Source: a virus. From it: a stretch of DNA of 41,626 bases. Within the stretch, counting starts at the first letter, position 1; each line of letters begins with the position of its first letter. The translations under genes and the position numbers were made by a program. The notes under the pieces were generated by a model. It was not told the origin of the DNA. It saw nothing but the letters and a program-made list of their open reading frames with translations, and did no database searches. This document shows positions 1 through 41,626 of this stretch, piece by piece. Location: positions 1 to 41,626 of the IMG/VR virus record IMGVR_UViG_3300032242_002603, one strand, 5' to 3'.

Positions 1-4
1 GGAG

Positions 5-274
5 CGGAGCTCAGCGGAGCTCCGACGGAGCTAATTCTGTTATAAAACAAAGAGTTACGGATGGTCCGTCTGAGCTCCGTCGAGGTCCGCTGATCAGCGC
101 GGAGTCTAGCGAATGCGGGGGAGAGGAGCGTAAGCGAACTCCTCTCCCCGCGAGCTCCGTCGGTCCTCCTTTCTCTAAGGGGGTCAAAAACGACGGAGCT
201 TCCTAAGTCTATGTTTTTAAAAGGAAAAATGGTGTTTGTGCTTTCGAGCTCCGTCGGTGGGGTCGACGGAGCTC
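5..274. repeat. Array of direct and inverted CGACGGAGCT repeats in the pre-terminase leader
   Basis: The core CGGAGCT, or its complement AGCTCCG, occurs at about 5-11, 15-24 (self-complementary), 26-32, 73-79, 153-159, 194-200, 247-253 and 267-273. Longer matches to CGACGGAGCT(C) lie at 23-32, 72-82, 152-162, 191-200, 246-256 and 264-274. The last two form a perfect 11-bp inverted repeat with a 7-nt spacer. Copies lie in both orientations and are separated by unrelated AT-rich sequence. The array sits just upstream of the terminase genes and fills the only stretch over 300 bases without a strong gene. Possible roles are a packaging (pac) recognition site, an operator array or a replication-related site. 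None can be proved from sequence. Confidence 0.85.
115..151. other. Strong GC-rich hairpin in the leader
   Basis: Positions 118-128 pair perfectly with 139-149 (11 bp, mostly G-C) around a 10-nt loop, and a one-base bulge at 117 allows two more pairs (115-116 with 150-151). No T-tract follows: the next bases are a copy of the CGAGCTCCGTCGG repeat. It therefore does not look like a standard intrinsic terminator. It could be a protein-binding structure linked to the repeat array, or an mRNA 5' structure of the late operon. Confidence 0.6.
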
Positions 275-300
275 ATCAACTTTTATAAAAGGTGGTAAGT

Positions 301-387
301 ATGGAACATTTTAGGTGTTGCCGCATGCATAATAATGCAGGCATAATTCGGCACCAAGTGGATTATTTTCTCAATGAGGCAAAATAA
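301..387 (+). CDS. Possible 28-aa leader peptide upstream of terS
   Basis: An ATG at 301 follows the purine-rich AAGGTGG at good Shine-Dalgarno spacing and opens a 28-codon frame (beginning MEHFRCCRMHN). The frame stops at 385-387 in a TAATG overlap with the terminase small subunit start. An in-frame TAA at 286-288 limits upstream extension; GTG at 292 is an alternative start. The exact stop/start overlap is the junction style used by other genes in this phage, so translational coupling to terS is plausible. The peptide has two adjacent cysteines and resembles nothing I recognise. It could be a chance frame. Confidence 0.35.
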   Translation: MEHFRCCRMHNNAGIIRHQVDYFLNEAK

Positions 388-791
388 TGACAACTGAAGT
401 TGCACCCCGCAAAGGTGGTCGACAGAAGGGCCAAGTCGCGCTCAAGCGCCAAGCTCGCGAGCGATTGCTCGGCAAGTTGGAGATGATGACTGTCACGCCC
501 TTGGAGGTTATGTACCTTACCATGAAGGACTTTTGGGACAAGGACGAAAAGATCGCCGCCTGCGCAATTGCGCGGGATTTGGCGCCTTACATCCACCCGA
601 AGTTGACGGCGATTCAACAACAAATTGTCACAGAAGACATCACCAAACAGGCCGACGAGCGGGTGTTCGACAAATTGCTGGACGCGCTGGAGCTCGGCGT
701 AACGATGCGCAACGACTTGGCGAATGGGCGCACCGGGAAAGTAATTGCGCAACAAACCACCTTTATAGAAGAAGATGTTGAAGAGCGCTGA
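387..791 (+). CDS. terS: Terminase small subunit (putative)
   Basis: This 134-aa protein has a basic N-terminus (APRKGGRQKGQVALKRQARE) followed by helical sequence with the segment ARDLAPYIHPKLTAIQQQ around residues 63-80. A P-Y-[IV]-H-P-[KR]-L patch is common in small terminase subunits of environmental phages. Its position immediately before, and overlapping by 17 nt, a clear large subunit supports the call. The small subunit recognises the packaging site and loads the large subunit, so the upstream repeat array is a natural candidate target. The ATG at 387 overlaps the stop of a possible leader peptide. Family assignment rests mostly on position, size and this motif. Confidence 0.7.
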   Translation: MTTEVAPRKGGRQKGQVALKRQARERLLGKLEMMTVTPLEVMYLTMKDFWDKDEKIAACAIARDLAPYIHPKLTAIQQQIVTEDITKQADERVFDKLLDALELGVTMRNDLANGRTGKVIAQQTTFIEEDVEER

Positions 792-2187
792 ATTTGCCGA
801 GGTGCGCAAAAACTTCGACCTGTTGCCCGGCGACAAACAAGCTGCGTACGAGAAGCGCATCGCTTGGCTGCAAAGCGCTAACCCGCATCAGCTGCCACCC
901 CGAGATCTTTGGTGGAGCATTTGGCTACTGCTGGCGGGGCGTGGTGCGGGTAAGACGCGGTGTGCGGCGGAGTGGGCGTGGTGGGAAAGTTGGCGAGCTC
1001 CGAATACCCGCACCCTTGTCTCAGCGCCCACCTCCGCAGACATTCGTGATGTGTGCTTTGAAGGCGACTCGGGAATAATGAACGTCATACCGATGCAGAT
1101 CGTCAGCGAGTATAAAAGTTCGTTAAGCGAGATAACCCTCATCAACGGCTCGATAATCAAGGGTATACCCGCCTCCGAGCCTGGAAGGTTCCGTGGTCCG
1201 CAGTTCCATCGTGGCTGGCTTGACGAGCTGGCAGCGTGGGATTACTTAGACGAGTCTTGGGACATGATTCAGTTCGGCATGCGGCTCGGCAAGCACCCAC
1301 TGCTAATCTGCACCTCCACCCCTAAGCCCAAGCCCAAGATCATTGAGCTAATCAACCGGGACGGCGAGGATGTGGCGTATACCATCGCCAGCACCTACGA
1401 CAACAAGGACAATTTGGCGCCGAAGTTTCTTGAGCAGATACTGCAATACGAAGGCACCAAGCTGGGTAGGCAGGAAATCTACGCAGAGATAATCGACCCC
1501 GAAGAGTCCGGCATCGTTAAGCGCACATGGTTCAAGCTCTGGCCCAACGACAAACCGCTGCCTCGGTTCGAGTATGTGCTTCAGTCGTACGACTGTGCAA
1601 CTTCCGACAAAACCCACAACGATCCAACCGCCTGCACGGTGTGGGGTGTGTTCAAGCCCAGCGACGACAAGCCCATGTCGGTGTTGCTGATTGATTGCTG
1701 GACAGAATACCTGCAATACCCAGAGCTCAAGCCCCGCGTCATCGAGGAGTTTGCGTCGGTGTATGGTGACGAGAATGAGTTCGGCCACGGCAAGAAAGTT
1801 GACCAAGTATTGGTCGAGGACAAGTCCGCAGGCATATCGCTTGTGCAAGATTTGCAGCGTGCCGGCATCCCTGCACGTGGTTACAATCCCGGCAAAGCCG
1901 ACAAAACTATGCGGCTCAACATTGTTGCCCCTATAATCCAGCGTGGCAGAGTATACTTGCCGGAATCGTCGAAGAAATCCGGAGCCGCACGGGACTGGTG
2001 CGAACCGCTGATCAATCAGCTTTGCGCATTCCCGGACGTCCGACACGACGACTTGGTGGATAGCACGTCGCAGGCGTTGCGTATACTGCGCGACCTTGGG
2101 TTTTTGGTCATTGACTATATTCCGGATGACACAGACATGTACATCGACGAGACGCAACCGCGCAGGGTGAACCCATATGCAGCCTGA
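775..2187 (+). CDS. terL: Terminase large subunit (ATPase and nuclease)
   Basis: At 470 aa this has the normal length for the DNA-packaging motor. The Walker A motif AGRGAGKT lies at residues 54-61, a Walker B-like segment ending in GWLDE at about 147-151, and the coupling motif CTSTPKPKP at about 179-187. The RNase H-like nuclease half shows the expected acidic residues: D273 in QSYDCATSD, E348-D349 in VLVEDKSAG, and the HDDLVDS motif at about 424-430. The arrangement matches the Terminase_6-type large subunits. The protein pumps DNA into the prohead through the portal and cuts concatemers. It overlaps the small subunit by 17 nt and the next gene by 11 nt. Confidence 0.97.
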   Translation: MLKSAEFAEVRKNFDLLPGDKQAAYEKRIAWLQSANPHQLPPRDLWWSIWLLLAGRGAGKTRCAAEWAWWESWRAPNTRTLVSAPTSADIRDVCFEGDSGIMNVIPMQIVSEYKSSLSEITLINGSIIKGIPASEPGRFRGPQFHRGWLDELAAWDYLDESWDMIQFGMRLGKHPLLICTSTPKPKPKIIELINRDGEDVAYTIASTYDNKDNLAPKFLEQILQYEGTKLGRQEIYAEIIDPEESGIVKRTWFKLWPNDKPLPRFEYVLQSYDCATSDKTHNDPTACTVWGVFKPSDDKPMSVLLIDCWTEYLQYPELKPRVIEEFASVYGDENEFGHGKKVDQVLVEDKSAGISLVQDLQRAGIPARGYNPGKADKTMRLNIVAPIIQRGRVYLPESSKKSGAARDWCEPLINQLCAFPDVRHDDLVDSTSQALRILRDLGFLVIDYIPDDTDMYIDETQPRRVNPYAA

Positions 2188-3130
2188 GGACTTTGTCCGC
2201 CTCCGAGCTCAGGCGCTCATGCAGCAAGAGCAGTCCCCATCTTACGACGACGGTGCAAGCCTCTTGATGCAAGACCCCAACATGATGCGGGTCGGGTTGT
2301 TCGGTCGTAAGCCAACCATACCTGCCGAGCCGCCTGTCAATCTGGCTCGTCGTGGCATCATCCTTGGCCGCGCTGCACCTGAGAACCTGCCCGCTGTGCG
2401 GCCTGCGGACATACCGCTACCACCTTCCTCGCAATTGCCCGTGCCAGCTTCCACGCCCGGCACCACTGTGCCGCCGTTGCAGGTGCAACAGCCCACACCG
2501 CCGCACACGCCCACACCGCTAGAGGCGCTGGCACAAAGGGCAATCAACGCGCCGATGTCGCGCCGTGAAGTGTTGCAGCGTGCCGGGCAAACGGCGGTCA
2601 ACCAGATGTTGCCAACACCCAAGATCTCTGACGTCGTGCCTGAGATTGTCGCACCAGTGTCGCCTTTGGTTCAAGCAGCTAAGGCTGTTGAACCAGGGTT
2701 CAAACCTAACCCGCTGTTTGATTCGCACATCTCGGATTATGTTCAACAAATCATAGGCAGGACATTCGAAGACGAGCCTTCAGGTGTGGCACAAACTTTG
2801 TGGCTTGCTTCTCGCAATTTGTTGAAAGACAAACTCCCTGCAGAGGAAGTTGCAAAGCTCGACAAACTTGCCAAGACACCCGATGGTAAGTATGTTCCTG
2901 ATAGCAGCGATGAAATTTCAGACCGACACGCTGAAATGTTATACGACAAAATGTCTGGCCACATACAGACCCTTGCGCCGCACGACCAGCTTTATGTAGC
3001 TGATCACCTTGTACAGTCAGGCATGAATCCAGCATATGTTGCTAAAGATATTATCAGCAAAGGCGACAGTTCAGAGCTCGAGAAATATATCTCTGATATG
3101 TACGATGCGGCGTCTCAAACCAAAGAGTAA
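2177..3130 (+). CDS. Uncharacterised protein between terminase and the 1434-aa gene
   Basis: This 317-aa protein starts at an ATG inside the last codons of terL. Residues 1-60 are mixed and contain a short polar segment. Residues about 60-125 are rich in Pro, Thr and Val (for example PLPPSSQLPVPASTPG), typical of a flexible linker. The C-terminal half (about 170-317) looks globular and helical, with many charged residues and no motif I recognise. No signal peptide or membrane segment is seen. Its place among head genes suggests a virion or packaging-associated role, but no function can be assigned. Confidence 0.75.
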   Translation: MQPEDFVRLRAQALMQQEQSPSYDDGASLLMQDPNMMRVGLFGRKPTIPAEPPVNLARRGIILGRAAPENLPAVRPADIPLPPSSQLPVPASTPGTTVPPLQVQQPTPPHTPTPLEALAQRAINAPMSRREVLQRAGQTAVNQMLPTPKISDVVPEIVAPVSPLVQAAKAVEPGFKPNPLFDSHISDYVQQIIGRTFEDEPSGVAQTLWLASRNLLKDKLPAEEVAKLDKLAKTPDGKYVPDSSDEISDRHAEMLYDKMSGHIQTLAPHDQLYVADHLVQSGMNPAYVAKDIISKGDSSELEKYISDMYDAASQTKE

Positions 3131-3135
3131 CAGCC

Positions 3136-6100
3136 ATGGCAACTAACGACTGGGACAACCCGAACACCCCATTGGTCAACGACATCAATGAGCCCAGTAC
3201 TTTAGACGAATGGAACCGCCTCAACACCGAGGCAATGTACCGAGCTAAACAGCGCGTCCAGCCTGTCTCCTCTCTGCTAAGCAAAGCTCAAGAAGGCACC
3301 GCCGCAGGCACCGACGTGGCGCGTACGCTGCTCGGCGGGCCAGCCGCTGCGATCGGCGGCGCTTGGCAAGCGTTGCTCAGTGGCGAGCCAAGCTCGGTCG
3401 AGCAGAATCAGTACGATCTGTACAAACGACTCGCTCAACCCAGCACCCGGCAAGGCCAAGCATTCGAAGAGAATGTGGCCGGTGCTCTGGAAGCCTCCAA
3501 GCTGCCGCCGGTATTCCCCGAGGCGGCTGGGCTCGCAGGGCGAGGCTTCACCCCCAACGACGCACGTGTCATTGCCGCAGAGGCAAAGAATTTCGGCAAG
3601 CAGGTGCGCGAGATACCCACCGACTTCACCAATGCACAGTCCGGCTTAACCCGCATTGACCCGCTCACCGGCAAGCCCACAATTGGTACAAAGCTGCAAG
3701 GCGTGGCAGAGGGGGTGGGCGATATAATCGCTCAGCGTGAAGCAGCTGGTAAGTCGGCAATCCCCGCCCTCCTCGATGCTAAAATGAACATCGTGCGTCC
3801 GGAGGGAACCCGTATCCTCCGCGCTAAACAACCCGAAGGCGGCGCAGACATAAAAATAAACAGCAACAGATCAGGACAAGTCGATACATTGGATCCATTG
3901 CTTGGTGAGTTGAACGATTTTACAATGATTGATCGTTCAGCGCCTGTCAGTATGGTTGTCGAGGATTACCTGCGCACCTATATGGATCTGACGAATCGGA
4001 ACAATAGGCTGCATGACCAAAACTGGAACAAGACTGCACTGAAGCAAGCGAGGGAGTTATTCCCCGATGCGCCCGACGACCAGACCGCACTTAGCGCAAT
4101 GACGACACGTTATGGCGGCGCTCATACAAATGAAATGGATCAGCAAAAGCTCCGGGCGCTCGACGAATACGCTAAATCTCCCGAGGCAGCTGAAGCTGTA
4201 GCACAGGGCGCAACCCCTATTCCTTCTGTCGACGATTTTTACAAAATGCATGAAGCGTCCAACAAGTGGCGCAACAACAACCTCGGAAACTTCATAAGCA
4301 AATATTCCGGCACTGCCTCCGACCCTGCATTGAAATTGGCTGAGCAAGGTCTTACATTCTCCGATCCAAGCGAGTTGCTGCGTCTTCAGCCTGAATACGA
4401 ATACCGAGCTCGGATAAATCGCGAACTTGCTCAAATGCCAGAGGATGGCATCATCGCTCCAAAACTCGAAGCCAAACAATACGAGCTCGACCAAGCTGTT
4501 CAATACCAAAACGAAATCGGCAACGAAGGTGATCCGAATGCGCAACGTGCCGCAGGTGACAAAGTCGCAAAGCTGCGTAAGGAAGTTGACAACCTAAAAA
4601 TCGGCGCGGCTTATGAAAATGCAGTCGATGCGTCTGTCCGACCTGCAAATGCGCAAAGTCTGGCGGAAGACCTAAACTATGAAAATCGTCAATACTTTCC
4701 TAGTTTGACAGGTGAGAAAGATCCGAATGCTCTGGCTTACAGGCTGAAGTCTGGTTTCGTCGAGCGGCTCGGGTTTGATCAAATCGCCGCTCAGATGCAT
4801 AAGGACATACTGTCCGGGAAAATCGCGCTCGACAAAGTCCCCAACATATCTGTCGACGCTTACATAAAGAAAAATGCAGAAGCGCGCAAAGCCGCGCAGG
4901 AAGTTGAAGAGAACCAGAAGCTCCTCTACACCAGCACAGTTAAAAAGCGGTTCTCCGATATGGCGCAGAACTTGCCGCCCGACGCTATGAAGTTCGGCAA
5001 TGCTTTTGTGCTCGAGTCGACCAGCGACACGCCGCAAGCAGAGGTTATGCAGCGTGCCAGCGACGATACCGGCTGCTTAGATCACTGTGTCGGGCAGGGC
5101 GGTAGCGCCTCGCAGCGCGGCTATACAGTGCATCCATTTACCGGCAGAGAGAAAAGCACCTACGAACCGATCATGCGGCTCGATCTCCCCGGCGTGCCAA
5201 ACCCTAAAGCCTCCGACCGCGCCCAAACCGAAACCACCTCCTACATTCGGGGTGTGTTGAATGGCAACAAACAGCTAGGCCACATACGTGATGCCAGCAC
5301 CGGAATGCCTGCGGCGACGATCGAGTTCATCAAACTAGGCCCGAACAAATATGACGTCGGCTATGTGTCTGGCCCTGCAGAGGTGGGCGGAGCAACGAAT
5401 GGACCTATTGACGAGAAATATCACAACGCCATTCGTGATTACCTAAACTCCCGCGCCGACCAGATAAACGAAACCAGCTCCCCACTGAGCCGGAATACTT
5501 CCATCTATGACACAGCCGACCAGGGCTATAGCGGAGGCGCTGTTGAGGCGGGCTACCGAGACAACCACGACCTCCGCGCTGCTTACCCAGACCTGCCGCG
5601 CTTCATAACCAAAGAAGATGCGCAAGCTATACGCGAAGGCACCTACCAGATGCCTGAGCCGAGCCCCAGCCGTGCTGTCGCGCCTGCATTACCTGCCGTT
5701 GAACAACAAGAGCTCGTCAACAATTTAGGTGATTACCTTGAGCACATGTATGGAGAAATAGAACAAAATGCAGGAGACAATGCTCAGCATGGAAGAGAGA
5801 TTGCAGACACAGTAAGAAACATGGTAAATCGAGCTTATCACAATGTTAGCTTTCACCATGGGACTGGGCAATTCCTCCAAGAACTTGGTAATGCTTTTGC
5901 GCAAACTAATGATTATTCAGTCGGGATGGCGCTTGAGTCAATAATCTCCGGGATCGAAGAACACCATCACAATGTTGGCGGTCTGGCTCCTCCTGCCGTT
6001 GCACCGGGAATGGCAGGGCGCGATTTATTCCCCGCGCCGAGGGGAGTTCCCGAGCACGATCAGGAACTAACATTCACCGACCCGCATAGCATTGCTTCTC

Positions 6101-7440
6101 ATCTTGTGATGATAGACCGCGATGCAGATGGCATGCTGAATCGGAACTCCATCAACTCGACGAGTTTCGCTCTGGAGCATGGACAGCTGGACTATCCCGG
6201 CTATACAAATATCCCGCCCGGTGCAGAGCGTGCTGCCGCAATGCGTCCCATATACGAGGCTTACATAAGAGCAACAAACCAAGCACTCGCCGCAGAGCAG
6301 GCCATGCATGCTGCACGAGGAAATTTGCAAACTGCTAATTATGAACACTTAGCCGAACAGCTGACAGAAGGTCAGCGCGGTTACAACCAGCAAGTCGCCA
6401 CTCAAATCGCTAGGCAGGCGAGAACCCATGGTGTCCCTGTGGAAGAAGTTATGGACATGATCCGCAACGGGGCAAGGACTTATGGCGGATACTCGGTAGA
6501 CCTAAGTGCTTTTTCCCCCGGCCAGCTCGAAGTTTTAGCGCGTGATGCGCATCGAATGATGACTTTCAACCAAGGCCACGCCGAAGGCGGCGCAATTCGC
6601 CACTATGCTAAAGGAGGCGCTGTGTCAGCACCATCGAAAGCCGTTCAGGACATCCTGTACAATAACCCGCCGCCTGCCCCGATGGGCGAAAATCCCTATG
6701 CAGACGTAAAAACTGTGCAGCAATACCAAAGCATGGACCAGCCCAGCCCTTATTTCCGTGGGCTTACCATGAATCAGTACTACAGCCTAGCTCCGGAAGA
6801 TCGGGCGGCAGTGGATGCGCAGGCTAAAATCGATCACCCTATTGCTTCTGGGGTGGGTGATTTTATAAAAATGGGGCTTATTCCAGGGAGCATGGCATTC
6901 AGAGCTCTTAGCGACCTTTACCAAAAATACTTCCCTGGTCCGCCCGCTGTGCCCGAAGCCGCCTACACCGGCGACTACAGCACTTTGACGCCCGAGCAGA
7001 AAACTCAATATGAGAACGTGATAGCTGGGCAGCCTTCCATTTACGATAAAGGGCTGATGAGTGTAAATACTTCCCCACAAACCACAGCCACTGTCTGGAC
7101 AGGACGTGATGGTCTGCCGATAATGTCGGGCGGGGTGCCGGTGATGACTGGCTATGGCGCATACTTAGGTCCACAGCAAGAACTTGGTCGCACGATAGAG
7201 TCTGCATTTAGCGAAGGCGAGTCTCCCGGCGACACACAGAGTTTTGCTGAGGCAAGTGCCGCAAGAGATGCAGCAGATGCCGCTCAGCAACGCGCCGAGC
7301 AGACCAGTCAAGACAGCAGAACAGACAGCGATTCGCACCCCGGAGAAGGCGGTGCGGGTGCATCGATGAAAAAAGGCGGCGCTGTGCGTAGGAAGCCGAC
7401 CACTGAACAGATGCGTTTCGAACTAATGATGAGGAAATAA
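3136..7440 (+). CDS. Large multidomain phage protein with PcfJ-like HCVG domain and KGG motifs
   Basis: This 1434-aa protein is the longest in the window. Residues about 640-770 hold a block with GCLDHCVGQGG, later LGHIRDASTGMPAATIEF, then a YDVGYVSG segment and a helix ending IRDYLNSRA. That order (HCVG, then a [RH]D..G.P..TIE strand, then a K/G-rich strand and a helix) matches the PcfJ-like domain known from conjugative elements and phage polyvalent proteins; its biochemistry is not established. Residues 1148-1161 carry the paired motif HAEGG-AIRH-YAKGG, and 1411-1415 carry MKKGG just before the C-terminus. The region around 440-490 is helical and may be coiled coil. A gene this large between terminase and portal suggests an injected or virion-associated protein, which is inference. 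Confidence 0.85.
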   Translation: MATNDWDNPNTPLVNDINEPSTLDEWNRLNTEAMYRAKQRVQPVSSLLSKAQEGTAAGTDVARTLLGGPAAAIGGAWQALLSGEPSSVEQNQYDLYKRLAQPSTRQGQAFEENVAGALEASKLPPVFPEAAGLAGRGFTPNDARVIAAEAKNFGKQVREIPTDFTNAQSGLTRIDPLTGKPTIGTKLQGVAEGVGDIIAQREAAGKSAIPALLDAKMNIVRPEGTRILRAKQPEGGADIKINSNRSGQVDTLDPLLGELNDFTMIDRSAPVSMVVEDYLRTYMDLTNRNNRLHDQNWNKTALKQARELFPDAPDDQTALSAMTTRYGGAHTNEMDQQKLRALDEYAKSPEAAEAVAQGATPIPSVDDFYKMHEASNKWRNNNLGNFISKYSGTASDPALKLAEQGLTFSDPSELLRLQPEYEYRARINRELAQMPEDGIIAPKLEAKQYELDQAVQYQNEIGNEGDPNAQRAAGDKVAKLRKEVDNLKIGAAYENAVDASVRPANAQSLAEDLNYENRQYFPSLTGEKDPNALAYRLKSGFVERLGFDQIAAQMHKDILSGKIALDKVPNISVDAYIKKNAEARKAAQEVEENQKLLYTSTVKKRFSDMAQNLPPDAMKFGNAFVLESTSDTPQAEVMQRASDDTGCLDHCVGQGGSASQRGYTVHPFTGREKSTYEPIMRLDLPGVPNPKASDRAQTETTSYIRGVLNGNKQLGHIRDASTGMPAATIEFIKLGPNKYDVGYVSGPAEVGGATNGPIDEKYHNAIRDYLNSRADQINETSSPLSRNTSIYDTADQGYSGGAVEAGYRDNHDLRAAYPDLPRFITKEDAQAIREGTYQMPEPSPSRAVAPALPAVEQQELVNNLGDYLEHMYGEIEQNAGDNAQHGREIADTVRNMVNRAYHNVSFHHGTGQFLQELGNAFAQTNDYSVGMALESIISGIEEHHHNVGGLAPPAVAPGMAGRDLFPAPRGVPEHDQELTFTDPHSIASHLVMIDRDADGMLNRNSINSTSFALEHGQLDYPGYTNIPPGAERAAAMRPIYEAYIRATNQALAAEQAMHAARGNLQTANYEHLAEQLTEGQRGYNQQVATQIARQARTHGVPVEEVMDMIRNGARTYGGYSVDLSAFSPGQLEVLARDAHRMMTFNQGHAEGGAIRHYAKGGAVSAPSKAVQDILYNNPPPAPMGENPYADVKTVQQYQSMDQPSPYFRGLTMNQYYSLAPEDRAAVDAQAKIDHPIASGVGDFIKMGLIPGSMAFRALSDLYQKYFPGPPAVPEAAYTGDYSTLTPEQKTQYENVIAGQPSIYDKGLMSVNTSPQTTATVWTGRDGLPIMSGGVPVMTGYGAYLGPQQELGRTIESAFSEGESPGDTQSFAEASAARDAADAAQQRAEQTSQDSRTDSDSHPGEGGAGASMKKGGAVRRKPTTEQMRFELMMRK

Positions 7441-7443
7441 TCC

Positions 7444-9957
7444 ATGGCCACTGAAATGCCAATCCCCCAAGACTACGGGCGCTTTGTGGATCCGATGGAG
7501 CAGGAAGAGCACGTTTCGGTTAACGACTTGTTCGACCAAGACACTTCGGATGTGGAAGAGTTGGAGGATGGCTCGGCGATTGTGCGCATGGACGACCTGA
7601 AAGGTCCAGAAGAAGAACCCGACTTTTACGCCAATCTTGCTGACCAATTCGATGCGTTGGACCTGGAAAGCAAGGCGCTCAAGTATCTGGACCTGATCGA
7701 AAAAGACAAACAGGCTCGTGAAGACCGCGACAAGCAATATGAAGACGGGTTGCGGCGCACCGGCTTAGGCCACGACGCACCGGGCGGTGCACAGTTTATG
7801 GGTGCCTCCAAAGTTGTTCATCCTGTGATGGCTGAGGCTTGTGTAGACTTTGCCGCCCGCGCAATCAAGGAACTTTTCCCGCCAGATGGTCCTGTAAAGA
7901 CCAAAATCATCGGAGAGGTCTCTGAAGAAAAACTGTCTCGTGCCGAGCGTAAGCGCGACTACATGAACTGGCAGCTCACCGAACAGATCGAAGAATACCG
8001 AGACGAGCAGGAACAGATGCTAACGCAGCTACCGCTGGGCGGCTCGCAATACCTGAAGCTCTGGTGGGACGAACAGAAAAAGCGCCCCTGCGCCGAATTT
8101 ATCCCAATCGACAATGTGTATCTGCCTTTTGCGGCTGGCAATTTCTACACAGCCAGCCGCATGACAGAGGTGCAAGACATAACGCAGGAAGAATTCGACC
8201 TGCGTGTTTCTTCCGGGCTTTACATCGACACCGACGTGTTCCGCACGTCCATGGCACCCGACGAGACTAAGTCGGAAAAGGCCAACGATAAAATCGAAGG
8301 CAAGCGCCAAAAGGCGGATAACGTGGACGGCGTACGCCGCGTGTTCCACATCCATCTCTGGCTCGAAGAAGAGGACGACAAGTTCTCTAAAGGCGCTCGC
8401 GCCCCGTACATCATGATGGTGGACGAGGTGACGCGCAACGTGGTCGGTCTGTACCGCAACTGGGAAGACGGCGACGACGCCTATACCAAGCTCGACTGGA
8501 TCGTCGAGTTCAAGTTCATCCCATGGCGCGGCGCGTATGCAATTGGGCTGCCCCACCTGATCGGCGGGCTGTCCGCCGCACTGACCGGGGCGCTGCGTGC
8601 ATTGCTGGACACCGCACACATCAACAACTCGGCCACGATGCTGAAGCTCAAGGGCGCAAAGATCAGCGGTCAGAGCCAAGTCGTCGAGCCGACGCAGGTT
8701 GCCGAGATCGAAGGCGCTCCCGGCGTGGACGATATCCGCAAGATCGCCATGCCCATGCCGTTCAACGCGCCATCGCCGGTGCTTTTCCAGCTCCTAGGCT
8801 GGCTTACCGATGCAGCTAAGGGTGTGGTGACGACCAGCGAAGAAAAAATCGCCGACGTCACAAGCAACGCCCCGGTGGGTACGACGCAAGCGCTCATCGA
8901 GCAAGGCGCGGCTGTTTTCAGCTCCATCCATGCGCGGCTGCACGATTCTCAGCGCCGAGTTCTGCGCATTTTGGCGCGGATCAACCGCTGGTACCTCGAC
9001 GAGCAACGTCGCAACGAACTTGTGGAAGACCTAGAAGTTACCCAGGACGATTTCCGCACCAATTCGGATGTGATCCCGGTTAGTGACCCGCACATCTTTG
9101 CAGAGAGCCAACGCTACGCCCAGATCCAAACGCTCGCCGCCCGCGCCGCTGCTAACCCGGATCTGTACAACCGGCTGGCGGTGGAAAAGCGCATCCTGAA
9201 ACAGATAAAGCTGCCCGAGATAAACGAAGTCCTGCCAGACCCACAAGATGTAAAAGACATGAACCCGGCGCTGGAGAATGTGGCGATGACGCTCGGTAAG
9301 CCGGTGGGTGCATTCCCGATGCAAGATCATATGGCGCATTTTATGGCGCACTTGCAGTACGCGCTAGACCCGATCTTTGGCTCCAATCCTATCGTCGCTC
9401 CGGTGTTCATCCCATCTTGCTTGGAGCATCTGAAGCAGCACCTGACGATGTGGTATTTGACGATGGCGGATGGCTACACAAGCGCTGCGCTGGGTCGTCC
9501 TTACAATGTGCTCAAGATCGAGCCTACCATGCGTGAGGCGCAGAAACTCCTCGCCGCTGCTTTACAGCACGTGCACATGGACAGTCGTCAACAACTCGCT
9601 CCGGTGGGTCAGGCGATTGGCCAAATGATGCACTTGATGAAACAGCTGCAGATGCAGATGCAGCCGAATCAGCCCTCTCCGCCGATCGACCCAAACATCG
9701 TCGCGCAGGTGCAGGCGGTTACACAAACCTCTATTGCCGAGACGCAACGCAAAGCGCAGAAAGACGTGATCGATGCACAGCTCGAAGAACAAAAGATTCA
9801 AGCCGATGCAGCCAAAAACACCGAAGACAATTTGGTGCAAGAGCGGATGAAAGCCGCGCAGCTTTCTAACGAAGCTGCACAGTTACAGCATGAGCAACTG
9901 AAAACTGCCCTCGAAGCTCAACGCCATACACAGGCAAACCTAGGAGAAATGAAATGA
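7444..9957 (+). CDS. Portal protein
   Basis: This 837-aa protein starts four bases after the preceding stop behind GAGGAAA, a good ribosome site. The N-terminal 80 residues are very acidic. A conserved core then follows, with GASKVVHPVMAEACVDFAAR (about 120-139), the ELFPPDGPV segment, a helical MNWQLTEQIEEYRDEQEQML block and FIPIDNVYLPFAAG. This layout is typical of the P22 gp1/SU10-like portal group. The C-terminal 130 residues are Gln/Ala/Lys-rich helix (KAQKDVIDAQLEEQKIQADA), like the portal barrel. The dodecameric portal forms the DNA entry vertex and anchors the tail adaptor proteins encoded further right. Size and order downstream of terL agree. Confidence 0.92.
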   Translation: MATEMPIPQDYGRFVDPMEQEEHVSVNDLFDQDTSDVEELEDGSAIVRMDDLKGPEEEPDFYANLADQFDALDLESKALKYLDLIEKDKQAREDRDKQYEDGLRRTGLGHDAPGGAQFMGASKVVHPVMAEACVDFAARAIKELFPPDGPVKTKIIGEVSEEKLSRAERKRDYMNWQLTEQIEEYRDEQEQMLTQLPLGGSQYLKLWWDEQKKRPCAEFIPIDNVYLPFAAGNFYTASRMTEVQDITQEEFDLRVSSGLYIDTDVFRTSMAPDETKSEKANDKIEGKRQKADNVDGVRRVFHIHLWLEEEDDKFSKGARAPYIMMVDEVTRNVVGLYRNWEDGDDAYTKLDWIVEFKFIPWRGAYAIGLPHLIGGLSAALTGALRALLDTAHINNSATMLKLKGAKISGQSQVVEPTQVAEIEGAPGVDDIRKIAMPMPFNAPSPVLFQLLGWLTDAAKGVVTTSEEKIADVTSNAPVGTTQALIEQGAAVFSSIHARLHDSQRRVLRILARINRWYLDEQRRNELVEDLEVTQDDFRTNSDVIPVSDPHIFAESQRYAQIQTLAARAAANPDLYNRLAVEKRILKQIKLPEINEVLPDPQDVKDMNPALENVAMTLGKPVGAFPMQDHMAHFMAHLQYALDPIFGSNPIVAPVFIPSCLEHLKQHLTMWYLTMADGYTSAALGRPYNVLKIEPTMREAQKLLAAALQHVHMDSRQQLAPVGQAIGQMMHLMKQLQMQMQPNQPSPPIDPNIVAQVQAVTQTSIAETQRKAQKDVIDAQLEEQKIQADAAKNTEDNLVQERMKAAQLSNEAAQLQHEQLKTALEAQRHTQANLGEMK

Positions 9958-10298
9958 GCGATGATTTCGTAAATATGCACAAACGCATTGCCATGGGGCA
10001 AGCCGGTGCTGAGGCCCACTTGAAGCGCGGCGGCAAAGTCGCCAAATACGCTAAAGGCGGAAGCGTCAAAAAACCTGACGAGGTGATGTGGGATGAGCCC
10101 GCCGGTGCTGAACAAAACCGCATTGGCGCTGTGCCTGAGAAAAAAGCGCACACCCTTATTCGTGACAGCAGCCAAAAGCTGCCATACCCAAAACCCGGAG
10201 CAAAGATCGCCACGATGAAAAAAGGCGGTCATGCTAAAGGCGGGCTAACAATTGCGATTGTTGCGCCCATGAAGAAGAGCGTAGGTCGGGGTCGCTAG
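9954..10298 (+). CDS. Small basic KGG-motif protein
   Basis: This 114-aa protein starts in an ATGA overlap with the portal stop. It carries LKRGG (residues 23-27) followed after four residues by YAKGG (32-36), then MKKGG (88-92) and HAKGG (93-97). The middle is Pro/Lys-rich and the C-terminus is Lys/Arg-rich (MKKSVGRGR), making the protein strongly basic. The paired GG motif is the same as in the His-rich protein at 15305 and the 1434-aa protein. Position between portal and head genes suggests a virion component or assembly factor; nucleic-acid or membrane binding are both possible. No family with known function is recognised. Confidence 0.8.
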   Translation: MSDDFVNMHKRIAMGQAGAEAHLKRGGKVAKYAKGGSVKKPDEVMWDEPAGAEQNRIGAVPEKKAHTLIRDSSQKLPYPKPGAKIATMKKGGHAKGGLTIAIVAPMKKSVGRGR

Positions 10299-10483
10299 TG
10301 CAAATTAGCGCCTTACTAACCCTTGTCAAGCAAAAGCAGCGAGAGATCGCTGATTCGATGGCTAGCGGTCATTGCGCGAGCTTTGAGCGCTACCAGTACT
10401 TGTCAGGGATGCACGCAGGTTTGCAAGAAACCTTGAGTCTTATTAACAATCTTTTGGAAGAGGAAAAGAGAGATGACGTATGA
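10298..10483 (+). CDS. Small helical protein, GTG start
   Basis: This 61-aa protein starts with GTG at 10298, overlapping the TAG stop of the previous gene by one base, and ends 11 nt inside the co-chaperonin gene. It is predicted almost entirely helical (VKQKQREIADSMASG, then GLQETLSLINNLLEEEKRDD), with an aromatic FERYQYLSGMHAG segment between the two helices. Small proteins of this shape are frequent in phage head modules. No function is known to me. Overlap with both neighbours supports it as a real gene. Confidence 0.7.
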   Translation: MQISALLTLVKQKQREIADSMASGHCASFERYQYLSGMHAGLQETLSLINNLLEEEKRDDV

Positions 10484-10892
10484 TGTTGAACAAACGCTTG
10501 AAGAAGCGTTTCCGGTAATTGACCCGCTTATGGCGCCGTATGGCGCTCGTGTTCTCGTGCAATTGAGAGCAGTGAAAGACAAGGTCACAAGCAGTGGTAT
10601 TTACATCCCCGAAGAATCGAAAGAAACTGAAAAGTGGAACACCATGATTGGTAAAGTCCTTGCCGTTGGCCCATTGGCGTTCAAAAAGCGCGACACGATG
10701 GAGCCTTGGGTTGAGGGTGTCTGGTGCCAAGTCGGCGAATACGTCCGCGTGCCTAAATGGGGCGGCGATCGCTGGGAAATTGATTTCGAGGAAAATGGTG
10801 TAAAAGGTAAAGCACTGTTCACATTCTTTAACGATCATGAGATCATCGGTAAAGTAACCGGCGATCCTCGGGCCATTAAAGCGTTTATCTAA
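10473..10892 (+). CDS. GroES-like co-chaperonin
   Basis: This 139-aa protein matches the Cpn10 fold. After about 20 extra N-terminal residues come YGARVLVQLRAVKDK and the mobile-loop region VTSSGIYIPEES (GroES uses a GGIVL loop to dock GroEL). Next are the TMIGKVLAVGPLAF strand, which corresponds to the GKVLAVG core of Cpn10, and VGEYVRVPKWGG. E. coli GroES is 97 aa and T4 gp31 is 111 aa, so this version is longer, mainly at the N-terminus and in the 75-100 segment. T4 gp31 replaces GroES to let host GroEL fold the capsid protein. Location just before scaffold and capsid genes suggests the same job. No GroEL gene is present, so host GroEL is the likely partner. Confidence 0.92.
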   Translation: MTYDVEQTLEEAFPVIDPLMAPYGARVLVQLRAVKDKVTSSGIYIPEESKETEKWNTMIGKVLAVGPLAFKKRDTMEPWVEGVWCQVGEYVRVPKWGGDRWEIDFEENGVKGKALFTFFNDHEIIGKVTGDPRAIKAFI

Positions 10893-10909
10893 GTTTTGAA
10901 GGAAACTTT

Positions 10910-11893
10910 ATGACACCCACTGACAAAATGGAGATGCAGATCTCCGAGGAAACCGATGGAGGCGCTGTAGTTGTGCTTCCTGAGGGTATGGAAACACAGG
11001 TCGAAATCGTTGAACCCACGCGCAATGATTCGTCTAACGATGACCCTGATGAAAAATTCTCGCAAAATGACGGTTTAGACAACGACCCTGACCGAGAAGC
11101 TATCCGCGCCGCTCGGCGCGAGGAGCGAAAGCTCAAAAAACAGATCCACCGCGAGAAAGCTCGTGAGTCGAGCCACCTGGTTAGCTCGCTCAAACAGCAA
11201 AATCAGGCGCTGGCGGATCGTTTAGCTGCTCTGGAACAGAAAAGTTCCGGTGCCGAGATGGCTCGAGTTGACAAAGCCATTGACGATGCGGCTGTTCAGC
11301 TTGAATATGCCAAGATGAAAATGAAAACTGCTGTGGAAACTCGTGACGGCGAAGGCGTCACCAAGTCACAGGAGATGTGGTTTGAGGCGCAACGACAGCT
11401 CGAGTCGCTGCAAAACCTGAAACAGCGCGCATCTCAGCAAAATTCTCAGCAGAAACAGACCATAAATGCTCCTGACCCTGTAGTGGCGCGGATGGCTGCT
11501 GATTGGATGCAAGAAAATCCCTGGTACGACCCACAAGGTGGCAACGAAGAGTCGCAAATTGCGCAAGTTGTCGATAAGCGCCTTATTGCTGAAGGTTTCG
11601 ACCCGACTTCTCCTGACTACTGGGACGAGCTGACTGACCGGGTTAAAAAATATATCCCTGAATCTCCCAAACAGGGTTATAATGGCGACAATCCCCGTCC
11701 ACAAAGGCCCAGATCGGTTATGACGAGTTCAGGTAGAGAAACAGCTGGAACGACTAAGTCTAACGAATTTAGACTCAGTCCACAGCGCGTCGCCGCAATG
11801 AAAGAAGCGGGACTCTGGAACAACCCCGAACTCCGTCAAAACGCCATTCGCAAATATGCCGAATGGGATCGCAGCAACAAACAAAGAGGCTAA
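10910..11893 (+). CDS. Scaffolding-type head assembly protein (putative)
   Basis: This 327-aa protein follows a good ribosome site (AAGGAAA). The N-terminal 60 residues are acidic (NDSSNDDPDEKFSQNDG). Residues about 62-110 are a highly charged helix (AARREERKLKKQIHREKARE) running into coiled coil (LKQQNQALADRLAALEQK), with more helix to about 170. The C-terminal part has NPWYDPQGGN and TSPDYWDELTDRVKKYIPE, then a basic linker and LSPQRVAAMKEAGLW. An acidic start, long coiled coil and position upstream of the capsid gene are typical of phage scaffolds. No prohead protease is visible, so a P22-like exit or reuse of scaffold is possible. Sequence alone does not prove the role. Confidence 0.75.
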   Translation: MTPTDKMEMQISEETDGGAVVVLPEGMETQVEIVEPTRNDSSNDDPDEKFSQNDGLDNDPDREAIRAARREERKLKKQIHREKARESSHLVSSLKQQNQALADRLAALEQKSSGAEMARVDKAIDDAAVQLEYAKMKMKTAVETRDGEGVTKSQEMWFEAQRQLESLQNLKQRASQQNSQQKQTINAPDPVVARMAADWMQENPWYDPQGGNEESQIAQVVDKRLIAEGFDPTSPDYWDELTDRVKKYIPESPKQGYNGDNPRPQRPRSVMTSSGRETAGTTKSNEFRLSPQRVAAMKEAGLWNNPELRQNAIRKYAEWDRSNKQRG

Positions 11894-11895
11894 TC

Positions 11896-12429
11896 ATGGA
11901 CGAACGACTCAAAAGAAATAATCCTGCAAATCGCTCAACTCGTGCACAAGAAGACGCATCGCGTCGCGCGCCCGAGGAACAATTTGTTTCGTCTGAGGAG
12001 CGCCGTAGAGCGTTCCGTTCGGAATGGCTTCAGGAAGCTCTTCCGACCCCGCCTGAGATTCCGGGCTTCCACTTGTGCTGGCTATCTTCAACCAATCAGT
12101 ACGACCCAATCCACAAACGCACTCGCCTTGGATACACACAGGTGAAAGCCGACGAATTGCCCGGCTTTGATACCTATAAAGTGAAATCTGGGGAACACGA
12201 GGGCTTTGTCGCCTGCAACGAGATGTTGCTGTACAAACTTCCCATGGACATTTACCAGGACTTGATGTCAGAAATGCATCACTACGCTCCGCTAGATGAA
12301 CAAGAGAAAATTCAAGTGCAGCAAGAACAGTTGATGGGCAACAAGGACAGTAGTGGTAGGCCGCTGGTTATGATTGAGGGTGATGGCATGAAGTTTGACC
12401 AAACCGCAAAGCTACCTGTTTTCAGGTAA
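11896..12429 (+). CDS. Conserved head-module protein of unknown function
   Basis: The ATG at 11896 gives MDERLKRNNP and lies two bases after the scaffold stop with AGAGG upstream; I prefer it to an in-frame start at 11863 that would overlap scaffold. The product is 177 aa. The first 45 residues are charged and probably disordered. A compact central domain follows, including IPGFHLCWLSSTNQYDPIHK, then RTRLGYTQVKADELPGFD and an EGFVACNEMLLYKLP segment. A helical C-terminus ends MIEGDGMKFDQTAKLPVFR. Proteins with the GFHLCWLS..N..D.I..R..LGY pattern are common beside capsid genes of environmental podoviruses, but I know of no assigned role. Confidence 0.8.
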   Translation: MDERLKRNNPANRSTRAQEDASRRAPEEQFVSSEERRRAFRSEWLQEALPTPPEIPGFHLCWLSSTNQYDPIHKRTRLGYTQVKADELPGFDTYKVKSGEHEGFVACNEMLLYKLPMDIYQDLMSEMHHYAPLDEQEKIQVQQEQLMGNKDSSGRPLVMIEGDGMKFDQTAKLPVFR

Positions 12430-12452
12430 TTTCAACTTCAGGAGTTTAGACT

Positions 12453-13043
12453 ATGTCTTCTACAAATGCTCCATTCGGTTTGCGCCCCGCGTTTTTCCCA
12501 ACGGGTCTGGAACGCGCTCAGGCAATTACGAATGGTATCACCTCGGGGTATTCCTCGAACATTCTCAAGGGTCAACCTATCGTCTATGGCACCACCGCTA
12601 ATGGTGGTACCTTGGGCACTGTGATTCCCGCCGCTGCCACTGGTACAGTTACCGGCTCCTTTCAAGGTGTCGAGTGGACTGATACTACCGGTCGTCGTCG
12701 TGTTTCCAATTATTGGCCTGCAAGCACCACCGGCACCAACATCATTGCGTATTTCTACAATGATCAACAGATCATTTATGAAATCCAAAGTGATGCCACG
12801 CTGGCGCAAACTTCGATGGGCAATGAGTACAACTTCAGCAACGTGACTGCTGGTTCCACGACCACTGGTCTGTCCGCTGCTACACTCGGCGCTTCAACTG
12901 CAGTTGGCAATGGTTCGCAAGGGCAAATGCGTGTTGTTGATCTCGCGCCTTACGTCGACAACAACTGGGGGGATGCATACGTTATCGTGCGCGTCCAGAT
13001 CGTCAACACGCAATGGTTCGGTGCCTTCACCGCTACCGCATAA
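12453..13043 (+). CDS. Capsid decoration-type structural protein
   Basis: This 196-aa protein is preceded by AGGAG at good spacing. It starts SSTNAPFGLRPAFFPTG, a start seen in many phage proteins encoded directly before the major capsid gene. The body is beta-rich with few charged residues: ITSGYSSNILKGQPIVYG, VTGSFQGVEWTDTTGRRR, then a NIIAYFYNDQQIIYEIQ strand pair and a C-terminal DAYVIVRVQIVNTQWFG. This suits a small protein bound on the outside of the capsid lattice. It ends 14 nt before the capsid gene, with the next ribosome site in between. The role is inferred from context and composition. Confidence 0.72.
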   Translation: MSSTNAPFGLRPAFFPTGLERAQAITNGITSGYSSNILKGQPIVYGTTANGGTLGTVIPAAATGTVTGSFQGVEWTDTTGRRRVSNYWPASTTGTNIIAYFYNDQQIIYEIQSDATLAQTSMGNEYNFSNVTAGSTTTGLSAATLGASTAVGNGSQGQMRVVDLAPYVDNNWGDAYVIVRVQIVNTQWFGAFTATA

Positions 13044-13057
13044 TTAGGAGCTAAACC

Positions 13058-13972
13058 ATGGCCGCACCAATGAGAAGTACGGACTTCCGTTCGATCGTTG
13101 AGCCTATTCTCAACGAAGCATTCGACGGGGTCTACGATCAACGCGCTGACGAATGGTCCACGGTTTTCCGTGAACAATCCGGTATCCCGCGTAACTACCA
13201 CGAAGAGCCTGTCCTGTATGGATTCGGCGCAGCACCGCAGTTGCCTGACGGTTCGCCTGTGTCGTACCAACAAGGTGGCGTTCTGTTCCTGCAACGCTAC
13301 GTCTACCAAGTGTTTGGTCTTGCTTTTGCACTGACCAAGGTCTTGGTTGAAGACGGCGACCATATCCGCATCGGTCAGGTTTATGCTAAGCACTTGGCAC
13401 AATCTTTGGTGGAAACCAAAGAACTGCTCTGCGCTAACATCCTGAATCGCGCTTTCAATAGCTCATACACCGGCGGTGATGGCGTTTCTTTGATTAACTC
13501 TGCTCACCCGATCGCAATCGGCACTTTTAGCAACCAGCTCAGCACTGCTGCTAACTTGTCGCAAACTTCGCTCGAGCAGATGTTGATTCAAGTGCGTCAA
13601 GCAGTCGACAACAACGGCAAGAAGATCCGCCTGCAACCCGTTAAACTGGTTGTTGCTCCTGGTAACGTCTTCCAAGCCGAAGTGCTGCTCAAGTCTGTTC
13701 TGCGTACCGGCACCGCCAACAACGACATCAACCCGATCAAATCGATCGGTCTGTTGCCTGAAGGCGCTTCGGTTATCAGCCGTCTGACCTCGGCGACCAA
13801 CTGGTGGGTCCAAACCGACGCACCCGAAGGTCTAAAGGTTATGATGCGCCGTGCGCTGGAAAAGACCATGGAAGGTGATTTCGAAACCGACTCCATGCGC
13901 TACAAAGCTACCGAGCGTTACATTCCTAACTGGACTGACCCTCGCTGCCTGTATGGCACTCCTGGCGTATAA
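13058..13972 (+). CDS. Major capsid protein
   Basis: This 304-aa protein has a strong ribosome site (TTAGGAG) and is followed by an intrinsic terminator. The N-terminal STDFRSIVEPILNEAFDGVY and helix-rich middle (YAKHLAQSLVETKELLCANI) lead to HPIAIGTFSNQLSTAANLSQ and KIRLQPVKLVVAPG. A late segment reads TSATNWWVQTDAPEG, followed by a basic RRALEKTMEGDFETDSMRYK stretch. These features agree with HK97-fold capsid proteins, in particular a spine helix and an SAHP..G substrate-like loop shared with Mu gpT-type relatives. Codon use appears biased toward few synonyms, as expected for the most expressed virion gene. The co-chaperonin and scaffold genes lie just upstream. Confidence 0.9.
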   Translation: MAAPMRSTDFRSIVEPILNEAFDGVYDQRADEWSTVFREQSGIPRNYHEEPVLYGFGAAPQLPDGSPVSYQQGGVLFLQRYVYQVFGLAFALTKVLVEDGDHIRIGQVYAKHLAQSLVETKELLCANILNRAFNSSYTGGDGVSLINSAHPIAIGTFSNQLSTAANLSQTSLEQMLIQVRQAVDNNGKKIRLQPVKLVVAPGNVFQAEVLLKSVLRTGTANNDINPIKSIGLLPEGASVISRLTSATNWWVQTDAPEGLKVMMRRALEKTMEGDFETDSMRYKATERYIPNWTDPRCLYGTPGV

Positions 13973-13981
13973 GCCAAAGCG

Positions 13982-14008
13982 GGGCTGGCTAATCCCAGCC
14001 CTTTTTTT
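13982..14008 (+). terminator. Rho-independent terminator after the capsid gene
   Basis: The stem GGGCTGG (13982-13988) pairs with CCAGCCC (13995-14001) around a six-base loop and is followed at once by seven T residues. It lies ten bases after the capsid stop, so it probably limits read-through from the head operon into the next virion genes. Confidence 0.92.
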
Positions 14009-14040
14009 GATCTTGTCATACTTTTCATGGAGCAGACAAA

Positions 14041-15294
14041 ATGCCTCAATTTTCGGACGATCTCTTTCTAGGAACCGGTGCAACCTACATGGGCACTGGT
14101 AATGGTGCAGCAACTTCGGTTTTCACTGGCACCATCTCGACCACCACGCTGACTGTTCAGTCTACACAGTCTGGCGACCCTCTGGTCGTTGGTCAATACA
14201 TCGTAGGTTCTAGCGTAACTGCTAACTCCTACATCACCGCCTCGCTGGGATTTAACTCCAGCGGTCTGGCGCAATATACCCTTTCGCAATCGTCTACGGT
14301 TTCTTCGAACACCACGATGTATGCTTCGGGTAATGCGTTGCTTGGCGACCCTGCTCCGATGTCGCTTGGTGTTGGTCCGCTGGGTCGTTTGTACGTCTAC
14401 GACACAATCCCACAGACCCTTCAAGCTGCAAACATCGCTGCTTCGCAGACGCAAACTGCAGCTGGCGCTCTGACGCTTACCGCAGGCACTTCGGCTAAGT
14501 CTGTTGTCCGTACAGACGGCTCAACGGTGATTCAGCTGGACGTGCCTCGTGCAGTTAGCGTTACCACTGGAACCGCCACTGGCTCTACGCTGGCTGGTGT
14601 GGCGACTACCGGAACTGGTGGCCAGATTTCTTTCACGTCCAACACCAGTGTTTACACCGGCCAATACGTGACTGTTTCTGGAACAGCAGGTGGAACTGGT
14701 TCTATCACCAGCTATAGCAACCCCACCACCTACATCCTGTCGGCTGTGACTGCAACTAGCGCTACTTTGCTGACTACTGCCAGCGGTGCTGTTGCTTCTG
14801 TTGCAGGTACGATCACAGGATTGACATTCACCTTGGGCGCTGCACCTCGTGTCATGACTGTTTCTGGCTACGACTACTACGGCCAAGCAATGACCGAATC
14901 GATCACGAGCAGCTCTTCAGTGAGCACTGCTGTGAGTGGTAAGAAAGCGTTCTACCAAATCGCTTCTATCACCAGTGCAGGCGCTACCGGAACTGCCGTG
15001 ACTTCTGGAACGACTGATGTCTTAGGTTTGCCTGTGCGCGTTATTGATGCTGGCTATTTGGTCAGTATTGGTTGGGCAGGCGCGGTTGCCCGCGACACTG
15101 GTGGTAACCAAGCGTTTGTCGCTGCAGACATGACTAACCCTGCCACCAGCACAACTGGTGACGTACGGGGCACCTATCTGCCATCCACTGCATCCAATGG
15201 ATCTCGGCGTTTGGTGATTGGAATCGCAGTCCCTGCAATTGCAGTTGGCCCAAATGCGACCCGCACTGGTGCCCTCGGCGTAACTCAAGCTTAA
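14041..15294 (+). CDS. Beta-rich virion structural protein
   Basis: This 417-aa protein starts behind GGAG and consists largely of Ser/Thr/Gly/Ala/Val beta-strand repeats with almost no charged residues in the middle. Residues about 24-70 form a module (FTGTISTTTLTVQSTQSGDP, VVGQYIVGSSVTANSYIT) of a type found as inserts in capsid and tail proteins. A related block occurs at about 175-255. The C-terminal 100 residues (VRVIDAGYLVSIGWAGAVAR onward) look like a more conserved domain. Context between capsid and tail genes suggests a head fibre, decoration or tail-accessory protein. Which of these cannot be decided. Confidence 0.75.
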   Translation: MPQFSDDLFLGTGATYMGTGNGAATSVFTGTISTTTLTVQSTQSGDPLVVGQYIVGSSVTANSYITASLGFNSSGLAQYTLSQSSTVSSNTTMYASGNALLGDPAPMSLGVGPLGRLYVYDTIPQTLQAANIAASQTQTAAGALTLTAGTSAKSVVRTDGSTVIQLDVPRAVSVTTGTATGSTLAGVATTGTGGQISFTSNTSVYTGQYVTVSGTAGGTGSITSYSNPTTYILSAVTATSATLLTTASGAVASVAGTITGLTFTLGAAPRVMTVSGYDYYGQAMTESITSSSSVSTAVSGKKAFYQIASITSAGATGTAVTSGTTDVLGLPVRVIDAGYLVSIGWAGAVARDTGGNQAFVAADMTNPATSTTGDVRGTYLPSTASNGSRRLVIGIAVPAIAVGPNATRTGALGVTQA

Positions 15295-15304
15295 GGAGTA
15301 GATC

Positions 15305-16378
15305 ATGGCAACTAAATTTGGCCGCGAGCCGAAAATGCAGACCACCGAGCCTTCGGATGATGAGGTGGGTGGCGGTATGAAACGCGGCGGGCATGCGCAT
15401 AAAAAGCACATGGCAATGGGAGGCGAAATGCCTCCTACGCCGATGCGCGGTCGTGCTGGTATGGCTGGTTCACGTGGGGCTTTGCTTTCTAAGCCTCGCG
15501 TTTCTATGCCTATGCCTCCTCCCGCCATGGGCGCTGGTATGCCTCCCGGAGCTAGCCCAGCCATGAAAAAAGGCGGGAAAATGCATCACCATGCTGAAGG
15601 CGGCGATGTCGCTCAAGACAAGGCGATGATCAAAAAGGCATTCAAGCAGCATGATGCGCAGGAACACAAAGGCGCTAAGGGCACGCATCTGTCGCTTAAA
15701 AAAGGCGGCAAAACTCACCACTATGCTAAAGGTGGTGGTGTAAAAGATGCTGGCCCAGATACTCCCGGCGGATTGCTGGGTGGCATCGAAGCGACTCGTC
15801 CTGTGTCCAAAAAAGGCACTGGCACGATCCTTGGCCCTGGCTACAAGCATGGCGGTCATACCAAAAAGCACCACATGGCTAAGGGTGGCACGATGCACCC
15901 TGCAATCGACGTGCAAGACAAAGTCGTCGAGGCTAAGCAGACCAAGAGCTTGAGCACCAAGACAGGTGGTGTTGAGGGTAAGGGCTACAAACACGGTGGC
16001 CATACCAAAAAACATCACATGGCTGATGGCGGGACTGTTCCCCAAAGCGTTGCAGGTAAATACCTTAATGACATGCATGATGGCGAGAAGATGCCTACCA
16101 AAAAAGGCAAAACTGGCGAGATCAAGCAGCAACCTGCTGGCTATAAGCGCGGCGGTCATGTGAAGCACGAGCACCACAAACACGGCGGCCACGTTGAGCA
16201 CCACACCACTCATGGTCATAAAGATCACGGGCATGAGCACATGCACAAACATGTTGCCAAGCATCATCACGGCCACGACAAAATCGACGGTCATCCGATG
16301 AAACACGGCGGAAGTGCACGCCATCACACTACCAAAGTGTCTACGCACAAGAAAAAAGGCGGCGCTTGCAACTACTAA
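15305..16378 (+). CDS. His-rich KGG-repeat protein
   Basis: This 357-aa protein has a strong ribosome site (TTAAGGAG). Fourteen short glycine-pair motifs were counted by eye, arranged mostly as pairs: MKRGG/MAMGG (25-40), MKKGG/HAEGG (87-100), LKKGG/YAKGG (131-144), YKHGG/MAKGG (180-195), YKHGG/MADGG (228-243), YKRGG/HKHGG (280-294), then MKHGG (332-336) and KKKGG (349-353) near the C-terminus. About 45 residues are histidine, concentrated after residue 280. Between repeats are a Met/Pro-rich linker (about 65-85) and a short helix (DKAMIKKAFKQHDAQEH). The protein must be strongly basic at acidic pH and could bind metal, nucleic acid or other virion proteins. No characterised homologue is known to me. 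A terminator follows. Confidence 0.85.
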   Translation: MATKFGREPKMQTTEPSDDEVGGGMKRGGHAHKKHMAMGGEMPPTPMRGRAGMAGSRGALLSKPRVSMPMPPPAMGAGMPPGASPAMKKGGKMHHHAEGGDVAQDKAMIKKAFKQHDAQEHKGAKGTHLSLKKGGKTHHYAKGGGVKDAGPDTPGGLLGGIEATRPVSKKGTGTILGPGYKHGGHTKKHHMAKGGTMHPAIDVQDKVVEAKQTKSLSTKTGGVEGKGYKHGGHTKKHHMADGGTVPQSVAGKYLNDMHDGEKMPTKKGKTGEIKQQPAGYKRGGHVKHEHHKHGGHVEHHTTHGHKDHGHEHMHKHVAKHHHGHDKIDGHPMKHGGSARHHTTKVSTHKKKGGACNY

Positions 16379-16383
16379 AAGCC

Positions 16384-16407
16384 GGGGAGCTTCGGCTCCC
16401 CACTTTT
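16384..16407 (+). terminator. Rho-independent terminator with TTCG loop
   Basis: GGGGAGC (16384-16390) pairs with GCTCCCC (16395-16401) around a TTCG tetraloop, followed by AC and four T residues. The stable UUCG-type loop and position six bases after the KGG-repeat gene stop support a terminator. The T-tract is short, so termination may be partial. Confidence 0.8.
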
Positions 16408-16424
16408 AACTCATAGGTGAAACA

Positions 16425-19058
16425 ATGTCAGAACTATCCGTCTACACTGGCCCAACTTCGAACACTGACAATCAATTGCGCCTTCAACAAGCGCAACGCT
16501 CGGGCGCGTATGATCCTGTTGACAAGGTGCGTGTATCGACACCTCAGTCGCTGATTGACACCGATTTTGAGTATGGCCAACAGCCAACCAAATGGGAGCA
16601 AATCTCCCTTCAAAACAATCGCCAGTCGCTTTATTATTTGGCGAATGCGGCACTTCCTGTTTCAGCTATCTCCGGAAATCAGTCAAATCTTTACCAGTTG
16701 GTCGTTACATTCTCGTCGAATGTGACTATTGCCACCGGAACCTCATTTTTTATAGAAGACACAATCGACCCGAACGCCCAAGGCTGGGCATATGTCGTTT
16801 CAGGCGTTAGTTCTGGTACTTCTATTACCGTTCAGGTGCAGAACCAAGTAACCACTGTTAATAACTATTCAGCTGCTGCCACATACTGCTACCAAGGTTA
16901 CACCTATTCAAACTGCGGCATTGCGTTGACTGGAACGACTGCGTTCACATTTAGCGGTTCTACAGTTACCTGCACAACTTCGTTCCCGCATGGTTTATCT
17001 GCAAATTCTGCAGTATTTATCACTGGAACCACTGGTCCTAGCACTGCAACTCAGATAAATGGTGCTCAGGTTGTCGCTACAACTCCGACAGCCAACACAT
17101 TCACATTTACGAATGTAAATGGGACACCTTCTACGACTATTGCAAACACCGCTGGCCAGACTAACTTGTATGCGCGTCCTGTTGGATGGGTAGACTGCCA
17201 CGCTTATGATGGCTCTGTCAACTTCACTGCTGGCGCGGCTGTTCCAAATCAACAGTTGTACCGTCAGACTCGTCGTTATTTCCGTTACCAGTCTGGCAAA
17301 GGCATTCAGTTTTCCACTGGTACGATCTTAAAACCACAGATCGCATTCACAACGCTTACAGCGTCAGGTACTACAGTCACTGTAACTTGTAAAGTTCCGC
17401 ACAACTTGACAGTCGGTACATATGTACAGATAGCTGGTTTTGATCAATCTGCTTACAATGGAATTTTTAAGATTGTTACAGTTTCTAGTGCATTGATATT
17501 TACTTACACTGCTTTGTCTGTACCTTCGGCATCGACCGCAACCAGTACTGTCCCGTTGATTCCTCACGTAAGTCCGTATTCCTGGTATGGCTCTAGCAAC
17601 AAAATTGGTTTTTTCGACAGCCAAAATGGCATGTTTTTCCAATTTGATGGCCAAACTTTGTATTGCGTGCTGCGTAACAGCGTTAACCAAATAACTGGAA
17701 CCGTGACTGCGACCCAGAATAGCTCTTTGGTCACTGGCTCTAGCACGCAATTTACGACTCAGTTAGTTGTTGGTGATTACATTGTAATTCGAGGCCAAAC
17801 GCATCGCGTCACGACCATCACCAGCGACACACAGTTGTACATCACACCTGAATATCGCGGTGCAACCATCTCCAACGTATTGGTATCTCGCGTGGTTGAG
17901 ACTCGAGTCCCACAGTCGCAATGGTGGGACGTGTGCGACGGGTCTAATTCAATTTCGAATCCATCCGGCTACCTGCTTGACCTTACCAAAATTCAGATGT
18001 TCTACATCGACTACTCTTGGTATGGTGCTGGCGTAGCCCGTTTCGGTTTTCGTGCAACCAATGGCCAAATCATTTACGTATACGGTTACCAGAACAACAA
18101 CGTGCAGTACCAAGCTTATTTGCGCTCAGGCAATTTGCCTTCGCATTATGAGCAAAACACTGTGTTGCCATTGACAACCATCACTGCTAGCATCAAAACA
18201 ACTGATTCTACGATCAGTGTTCTGGACACTTCTAGTTTCAACCCGGCAGGAGGAGCCGCTCGAATCATTGGTAACGGCGTTTCTGGTACGATCGAGTACA
18301 TTGCCTATACCGGACTCACTTCGACGTCTCTAACGGGCGTTACGCGTGGCCAAACGGGCGGTTCTGCGGCAACGGCGTTCACCTATTCTGCGACAGCGCC
18401 TATCGCTGTTGAATATGCGTCTCCTGACAGTGCTTCTCAGTTATCACACTGGGGTTCATCGGTGGTGATGGACGGCGGATACACGACCGACGTTTCGTTG
18501 ATCTACAACTACGGCATGACGTCAGCTATCTCAACTACCGGAACAACCGCTATCCCAATCATGGCTATTCGCGTCGCACCTTCTGTAGACAATGGCACAG
18601 TGGGAACTCTGGGTGTTAAAGAGATCATCAACCGCCTGCAGTTGCAGATGCGTGAAATTGCTATGTTGACCACCACTAGCTACTTGGTTCAGTTCATTTT
18701 GAACGGTGTTATTGGCGGCACAAGCGGATTTACTTCATTTACTTCACCAACGCAAAACAACACCAACACGACCTCCATCGTGCAAGTGGCTACCAATACC
18801 AATACTTCGACCACTATCACTGGCGGTGAATCAATTGCGGCGTTCTTTACCAACACCGCAGGGCAGACCACTTTGGACTTGACATCTGTTGCGCCTTTTG
18901 GTAACAGCATTTTGGGCGGTGGACTGACAAATACCGTCCCGACTAGCCAAGCTGGAACTTACCCTGATGGCCCGGATATTTTGTATGTGACAGTGAGCCA
19001 AAACGGTTCCAATGGAACTGCATTCGCTCGTCTGTCTTGGCAAGAATCGCAGGCCTAA
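16425..19058 (+). CDS. Large beta-rich virion protein, probably tail or capsid-associated
   Basis: This 877-aa protein starts behind AGGTGA. It opens with a charged region containing FEYGQQPTKWEQISLQNNRQ, then is nearly all beta-strand. Two similar modules, around 165-220 and 310-360, contain the pattern TVT[CT]..[FV]PH.L...[ST].V.I.G, which resembles small ubiquitin-like or Ig-like inserts. A block near 520-580 (LDLTKIQMFYIDYSWYGAGV, then FGFRATNGQIIYVYGY and LPSHYE) belongs to a pattern I recognise from many phage virion proteins, possibly a jelly-roll or lectin-like fold. The C-terminal part again contains long Thr/Ser-rich strands. Function is not known; adhesion or a structural shell role is likely. 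Confidence 0.78.
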   Translation: MSELSVYTGPTSNTDNQLRLQQAQRSGAYDPVDKVRVSTPQSLIDTDFEYGQQPTKWEQISLQNNRQSLYYLANAALPVSAISGNQSNLYQLVVTFSSNVTIATGTSFFIEDTIDPNAQGWAYVVSGVSSGTSITVQVQNQVTTVNNYSAAATYCYQGYTYSNCGIALTGTTAFTFSGSTVTCTTSFPHGLSANSAVFITGTTGPSTATQINGAQVVATTPTANTFTFTNVNGTPSTTIANTAGQTNLYARPVGWVDCHAYDGSVNFTAGAAVPNQQLYRQTRRYFRYQSGKGIQFSTGTILKPQIAFTTLTASGTTVTVTCKVPHNLTVGTYVQIAGFDQSAYNGIFKIVTVSSALIFTYTALSVPSASTATSTVPLIPHVSPYSWYGSSNKIGFFDSQNGMFFQFDGQTLYCVLRNSVNQITGTVTATQNSSLVTGSSTQFTTQLVVGDYIVIRGQTHRVTTITSDTQLYITPEYRGATISNVLVSRVVETRVPQSQWWDVCDGSNSISNPSGYLLDLTKIQMFYIDYSWYGAGVARFGFRATNGQIIYVYGYQNNNVQYQAYLRSGNLPSHYEQNTVLPLTTITASIKTTDSTISVLDTSSFNPAGGAARIIGNGVSGTIEYIAYTGLTSTSLTGVTRGQTGGSAATAFTYSATAPIAVEYASPDSASQLSHWGSSVVMDGGYTTDVSLIYNYGMTSAISTTGTTAIPIMAIRVAPSVDNGTVGTLGVKEIINRLQLQMREIAMLTTTSYLVQFILNGVIGGTSGFTSFTSPTQNNTNTTSIVQVATNTNTSTTITGGESIAAFFTNTAGQTTLDLTSVAPFGNSILGGGLTNTVPTSQAGTYPDGPDILYVTVSQNGSNGTAFARLSWQESQA

Positions 19059-19059
19059 T

Positions 19060-19623
19060 ATGCCTAGCAAATCGCCCGCCCAACACCGATTGATGGAAGC
19101 AGCCGCCCATACTAAGGGCGGTTTCGGAGGCGTTTCACAAAAAGTCGGCAAAGAGTTTGTCGAAGCTGACAAGAAAATGAAAAAAGGTGGTTTATATGCC
19201 AACATACATGCAAAACAGCAAAGAATCGCTGAAGGCTCTGGTGAACACATGCGTAAGCCGGGTTCAAAAAACGCTCCAACTGCTGAAGCCTTCCGAGAGT
19301 CCGCTAAAACGGCTAAAAAGATGGCTAGCGGCGGTCCAAGTCTATCTGTCGGGCGAAAAGAAAAGCTCCCCACCAGCCAAGGCGCAGGACTAACTGCAAA
19401 GGGTCGGGCAAAAGCTAACCGCGCAACTGGCAGTCATCTGCAAGCGCCAGCCCCGCACCCAAAAACAGAAAAAGAATCAGGTCGTAAAAAGTCATTCTGT
19501 GCTAGAATGAGTGGTGTTGTCGAGCATGCGAAAGGCGATGCTCCCAGAGCGAAAGCATCTTTAGCTCGCTGGAACTGCAAAGACGGCGGGTCTGCTAAAA
19601 AATATGACATAAAGGGCTGGTAA
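19060..19623 (+). CDS. Small basic protein with KGG motifs and a GAGLTAKGRAK domain
   Basis: The ATG at 19060 gives MPSKSPAQHRLMEAAAHTKG (187 aa) and lies one base after the preceding stop; an earlier in-frame start would overlap the upstream gene. The N-terminal QHRLM.AA... and VGKEFVEADKKM pattern is a recurrent phage start. MKKGG is at 40-44, MASGG at 88-92 and CKDGG at 173-177. The C-terminal half has GAGLTAKGRAKANRATGS, then KSFCARMSGV and AKGDAPRAKASLARWNC, a conserved small domain common in phages and of unknown function; its conserved cysteines suggest metal binding. The protein is very basic. Nucleic-acid contact within the virion is possible but unproven. Confidence 0.8.
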   Translation: MPSKSPAQHRLMEAAAHTKGGFGGVSQKVGKEFVEADKKMKKGGLYANIHAKQQRIAEGSGEHMRKPGSKNAPTAEAFRESAKTAKKMASGGPSLSVGRKEKLPTSQGAGLTAKGRAKANRATGSHLQAPAPHPKTEKESGRKKSFCARMSGVVEHAKGDAPRAKASLARWNCKDGGSAKKYDIKGW

Positions 19624-20681
19624 TGTCTACGAGCGGAACAGTCGGAGCGACAGTTATCACTGTTCAGAATCTGATCGACAGTGGCGCTCGTCGTGCGGGT
19701 AAACTAGCCGAAGAATTGTCTGTTGAACAGGTTCAGGCTGCTAAGCAAAGTCTGTACTACCTGCTTTCGAACCTCGTCAACCGAGGCATTCAATACTGGT
19801 GCATCCAGAAAGTCGTTTACGGGCTGGTACCTGATCATTATATCTATACGCTGCCTGTAGGTGTAAATGACGTTTTGAATGCAAATTATCGGACAGTCAC
19901 GCAAAATACAACTGGTGGGTATAGCTCTTCTGGCACTGCAGCGAACGCTTTTGATGGCCAATACACCAATATATGTCAACTTACGACCAACACTGGCAAC
20001 ATAGGAATCAACAATGGCTCGGGCAGTCCTGTTTACATCGGAACTGTGGGGATTCTTCCTGCGGTTTCTGGTTCTGTCACGCTGACAGTTCAGTACTCAC
20101 AGGACAACACCAATTGGACGACTGCCTATTCTCCCGGCGCTACGACTTGGGTAGCTGGGACTTGGATTTATTACGACCTCGACCCCTCGGCTAATGCTCC
20201 TTATTGGCGCATCCAGCAGTCTGCAGGCGTCAACATGGGCGTTTATCAGGTGGTTTTTGGTTCCAATGCTACCGAGATTCCGATGGCAAGGCTAAACCGG
20301 GACGACTACACCAATCTGCCCAACAAAAATTTCGTAAGCAATTACCCGCTGCAATACTGGTTTGACAGGACAATTCCGCAGCCGACCATGTATCTGTGGC
20401 CTGCGCCGAACTCATACGCACCGCAGGTTGTGGCCTGGTGCGCTTATTATGTGCAGGACGTAGGCTCCCTATCAGGCTCACTGCAAATCCCACAGCGCTG
20501 GTATCTAGCTGTGCAGAACATGCTTGCGCATCAGATGGCTATGGAGTTGCCCGGCGTGACAACAGACCGGATCGCCTATTGCGAGCAGCAGGCGGAGAAA
20601 TATTGGTTCCAAGCTGAGCAAGAAGAGCGCGATAAATCGCCGATTTATTTCGCTCCTAACATAAGCGTTTACACAAGATGA
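19623..20681 (+). CDS. Head-tail adaptor, P22 gp4-like, with a discoidin-like insertion
   Basis: The gene starts in a TAATG overlap and encodes 352 aa. Residues about 10-85 are helical (VQNLIDSGARRAGKLAEELS, AKQSLYYLLSNLVNRGIQYW) and the C-terminal third contains IPQRWYLAVQNMLAHQMAME. This is the pattern of tail-accessory adaptor proteins that bind beneath the portal. Between them, about 95-215, is a beta-rich block with ANAFDGQYTN, VSGSVTLTVQYSQDNTNWTT and APYWRIQQSAG. This resembles an F5/8 type C (discoidin) carbohydrate-binding domain: an AFDG start, a SxDNxxW middle and a YWRI end. Such an insert would place a possible sugar-binding module on the neck. Confidence 0.78.
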   Translation: MSTSGTVGATVITVQNLIDSGARRAGKLAEELSVEQVQAAKQSLYYLLSNLVNRGIQYWCIQKVVYGLVPDHYIYTLPVGVNDVLNANYRTVTQNTTGGYSSSGTAANAFDGQYTNICQLTTNTGNIGINNGSGSPVYIGTVGILPAVSGSVTLTVQYSQDNTNWTTAYSPGATTWVAGTWIYYDLDPSANAPYWRIQQSAGVNMGVYQVVFGSNATEIPMARLNRDDYTNLPNKNFVSNYPLQYWFDRTIPQPTMYLWPAPNSYAPQVVAWCAYYVQDVGSLSGSLQIPQRWYLAVQNMLAHQMAMELPGVTTDRIAYCEQQAEKYWFQAEQEERDKSPIYFAPNISVYTR

Positions 20682-21034
20682 GTGTCTGGCTCGATACTTT
20701 AGGCAATTCTGTCCTGTCCATCGCAATTTGCGATCGGTGCAAGATGAAACGCGCCTATTCGGACATCGGCCAAGACAGAAACATCCCCGGTTTGCGCGTG
20801 TGCAATGAAGGTTGCAACGATGAGCGCGATCCATACCGCCTTCCGGCTCGTCAGCCTGAGAAAATCGCCATTCGTTTTCCGCGCCCCGATGCTGACGTGG
20901 CTGAAACGCATGACGCGCTGACGACTGATCCGAATGTCGTTAACAGTGGAAACAGTACAGCGGGAGAATTTGGTATTGCACCGGAGACTTCTCTCAATCC
21001 GAACAACGGCAATCTTGACAATTTGAGCCCATGA
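20678..21034 (+). CDS. Small protein with a Cys-pair zinc-binding pattern
   Basis: This 118-aa protein starts in an ATGA overlap with the adaptor stop. Residues 18-47 hold CDRCKMKRAYSDIGQDRN, followed by LRVCNEGC. The Cys-x2-Cys ... Cys-x3-Cys spacing suggests one bound zinc. Similar small CxxC proteins with a DRNIPGLRVC-type loop are common next to adaptor genes of environmental phages. The C-terminal half is polar, Asn/Pro-rich and probably disordered. No function is known. The tight overlap suggests it is made in step with the adaptor. Confidence 0.75.
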   Translation: MSVWLDTLGNSVLSIAICDRCKMKRAYSDIGQDRNIPGLRVCNEGCNDERDPYRLPARQPEKIAIRFPRPDADVAETHDALTTDPNVVNSGNSTAGEFGIAPETSLNPNNGNLDNLSP

Positions 21035-21055
21035 TGAAAAATAGCGGGAACCAAT

Positions 21056-23674
21056 ATGTCTGATGTACGCATATCCCAATTACCACCTGCCGGAACTATC
21101 ACAGGCTCCGAGCTCGTGCCTGTCGTACAAAATGGCACGACAGTTCAGACCACTGTCAATGCGATTGCGGCTAGTCCGACACAGACCTATACCTATTTGA
21201 CGGTAAACAACACAGTCAATTTGCCGAATAGTAGGTATTTCGCTGCGGGAAATGGTTTGTCTTTGACAGACGGTGGTGCACAGGGTTCTTTGCGGGTGAG
21301 TCCTACTGGGGCTTTGCTCTCGTTGGTTACTTCAGGCGTTGGCCTGCAAGCTAAAACCAATACCAATACCCTTACCAATGTCTCGATTGGAGTAGGCACT
21401 GGACTTTCCATCTCTAATCCTGACGGGAGCACTGGCAATCCGACGATCTCGCTAAGTGGGATTATGTCCAACCTCGCGGCGACCACTGGTACGGGTTTTT
21501 TAGCTGTAAGTGGAACGACGGTAAATCTCGTCGCCATAACAGGCTCGAGCACAGTCACTGTGACGAATGGAACAGGCGCTGGTGGAAGCCCAACAATTAG
21601 CCTACCTACTACCGGCGTGACTGCTGGCACCTACACACTATCTACTGTTTCGGTGGATGCTTATGGCCGAATTACTTCAGCATCAAGTGGAAGCGGTTCT
21701 AATTACGTTTCTTCTTTCAGTACTGGCACCACAGGTCTGACGCCCGCTTCTGCTACTACCGGTGCGATAACTTTGAGCGGCACCCTTGCTGTAGCTAATG
21801 GGGGAACTGGCGTAACGACGAGCACAGGATCAGGCAGCGTTGTTCTCAGCACGAGTCCGACTTTAGTCACGCCCGCACTGGGGACGCCAAGCTCTGGTAT
21901 TTTGACATATGCAACTGGTTTGCCATTAACTACAGGCGTGACGGGGACTTTGCCGGTAGCAAATGGTGGAACCGGAGTAACGACGAGCACCGGGTCAGGT
22001 AGTGTTGTTTTGAGTGTTAGCCCTGCTTTTACAGGGATCCCAACAGCCCCAACTGCAGCAATTAACAATAACACCACACAGCTGGCCACAACCGCCTTTG
22101 TGCTAAATCAGATCAGCAGCTCCGGCGGTGGCACTGTTACTAATGTTAGTTTCACTGGCGGGATAATTTCTGTAGCAACTCCCACCTCTACTCCCGCTTT
22201 GACTGTTGCTGGGACCAGTGGCGGAATCCCGTATTTTACCAGCGGAACAACTTGGGCTTCTAGCGCGGCGCTTGCAGCAAATGCCATCGTTCTTGGAGGC
22301 GGTGCGGGCGCTGCTCCGACTACGACAACGACTGGAACTGGTGTTGTTACTGCGCTGGGTAACACGACCAATGCCGCTAGCGGTATCGTTGTCAAAGACG
22401 CCAATGCAAATATCACCACAAACTTTGCGTTTTTAGGATTTACCAATGTAGCTGCTGCTGGAACGACGACTACGCTTGTTGCAAACTCAACTCCGAACTT
22501 TGTTGTGACAGGTTCTGGTGGGCAGACCTACAAGTTGCCAGATGCCACAACTTTGGCAAACGGCGCGACATACACTTTTAACAATAACCAAAGCTCTGGA
22601 ACGATTGTTGTTCAAAACAATTCGAGCACCACAGTCGTCACCGTTCAATCTGGTGCGTTTGTCACAGTCATCTTGTTGAGCAACTCAACAGCCGCAGGTA
22701 CTTGGGACTACCACGCAGGGATTCCTTCTGGAACTTTTTGGTCCACCAACACATTGAGCACCGGTGCAGCCATAACATCCACACAGGCAGTTACCGGCAG
22801 CACGCTTGTTTCCACAGTGGCGACAGGTACTGCGCCGTTCACAGTGACAAGCACCACACAAGTGGCAAATTTGAATGCGGCCACTGCGGGAACTGCGGGG
22901 AATGTCACTGGAACAGTTGCGGTAGCGAATGGCGGAACTGGCCTAAATTCCGGGACTTCTGGTGGTATTTTGGGTTTTACAGCGACGGGGACTTTGGCTT
23001 CTTCCGCGCTTCTCGCTGCAAATGCCATTGTGGTTGGCGGCGGCGCTGGCGCTACTCCAAGCACCGTCACCACTGGAACCGGCGTGGTTACTGCTCTGGG
23101 CGTAAACACCGGATCTGCTGGAGCTTTCGTTGTCAATGGCGGCGCTCTGGGCACGCCAAGCAGCGGAACATTGACCAATGCAACTGGCCTGCCAATATCC
23201 ACTGGCGTTTCGGGTCTTGGCACTGGGGTGGCGGCAGCATTGGGCATTGCCATCGGTTCTGCGGGTGCTCCAGTCACATTTAACGGCGCTCTGGGCACAC
23301 CAAGTAGCGGCACAGTCACCAACCTGACTGGCACCGCCTCCATAAACATCAATGGAACTGTGGGCGCTACAACAGCCTCCACGGGTGCGTTCACTACAGT
23401 CTCGGCCACTGGTGTCATAACATCAACATTGGCGACTGGAACCGCGCCATTTACAGTGGCAAGCACCACGCAAGTCGCTAACCTGAATGCAGCGACTGCC
23501 GGAACTGCAACTAACGCCACCAACGTAGCACTTTCAGCAGGGTCTGGAGCCACGAACTACATTCATTTCAGTTCTGCTGCGACAGGCAATCAGGCAACTA
23601 ACACCAACACTTTGTTGACTTATAATTACACGAATAATGCCTTGACAGCAGGCATTACTGGTGGAACTTTCTAA
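21056..23674 (+). CDS. Tail fibre-like protein with internal repeats
   Basis: This 872-aa protein begins [20 protein letters not shown], the usual start of a class of phage fibre proteins in which a short N-terminal domain (about 1-45) attaches to the virion. The rest is Thr/Gly/Ala-rich with repeats such as [15 protein letters not shown] (twice), ALGTPSSG (three times) and APFTV[TA][13 protein letters not shown] (twice). The segment [13 protein letters not shown] is typical of fibre shafts. It ends [11 protein letters not shown] with no recognisable receptor-binding or chaperone domain, so the adhesive tip may be supplied by another protein such as the next gene. It probably forms a trimeric fibre shaft. 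Confidence 0.85.
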
Positions 23675-23683
23675 GGAAAAACC

Positions 23684-24694
23684 ATGGCTGCAACTGGCTA
23701 CACCCCGATATCGCTGTACTACAGCACCACAGCTTCTGCTGTGCCTGTCAACACCAACCTTGTTGCTGGTGAACTGGCGTTAAACACCTTGGACGAGAAG
23801 CTGTACTTCAAAAACAGCGCAGGAACCGTCAAGCTGTTGGCTGCATCTGCGGCAGCTACCGGAACTGTGTCCAGCGTCGCCCAGAGCTTTACCGGGGGAA
23901 TCATTTCGGTTTCCGGTTCGCCAATCACAACATCTGGAACATTGGCCCTCACCGTTGCAGGAACGAGCGGCGGCATCCCATACTTTTCAAGCGCATCCAC
24001 ATGGGCAACCAGCGCGGCATTGGCCTCCAACGCTTTGATGGTCGGTGGCGGCGCTGGAGCCTCACCAAGCACCGTCACCACTGGCACGGGCGTTGTCACA
24101 GCGTTGGGTGTAAACACAGGCACCGCTGGCGCTTTTGTGGTTAATGGCGGCGCGCTAGGTACGCCTAGCAGCGGCACGTTAACGAACTGCACGTTTCCTA
24201 CACTCAACCAAAACACCTCGGGAACCGCATCTAATGTAACGGGGACTGTTGCAGTTGCAAATGGCGGTACAGGTTCTACTACGCTAACAGCCAATAATGT
24301 CTTGCTTGGAAACGGCACATCCGCCTTGCAAGTTGTAGCACCCGGCACTTCGGGCAATGTGCTGACCAGCAACGGCACAACATGGACAAGCGCCGCTGGA
24401 GGCGGTTTTGGCGTTGGGCAGACCCTTACGAACTACAGCTCCTCGGGCCGGGCAATGGGTACTACCTACACCAACTCGACAGGCAAACCGATTGCGGTAA
24501 TGTTTACCCCGGTTGCTTCTGGCAGTTTGTTTTGCGCGGCGCTTATAGATGGCAATGTAGTGGAATACACGCAATTCACTCCAAGCGGCGGCGGGGGTTG
24601 CTCGGCGTTTTTTATTATGGTTCCCAACAGCTCCACTTACCAAATGCGTAATGATGGAAATGCAAGTATTGGCTACTGGTACGAATGGAGATAA
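23684..24694 (+). CDS. Second tail fibre-like protein with distinct C-terminal tip
   Basis: This 336-aa protein follows a good ribosome site (AAGGAAA). Its start, with LVAGELALNTLDEKLYFKN (about residues 25-43), is a widespread fibre N-terminal domain. The middle shares long stretches with the preceding fibre ([26 protein letters not shown]) despite different synonymous codons. After a short shaft (TSGNVLTSNGTTWTSAAGGG), residues about 245-336 form a different beta-rich domain ending NDGNASIGYWYEWR, with two cysteines (in LFCAAL and GGCSAF). That tip is the best candidate in the window for host receptor binding. It is followed three bases later by a fibre-associated small gene. Confidence 0.83.
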   Translation: MAATGYTPISLYYSTTASAVPVNTNLVAGELALNTLDEKLYFKNSAGTVKLLAASAAATGTVSSVAQSFTGGIISVSGSPITTSGTLALTVAGTSGGIPYFSSASTWATSAALASNALMVGGGAGASPSTVTTGTGVVTALGVNTGTAGAFVVNGGALGTPSSGTLTNCTFPTLNQNTSGTASNVTGTVAVANGGTGSTTLTANNVLLGNGTSALQVVAPGTSGNVLTSNGTTWTSAAGGGFGVGQTLTNYSSSGRAMGTTYTNSTGKPIAVMFTPVASGSLFCAALIDGNVVEYTQFTPSGGGGCSAFFIMVPNSSTYQMRNDGNASIGYWYEWR

Positions 24695-24696
24695 AA

Positions 24697-24984
24697 ATGA
24701 AACACTACAAAGACAGCAACAACGAAGTTTTTGCCTACGAAGAGGACGGGTCGCAAGACCACCTCATCGGAGACAAGGTCTACATCACTGACGAAGAGGC
24801 CGACGATTTGAATGAGGCGAAGTACTTGCGGACATTAACCCAGTATGACTACGCTAAAAAACGACTGCTGGAGTACCCTCCAATGGTTGACTACATTGAC
24901 GGCGTGGTCAAGGGCAACCAAACACAGATTGACAAGTACATTGCCGACTGCTTGGCGGTCAAAGCCAAGTACCCCAAAACTTAA
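24697..24984 (+). CDS. Fibre-associated small protein
   Basis: I choose the ATG at 24697 (MKHYKDSNNEVFAYEEDGSQ, 95 aa) because GGAG at 24687-24690 is correctly spaced; an in-frame ATG at 24685 would have its own ribosome site missing. The N-terminus resembles short proteins encoded after fibre genes, with KxYKDxNNxVxAYE followed by a DEEAD.LN helix. The end (YPPMVDYIDGVVKGNQTQID onward) is a recurring phage segment that also occurs at the ends of fibre or assembly proteins. A role in fibre assembly is plausible from position only. Confidence 0.75.
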   Translation: MKHYKDSNNEVFAYEEDGSQDHLIGDKVYITDEEADDLNEAKYLRTLTQYDYAKKRLLEYPPMVDYIDGVVKGNQTQIDKYIADCLAVKAKYPKT

Positions 24985-24997
24985 TTAAAGATAGATC

Positions 24998-25150
24998 ATG
25001 GAAAAAATTGCCATCTCCACCAGCCTGCTGAACGCTGTGCTTGGCTACCTCGGTGACCGCCCCTACAAAGAGGTGTTCCAGTTGATTGAGGCCATCCAAA
25101 AAGAAGCCAAGCAGGCGGTTGAACCCGTTGTTGAAACTGCACCGGAGTAA
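24998..25150 (+). CDS. 50-aa conserved phage protein at the start of the lysis cassette
   Basis: This frame of 50 codons begins MEKIAISTSLLNAVLGYLGD and continues with a helix (RPYKEVFQLIEAIQKEAKQA) and an acidic Pro/Val end. A weak purine-rich stretch (AAAGATAG) lies upstream. The sequence pattern S..LLNA.L.YLG.RPY.EV..LI.AIQKEA is familiar from small phage proteins beside holin and endolysin genes. It fits exactly between neighbours with a 2-nt gap to the next start. No membrane segment is seen and its function is unknown. Confidence 0.75.
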   Translation: MEKIAISTSLLNAVLGYLGDRPYKEVFQLIEAIQKEAKQAVEPVVETAPE

Positions 25151-25152
25151 TC

Positions 25153-25374
25153 ATGGAGAACCAGCAGCTATTCAACATCGTCGTGGTGATTGCCGGGTTC
25201 TTGGCTGCCTACGTTGTGAATAACATGACCCGGCAGATTCAGAAGCTCGAAGACAAGGTCAACGCGCTGCCAACCACCTACGTCATCAAGGGCGACTACC
25301 GCGAGGACATTGCCGAGGTCAAAATCATTCTGAAGCAGATTTTTGACAAGCTGGATGCGAAGGCTGACAAATGA
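25153..25374 (+). CDS. Small single-membrane-span protein of the lysis region
   Basis: This 73-aa protein has one hydrophobic segment near the N-terminus (about residues 7-22, FNIVVVIAGFLAAYVV) followed by a charged helix likely to form coiled coil (NNMTRQIQKLEDKVNALP). A second helix (DIAEVKIILKQIFDKLDAKA) ends the protein. One transmembrane helix plus a coiled coil is the form of inner-membrane spanin subunits and of some accessory holins. No further motif allows a choice. The next gene begins immediately at its stop. Confidence 0.72.
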   Translation: MENQQLFNIVVVIAGFLAAYVVNNMTRQIQKLEDKVNALPTTYVIKGDYREDIAEVKIILKQIFDKLDAKADK

Positions 25375-25650
25375 ATGCGCTGGCTTGTACTCGTACTTGC
25401 CCTGTCGTTGGTGTACGGCGCGACGATAAAACGCGAGTGCAGCGTATCTGAGTTTGTGAACATTGGGTACTCCAACTATGACCCCAAAGAACGCGCAGAC
25501 AAGGTTTGGGGATGGCTGGAAGAGTCGGGGCCGGTATGCACCAAGGAGCAGCTCACGCTGCTCTACTCCAATCTGGGGAGCATATTGGGCAACGCGGACA
25601 GCATGAAGATTCGGGCAAGGATTGAACAGCTATACGAAAAGGCAAAGTGA
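25375..25650 (+). CDS. Small exported protein in the lysis cassette
   Basis: This 91-aa protein begins MRWLVLVLALSLVYGA, a short signal-peptide-like hydrophobic start. The rest has two cysteines (in KRECSVSEF and GPVCTKEQL) that could form a disulfide in the periplasm, and helical sequence to the end. No lipobox is evident, so it is not clearly an outer-membrane spanin lipoprotein. It directly abuts the previous stop and overlaps the next start in TGATG. A periplasmic lysis accessory role is possible; no homologue of known function is recognised. Confidence 0.72.
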   Translation: MRWLVLVLALSLVYGATIKRECSVSEFVNIGYSNYDPKERADKVWGWLEESGPVCTKEQLTLLYSNLGSILGNADSMKIRARIEQLYEKAK

Positions 25651-25904
25651 TGGACGCTAAAGACAAATTGATCTACATGGTGACCATGATGGTGACTGCT
25701 ACTTTGTGTTCCGTTGTTGTCGTGCTCATCGGTGCGCTTGTCCATGGCTTGTTTGTCAAGGAAGTGGACAACACCAAGATTTTTGAAATTATCGGCCCAG
25801 CATTCCAGACCATTGTCGGTGGACTCATCGGCTGGTTGTCTGGCTTGAAGGTCGGTAGCCACATGGACGAAATCAAAGCAGGAGAAACAAATGGAATGGC
25901 TTAA
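25650..25904 (+). CDS. Holin-like small membrane protein
   Basis: I choose the ATG at 25650, which overlaps the previous stop as TGATG, giving MDAKDKLIYMVTMMVTATLC (84 aa); an in-frame GTG three bases earlier is possible. There are two hydrophobic segments, about residues 8-34 and 46-66 (the latter includes FQTIVGGLIGWLSGL), with short charged tails. This fits a small phage holin or a related membrane protein. Because a second membrane protein follows, it may act as holin, antiholin or pinholin. Confidence 0.7.
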   Translation: MDAKDKLIYMVTMMVTATLCSVVVVLIGALVHGLFVKEVDNTKIFEIIGPAFQTIVGGLIGWLSGLKVGSHMDEIKAGETNGMA

Positions 25905-26388
25905 ACAACTCGCCCCAACGATTGCCATGGCACTTGGCGGCCCTCTTGCGGGAATGGCTGAATCTGTTATTGCCAAAGCCATCGGCTGCGAACCACACGA
26001 GGTGCAAGATGTCATTAGCACCGGCAAGCTAACTTCCGACCAAGTAGCAGCCATCCAGCTTGCCGAACTGGAGCTGAAGAAACAGGCCCAGTCCATGAAC
26101 CTTGACTTTGCCAAGCTCACCGTGGAAGACAGAAAATCTGCCCGCGATATGCAGATTGCAACCAAGTCCATGCTTGTGCCATCACTTGCAATCCTCATCG
26201 TCGGCGCATTCATCGGGGTGGTGATCGCAACGCTAGGTGGTTTTGCCGTTATTGATTCCGTATTGGCGGGCACTTTGATTGGCTACTTGTCTGCAAAAGC
26301 CGAGCAGGTAGTCAACTTCTATTTTGGCTCGTCTGCGGGCAGCAAGGAAAAAACCGAACTGCTTGCCAAGGCGGAGGCGATTAAATGA
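25891..26388 (+). CDS. Holin of the 3TM (GTA-type) class, putative
   Basis: This 165-aa protein starts 14 nt inside the preceding gene. It has a hydrophobic, glycine-rich N-terminus (LAPTIAMALGGPLAGMAESV) and a charged helix (AELELKKQAQSMNLDFAKLT), then two hydrophobic helices at about 113-136 and 140-160 (VPSLAILIVGAFIGVVIATL and VLAGTLIGYL). It ends with VVNFYFGSSAGSKEKT, a motif typical of 3TM holins of the gene-transfer-agent type. It lies immediately upstream of the muramidase with an ATGA overlap, the classical holin position. The pore would release the endolysin at the end of infection. Confidence 0.82.
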   Translation: MEWLKQLAPTIAMALGGPLAGMAESVIAKAIGCEPHEVQDVISTGKLTSDQVAAIQLAELELKKQAQSMNLDFAKLTVEDRKSARDMQIATKSMLVPSLAILIVGAFIGVVIATLGGFAVIDSVLAGTLIGYLSAKAEQVVNFYFGSSAGSKEKTELLAKAEAIK

Positions 26389-26909
26389 ACGTCAATTTCG
26401 ACATGTCTTTTGACCGAGTCATGCAGTCCGAGGGTGGCTACGTCTGGGACAAAGACGACGCTGGCGGCGAGACCAACCTCGGCGTAACGATCGGCGCTTG
26501 GGGTGCCTATCTTGGCCGCGCCATCCAACCGGGTGAGATGGCCAAGTTGACCAAGTCCGACGTAAAACCTTTCTACAAGGTCATGTACTGGGACAAGGTC
26601 AAGGGCGATAACCTGCCCGCAGGCGTCGATTACGCCGTTTTTGACTTCGCGGTGAACGCTGGCACAGCCCGCGCTGCAAAATTTCTTCAGCGGTCTGTAG
26701 GCGCTGTGGACGATGGTGTAATTGGCAGCGGAACGCTAGGGCTGATAACCAAGGCTGATCCTGCCAAATTGCTTGAAAATTTTACCGACCAAAAACAGCG
26801 GTTTTATAATGGGCTCGCTGCCAATAACCCCTCTCAGCAAAAATTCCTAAAAGGCTGGCTAGCTCGCGTAGATCGTGTGCAAGACACCGCCGAATCAATG
26901 CTGGCCTAA
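26385..26909 (+). CDS. Endolysin, glycoside hydrolase family 108
   Basis: This 174-aa protein is the normal length for GH108 muramidases. The N-terminal FDRVMQSEGGYVWDKDDAGG holds the family signature: catalytic glutamate E16 in SEGGY, followed by DDAGGETNLGVT at 24-35. The second half (about 85-170) has VDYAVFDFAVNAGTARAAKF and LQRSVGAVDDGVIGSGTL, matching the PG_binding_3-type C-terminal domain that accompanies this family. It cuts the beta-1,4 bond of peptidoglycan. No signal peptide is present, so release depends on the holin encoded just upstream with an ATGA overlap. Confidence 0.95.
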   Translation: MNVNFDMSFDRVMQSEGGYVWDKDDAGGETNLGVTIGAWGAYLGRAIQPGEMAKLTKSDVKPFYKVMYWDKVKGDNLPAGVDYAVFDFAVNAGTARAAKFLQRSVGAVDDGVIGSGTLGLITKADPAKLLENFTDQKQRFYNGLAANNPSQQKFLKGWLARVDRVQDTAESMLA

Positions 26910-26918
26910 GGATCGAAA

Positions 26919-27560
26919 ATGACAACACCTTCGTACGTTCTAACCTATGATAATTTGGTCAGCCTCGTGCTCCAGTATCTGGAGCGGAACGACACAGCTG
27001 TTGTAAACTTCATACCCACTGCCATTACACTGGCAGAGTTTGAAATCGCCGAGAACATCAAAACACTCGGCCAGATGATCGTTGCGAATGGAAACATGAC
27101 TGCCGGAAACCCGGTCATTCAGAAACCCGCTCGGTGGCGCAAAACTGTCTCAATGACGCTAACTGATAGCTCCGGGGCAACACAGCCCGTTCTGCTGCGG
27201 AAATTAGAGTACTTGCGCAACTATTGGCCGAACAATAGTTCGACCGACACCCCACAATTTTACGCCGATTATGATTATGATAATTGGTACATCGCGCCAA
27301 CACCAAGCAGTAATTTTGCGTTTCAGACGCTTTGCTATACGCGCTTGGAGCCGCTTTCTTCGACCAACCAGACCAACTGGCTCACGCAAAACGCACCGAA
27401 TGTCATGCTTTTTGGCACCCTGAAACAAACAGCGCCTTTTTTGAAAGACGATGCGCGTCTGGCAGTTTGGGGGCAGATGTTCGACACTGCGTTGGCTGCT
27501 TTGAAGGTGGAAGACACACTGCGGATTGGTGACCGTCAGACTGTTGTCCAGGATTCTTAA
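26919..27560 (+). CDS. Phage adaptor protein (SU10 type)
   Basis: This 213-aa protein has a good ribosome site (AAGGA). The N-terminal half is helical (YDNLVSLVLQYLERNDTAVV, FIPTAITLAEFEIAENIKTL). A beta segment follows (WRKTVSMTLTDSSGATQPVL, then PQFYADYDYDNWYIAPTPSS), and the C-terminus is helical (DDARLAVWGQMFDTALAALK). This order is typical of SU10-like phage adaptor proteins that bind the portal and carry the tail nozzle. It is followed by a fibre-like protein and a gp10-like hub, which agrees. The window thus has two adaptor-class proteins, this one and the one at 19623. Confidence 0.82.
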   Translation: MTTPSYVLTYDNLVSLVLQYLERNDTAVVNFIPTAITLAEFEIAENIKTLGQMIVANGNMTAGNPVIQKPARWRKTVSMTLTDSSGATQPVLLRKLEYLRNYWPNNSSTDTPQFYADYDYDNWYIAPTPSSNFAFQTLCYTRLEPLSSTNQTNWLTQNAPNVMLFGTLKQTAPFLKDDARLAVWGQMFDTALAALKVEDTLRIGDRQTVVQDS

Positions 27561-27562
27561 TC

Positions 27563-28807
27563 ATGACCACCTATGTTAACCCTTTCACTGGTCAGACGAT
27601 TAACCCGTCTGCGATCAGCTACGAATACCTGAGCATAACGGCCAATACAACGCTGTATTGGCCTATAAACGGCAACACGAGCTCCAATACACCCTCAAGC
27701 AACATAATCGAAGTAACAACGACGACCTATTCAGGTCTGTCTTTGGCACTGCCCGATGCAACGCAGGTTTCCACCGGGCAGGCGATCCTGATCCGGAATG
27801 TGGGATCTTTGTCTTTTTCAATTACCAATAATTCTGGCGGCGCGATTGTATCAGCTAGCTCGGGAATTGCGTACTACGTCTACCTTACCGACAACACCAC
27901 AGCAGCTGGCGTTTGGTCGACGGTTACTTTCGGCGCTGGTACTTCCGCAGCTAACGCTGCCACTCTTGCAGGATATGGTTTAACGGCTGTAGGCGCAACG
28001 CTCAACCAGACCTACACGGTAACCAATTACTACGCCTCTGCGACCATTCCAATCACTGTACAGGCCAAGTTTGTCGTCTACAATGGAGGTGCTGGCACTT
28101 TCACGCTGCCTTCTGCCGCAACTGCGGGTGCAAGTTGGTTCGTTATGATCCGGAACAATGGCACGGGTATTCTGACTCTGACCCCTGCAGGGTCGGATCT
28201 TATCGATGGGAATGCGACTCAACAGTTGCAGCTAACCGAGTCGCTGGTTCTAGTTTCGACAGGCTCTGGCTGGAATACTTTTGCATATGGGCGGTCAAAC
28301 TCTTTCGCCTACACACAGCTTTCTTTAGCGGTGACGGGCGGTACTACCACCCTTACCTCGGCGCAGGGGGCGAATACGATCCAGACTTACACAGGTGCGT
28401 TGACGAGCAACCAGATTATTGTCGTGCCTTCTACAGTGCAGCTTTACACTGTAACGAACAACACAACAGGCTCGTATACCCTTACAGTTAAGACCTCAGC
28501 TGTAAGTGGCGCAACTGTAACTGTTTCTCAAGGGAACTCGCTCGTCCTTATCTGCGATGGTACGAATGTTTACAATGCAGCTTCTGGGTCTTCTAGCTCG
28601 ATTACCTCTTTGACGCTTGGTAATGGTTCTCTTGCAGTTCCTTCGTTGAAATTTTCTGGCGACACGACTTCTGGTCTATACCTTGTCAGCACAAATCAGG
28701 TCGGGCTTGTAGTTAACAATGTTCAGCTCGGCTACTACAATGCTTCTGGAATCACCATAAACGGCACCGGCACATTCACCAGTGGTGTTTTAGGGGGTAC
28801 GTTCTAG
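27563..28807 (+). CDS. Fibre-like or tail-associated beta-rich protein
   Basis: This 414-aa protein begins MTTYVNPFTGQTINPSAISY, a start I recognise from phage virion proteins encoded near the hub. It is composed of beta strands with repeated patterns such as ITNNSGGAIVSAS and YTVTNNTTGSYTLTVKTS, in a Thr/Ser/Asn-rich background with few charges. The C-terminal LKFSGDTTSGLYLVSTNQVG onward is a common fibre ending, and the last residues GVLGGTF resemble the GITGGTF end of the fibre at 21056. It lies between adaptor and hub genes. A tail-spike, fibre or nozzle-associated role is likely. Confidence 0.75.
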   Translation: MTTYVNPFTGQTINPSAISYEYLSITANTTLYWPINGNTSSNTPSSNIIEVTTTTYSGLSLALPDATQVSTGQAILIRNVGSLSFSITNNSGGAIVSASSGIAYYVYLTDNTTAAGVWSTVTFGAGTSAANAATLAGYGLTAVGATLNQTYTVTNYYASATIPITVQAKFVVYNGGAGTFTLPSAATAGASWFVMIRNNGTGILTLTPAGSDLIDGNATQQLQLTESLVLVSTGSGWNTFAYGRSNSFAYTQLSLAVTGGTTTLTSAQGANTIQTYTGALTSNQIIVVPSTVQLYTVTNNTTGSYTLTVKTSAVSGATVTVSQGNSLVLICDGTNVYNAASGSSSSITSLTLGNGSLAVPSLKFSGDTTSGLYLVSTNQVGLVVNNVQLGYYNASGITINGTGTFTSGVLGGTF

Positions 28808-30561
28808 TGACTTCTGCTGTAATCTCGCTATCCATAAAACCCGGAATCCAGCGGGATGGCACACTTTTCGACGCGCCTAACTATGTAGACGGGTATTGGG
28901 TACGGTTTCAGCGCGGTCGTCCGCGTAAGGTTGGCGGCTACAACGCCATTTTCCTAAATGCTTCTGAGATTAGCCGTGGCATGGTGATGCAGTCTCAGCA
29001 AGGGCTGAATTACGTCTACTCAGGATCTGCCAATTATCTGCAACAATGGCAGACGGCGAATACAGATGGCGTTGGCTCTGGTCCTGTCAACATCAGCATG
29101 TCGAACTTTACAGCGAGTGCTAATAACCTTTGGCAGTTTGACGTTGGTTACAACTCTTCTGTTTCAGGTCTGCAAGTTGTTGCGCACCCAGGTCAAAATT
29201 TGCAATACATCGACAGCACTGTTAACACTCCGGTGCTGTCTGGTAGTTTCCCGGGCGGTTCGCTCTCGAAAGTCGGCGTCTTTACCGCTACTGGGACGAT
29301 AGCTAGTACGACTTTTACGATCTCCAGTGCAAATTATTTGATAAGTGCTGGGCAGTCTGTCTCTGGGGGCGGACTCGCTGCAGGGACGACTGTCGTTAGC
29401 TCTGTTGTGGCTGGTTCAACCACCACCGTCACCCTTTCAAATTCTGGCACTTCTGGTGCACAGACCCTTACATTCGACAACAACATCTCGGTTTCTGGCG
29501 GCGCTTGCATGATTTACCCGTATTTGTTCGTTTACGGGAACAATGGGTTGATTCAGAACTGCAGCGCGGGAAATTTTGCCAATTGGGTCGGGGCAGATGC
29601 GAATGCAAACAATGTCTCTTCGACTAAAGTCGTAAAAGGGATTGCTCTGCGGGGTGGAACGACTTCGCCCGCTGGCCTTTTTTGGTCACTCGATCAGCTC
29701 ACTCGTGTTTCCTACGCCCCGACAACTGTCGGGAGTTCTACACTCTATTGGCGATACGACATCATTTCGACCCAAACTTCGATAATGTCGTCGCAGTGCG
29801 TCATCGAATACGATGGGTTGATTTATTGGGTTGCTGTGGATCGGTTCATGGTTTACAACGGTGTCGTGCAAGAAATTCCCAATCCACAGAACATGAATTT
29901 CTTTTTCGACAATCTGAATTATGCACAGCGCCAAAAAGTCTGGGCGACAAAAGTCCCCCGGTGGGGCGAGATTTGGTGGTTTTACCCAGCGGGGAATTCG
30001 ACTGAATGCAACAATGCGATCGTTTACAATGTCCGGGAGCAGACTTGGTACGATGCCGGGTTCGCTCCCGGTGCTGCGCGGTCTGCGGGTGTGTTTTCGG
30101 AAGTTTTTCGTTTTCCGATCTGGGCTGGAAATGTTGCAAATACGAACAATAATTACACCCTTTGGCAGCACGAAACAGGAACGAATCAGGTTTACCTAAC
30201 GACAGTCGACTCTGTCCAGTCTTACATCGAGACGAACAACATTGGTTGGGTTACCGGCGGTCCAGGTGTAAACAGCCTCGAAGGGGCGAATCGCTGGATT
30301 CGGCTGGAGCGGATGGAGCCTGACTTTGTGCAGTCTGGAGATATGACCCTGACTGTCACCGGGAAAGGCTATGCAGATGATGTCGACGTGCCTTCTGACC
30401 CTTATACTTTCAGCCCGACGACCCTTAAAGTTGATATGCGCGAGCAGCGGCGTGAAATGCGTTTGCGTTTTGAGTCGAACACGTTCAATGGCAACTACGA
30501 GATGGGTAAAATATTGCTAAGTGTAAGTACCGGAGACGAACGCAGCACAGGTAACCCATGA
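28807..30561 (+). CDS. P22 gp10-like tail hub / DNA stabilisation protein
   Basis: The start is GTG at 28807, sharing one base with the previous TAG. The 584-aa product begins ISLSIKPGIQRDGTLFDAPN, then YVDGYWVRFQRGRPRKVGGY, the characteristic opening of hub proteins related to P22 gp10 and T7 nozzle proteins. A beta insertion at about 158-222 (GTIASTTFTISSANY, then GLAAGTTVVSSVVAGSTTTV) resembles the module in the protein at 14041. Later blocks (SQCVIEYDGLIYWVAVDRFM and KVPRWGEIWWFYPAGN, then YNVREQTWYD) are repeated beta-propeller blades. The hub plugs the head and carries the fibres. Confidence 0.9.
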   Translation: MTSAVISLSIKPGIQRDGTLFDAPNYVDGYWVRFQRGRPRKVGGYNAIFLNASEISRGMVMQSQQGLNYVYSGSANYLQQWQTANTDGVGSGPVNISMSNFTASANNLWQFDVGYNSSVSGLQVVAHPGQNLQYIDSTVNTPVLSGSFPGGSLSKVGVFTATGTIASTTFTISSANYLISAGQSVSGGGLAAGTTVVSSVVAGSTTTVTLSNSGTSGAQTLTFDNNISVSGGACMIYPYLFVYGNNGLIQNCSAGNFANWVGADANANNVSSTKVVKGIALRGGTTSPAGLFWSLDQLTRVSYAPTTVGSSTLYWRYDIISTQTSIMSSQCVIEYDGLIYWVAVDRFMVYNGVVQEIPNPQNMNFFFDNLNYAQRQKVWATKVPRWGEIWWFYPAGNSTECNNAIVYNVREQTWYDAGFAPGAARSAGVFSEVFRFPIWAGNVANTNNNYTLWQHETGTNQVYLTTVDSVQSYIETNNIGWVTGGPGVNSLEGANRWIRLERMEPDFVQSGDMTLTVTGKGYADDVDVPSDPYTFSPTTLKVDMREQRREMRLRFESNTFNGNYEMGKILLSVSTGDERSTGNP

Positions 30562-30791
30562 TAACGTACGACCCTCGCAACATGACATGGGACAACTGGT
30601 GCGCTCGTATGGCGGAATTGTTTGCGGCGCAACAACTTGGGACTGTGCCTGAAGAGCGCTGGCAAGAATGGGCATCTGGGATGCAGGGGATTGGTTACTT
30701 TGTCAATTCTGCAGTTCCTGATCCGCGTGGTTTTCGTTCTTGGCAAGATTGGGCAGCACAAATGGTTGGCATCATGTCGATAGGAAACTGA
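30558..30791 (+). CDS. Small Trp-rich conserved phage protein
   Basis: This 77-aa protein starts in an ATGA overlap with the hub gene. It has two similar Trp-rich blocks: MTWDNWCARMAELFAAQQLG near the N-terminus and FRSWQDWAAQMVGIM near the C-terminus. This suggests an internal duplication with a [ST]W[DQ][DN]W...M signature. The arrangement hub, small Trp-rich protein, next gene occurs in related environmental podoviruses as far as I recall. No function is known. Confidence 0.75.
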   Translation: MITYDPRNMTWDNWCARMAELFAAQQLGTVPEERWQEWASGMQGIGYFVNSAVPDPRGFRSWQDWAAQMVGIMSIGN

Positions 30792-30792
30792 A

Positions 30793-31197
30793 ATGACAGC
30801 TGTAAAAAAGATCATGGGGATAATCGAGCGCGATTACGCCAAAAACCATCAGGGTCGTGAATACGACTTAGACACTGTCAAGCAGGCTTTCTTGAAATAC
30901 ATCCATGGAAATCACAAATACATTGTCGAAGGTGATACACTTTTCGTTGCTAAAGAACAATCACCGGGTGTTGTAGAATTCCATGCATTCAACGGCGGCG
31001 ATGCAGCTGAACTAATCCGCAACACCAACAAAATGCTGCACGAATTGCCAAAGCAATTCGATACAGCCGTCACGTATTACGACGACCCAAGGCTAAACCA
31101 ATACGCTAATTACTCGAAATATCCTGCCACAGTGCAGCAGGTAAATGGCGGCGTGGATCGCACGTACGAAATGCGTTTCGACCTTCGGAGCAAATAA
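30793..31197 (+). CDS. Uncharacterised 134-aa protein
   Basis: This protein follows AGGAAA at good spacing and ends overlapping the next ATG by one base (TAATG). It has an N-terminal helix (YDLDTVKQAFLKYI), a beta region with YIVEGDTLFVAKEQSPGVVE and FHAFNGGDAAELIRNTNKML, and a C-terminal VDRTYEMRFDLRSK strand. The alternation of strands and a long helix recalls small acyltransferase-like (GNAT) folds seen in some phage tail modules, but no acetyl-CoA loop is evident. I do not assign a function. Confidence 0.7.
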   Translation: MTAVKKIMGIIERDYAKNHQGREYDLDTVKQAFLKYIHGNHKYIVEGDTLFVAKEQSPGVVEFHAFNGGDAAELIRNTNKMLHELPKQFDTAVTYYDDPRLNQYANYSKYPATVQQVNGGVDRTYEMRFDLRSK

Positions 31198-32243
31198 TGG
31201 GCGCAGTAAGTCAAGTTTTCCAAGCTGTCAGCGACACAGTCCAGCACGTTAGTGATGTCGTGTCGAATGATCCCGTTGCAAAAGCGGCGGCACTCGCCGG
31301 GGCTGCTTATTTGACTGCTGGTCTGATTAACCCTGCAGACGCCGCTGCTCTCGGCGGCGCTGATGTCGGTGCAGCTGATCTCGCTACTTCGATAGCACAG
31401 GGCGGTGCAGGTGATGCGGCTGCTTCATTCGGAGGAAGTGGTAGCCTTTATGATGCAGCGGCGAGTCCGCTGGCTTCGGGTTATGGTGGAGAAACTTCAG
31501 CGGTGGCTTTAGGCAATCAAGCAGTTGCATCGGGTATGGCTCCCGGCGCTTTAGGCGCAAGCATGGCGGCTGAGGGTGCATTGTCGCCTGCAGAATTGGC
31601 AGCTGCGCAGGGTGTGGTAACTGAAGGCTCTGCGCTTTCTGGCTTAGCCTCTGCAGGGAACACTGCTGCATTGTCGGATGCACTCGCCAAGTCTCTCACC
31701 TCTCAAGGCGGTGGTAATTACCAGCAGTTGATAAACACGGCAAAAAGCTCTCTGAATCCAACAGACTCAGGCCAAAATCCTGGCGGTTTTTTGAATGGTG
31801 CGCTTATGGCGGCAGCGCCTTTGTACAATCAAGGTGATTCTCTCCTGAAAGAATTGCCTAAGTTGTACCCACAGATGGAAAATGCGCATGCACCTACTGT
31901 CGCTGCTTTGACAGGTGTGCAAAAAGGCGCGCAGCCGGTAATACCTCAACGATACAAAGACGGCGGACTGTCTCATCACGTCCCCGAGTTTATCACTGGT
32001 GCTACCGGACACTACGTGAAAGGTCGTGGCGACGGGCAATCCGACGACATCCCGGCGATGCTTGCAGATGGCGAATACGTGTTCGACGCCGATACTGTCG
32101 CTGCACTGGGCAACGGGTCTTCGGATGCGGGTGCTAAGCGTTTAGACGAAATGCGAGAACGCATTCGTAAACACAAACGCTCCGCTCCTATACACAAAAT
32201 CCCTCCAAAGGCTAAGTCGCCTTTAGAATACCTCAAAGGATAA
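31197..32243 (+). CDS. Ala/Gly-rich virion protein with C-terminal GRGDGQSD domain
   Basis: This 348-aa protein has an N-terminal 200 residues extremely rich in Ala, Gly and Ser (AAALAGAAYLTAGLINPADA and similar), low in charge and possibly membrane-active. The C-terminal part has YKDGG at 253-257, followed by GRGDGQSDDIPAMLADGEYV, then FDADTVAALGNGSSDAGAKR and a basic tail (RERIRKHKRS). The GDGQSD.IPA.L.DGE[YF]V pattern is a widespread domain in phage tail and internal proteins with no firm function. Together with its position after the hub, this fits a protein ejected with the DNA. Confidence 0.78.
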   Translation: MGAVSQVFQAVSDTVQHVSDVVSNDPVAKAAALAGAAYLTAGLINPADAAALGGADVGAADLATSIAQGGAGDAAASFGGSGSLYDAAASPLASGYGGETSAVALGNQAVASGMAPGALGASMAAEGALSPAELAAAQGVVTEGSALSGLASAGNTAALSDALAKSLTSQGGGNYQQLINTAKSSLNPTDSGQNPGGFLNGALMAAAPLYNQGDSLLKELPKLYPQMENAHAPTVAALTGVQKGAQPVIPQRYKDGGLSHHVPEFITGATGHYVKGRGDGQSDDIPAMLADGEYVFDADTVAALGNGSSDAGAKRLDEMRERIRKHKRSAPIHKIPPKAKSPLEYLKG

Positions 32244-32246
32244 ATC

Positions 32247-33239
32247 ATGGGAACCGTCACAGGCAGTCCGTTACCCGACATCACTTCCACAACTTCGCAG
32301 ACGACCGCTGCTCCGGGGTTTTACACTGATTACCTCAAGAACCTTTCTACACAGGGGCAGGCTGCTGGCAACAATGCGCAGTTTGTCGGTGCCACAGGTT
32401 TACAGAATCAGGCTTTCGGTAATGTTGCGCAGAATGTAGGTAATTACCAGCCTGCTTTTGGCGCTGCAGCGCAGGGGTATGGTGCGGCGCAAGGAACAGA
32501 TATCGCCGGTGCTGCACAGCCCTACATGAACGCTGCTGCCGCGCCGACTTCGTCGACTGTTAGTCAGTTCATGTCTCCGTACACCCAAAATGTCGTCAAT
32601 TCGATCGGTGCTCTTGGGCAGCAAAATATCGCGCAGAACATTGCGCCGCAAACTACTGCAGGAATCGTAGGCTCTGGGCAATTTGGCTCGCAGCGGGGCT
32701 CTGAAGCGCTGGCGCAAAACATCGCCAATGCCGGGCTCGGAATCACAGCCCAACAAGCTGCCGCGCTGCAGTCTGGTTACGGGCAGGCGTTGCAGGCGGC
32801 GCAGAATCAAGCGCAGCTGTACGGAAACTTAGGCTCAATCGCCGGGCAGCAAGCTCAGGCGCAGGGACAGCTGCAACTTGCCGGTGGGCAGGCGCAACTA
32901 GGGCTCGGGCAAGCGCAGCAGCAGGCGGGTCTGGCGGATGTCAATGCACTTTCCACACTCGGTGCTCAGCAACAGACGATTGGGCAGAATCAACAGCTTT
33001 TCCCGCTGCAGACTTTGAGTGCTGAGTCCAATTTGCTGCGTGGCTACACGATGCCGACTTCTGTTACCAGCCAATACGTTGGCCCTGGACAAGCGGGTCA
33101 ATATTCGTCTTCCGACCTTAGCACACTCACCGGCCTTGGCGCTTTGGGTGGCGCGATTAGCCAGACACCTCTCGGAAGTGCTATTGGAAGCGGTTTGTCT
33201 AGTTTAGCTGGAAAAATAGGCAACTGGTTCACTGCATAA
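32247..33239 (+). CDS. Gln/Ala-rich internal or ejection protein (putative)
   Basis: This 330-aa protein follows AAAGGA. Residues about 60-250 are rich in Gln, Ala and Gly with a repeating helical character (GSEALAQNIANAGLGITAQQ, QAQAQGQLQLAGGQAQLGLG). It contains SQFMSPYTQNVVNSIGALGQ near 105-124, a pattern common to phage internal proteins. The C-terminus has a Gly/Leu/Ser segment (LGSAIGSGLSSLAGKIGNWF), possibly amphipathic and membrane-binding. Long Ala/Gln helices encoded after the hub are typical of podovirus ejection proteins that extend a channel across the cell envelope. The role is inferred. Confidence 0.75.
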   Translation: MGTVTGSPLPDITSTTSQTTAAPGFYTDYLKNLSTQGQAAGNNAQFVGATGLQNQAFGNVAQNVGNYQPAFGAAAQGYGAAQGTDIAGAAQPYMNAAAAPTSSTVSQFMSPYTQNVVNSIGALGQQNIAQNIAPQTTAGIVGSGQFGSQRGSEALAQNIANAGLGITAQQAAALQSGYGQALQAAQNQAQLYGNLGSIAGQQAQAQGQLQLAGGQAQLGLGQAQQQAGLADVNALSTLGAQQQTIGQNQQLFPLQTLSAESNLLRGYTMPTSVTSQYVGPGQAGQYSSSDLSTLTGLGALGGAISQTPLGSAIGSGLSSLAGKIGNWFTA

Positions 33240-33252
33240 TAAAGGAATAGAC

Positions 33253-35712
33253 ATGGCTGGCGCATTACCCACTCTACCCTCCGGAATCGGCGGAAGCAGC
33301 GATGAGGCTGCTCAAAACTACAATGACGCTCTAAAAAGCATCATCGACAGCCTCGAGAAAAGAAACAGCCAAGTAAATTTATGGAATGTCGCGGCTGGTT
33401 TTTTGAATCCTGGTAAAACAGGTTCGTTCGCAGAGGGCTTGGGCAATGCAGCTGCATCGGTCGGTGCAGACGTACAGCGCCAACAAGAGCAAGCGCCAAA
33501 CATCGCGATGCTCAAAGCACAGCTGTATGGGCAACAATATGAATTGCAAAATCAGCGTGACGCCTACCGAATGATCGGTAATGTGCTGGGTATGCCTGCT
33601 GATAAAGTCGCTACAGAAATGACGAGCGACAGACCTTCTGCAGAATTCCAAACTAGCCTGCAGCAGATAGATCCAAAAGTCACTTTAGCTATAAGCATGA
33701 AGTCTCCAAAAATTGGCGCGATGCTTTCTGAATATTCAAAAGGCGTCATTGCGCAGCAGGGGCAAGATCTTGAAGAGCGCAAATTTATGGAATCCATGCG
33801 CCAGAATTTGCTTGGCAATTTGTTCAAAGCGAATGAAAGTCAAATGGCAATCAACAATTACAATTTGGCTGTTGAGAAAGGCGGACGCGAGACTACTCAG
33901 CTGCAAATGGAGTATGGTAAGCTAGCTGATGTGATCGGCGAAGACAAAGCGAAATTAATCACAGGTGGAATCCCCGGTGCGTCTGTCAGGCCTTATGCAC
34001 AGCCTTTCGACATGTCTGCTTTCAAAGATTTAATTTCTGGGTTCAAAAATGGTAGGGCAGCGCCTCCTCCCGCTGCAGCGCCCGCACCTGCGCCTATACC
34101 CGCCGCTGCTGTAGTCCCTGCCGGGGGCGTTTCTGTTTCTCCGGTGCCTGCCAGATCTATGGTCGCCACAGGCGAGAGCGGGGCTGCTCCTATGGCGGTT
34201 GCTGCACCAGCGTCTATTGAAAAAGCTGGAATTGTGGAGCTCGCTCCGAGGTTAAAAGTCTCCGCAGCTTTGATAAATGAAGCTGCTAAAAACCCAGACT
34301 CAGAAGCTGGCCGGATGCTTCCTAAAATTAAAAGCAGGCCTGACGATTTCAATTTCGTCTCAGATGATGCTTACTGGGATGTCGCGCCAAATGGTTATTT
34401 GGTCGTAAAACACGCTAGTTTAGAGAAATCAGCGCCTGTCGCCGCTGCCACGCCTGAATTGGTAGCGGCGCTTAAACCCGCCGTAGCAGCAGCGCCTGCC
34501 ACCGCCGCCGCGCCGCCTCCCCCAGCCGCTTTAGCGCCACCCGTACCCGCCGCCGCGCCGCCTCCCCCTGCCGTTGTGCCGCCGCCTGCCGTTGTGCCGC
34601 CGCCTGCTGTTTTGAAACCAACTACATCTCTTGTTGAGAAAAATGTAGATGTTTTAGGGATTCTGCAAGAGCAAAAAGCAAAAGCTGAAGCTAGGGTTGC
34701 AGCTGCAAAACAAGCAAATGATCAGGCAGGGCTTACTCGTGCAATGAATGATTCTATTGAAATTGACAGAGAAATCAATAGAGTGTCAAAAAACAAAACT
34801 GCAGTTTTACCCGCACCTGCAGTTTTACCCGCACCTGCGATTAAACCTGCCGCCGCCGCAACTGCCACCGCTGCACCTGCCGCTGGCCAGACTGTGACCG
34901 GCGGTGCTAGATTTGATCCATCACTTTCGATTCCAAATTTCTCGCAAATGCCGCCAGCGTCGCAAAGGGCTATTTTGCAAGAAGCAGCTAAGGCTGGGTT
35001 CAATGTGCAAGAAGCCGCTGCAAAAGCGAACATCGACGTGGAGAAATCCAACGTGCTCGCACAGAACAAAACTTGGAATGAAAAAATTGCTGCTCTTAGC
35101 AGATTCGATCCGAAAGTCAACTCAGGTGCAGTCAACAACATGCAATTCCTCCGGGAGTTGTCGAGCAGCTCAGACGGGAATTCAGTGTTCGGTGCACTGC
35201 AAGCCAGAGATTTCAACACTGTTATCGAACGCGCTGCAAAAGCCGCTGGGCAAGCGATGGAAGAGGGCGTTGGTATTGGCCACTTTGGTCATGTAAATGT
35301 TCCTGTTGACGATGTCGTACGGAACTTGAATTTGAACGACAAACAAAAAACTTTAGCTGCTCGCGCATTGAACGCAATCGCAGAAGAGACTGTTGCGAAC
35401 TTGTCGCTCAACCGCGAAGCCATCGGCGGACGCTTGAGCAACTACGAAGACAAACAGTTGAGTGCTGCGATCACGAACATGAACAACATCCCGCAGGCGA
35501 TTTACTATTGGGCTGGTAAACGACTCGTGCAGCATGTGAATGATGCAAAAACGAATGAGCTCTGGTCTACGTGGGATGCGTCGCATCCGAATGTTTCGAC
35601 CAAAAACCCGAGCGCATTTTTCAGAGATCCGAACTCTGGTTACAGCGAGCAGAACAAAAAATATTTCCAAGCTCTTGTTGGTTTAGACAAACTTCTTATG
35701 AAGGGGCAATAA
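33253..35712 (+). CDS. Large internal virion protein with Pro/Ala-rich linkers (putative ejection protein)
   Basis: This 819-aa protein follows AAAGGAA. Residues 1-265 are mainly helical (MIGNVLGMPADKVATEM and similar). Three Pro/Ala-rich linkers lie at about 270-300, 410-455 and 515-550, separated by a small folded segment (about 325-390) and a coiled segment (LGILQEQKAKAEARVAAAKQ). The C-terminal 260 residues are again helical and globular (FSQMPPASQRAILQEAAKAG onward). The linkers contain short tandem repeats at DNA level. This bead-on-string build would suit a protein that unfolds through the tail during ejection. No catalytic motif is seen. Confidence 0.75.
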   Translation: MAGALPTLPSGIGGSSDEAAQNYNDALKSIIDSLEKRNSQVNLWNVAAGFLNPGKTGSFAEGLGNAAASVGADVQRQQEQAPNIAMLKAQLYGQQYELQNQRDAYRMIGNVLGMPADKVATEMTSDRPSAEFQTSLQQIDPKVTLAISMKSPKIGAMLSEYSKGVIAQQGQDLEERKFMESMRQNLLGNLFKANESQMAINNYNLAVEKGGRETTQLQMEYGKLADVIGEDKAKLITGGIPGASVRPYAQPFDMSAFKDLISGFKNGRAAPPPAAAPAPAPIPAAAVVPAGGVSVSPVPARSMVATGESGAAPMAVAAPASIEKAGIVELAPRLKVSAALINEAAKNPDSEAGRMLPKIKSRPDDFNFVSDDAYWDVAPNGYLVVKHASLEKSAPVAAATPELVAALKPAVAAAPATAAAPPPPAALAPPVPAAAPPPPAVVPPPAVVPPPAVLKPTTSLVEKNVDVLGILQEQKAKAEARVAAAKQANDQAGLTRAMNDSIEIDREINRVSKNKTAVLPAPAVLPAPAIKPAAAATATAAPAAGQTVTGGARFDPSLSIPNFSQMPPASQRAILQEAAKAGFNVQEAAAKANIDVEKSNVLAQNKTWNEKIAALSRFDPKVNSGAVNNMQFLRELSSSSDGNSVFGALQARDFNTVIERAAKAAGQAMEEGVGIGHFGHVNVPVDDVVRNLNLNDKQKTLAARALNAIAEETVANLSLNREAIGGRLSNYEDKQLSAAITNMNNIPQAIYYWAGKRLVQHVNDAKTNELWSTWDASHPNVSTKNPSAFFRDPNSGYSEQNKKYFQALVGLDKLLMKGQ
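34571..34836 (+). repeat. Two short 18-bp tandem repeats encoding Pro-rich linkers
   Basis: CCGTTGTGCCGCCGCCTG occurs twice in tandem at 34571-34588 and 34589-34606, with a degenerate third copy after it. GCAGTTTTACCCGCACCT occurs twice in tandem at 34801-34818 and 34819-34836. Both units are 18 bp and in frame, adding six residues (AVVPPP-like and AVLPAP) each time. They are suited to length change by slippage. Confidence 0.9.
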
Positions 35713-36948
35713 ATGGGCGACGAAACAAAAACTGTTGATCCTGACATTGAAGCTCTAAAGGGTTTCCTCAGCGAAGCTGCACCGGCGGCTGGCTCGAATG
35801 AATTTAGCACGATGGGTTTGGACAAACCTTTCGTTACCGCTTCTGCGCCTGTTTCTACGCAAGAAACTTCTGCGCCGCAGGGCAAAAATACAGGTTTCAG
35901 CGGCGCTGAATTTTTCAGTAGTGTTTTGGGCGCGGGTGCAGGTTCGCGTTTCAAAGACTCTCCGCCTCCAGAGCTTTCCGCTGCACGTGCAGACTTCGCT
36001 GGTAAAGAAGCAGCGCACGAAGCCGCAAGGTCTCGATTCAATACTTATGCAGAACAATTCGGTCAAAACTTAACCGAAGCAGAAGCTCAGCACGAAGCTG
36101 CGCAGGCTTTGTTGGCGCAGAAACGCGCAGCGCTGGACGCTGCGACGCAGATTCACGCAGAGTTGCACCCGACAGGCTCTACGCTAGCCGCGACCGCTGA
36201 AGACTTGACGGAAGGACTTGCGCCCGGGACTTCGACCACAGAAGGCGCTTTATCACAAGGCGCTTTGCGCCATTCTGCAAAAATGGGCGAGATTCGCGAC
36301 GCCAATCAAGTGCGCAAAGGCATTGCCGGTTACCGCTCGGGCTTGCCGACTTCTGAGAGGATGCCGCTTACTGGCTATACCCAAAGCAGCCGCCTGATCG
36401 TTCCGAACGAACTGGCCGACGCGCCGCTGAAAACTCCTGCGCAGTTGGAAGCTGATAGGCTAGTGAACTTTGCCGAGCAAGAGCATCAAGCAGCAGTCGC
36501 GAAAGCCGCTGAAGCGCAAGCCAAGCTCGAAGCTGCACAGATCCGCCCCACTATAATGCAACAGACCGAAAACATCCTTAACAAAGCAGAGGCTGCTCGC
36601 GCCGGTGCAAAAGCCACGCTGAGTGAACTGGATCAGGCGAGAAGTTTCCTATCGAAAATCCCGTTTTTCAACACCATAATGGGCGGTCTTTCTGCAGCGG
36701 AGCTCGTGCACGCTTACCGCGAATTCCAAGCTGGCAACACGATGGAGGGTGTCATGTCTTCCATCGGTGGCGTGGGCGGTGCATTGGCACTGACCCCGCA
36801 CCCGGTTGCCAAAGCTGTTGGTCTTGGCATGGGCGCTATCCCTTTGGGCTATCAGCTGTACCAAGCGTCCAAAAAACCCTACGACTACAGGCCGAATGCT
36901 GGCGGCGGCGGAGGCTCCAACAGAGCCGCGCTACCTGTCATTCAATAA
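35713..36948 (+). CDS. Internal virion protein with coiled coil and hydrophobic C-terminus (putative)
   Basis: This 411-aa protein starts directly after the preceding TAA. Residues about 90-160 are a charged Ala-rich helix (AARADFAGKEAAHEAARSRF, EAEAQHEAAQALLAQKRAAL) likely to be coiled coil, with another at about 240-310. Residues about 315-380 contain hydrophobic and glycine-rich segments (IMGGLSAAELVHAYREF, then MSSIGGVGGALALTPHPVAK and VGLGMGAIPLGYQLYQ) that could insert in membranes. It is the last virion gene and overlaps the convergent polymerase gene by 11 bp. An ejection-protein role fits composition and position. No enzymatic motif was found. Confidence 0.75.
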   Translation: MGDETKTVDPDIEALKGFLSEAAPAAGSNEFSTMGLDKPFVTASAPVSTQETSAPQGKNTGFSGAEFFSSVLGAGAGSRFKDSPPPELSAARADFAGKEAAHEAARSRFNTYAEQFGQNLTEAEAQHEAAQALLAQKRAALDAATQIHAELHPTGSTLAATAEDLTEGLAPGTSTTEGALSQGALRHSAKMGEIRDANQVRKGIAGYRSGLPTSERMPLTGYTQSSRLIVPNELADAPLKTPAQLEADRLVNFAEQEHQAAVAKAAEAQAKLEAAQIRPTIMQQTENILNKAEAARAGAKATLSELDQARSFLSKIPFFNTIMGGLSAAELVHAYREFQAGNTMEGVMSSIGGVGGALALTPHPVAKAVGLGMGAIPLGYQLYQASKKPYDYRPNAGGGGGSNRAALPVIQ

Positions 36949-39673
36949 GCCGCCATTTATCGATCTGCAGCATCCGGATGCCGTTCCCGCCCATTTTGCC
37001 GCGAGCCAAAAAAGCCGCGCCAATGGGGACAGATTCGAGAATCTCTTTACCAATCTTGTTGTAGTCCTTGCGGCGCACCGTGGCGATAGCCAACCCGGTG
37101 TCGTCCTTGAGCGTTATGTTCAGCCAGTACCGATATTCGCGGTCGTAGTCGGTGATGACGCCGCCGCGCTTCATGACGTTGCCAGTCTCGAGCGCGTCAC
37201 GCAAGTTTTTCTCTGTCAAGATGCCGAGCACCACGCGCTCTGATGAGTCGGCTTCGAGGTCGTTGCACTTGGTCAGCTCCCAGCCCTCTTTGAGCCCGTG
37301 CTTGCGCGGGTTTACATACCAGTCGCCGAACCGCGCTGTGAATGGATACGGGTCTGGCCATTTGAGTTTAGGATTCTCTAGCTTAGCAGCTATGCTCGGG
37401 GTGAGTGGCTTTCCGCCTGACCGAGCGTCCAGAATCTTTTCTGCCATCTTTGGCCCAACACCATGCACAGCCATAAGCCCACCATAAATTGCGTCTCCTT
37501 TAGCTGCCCAGCTGGCTTCCGATTTAGCTTTGTCGAAGGCGACATACTTGAAGCCTTCTGCAGTTATTTCGCGGAGCAGCTTCAGTACAGCTTCATCGTC
37601 CGAGGTGTGGCGGAGGGTAGCAGCACAGAACTCCAGTGGGTGGTAGTATTTGAGCCAAGCTGTCCACGCGGATATGACGGAGTATGCCGCTGCGTGCGCT
37701 TTAACGAAGGCGTACGACCCGGAATGCATCATTGAGTTCCAGACCTCCAGTGCTGATTCCACCGAGATGTCCTGCTTTTTAGCACCCTCAAGGAATCGGT
37801 CTCGAAACTGGTCGAAGTATTCTTTGCCGAGCGATTTGGACATTGCGCGGCGCAGCGCTGTCAGCTCTGGCCAGCCGAGCAGCCCGATGTCGCGCCCGAG
37901 AAAAAGAATCTGTTCCTGATAAACGACGACACCCTCGGTCTCTTGCGTCCACTTGCGGTGGATGTCGTTGTAGTACATGGGAATCTCGTTGCCACGGCGG
38001 ACTTCGATAAACTTCTTCGCGCCGCCCGACTGCAATGGTCCCGGCCTTGCCAGCGAGGTTAGCGCGACGATGTCGTTGAAATTCTTGAGCTCGAACTGCC
38101 GGAGGATCTGCCGCGCTGCGTCGCCTTCGAGCTGAAAGACGCCAGTGATTTTCTGGCTGTTCAGGAGCTCATAGATCTTTGGGTCGTTGACGTCGATGTC
38201 GGTTATTTTCCTGCCGACACGGTCGAGCGTTTCCTGCACGATGTCGAGTGTTTTCAGCCCCAATGCGTCCAGTTTCATCAGGTTGAGCGACTCTGCCTGA
38301 TATTTGTCGATCTGGCTTATCCCCTCGGCAGTGACCGAGCAGTAGTCGGCCACCGGGGTGTTGCAGATGATCACACCCGCAGCGTGTACACCTGCATGGG
38401 ACGCGTGCCCTTCCAGTGCGCCGGAGTTTCTGAATCCGGGGTGCTTTTCGAGCAATTCCCTGCCCGCCTTGAGTGCTTCCATCGTGTCGTTGAGGCAGAA
38501 AGCTGCACGTGAGTCGCCCGAGGAGCGCTCAATCATGTTGTCGCGAATCTCTGCTGTTTCCCAGACCGGGATGCGCATGCGCTTGCCGACATTGGCGAGG
38601 ATGGACTTGGGCTTGAGGCGGTTGACGTTGCCGAGGCGGGCGATGTTCTGCTCGCCATATTTGTCTTTCAGGTAAGTGAACAATTCGTCGCGGCGATCGC
38701 CCGGGAAGTCCATGTCGATATCGGGCAAGTCGATGCGCGTCACGTCCACGAAGCGCTCAAACAGCAACCCATGCTCAATCGGGTCTAGCTCGGTGATGCC
38801 CAAAAGGTAACAAATTATCGACCCCGACGACGATCCGCGCCCTGGACCGACCAACATTCGGCTCCGCGCCCATGTCATCAAGTCGTAAACCATCAGAAAA
38901 TACGACTCGAAGTGTTTCTCGCGGATTACGGAAAGTTCACGTTGCAATCTGGCCTCGTATTCCTCACCGAAACCGCTTGGAAAGCGCCAGCCTATACCTT
39001 TCCTTGACTCTGCTTCTAAATCGCCTCCTACGACCATATTTTCAGCAACGGGGAGCTTTATAGGCTCAAACCGCTCGGCGACCTCCTCCCAAAGCACAGA
39101 TTCAGGGAAAATTGAGCTGACTTCGTCTGGCGACATCCAATGTTGCGAGTGTGCACCGAGACGCACCCCGAGTAGCTCTGCATATTTCCGGTCTGTGGGG
39201 GCAGGGTAGCGCACGTCCGAGACAAAGAACAGCGGAACCTTGCGTTTCTTGGCGAGGGCGATTCGTTGCTGATTCAGTAGGTAATTAACCGGATGCAGGT
39301 CAAAAACCAAATCGTGCGCCTGCACCTTTTCGGCGTCTGCAGTGAATGGCAAGACAAGCAGGTTGTCAGAGAACTCTGTGTCGTAGGAAATTCCGGCACT
39401 ATGCCGGTAAAGCTCGCGGACACCTTCCTGGTTTTTAGCGAGCACCTTTATCGAGCGCTCTTCGTCTCCGACTGCTAACTCCGCGCCGAGGATTGGCTGC
39501 AGTCCTGCTTTTTCAGCTGCCTTGAAAAAGGGCACATGACCCCAAGTACCAACATCGCAGATGGCGGGTTTTTTGTAGCCCAGCAGCGATGCACGCTCGA
39601 TGACTTTGTTGATTGGCCCAAAGCACCCGCCGAACGTGAACTCAGTTCTTGTGATCATTTGTACGTGGTCCAT
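36938..39673 (-). CDS. dnaE: DNA polymerase III alpha-like family C replicase
   Basis: I choose the ATG at 39673 (MDHVQMITRT, 911 aa); an in-frame TTG at 39691 is possible. Active-site motifs are intact: GPGRGSSSGS at about 276-285 and LPDIDMDF at about 316-323 (D320 and D322 match E. coli D401/D403). LMKLDALGLKTLDI supplies the third aspartate, and LARPGP follows. A helix-hairpin-helix GLMAVHGVGPKMAEKIL and an OB-like C-terminal domain follow. It is shorter than E. coli DnaE (1160 aa) and lacks the far C-terminal tail. The N-terminal PHP domain starts TRTEFTFGGCFGP where a metal-binding HxH motif is normal, so PHP proofreading is probably absent. It would replicate the phage genome, using either host or phage clamp proteins. 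Confidence 0.95.
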   Translation of the reverse strand: MDHVQMITRTEFTFGGCFGPINKVIERASLLGYKKPAICDVGTWGHVPFFKAAEKAGLQPILGAELAVGDEERSIKVLAKNQEGVRELYRHSAGISYDTEFSDNLLVLPFTADAEKVQAHDLVFDLHPVNYLLNQQRIALAKKRKVPLFFVSDVRYPAPTDRKYAELLGVRLGAHSQHWMSPDEVSSIFPESVLWEEVAERFEPIKLPVAENMVVGGDLEAESRKGIGWRFPSGFGEEYEARLQRELSVIREKHFESYFLMVYDLMTWARSRMLVGPGRGSSSGSIICYLLGITELDPIEHGLLFERFVDVTRIDLPDIDMDFPGDRRDELFTYLKDKYGEQNIARLGNVNRLKPKSILANVGKRMRIPVWETAEIRDNMIERSSGDSRAAFCLNDTMEALKAGRELLEKHPGFRNSGALEGHASHAGVHAAGVIICNTPVADYCSVTAEGISQIDKYQAESLNLMKLDALGLKTLDIVQETLDRVGRKITDIDVNDPKIYELLNSQKITGVFQLEGDAARQILRQFELKNFNDIVALTSLARPGPLQSGGAKKFIEVRRGNEIPMYYNDIHRKWTQETEGVVVYQEQILFLGRDIGLLGWPELTALRRAMSKSLGKEYFDQFRDRFLEGAKKQDISVESALEVWNSMMHSGSYAFVKAHAAAYSVISAWTAWLKYYHPLEFCAATLRHTSDDEAVLKLLREITAEGFKYVAFDKAKSEASWAAKGDAIYGGLMAVHGVGPKMAEKILDARSGGKPLTPSIAAKLENPKLKWPDPYPFTARFGDWYVNPRKHGLKEGWELTKCNDLEADSSERVVLGILTEKNLRDALETGNVMKRGGVITDYDREYRYWLNITLKDDTGLAIATVRRKDYNKIGKEILESVPIGAAFLARGKMGGNGIRMLQIDKWRLIE

Positions 39674-39956
39674 TGATCCGCCAGTCTTCAAGAACCTGAA
39701 GCAGGTGCTTACGGAAATTCTTTATCATGATAAGCTCACCGGGCTGGTACATACTTATGAAACGCTCCAGCGGATCTTCTATACCTTGGTGAGTGTCGCC
39801 CGCCTTTGGCAGCGCATCGGTGTCAAGAATCTCATTAGGGAAAATCGGCTGGCCGTAGATCTGCGGAGTCAATGGGGCGTCTTTCCCCTCAATAAGCTCC
39901 TCCTCGCGGATCTGAGCTTCGGTCTTGAACACTTTCTCTTTCTTAGTGGTGGCCAT
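39642..39956 (-). CDS. Uncharacterised 104-aa protein upstream of the polymerase
   Basis: This gene starts MATTKKEKVFKTEAQIREEE behind AAGGAG and its end overlaps the polymerase start by 32 nt. The N-terminus is charged and helical. The centre has PLTPQIYGQPIFPNEILDTD, and a C-terminal helix (IMIKNFRKHLLQVLEDWR) ends in a basic tail. No recognisable domain. Translational coupling to the polymerase is likely. A role in replication is only suggested by position. Confidence 0.72.
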   Translation of the reverse strand: MATTKKEKVFKTEAQIREEELIEGKDAPLTPQIYGQPIFPNEILDTDALPKAGDTHQGIEDPLERFISMYQPGELIMIKNFRKHLLQVLEDWRINGPRTNDHKN

Positions 39957-40104
39957 TTTGCATCTCCTTCGATAAAATTATTGCTTGCCGCCATGCTTCG
40001 TCCCAAATTGCTTTGGGGTCTAACAACAAATCTTTTGCATCTGCACGCTCAAGTAGCACGACCCAATCGTCAAATGCTTGCTCCCATTGATCTAGTGGAT
40101 TCAT
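39943..40104 (-). CDS. 53-aa small protein of the replication operon
   Basis: The ATG at 40104 follows AAAAAGGAAAATC, a good ribosome site, and opens 53 codons beginning MNPLDQWEQAFDDWVVLLER. It ends KEMQNGHH at 39943, overlapping the next gene by 14 nt; its last codons carry the AAGGAG ribosome site of that gene. The protein is rich in Trp and acidic residues and predicted mostly helical (DPKAIWDEAWRQAIILSKEM). It overlaps the upstream zinc-ribbon gene by 35 nt. No known family. Confidence 0.72.
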   Translation of the reverse strand: MNPLDQWEQAFDDWVVLLERADAKDLLLDPKAIWDEAWRQAIILSKEMQNGHH

Positions 40105-40261
40105 GATTTTCCTTTTTAAGTTTTGATTTTAATTCAACAACAGATTCCATAGTGGAAAACCGATGTAGGTTGGCGCACTCGTACCGGCGGTACGTGGTGT
40201 TCCCGGGCTTCTCCCGCGTCTCCAATGCACGCGTCCAAGCATTGCAGGTGGGGCAAATCAT
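40070..40261 (-). CDS. Small zinc-ribbon protein, NrdR-like N-terminal type
   Basis: The ATG at 40261 gives MICPTCNAWTRALETREKPG (63 aa) and overlaps the preceding stop as ATGA. CPTC at residues 3-6 and YRRYECANLHRF with a further Cys and His supply a likely zinc site. The pattern of a CPxC start, then ETR.....TYRRYEC...HRF.T.E.V, recalls the zinc-ribbon of the NrdR regulator (CPxC..., RRRxxC..C..RFTT.E). The ATP-cone part of NrdR is missing. The C-terminal tail is Lys/Glu-rich. It may bind DNA as a small phage regulator, or it may be a structural zinc protein. Confidence 0.78.
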   Translation of the reverse strand: MICPTCNAWTRALETREKPGNTTYRRYECANLHRFSTMESVVELKSKLKKENHESTRSMGASI

Positions 40262-40479
40262 ACGATTGTGGTCCTGCGGTTCTTTGATTTCGGAAAGAAC
40301 ACCAACGAGAAGACGGGGTAGTCCATCGGCTCGTCCGGGGTCACCGTCTCGCCGTTGATCAGCACAGCGCCTTGCAGCATGTGCCTGCGCAGTTCTCCGT
40401 TGCTCATAACCGTGCATGGCCGCTCCGCAGACATGGGTATAGCTGGCCGCAGGTTGTTCAGGTATTGCAGTACGTTCAT
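40258..40479 (-). CDS. Uncharacterised 73-aa protein
   Basis: The ATG at 40479 (MNVLQYLNNLRPAIPMSAER) is chosen because GGAG lies eight bases upstream and the start overlaps the previous stop as ATGA; a longer frame starting at 40524 has no such site. The middle reads MSNGELRRHMLQGAVLINGE and resembles an S4-like or ferredoxin-like small fold, with LRRHMLQGAVLINGE.V being a pattern close to S4 RNA-binding domains. The C-terminus is basic (FFPKSKNRRTTIV). Nucleic acid binding is possible. No certain family. Confidence 0.7.
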   Translation of the reverse strand: MNVLQYLNNLRPAIPMSAERPCTVMSNGELRRHMLQGAVLINGETVTPDEPMDYPVFSLVFFPKSKNRRTTIV

Positions 40480-40742
40480 GTGTTCTTCTCCTTCAGCTTG
40501 TCTGTCAATGGATGTTTCCACCACCCGCTGTTGTCATCAGGGTTTCGGTATTTCACGCGGGCGTAAGTGTCTGTCATCTCGAACCGCTCTTGCTCCACGT
40601 TGTCTTCCATGTCGAGGACATCCTTGTATGTCCAGCCACCACGCATTTCCAAAGGCATGTTTTTTCTCCCCCATTGTTCACAGTTGTTTACGCTTTTAAG
40701 CCCCAGTGCATTTGCCACTGCTCGGTCAAGTGCGGCGGTCAT
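40476..40742 (-). CDS. Uncharacterised 88-aa protein ending KLKEKNT
   Basis: The ATG at 40742 (MTAALDRAVANALGLKSVNN) overlaps the preceding stop as ATGA and has AAAGAGAAG upstream. A longer frame to 40808 would overlap the neighbour with no ribosome site. The protein includes CEQWGRKNMPLEMRGGWTYK, DVLDMEDNVEQERFEMTD and a C-terminal DDNSGWWKHPLTDKLKEKNT. The final seven residues KLKEKNT are identical to those of the upstream gene, and this stretch also supplies the ribosome site of the next gene. Function unknown. Confidence 0.7.
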   Translation of the reverse strand: MTAALDRAVANALGLKSVNNCEQWGRKNMPLEMRGGWTYKDVLDMEDNVEQERFEMTDTYARVKYRNPDDNSGWWKHPLTDKLKEKNT

Positions 40743-41626
40743 GTGTTCTTCTCTTTGAGTTTGGCTTCCACCAATCCTGTAATAAAACCAATATTTTTCC
40801 CAGTCCACGCATCGTGAATTTTTATTATTTCCTCATCCGTCAGCCCTACCCATTCGCGCTTTGGTGGGGTGGTGTACAGGGCATCCCAGCCAAGCGGCAC
40901 ATCATTTGTCGGCGCTGAAAACCTTATGCGGAATCCTTCGCCATCCGGTGTTATCCACGCCACAGGCTCCTGCACTGGCTGCACCATTTTCCCGGCGTCA
41001 GGTAAATGGTCTGGTTGTACTGGCAGGGTTGGGGTGGTGTAGAGCAAAGTAGCGCCCTCGGGTATCCCTGACATAAACTCATGCGCCATATAAAGATGTC
41101 CTTTAACAATGCACGCCACAGGCTCCTGCACTGACTGCACTGGCAGGGGTGCCGTCTGTAAGTGGGTTGTTGGGCGACAATCAACACAGTACTGCCAATG
41201 CTCACAAGAACACGTTGCGTTTGGATTACGTGGATGTATTTGTCCAAACGATTTAATCTTGGGCTCCTGCGCTGGCTGTGCCTCAAATTCAGCCATCACT
41301 TTATGTGTAGCGCGAACCATTGCGTCTTCAAGGCTTGCCTGCGTGTTGCGTTTAATTGCTGCTAACTGCTTTTCAGCAAGCGCACCCCAATCCTCCTCTT
41401 GCTCCTGCGCTGGCTGTGCTATTGGGTAGCACGTCTCCCCAGTTTCTGCATCAATGTATTCGCACTGGAAGCATTGACCTTTGCAGTTTTTTAGATTGGG
41501 GCACTCGACTTCCTGCGCTGGCTGTGGTGCTGTGTAACCCTTGGGGAAATCTGTGCGGTACTTGATGTACTCCTCGTAAAACTCAGCATTAACTTTGTCC
41601 ATCGCTGCTTGGCGCTTGGCGTTAAA
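40739..41626 (-). CDS. Modular phage protein with QEPVA repeats, possibly 5'-truncated
   Basis: A candidate start is ATG at 41602 (MDKVNAEFYEEYIKYRTDFP, 287 aa). The frame stays open to the window edge (FNAKRQAA before that Met), so the true start may lie outside. Cysteines cluster in VECPNLKNCKGQCFQCEYID and TCSCEHWQYCVDCR, suggesting zinc binding. Two modules follow: QEPVACIVKGHLYMAHEF and QEPVAWITPDGEGF, each ending near a LYTTP motif. The last leads into KREWVGLTDEEIIKIHDA. This QEPVA ... LYTTPP ... WVGLT.EEI pattern is very common in environmental phage and prophage proteins and has no known function. It ends EAKLKEKNT. Confidence 0.75.
   Translation of the reverse strand, partial: FNAKRQAAMDKVNAEFYEEYIKYRTDFPKGYTAPQPAQEVECPNLKNCKGQCFQCEYIDAETGETCYPIAQPAQEQEEDWGALAEKQLAAIKRNTQASLEDAMVRATHKVMAEFEAQPAQEPKIKSFGQIHPRNPNATCSCEHWQYCVDCRPTTHLQTAPLPVQSVQEPVACIVKGHLYMAHEFMSGIPEGATLLYTTPTLPVQPDHLPDAGKMVQPVQEPVAWITPDGEGFRIRFSAPTNDVPLGWDALYTTPPKREWVGLTDEEIIKIHDAWTGKNIGFITGLVEAKLKEKNT
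40966..41526 (-). repeat. Five dispersed ~18-nt repeats coding Gln-Pro-x-Gln-Glu linkers
   Basis: Near-identical copies of GCTCCTGCGCTGGCTGTG (+ strand reading) lie at 40966-40985, 41121-41140, 41263-41281, 41401-41418 and 41511-41526, spaced about 110-155 nt. On the coding strand they give QPAQE, QPVQE or QSVQE at the boundaries of successive protein modules. They look like recombination-prone linkers between exchangeable units. Confidence 0.85.

What the first reader, a model, noticed from the sequence alone, without database searches (positions are those of the whole stretch)
9954..19623. A paired KGG peptide motif shared by unrelated structural-module proteins
The pattern hydrophobic-K-[KRH]-G-G, four to six residues, then [MYH]-A-x-G-G appears in the 1434-aa protein (residues 1148-1161, plus a lone MKKGG at 1411), the 114-aa protein after the portal (23-36, 88-97) and the His-rich protein at 15305 (about six pairs). 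Single motifs of the same type occur in the basic protein at 19060 and in the protein at 31197 (YKDGG at 253). The proteins share little else. A common motif in several co-encoded virion-region proteins suggests a shared binding partner, a shared processing event at Gly-Gly, or a tag for packing proteins into the head. This is my best candidate for an undescribed system.
Basis: partly seen in the sequence, partly recalled or inferred. Interest (0 to 1): 0.75.

Follow-up and report, generated by a model that had tools for sequence, protein, structure and literature searches.

The report
Shared Gly-Gly tag on phage cargo
Several otherwise unrelated proteins of a freshwater phage family, including large multi-enzyme proteins that are probably injected into the host, carry the same short Gly-Gly peptide and often the same C-terminal tail; this looks like an address label for loading proteins into the virus particle, but nobody has tested it.

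Summary
The motif is real and far above chance. In 88 loci of the same phage lineage it occurs 737 times against 60 in shuffled proteins, almost all in four families: the large protein before the portal, the small protein after it, the His-rich protein two genes after the capsid gene, and the DUF6321 protein. Portal, capsid, GroES and terminase have essentially none. In ten near-complete contigs the K-[KRH]-GG codons fall 38 times inside the structural module (sense strand), 3 times elsewhere.

Relatives of the large protein are polyvalent proteins (ART-PolyVal, PcfJ, muramidase domains), a class predicted to be packaged and injected. Tails resemble each other even when the preceding 250 residues do not (19% of pairs against 1–4%).

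Best reading: a lineage-specific targeting code for loading and co-ejecting head cargo, working like T4 and P1 capsid-targeting peptides but C-terminal or internal, with a disordered multivalent hub (the His-rich protein). Gly-Gly processing is unsupported. No virion data exist; cargo/motif co-occurrence rests on three independent changes. New variant of a known kind.

The parts
3136..7440 (+). 1434-aa protein immediately upstream of the portal gene; proposed head cargo (relatives are polyvalent proteins)
   Evidence: ORF; relatives at the same place carry ART-PolyVal PF18760, PcfJ PF14284, ParB and GH108 domains; the window copy itself has no significant Pfam hit
6577..6618 (+). motif pair HAEGG-AIRH-YAKGG, residues 1148-1161 of the 1434-aa protein
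   Evidence: low-confidence region in the structure model
7366..7437 (+). C-terminal tail MKKGGAVRRKPTTEQMRFELMMRK (residues 1411-1434); predicted helix at residues 1423-1432
   Evidence: the last codons (AGG AAA) may also serve as the portal ribosome site
7444..9957 (+). portal protein (no motif); landmark
   Evidence: phrog_1216, E 1.6e-14
9954..10298 (+). 114-aa basic protein with motifs LKRGG/YAKGG and MKKGG/HAKGG
   Evidence: family 72 motifs seen against 1.4 expected, 23 of 24 members
10020..10061 (+). motif pair LKRGG...YAKGG in the 114-aa protein
   Evidence: GG columns invariant or nearly so in 21 relatives
10215..10244 (+). MKKGGHAKGG in the 114-aa protein, within the conserved block IATMKKGG
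13058..13972 (+). major capsid protein (no motif); the lineage marker used for the searches
   Evidence: phrog_371, 133 and 4523; 0 motifs in 79 relatives
15305..16378 (+). His-rich 357-aa multivalent protein with 13 motifs; proposed disordered hub
   Evidence: 473 motifs against 15.2 expected in 73 of 73 members; predicted disordered, mean pLDDT 48
19060..19623 (+). 187-aa basic protein: MKKGG + GLYANI module (phrog_16028), MASGG, C-terminal DUF6321
   Evidence: PF19846 E 4.9e-15; phrog_16028 and phrog_10346; 34 motifs against 3.4 expected in relatives
31953..31967 (+). single YKDGG (residue 253) in the 348-aa protein at 31197, before a domain matching a tape-measure profile; membership of the system is weak
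   Evidence: phrog_6090 residues 247-307

Best explanation
The Gly-Gly peptides are short linear targeting signals used during head assembly. A disordered, multivalent protein (15305-16378, 13 motifs) and small basic proteins (9954-10298, 19060-19623) present many copies of phi-[K/A]-x-G-G-x-V. The large protein made just before the portal carries a few internal copies and, at its extreme C-terminus, a Gly-Gly hinge followed by a short amphipathic helix (KKGGAV...TTEQMRFELMM). These elements would let a common partner inside the procapsid (scaffold, portal or capsid interior; not identified) gather the large multi-domain protein into the head, so that it is ejected with the DNA and acts early in the host. 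Shown here: the motif, its enrichment, its restriction to these gene families, the shared tail, the polyvalent domain content of relatives, and predicted disorder. Inferred: presence in virions, a common partner, and loading and ejection.
Against: No virion proteomics for any bearer. Polyvalent proteins of F116, DC33, zth2-2 and two plasmids hardly carry the motif (0-1 copies), so it is not a general feature of the class. About half of the main-clade cargo proteins lack the EQMRxEL-type tail, and the DSL-LC04 clade has few motifs outside the cargo. Cargo/motif co-occurrence (40 both, 23 neither, 10 and 2 mixed) rests on only three independent changes on the capsid tree and is not significant. 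Pag-Yong1 has motifs but no large protein before its portal. The window's own large protein has no significant enzymatic domain hit.
Confidence: 0.5

Rival explanations
1. Nucleic-acid binding: the basic K-x-G-G repeats act like RGG boxes or protamine-like segments that bind packaged DNA; proteins are held in the head by the genome rather than by a protein partner.
For: The small bearers are basic: 23 K+R against 10 D+E in the 114-aa, 61 against 29 plus 45 His in the His-rich, 39 against 15 in the 187-aa protein; the His-rich protein is predicted disordered.
Against: The large proteins often use acidic versions (HAEGG, MADGG, FAEGG, HADGG), the window's large protein is net acidic (138 K+R against 184 D+E), and conserved hydrophobic positions before and after GG are not needed for charge binding; the C-terminal helix is unexplained.
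Confidence: 0.2
2. Flexible linkers only: Gly-Gly peptides are a lineage habit for joining domains and building disordered proteins, spread by module shuffling, without a specific partner.
For: Motifs often lie between predicted domains or near ends, bearer proteins are disordered, and modules are shuffled between proteins.
Against: Specific residues (phi before, K/A, and V/A/I two after GG) and the terminal helix are conserved far beyond a linker; the motif is in practice absent from other multi-domain proteins of the same genomes.
Confidence: 0.2
3. Proteolytic processing at Gly-Gly: a protease cuts the proteins during head maturation, as T4 gp21 does with its substrates.
For: Gly-Gly is the cut site of some known proteases (own knowledge), and head cargo is sometimes cut (P1 DdrB, T4 Alt; PMC5512222, PMC9026906).
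Against: Up to 13 sites within a 357-aa protein; no protease domain among the window proteins scanned with Pfam; the capsid protein and putative scaffold lack the motif.
Confidence: 0.05
4. The C-terminal tail reflects overlap with the translation start of the portal gene (ribosome-binding site) rather than protein function.
For: The last codons contain AGG/CGGAG before the portal ATG.
Against: The core GGxV...M[RK]x[EA]L lies several codons further upstream and its codons differ synonymously (GAA CAA ATG CGC TTT GCG against GAT GAT ATG AAA TTA GCG).
Confidence: 0.05

Closest known systems
Phage T4 capsid targeting sequence (internal proteins IPI-III)
   Same: Short terminal peptide shared by different basic proteins that are loaded into the head and injected (PMC9026906).
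   Different: The T4 signal is N-terminal and is cleaved by gp21; here the element is C-terminal and internal, repeated, and no protease was found.
Phage P1 DarB N-terminal packaging signal
   Same: A large injected defence protein of the polyvalent class directed to the capsid by a short terminal peptide (first 30 residues sufficient; PMC9024508).
   Different: N-terminal and not known to be shared with small multivalent proteins; here C-terminal Gly-Gly plus helix.
Polyvalent proteins of phages and conjugative elements (Iyer et al. 2017, PMC5512222)
   Same: Relatives of the 1434-aa protein have ART-PolyVal and ParB domains (plus PcfJ and a muramidase) and sit in the late gene block.
   Different: No Gly-Gly motif turned up in the passages of that paper that were searched, and it is nearly absent from the polyvalent proteins of F116, DC33, zth2-2 and two plasmids.
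Encapsulin cargo-loading peptides
   Same: Short targeting sequence on cargo of an HK97-fold shell (PMC10960027, PMC8346489 abstracts); usual C-terminal place after a Gly-rich linker is from own knowledge.
   Different: Bacterial nanocompartments, not virions; no sequence comparison or binding evidence here.

Membership tests
Polyvalent protein (1434-aa protein) | Large protein encoded among phage late genes | tested here: met
   1434 aa between terminase and portal
Polyvalent protein (1434-aa protein) | Recognisable polyvalent enzymatic domains | tested here: inconclusive
   Window copy: no significant Pfam hit. Same-locus relatives: ART-PolyVal, PcfJ, GH108, ParB
Polyvalent protein (1434-aa protein) | Packaged and transferred to the host | not testable with these tools
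   No virion proteomics available
T4/P1-type capsid targeting sequence | Short terminal peptide shared by cargo proteins that are otherwise unrelated | tested here: met
T4/P1-type capsid targeting sequence | N-terminal position | tested here: not met
   Tail is C-terminal; only 8 of 42 main-clade cargo proteins have K/A/R-x-GG in the first 60 residues
T4/P1-type capsid targeting sequence | Peptide is sufficient to bring a foreign protein into the head | not testable with these tools
   Needs a fusion experiment
T4/P1-type capsid targeting sequence | Removal by a prohead protease (T4) | tested here: inconclusive
   No protease domain among the window proteins scanned against Pfam; other proteins not scanned
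Double-glycine leader peptides cut by C39-type peptidases | N-terminal leader ending in GG, with a C39 peptidase nearby | tested here: not met
   Motifs are internal, repeated or C-terminal; no peptidase hit in the proteins scanned
KGG stress motif (Pfam PF10685) | Match to the Pfam model | tested here: not met
   No such hit for the motif proteins at E up to 1 or for related small bearers at E up to 0.1

The most novel reading that the evidence does not exclude
A family of freshwater podovirus-like phages uses an undescribed C-terminal and internal Gly-Gly peptide code, read by a common head-interior partner and organised by a disordered multivalent hub, to load interchangeable multi-enzyme proteins into the capsid.
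Probability: 0.35. Interest if true: 0.8.

Novelty: new variant of a known kind. Interest (0 to 1): 0.6.

Why it matters
How phages choose which enzymes to carry inside the head is known for very few cases (T4, P1, N4). A motif that marks cargo by sequence alone would let injected proteins be predicted in many uncultured phage genomes, and a transplantable tail would be a simple handle for loading proteins into phage heads. The idea is directly testable once an isolate of this lineage that carries both the large protein and the motif is in hand; the isolates looked at here (Caulobacter RW, CRP-901, HTVC023P, QDWS535) do not carry both.

Tried and rejected
A first motif scan of the viral collection was one base out of frame by my mistake; it found 6 loci and was kept as a chance control. 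A strict tail pattern found only 3 loci, and tblastn with a consensus tail found nothing in GenBank phages; tblastn with the His-rich protein also found nothing, perhaps because of the low-complexity filter. PDB sequence searches with the 19012 protein, the His-rich protein, a consensus motif peptide and a stand-alone module found nothing. Foldseek with the C-terminal model gave one convincing hit, to an uncharacterised Caudovirales protein. The idea that the motif belongs to polyvalent proteins in general was rejected. A tree-based test of cargo/motif co-occurrence has too few independent changes. The GLYANI/DUF6321 protein has relatives in T7-like cyanophages and pelagiphages, but two of those genomes read, P-SCSP1u and Jormungand, lack the motif, so these domains are not the source of the signal.
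Full report
Setting. The window is a 41.6-kb viral metagenome record. Its late genes run TerL (775), a 317-aa protein (2177), a 1434-aa protein (3136), portal (7444), a 114-aa protein (9954), GroES (10473), a possible scaffold (10910), two further head-region proteins (11863, 12453), the capsid protein (13058), a 417-aa protein (14041), a His-rich 357-aa protein (15305), a virion structural protein (16425), a basic 187-aa protein (19060) and tail genes. The scaffold call is by position only. Closest named relatives by capsid protein are MW202545 from Manatee Spring, Caulobacter phages RW/RLK/KcrB/GB2A and, further off, Roseobacter CRP-901, pelagiphage HTVC023P, DSL-LC04, Alcaligenes QDWS535 and Planktothrix Pag-Yong1.

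The observation. The motif is best written phi-[K/A]-x-G-G-x-[V/A/I], with pairs mostly spaced 8-12 residues start to start. Shuffling each protein's own residues gives 0.05-0.26 expected copies against 2-13 seen. In the loci of the lineage (80 from the viral collection, plus the phages fetched and the window) 737 copies stand against 60 expected. They fall in the His-rich family (473 against 15.2; all 73 members), the 114-aa family (72 against 1.4), the large proteins before the portal (36 against 2.6 and 11 against 1.2) and the DUF6321 family (34 against 3.4), while portal, capsid, TerL, GroES and the other head genes stay at or near chance. One other family above chance is a repetitive tail protein with VANGG repeats, which looks like a different thing. 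Copies within the His-rich protein are not independent, since it is built of repeats; the sharing between families is what matters. Codons for the glycines and lysines vary, so selection is on the peptide. In ten near-complete contigs K-[KRH]-GG codons occur 38 times on the sense strand of the structural module (192 kb), once antisense and 3 times in the other 337 kb on both strands.

The motif marks a phage lineage. Of the 80 loci kept, 67 have the peptide in a called gene and about half carry this lineage's capsid, portal or terminase gene within the few kilobases held. Many bearers are further small or disordered proteins that end in a module like KKGG..YAxGG..SSASKRADGCAxRGKTRG. The units are shuffled: a stand-alone 75-aa protein (L172) matches the His-rich protein over 44 residues (57%), the 114-aa protein over 36 and the large protein at its motif pair; the 114-aa protein itself matches both others locally.

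The largest bearer is probably injected cargo. The gene before the portal is highly variable. Its relatives carry ART-PolyVal (L085, L061, L083, L074, L145), PcfJ (L020, L039, DSL-LC04), ParB (L076, L074) and GH108 muramidase with a peptidoglycan-binding domain (L018, L145). This overlaps the domain repertoire of polyvalent proteins, which Iyer et al. argue are packaged and delivered with the DNA (PMC5512222). The window copy has no significant Pfam match; a DHCVG segment that looks PcfJ-like by eye is only a lead.

A shared C-terminal tail. Listing the C-termini showed an ending that recurs in these proteins: GG-x-V-x(n)-[ST]-[I/L/V]-[D/E]-x-M-[R/K]-x-[E/A]-L-x(2-4)-basic. A regular expression finds it in 12 proteins of the capsid set plus 5 hits in the motif-scan set, in every case 3-8 residues from the end of a large protein. 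Because choosing tails by pattern is circular, I also tested all 42 main-clade proteins without selection: among 838 pairs whose upstream 250 residues show no similarity, the last 25 residues resemble each other (z>3) in 19% of pairs, against 1.3-4.2% for four other 25-residue stretches. K/A/R-x-GG falls in the last 45 residues of 30 of the 42, against 4.5 expected. In L018 and L145 a GH108 muramidase lies directly before the tail, whereas the window's own GH108 enzyme is free-standing without it: the tail stays while the domain in front changes. A second type, GGxVxR..DNRKYI, was found six times, each time at the very end of the gene before the portal and in two capsid clades. The last few codons may double as the portal's ribosome site, but the core codons lie further upstream and vary synonymously.

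Structure. AlphaFold2 with 26 sequences leaves the His-rich protein disordered (mean pLDDT 48), with one long helix at 101-121. For residues 689-1434 of the large protein it gives a fair N-terminal domain, low confidence around the 1148 pair, and an isolated helix at 1423-1432 shortly after MKKGG. Such low-confidence models only suggest disorder.

Mechanism. A short, repeated peptide in disordered segments, shared by small basic proteins and by variable enzyme-bearing cargo, all encoded around the portal and capsid genes, is what a loading code would look like. T4 uses a 10-residue N-terminal sequence on internal proteins (PMC9026906) and P1 a 30-residue N-terminal signal on DarB (PMC9024508). 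Here the candidate signal is C-terminal and internal, and the His-rich protein with 13 copies could act as a multivalent hub. That bearers are in virions, that they share a partner, and that the tail is sufficient are inferences. DNA binding and simple linkers remain serious rivals.

Limits. Loci without a large protein before the portal have at most one motif downstream in 23 of 25 cases, and loci with one have two or more in 40 of 50, but this follows clade: only three independent changes, not significant. Polyvalent proteins elsewhere hardly have the motif. No bearer searched has a relative with a solved structure, and the literature searches made here found no description of the motif (open-access library only).

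Noticed in passing
window 26385-26909 (+); L018 residues 1276-1406, L145 residues 1734-1862: A free-standing GH108 endolysin in the window occurs fused into the large pre-portal protein of two relatives, directly before the shared tail.
   Followed up: partly
L109, L125, L133, L134, L136, L142, L153, L160, L174: Other phages of the lineage and its surroundings have mostly disordered proteins ending in KKGG..YAxGG..SSASKRADGCAxRGKTRG, a conserved C-terminal module on differing N-termini.
   Followed up: partly
window 19060-19623: The GLYANI (phrog_16028) and DUF6321 modules of this protein are hit as separate pieces in T7-like cyanophages and pelagiphages; two such genomes read (P-SCSP1u, Jormungand) lack the Gly-Gly motif.
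   Followed up: partly
window 36938-39691 (-): Large reverse-strand protein that reads like a DNA polymerase III alpha subunit, with one MKRGG that is probably chance; not searched against a library.
   Followed up: no
window 21056-23674: Tail protein family with repeated VANGG (56 motifs against 8.6 expected in relatives), apparently a separate repeat.
   Followed up: no
L430 (PQ492659, Limnohabitans phage DC33): Filed in GenBank as Inoviridae although it is a 39-kb genome with a 3125-aa protein that contains an ART-PolyVal-like region; the classification looks wrong.
   Followed up: no
window 10473-10892: GroES co-chaperonin gene inside the head module, kept in most relatives.
   Followed up: no
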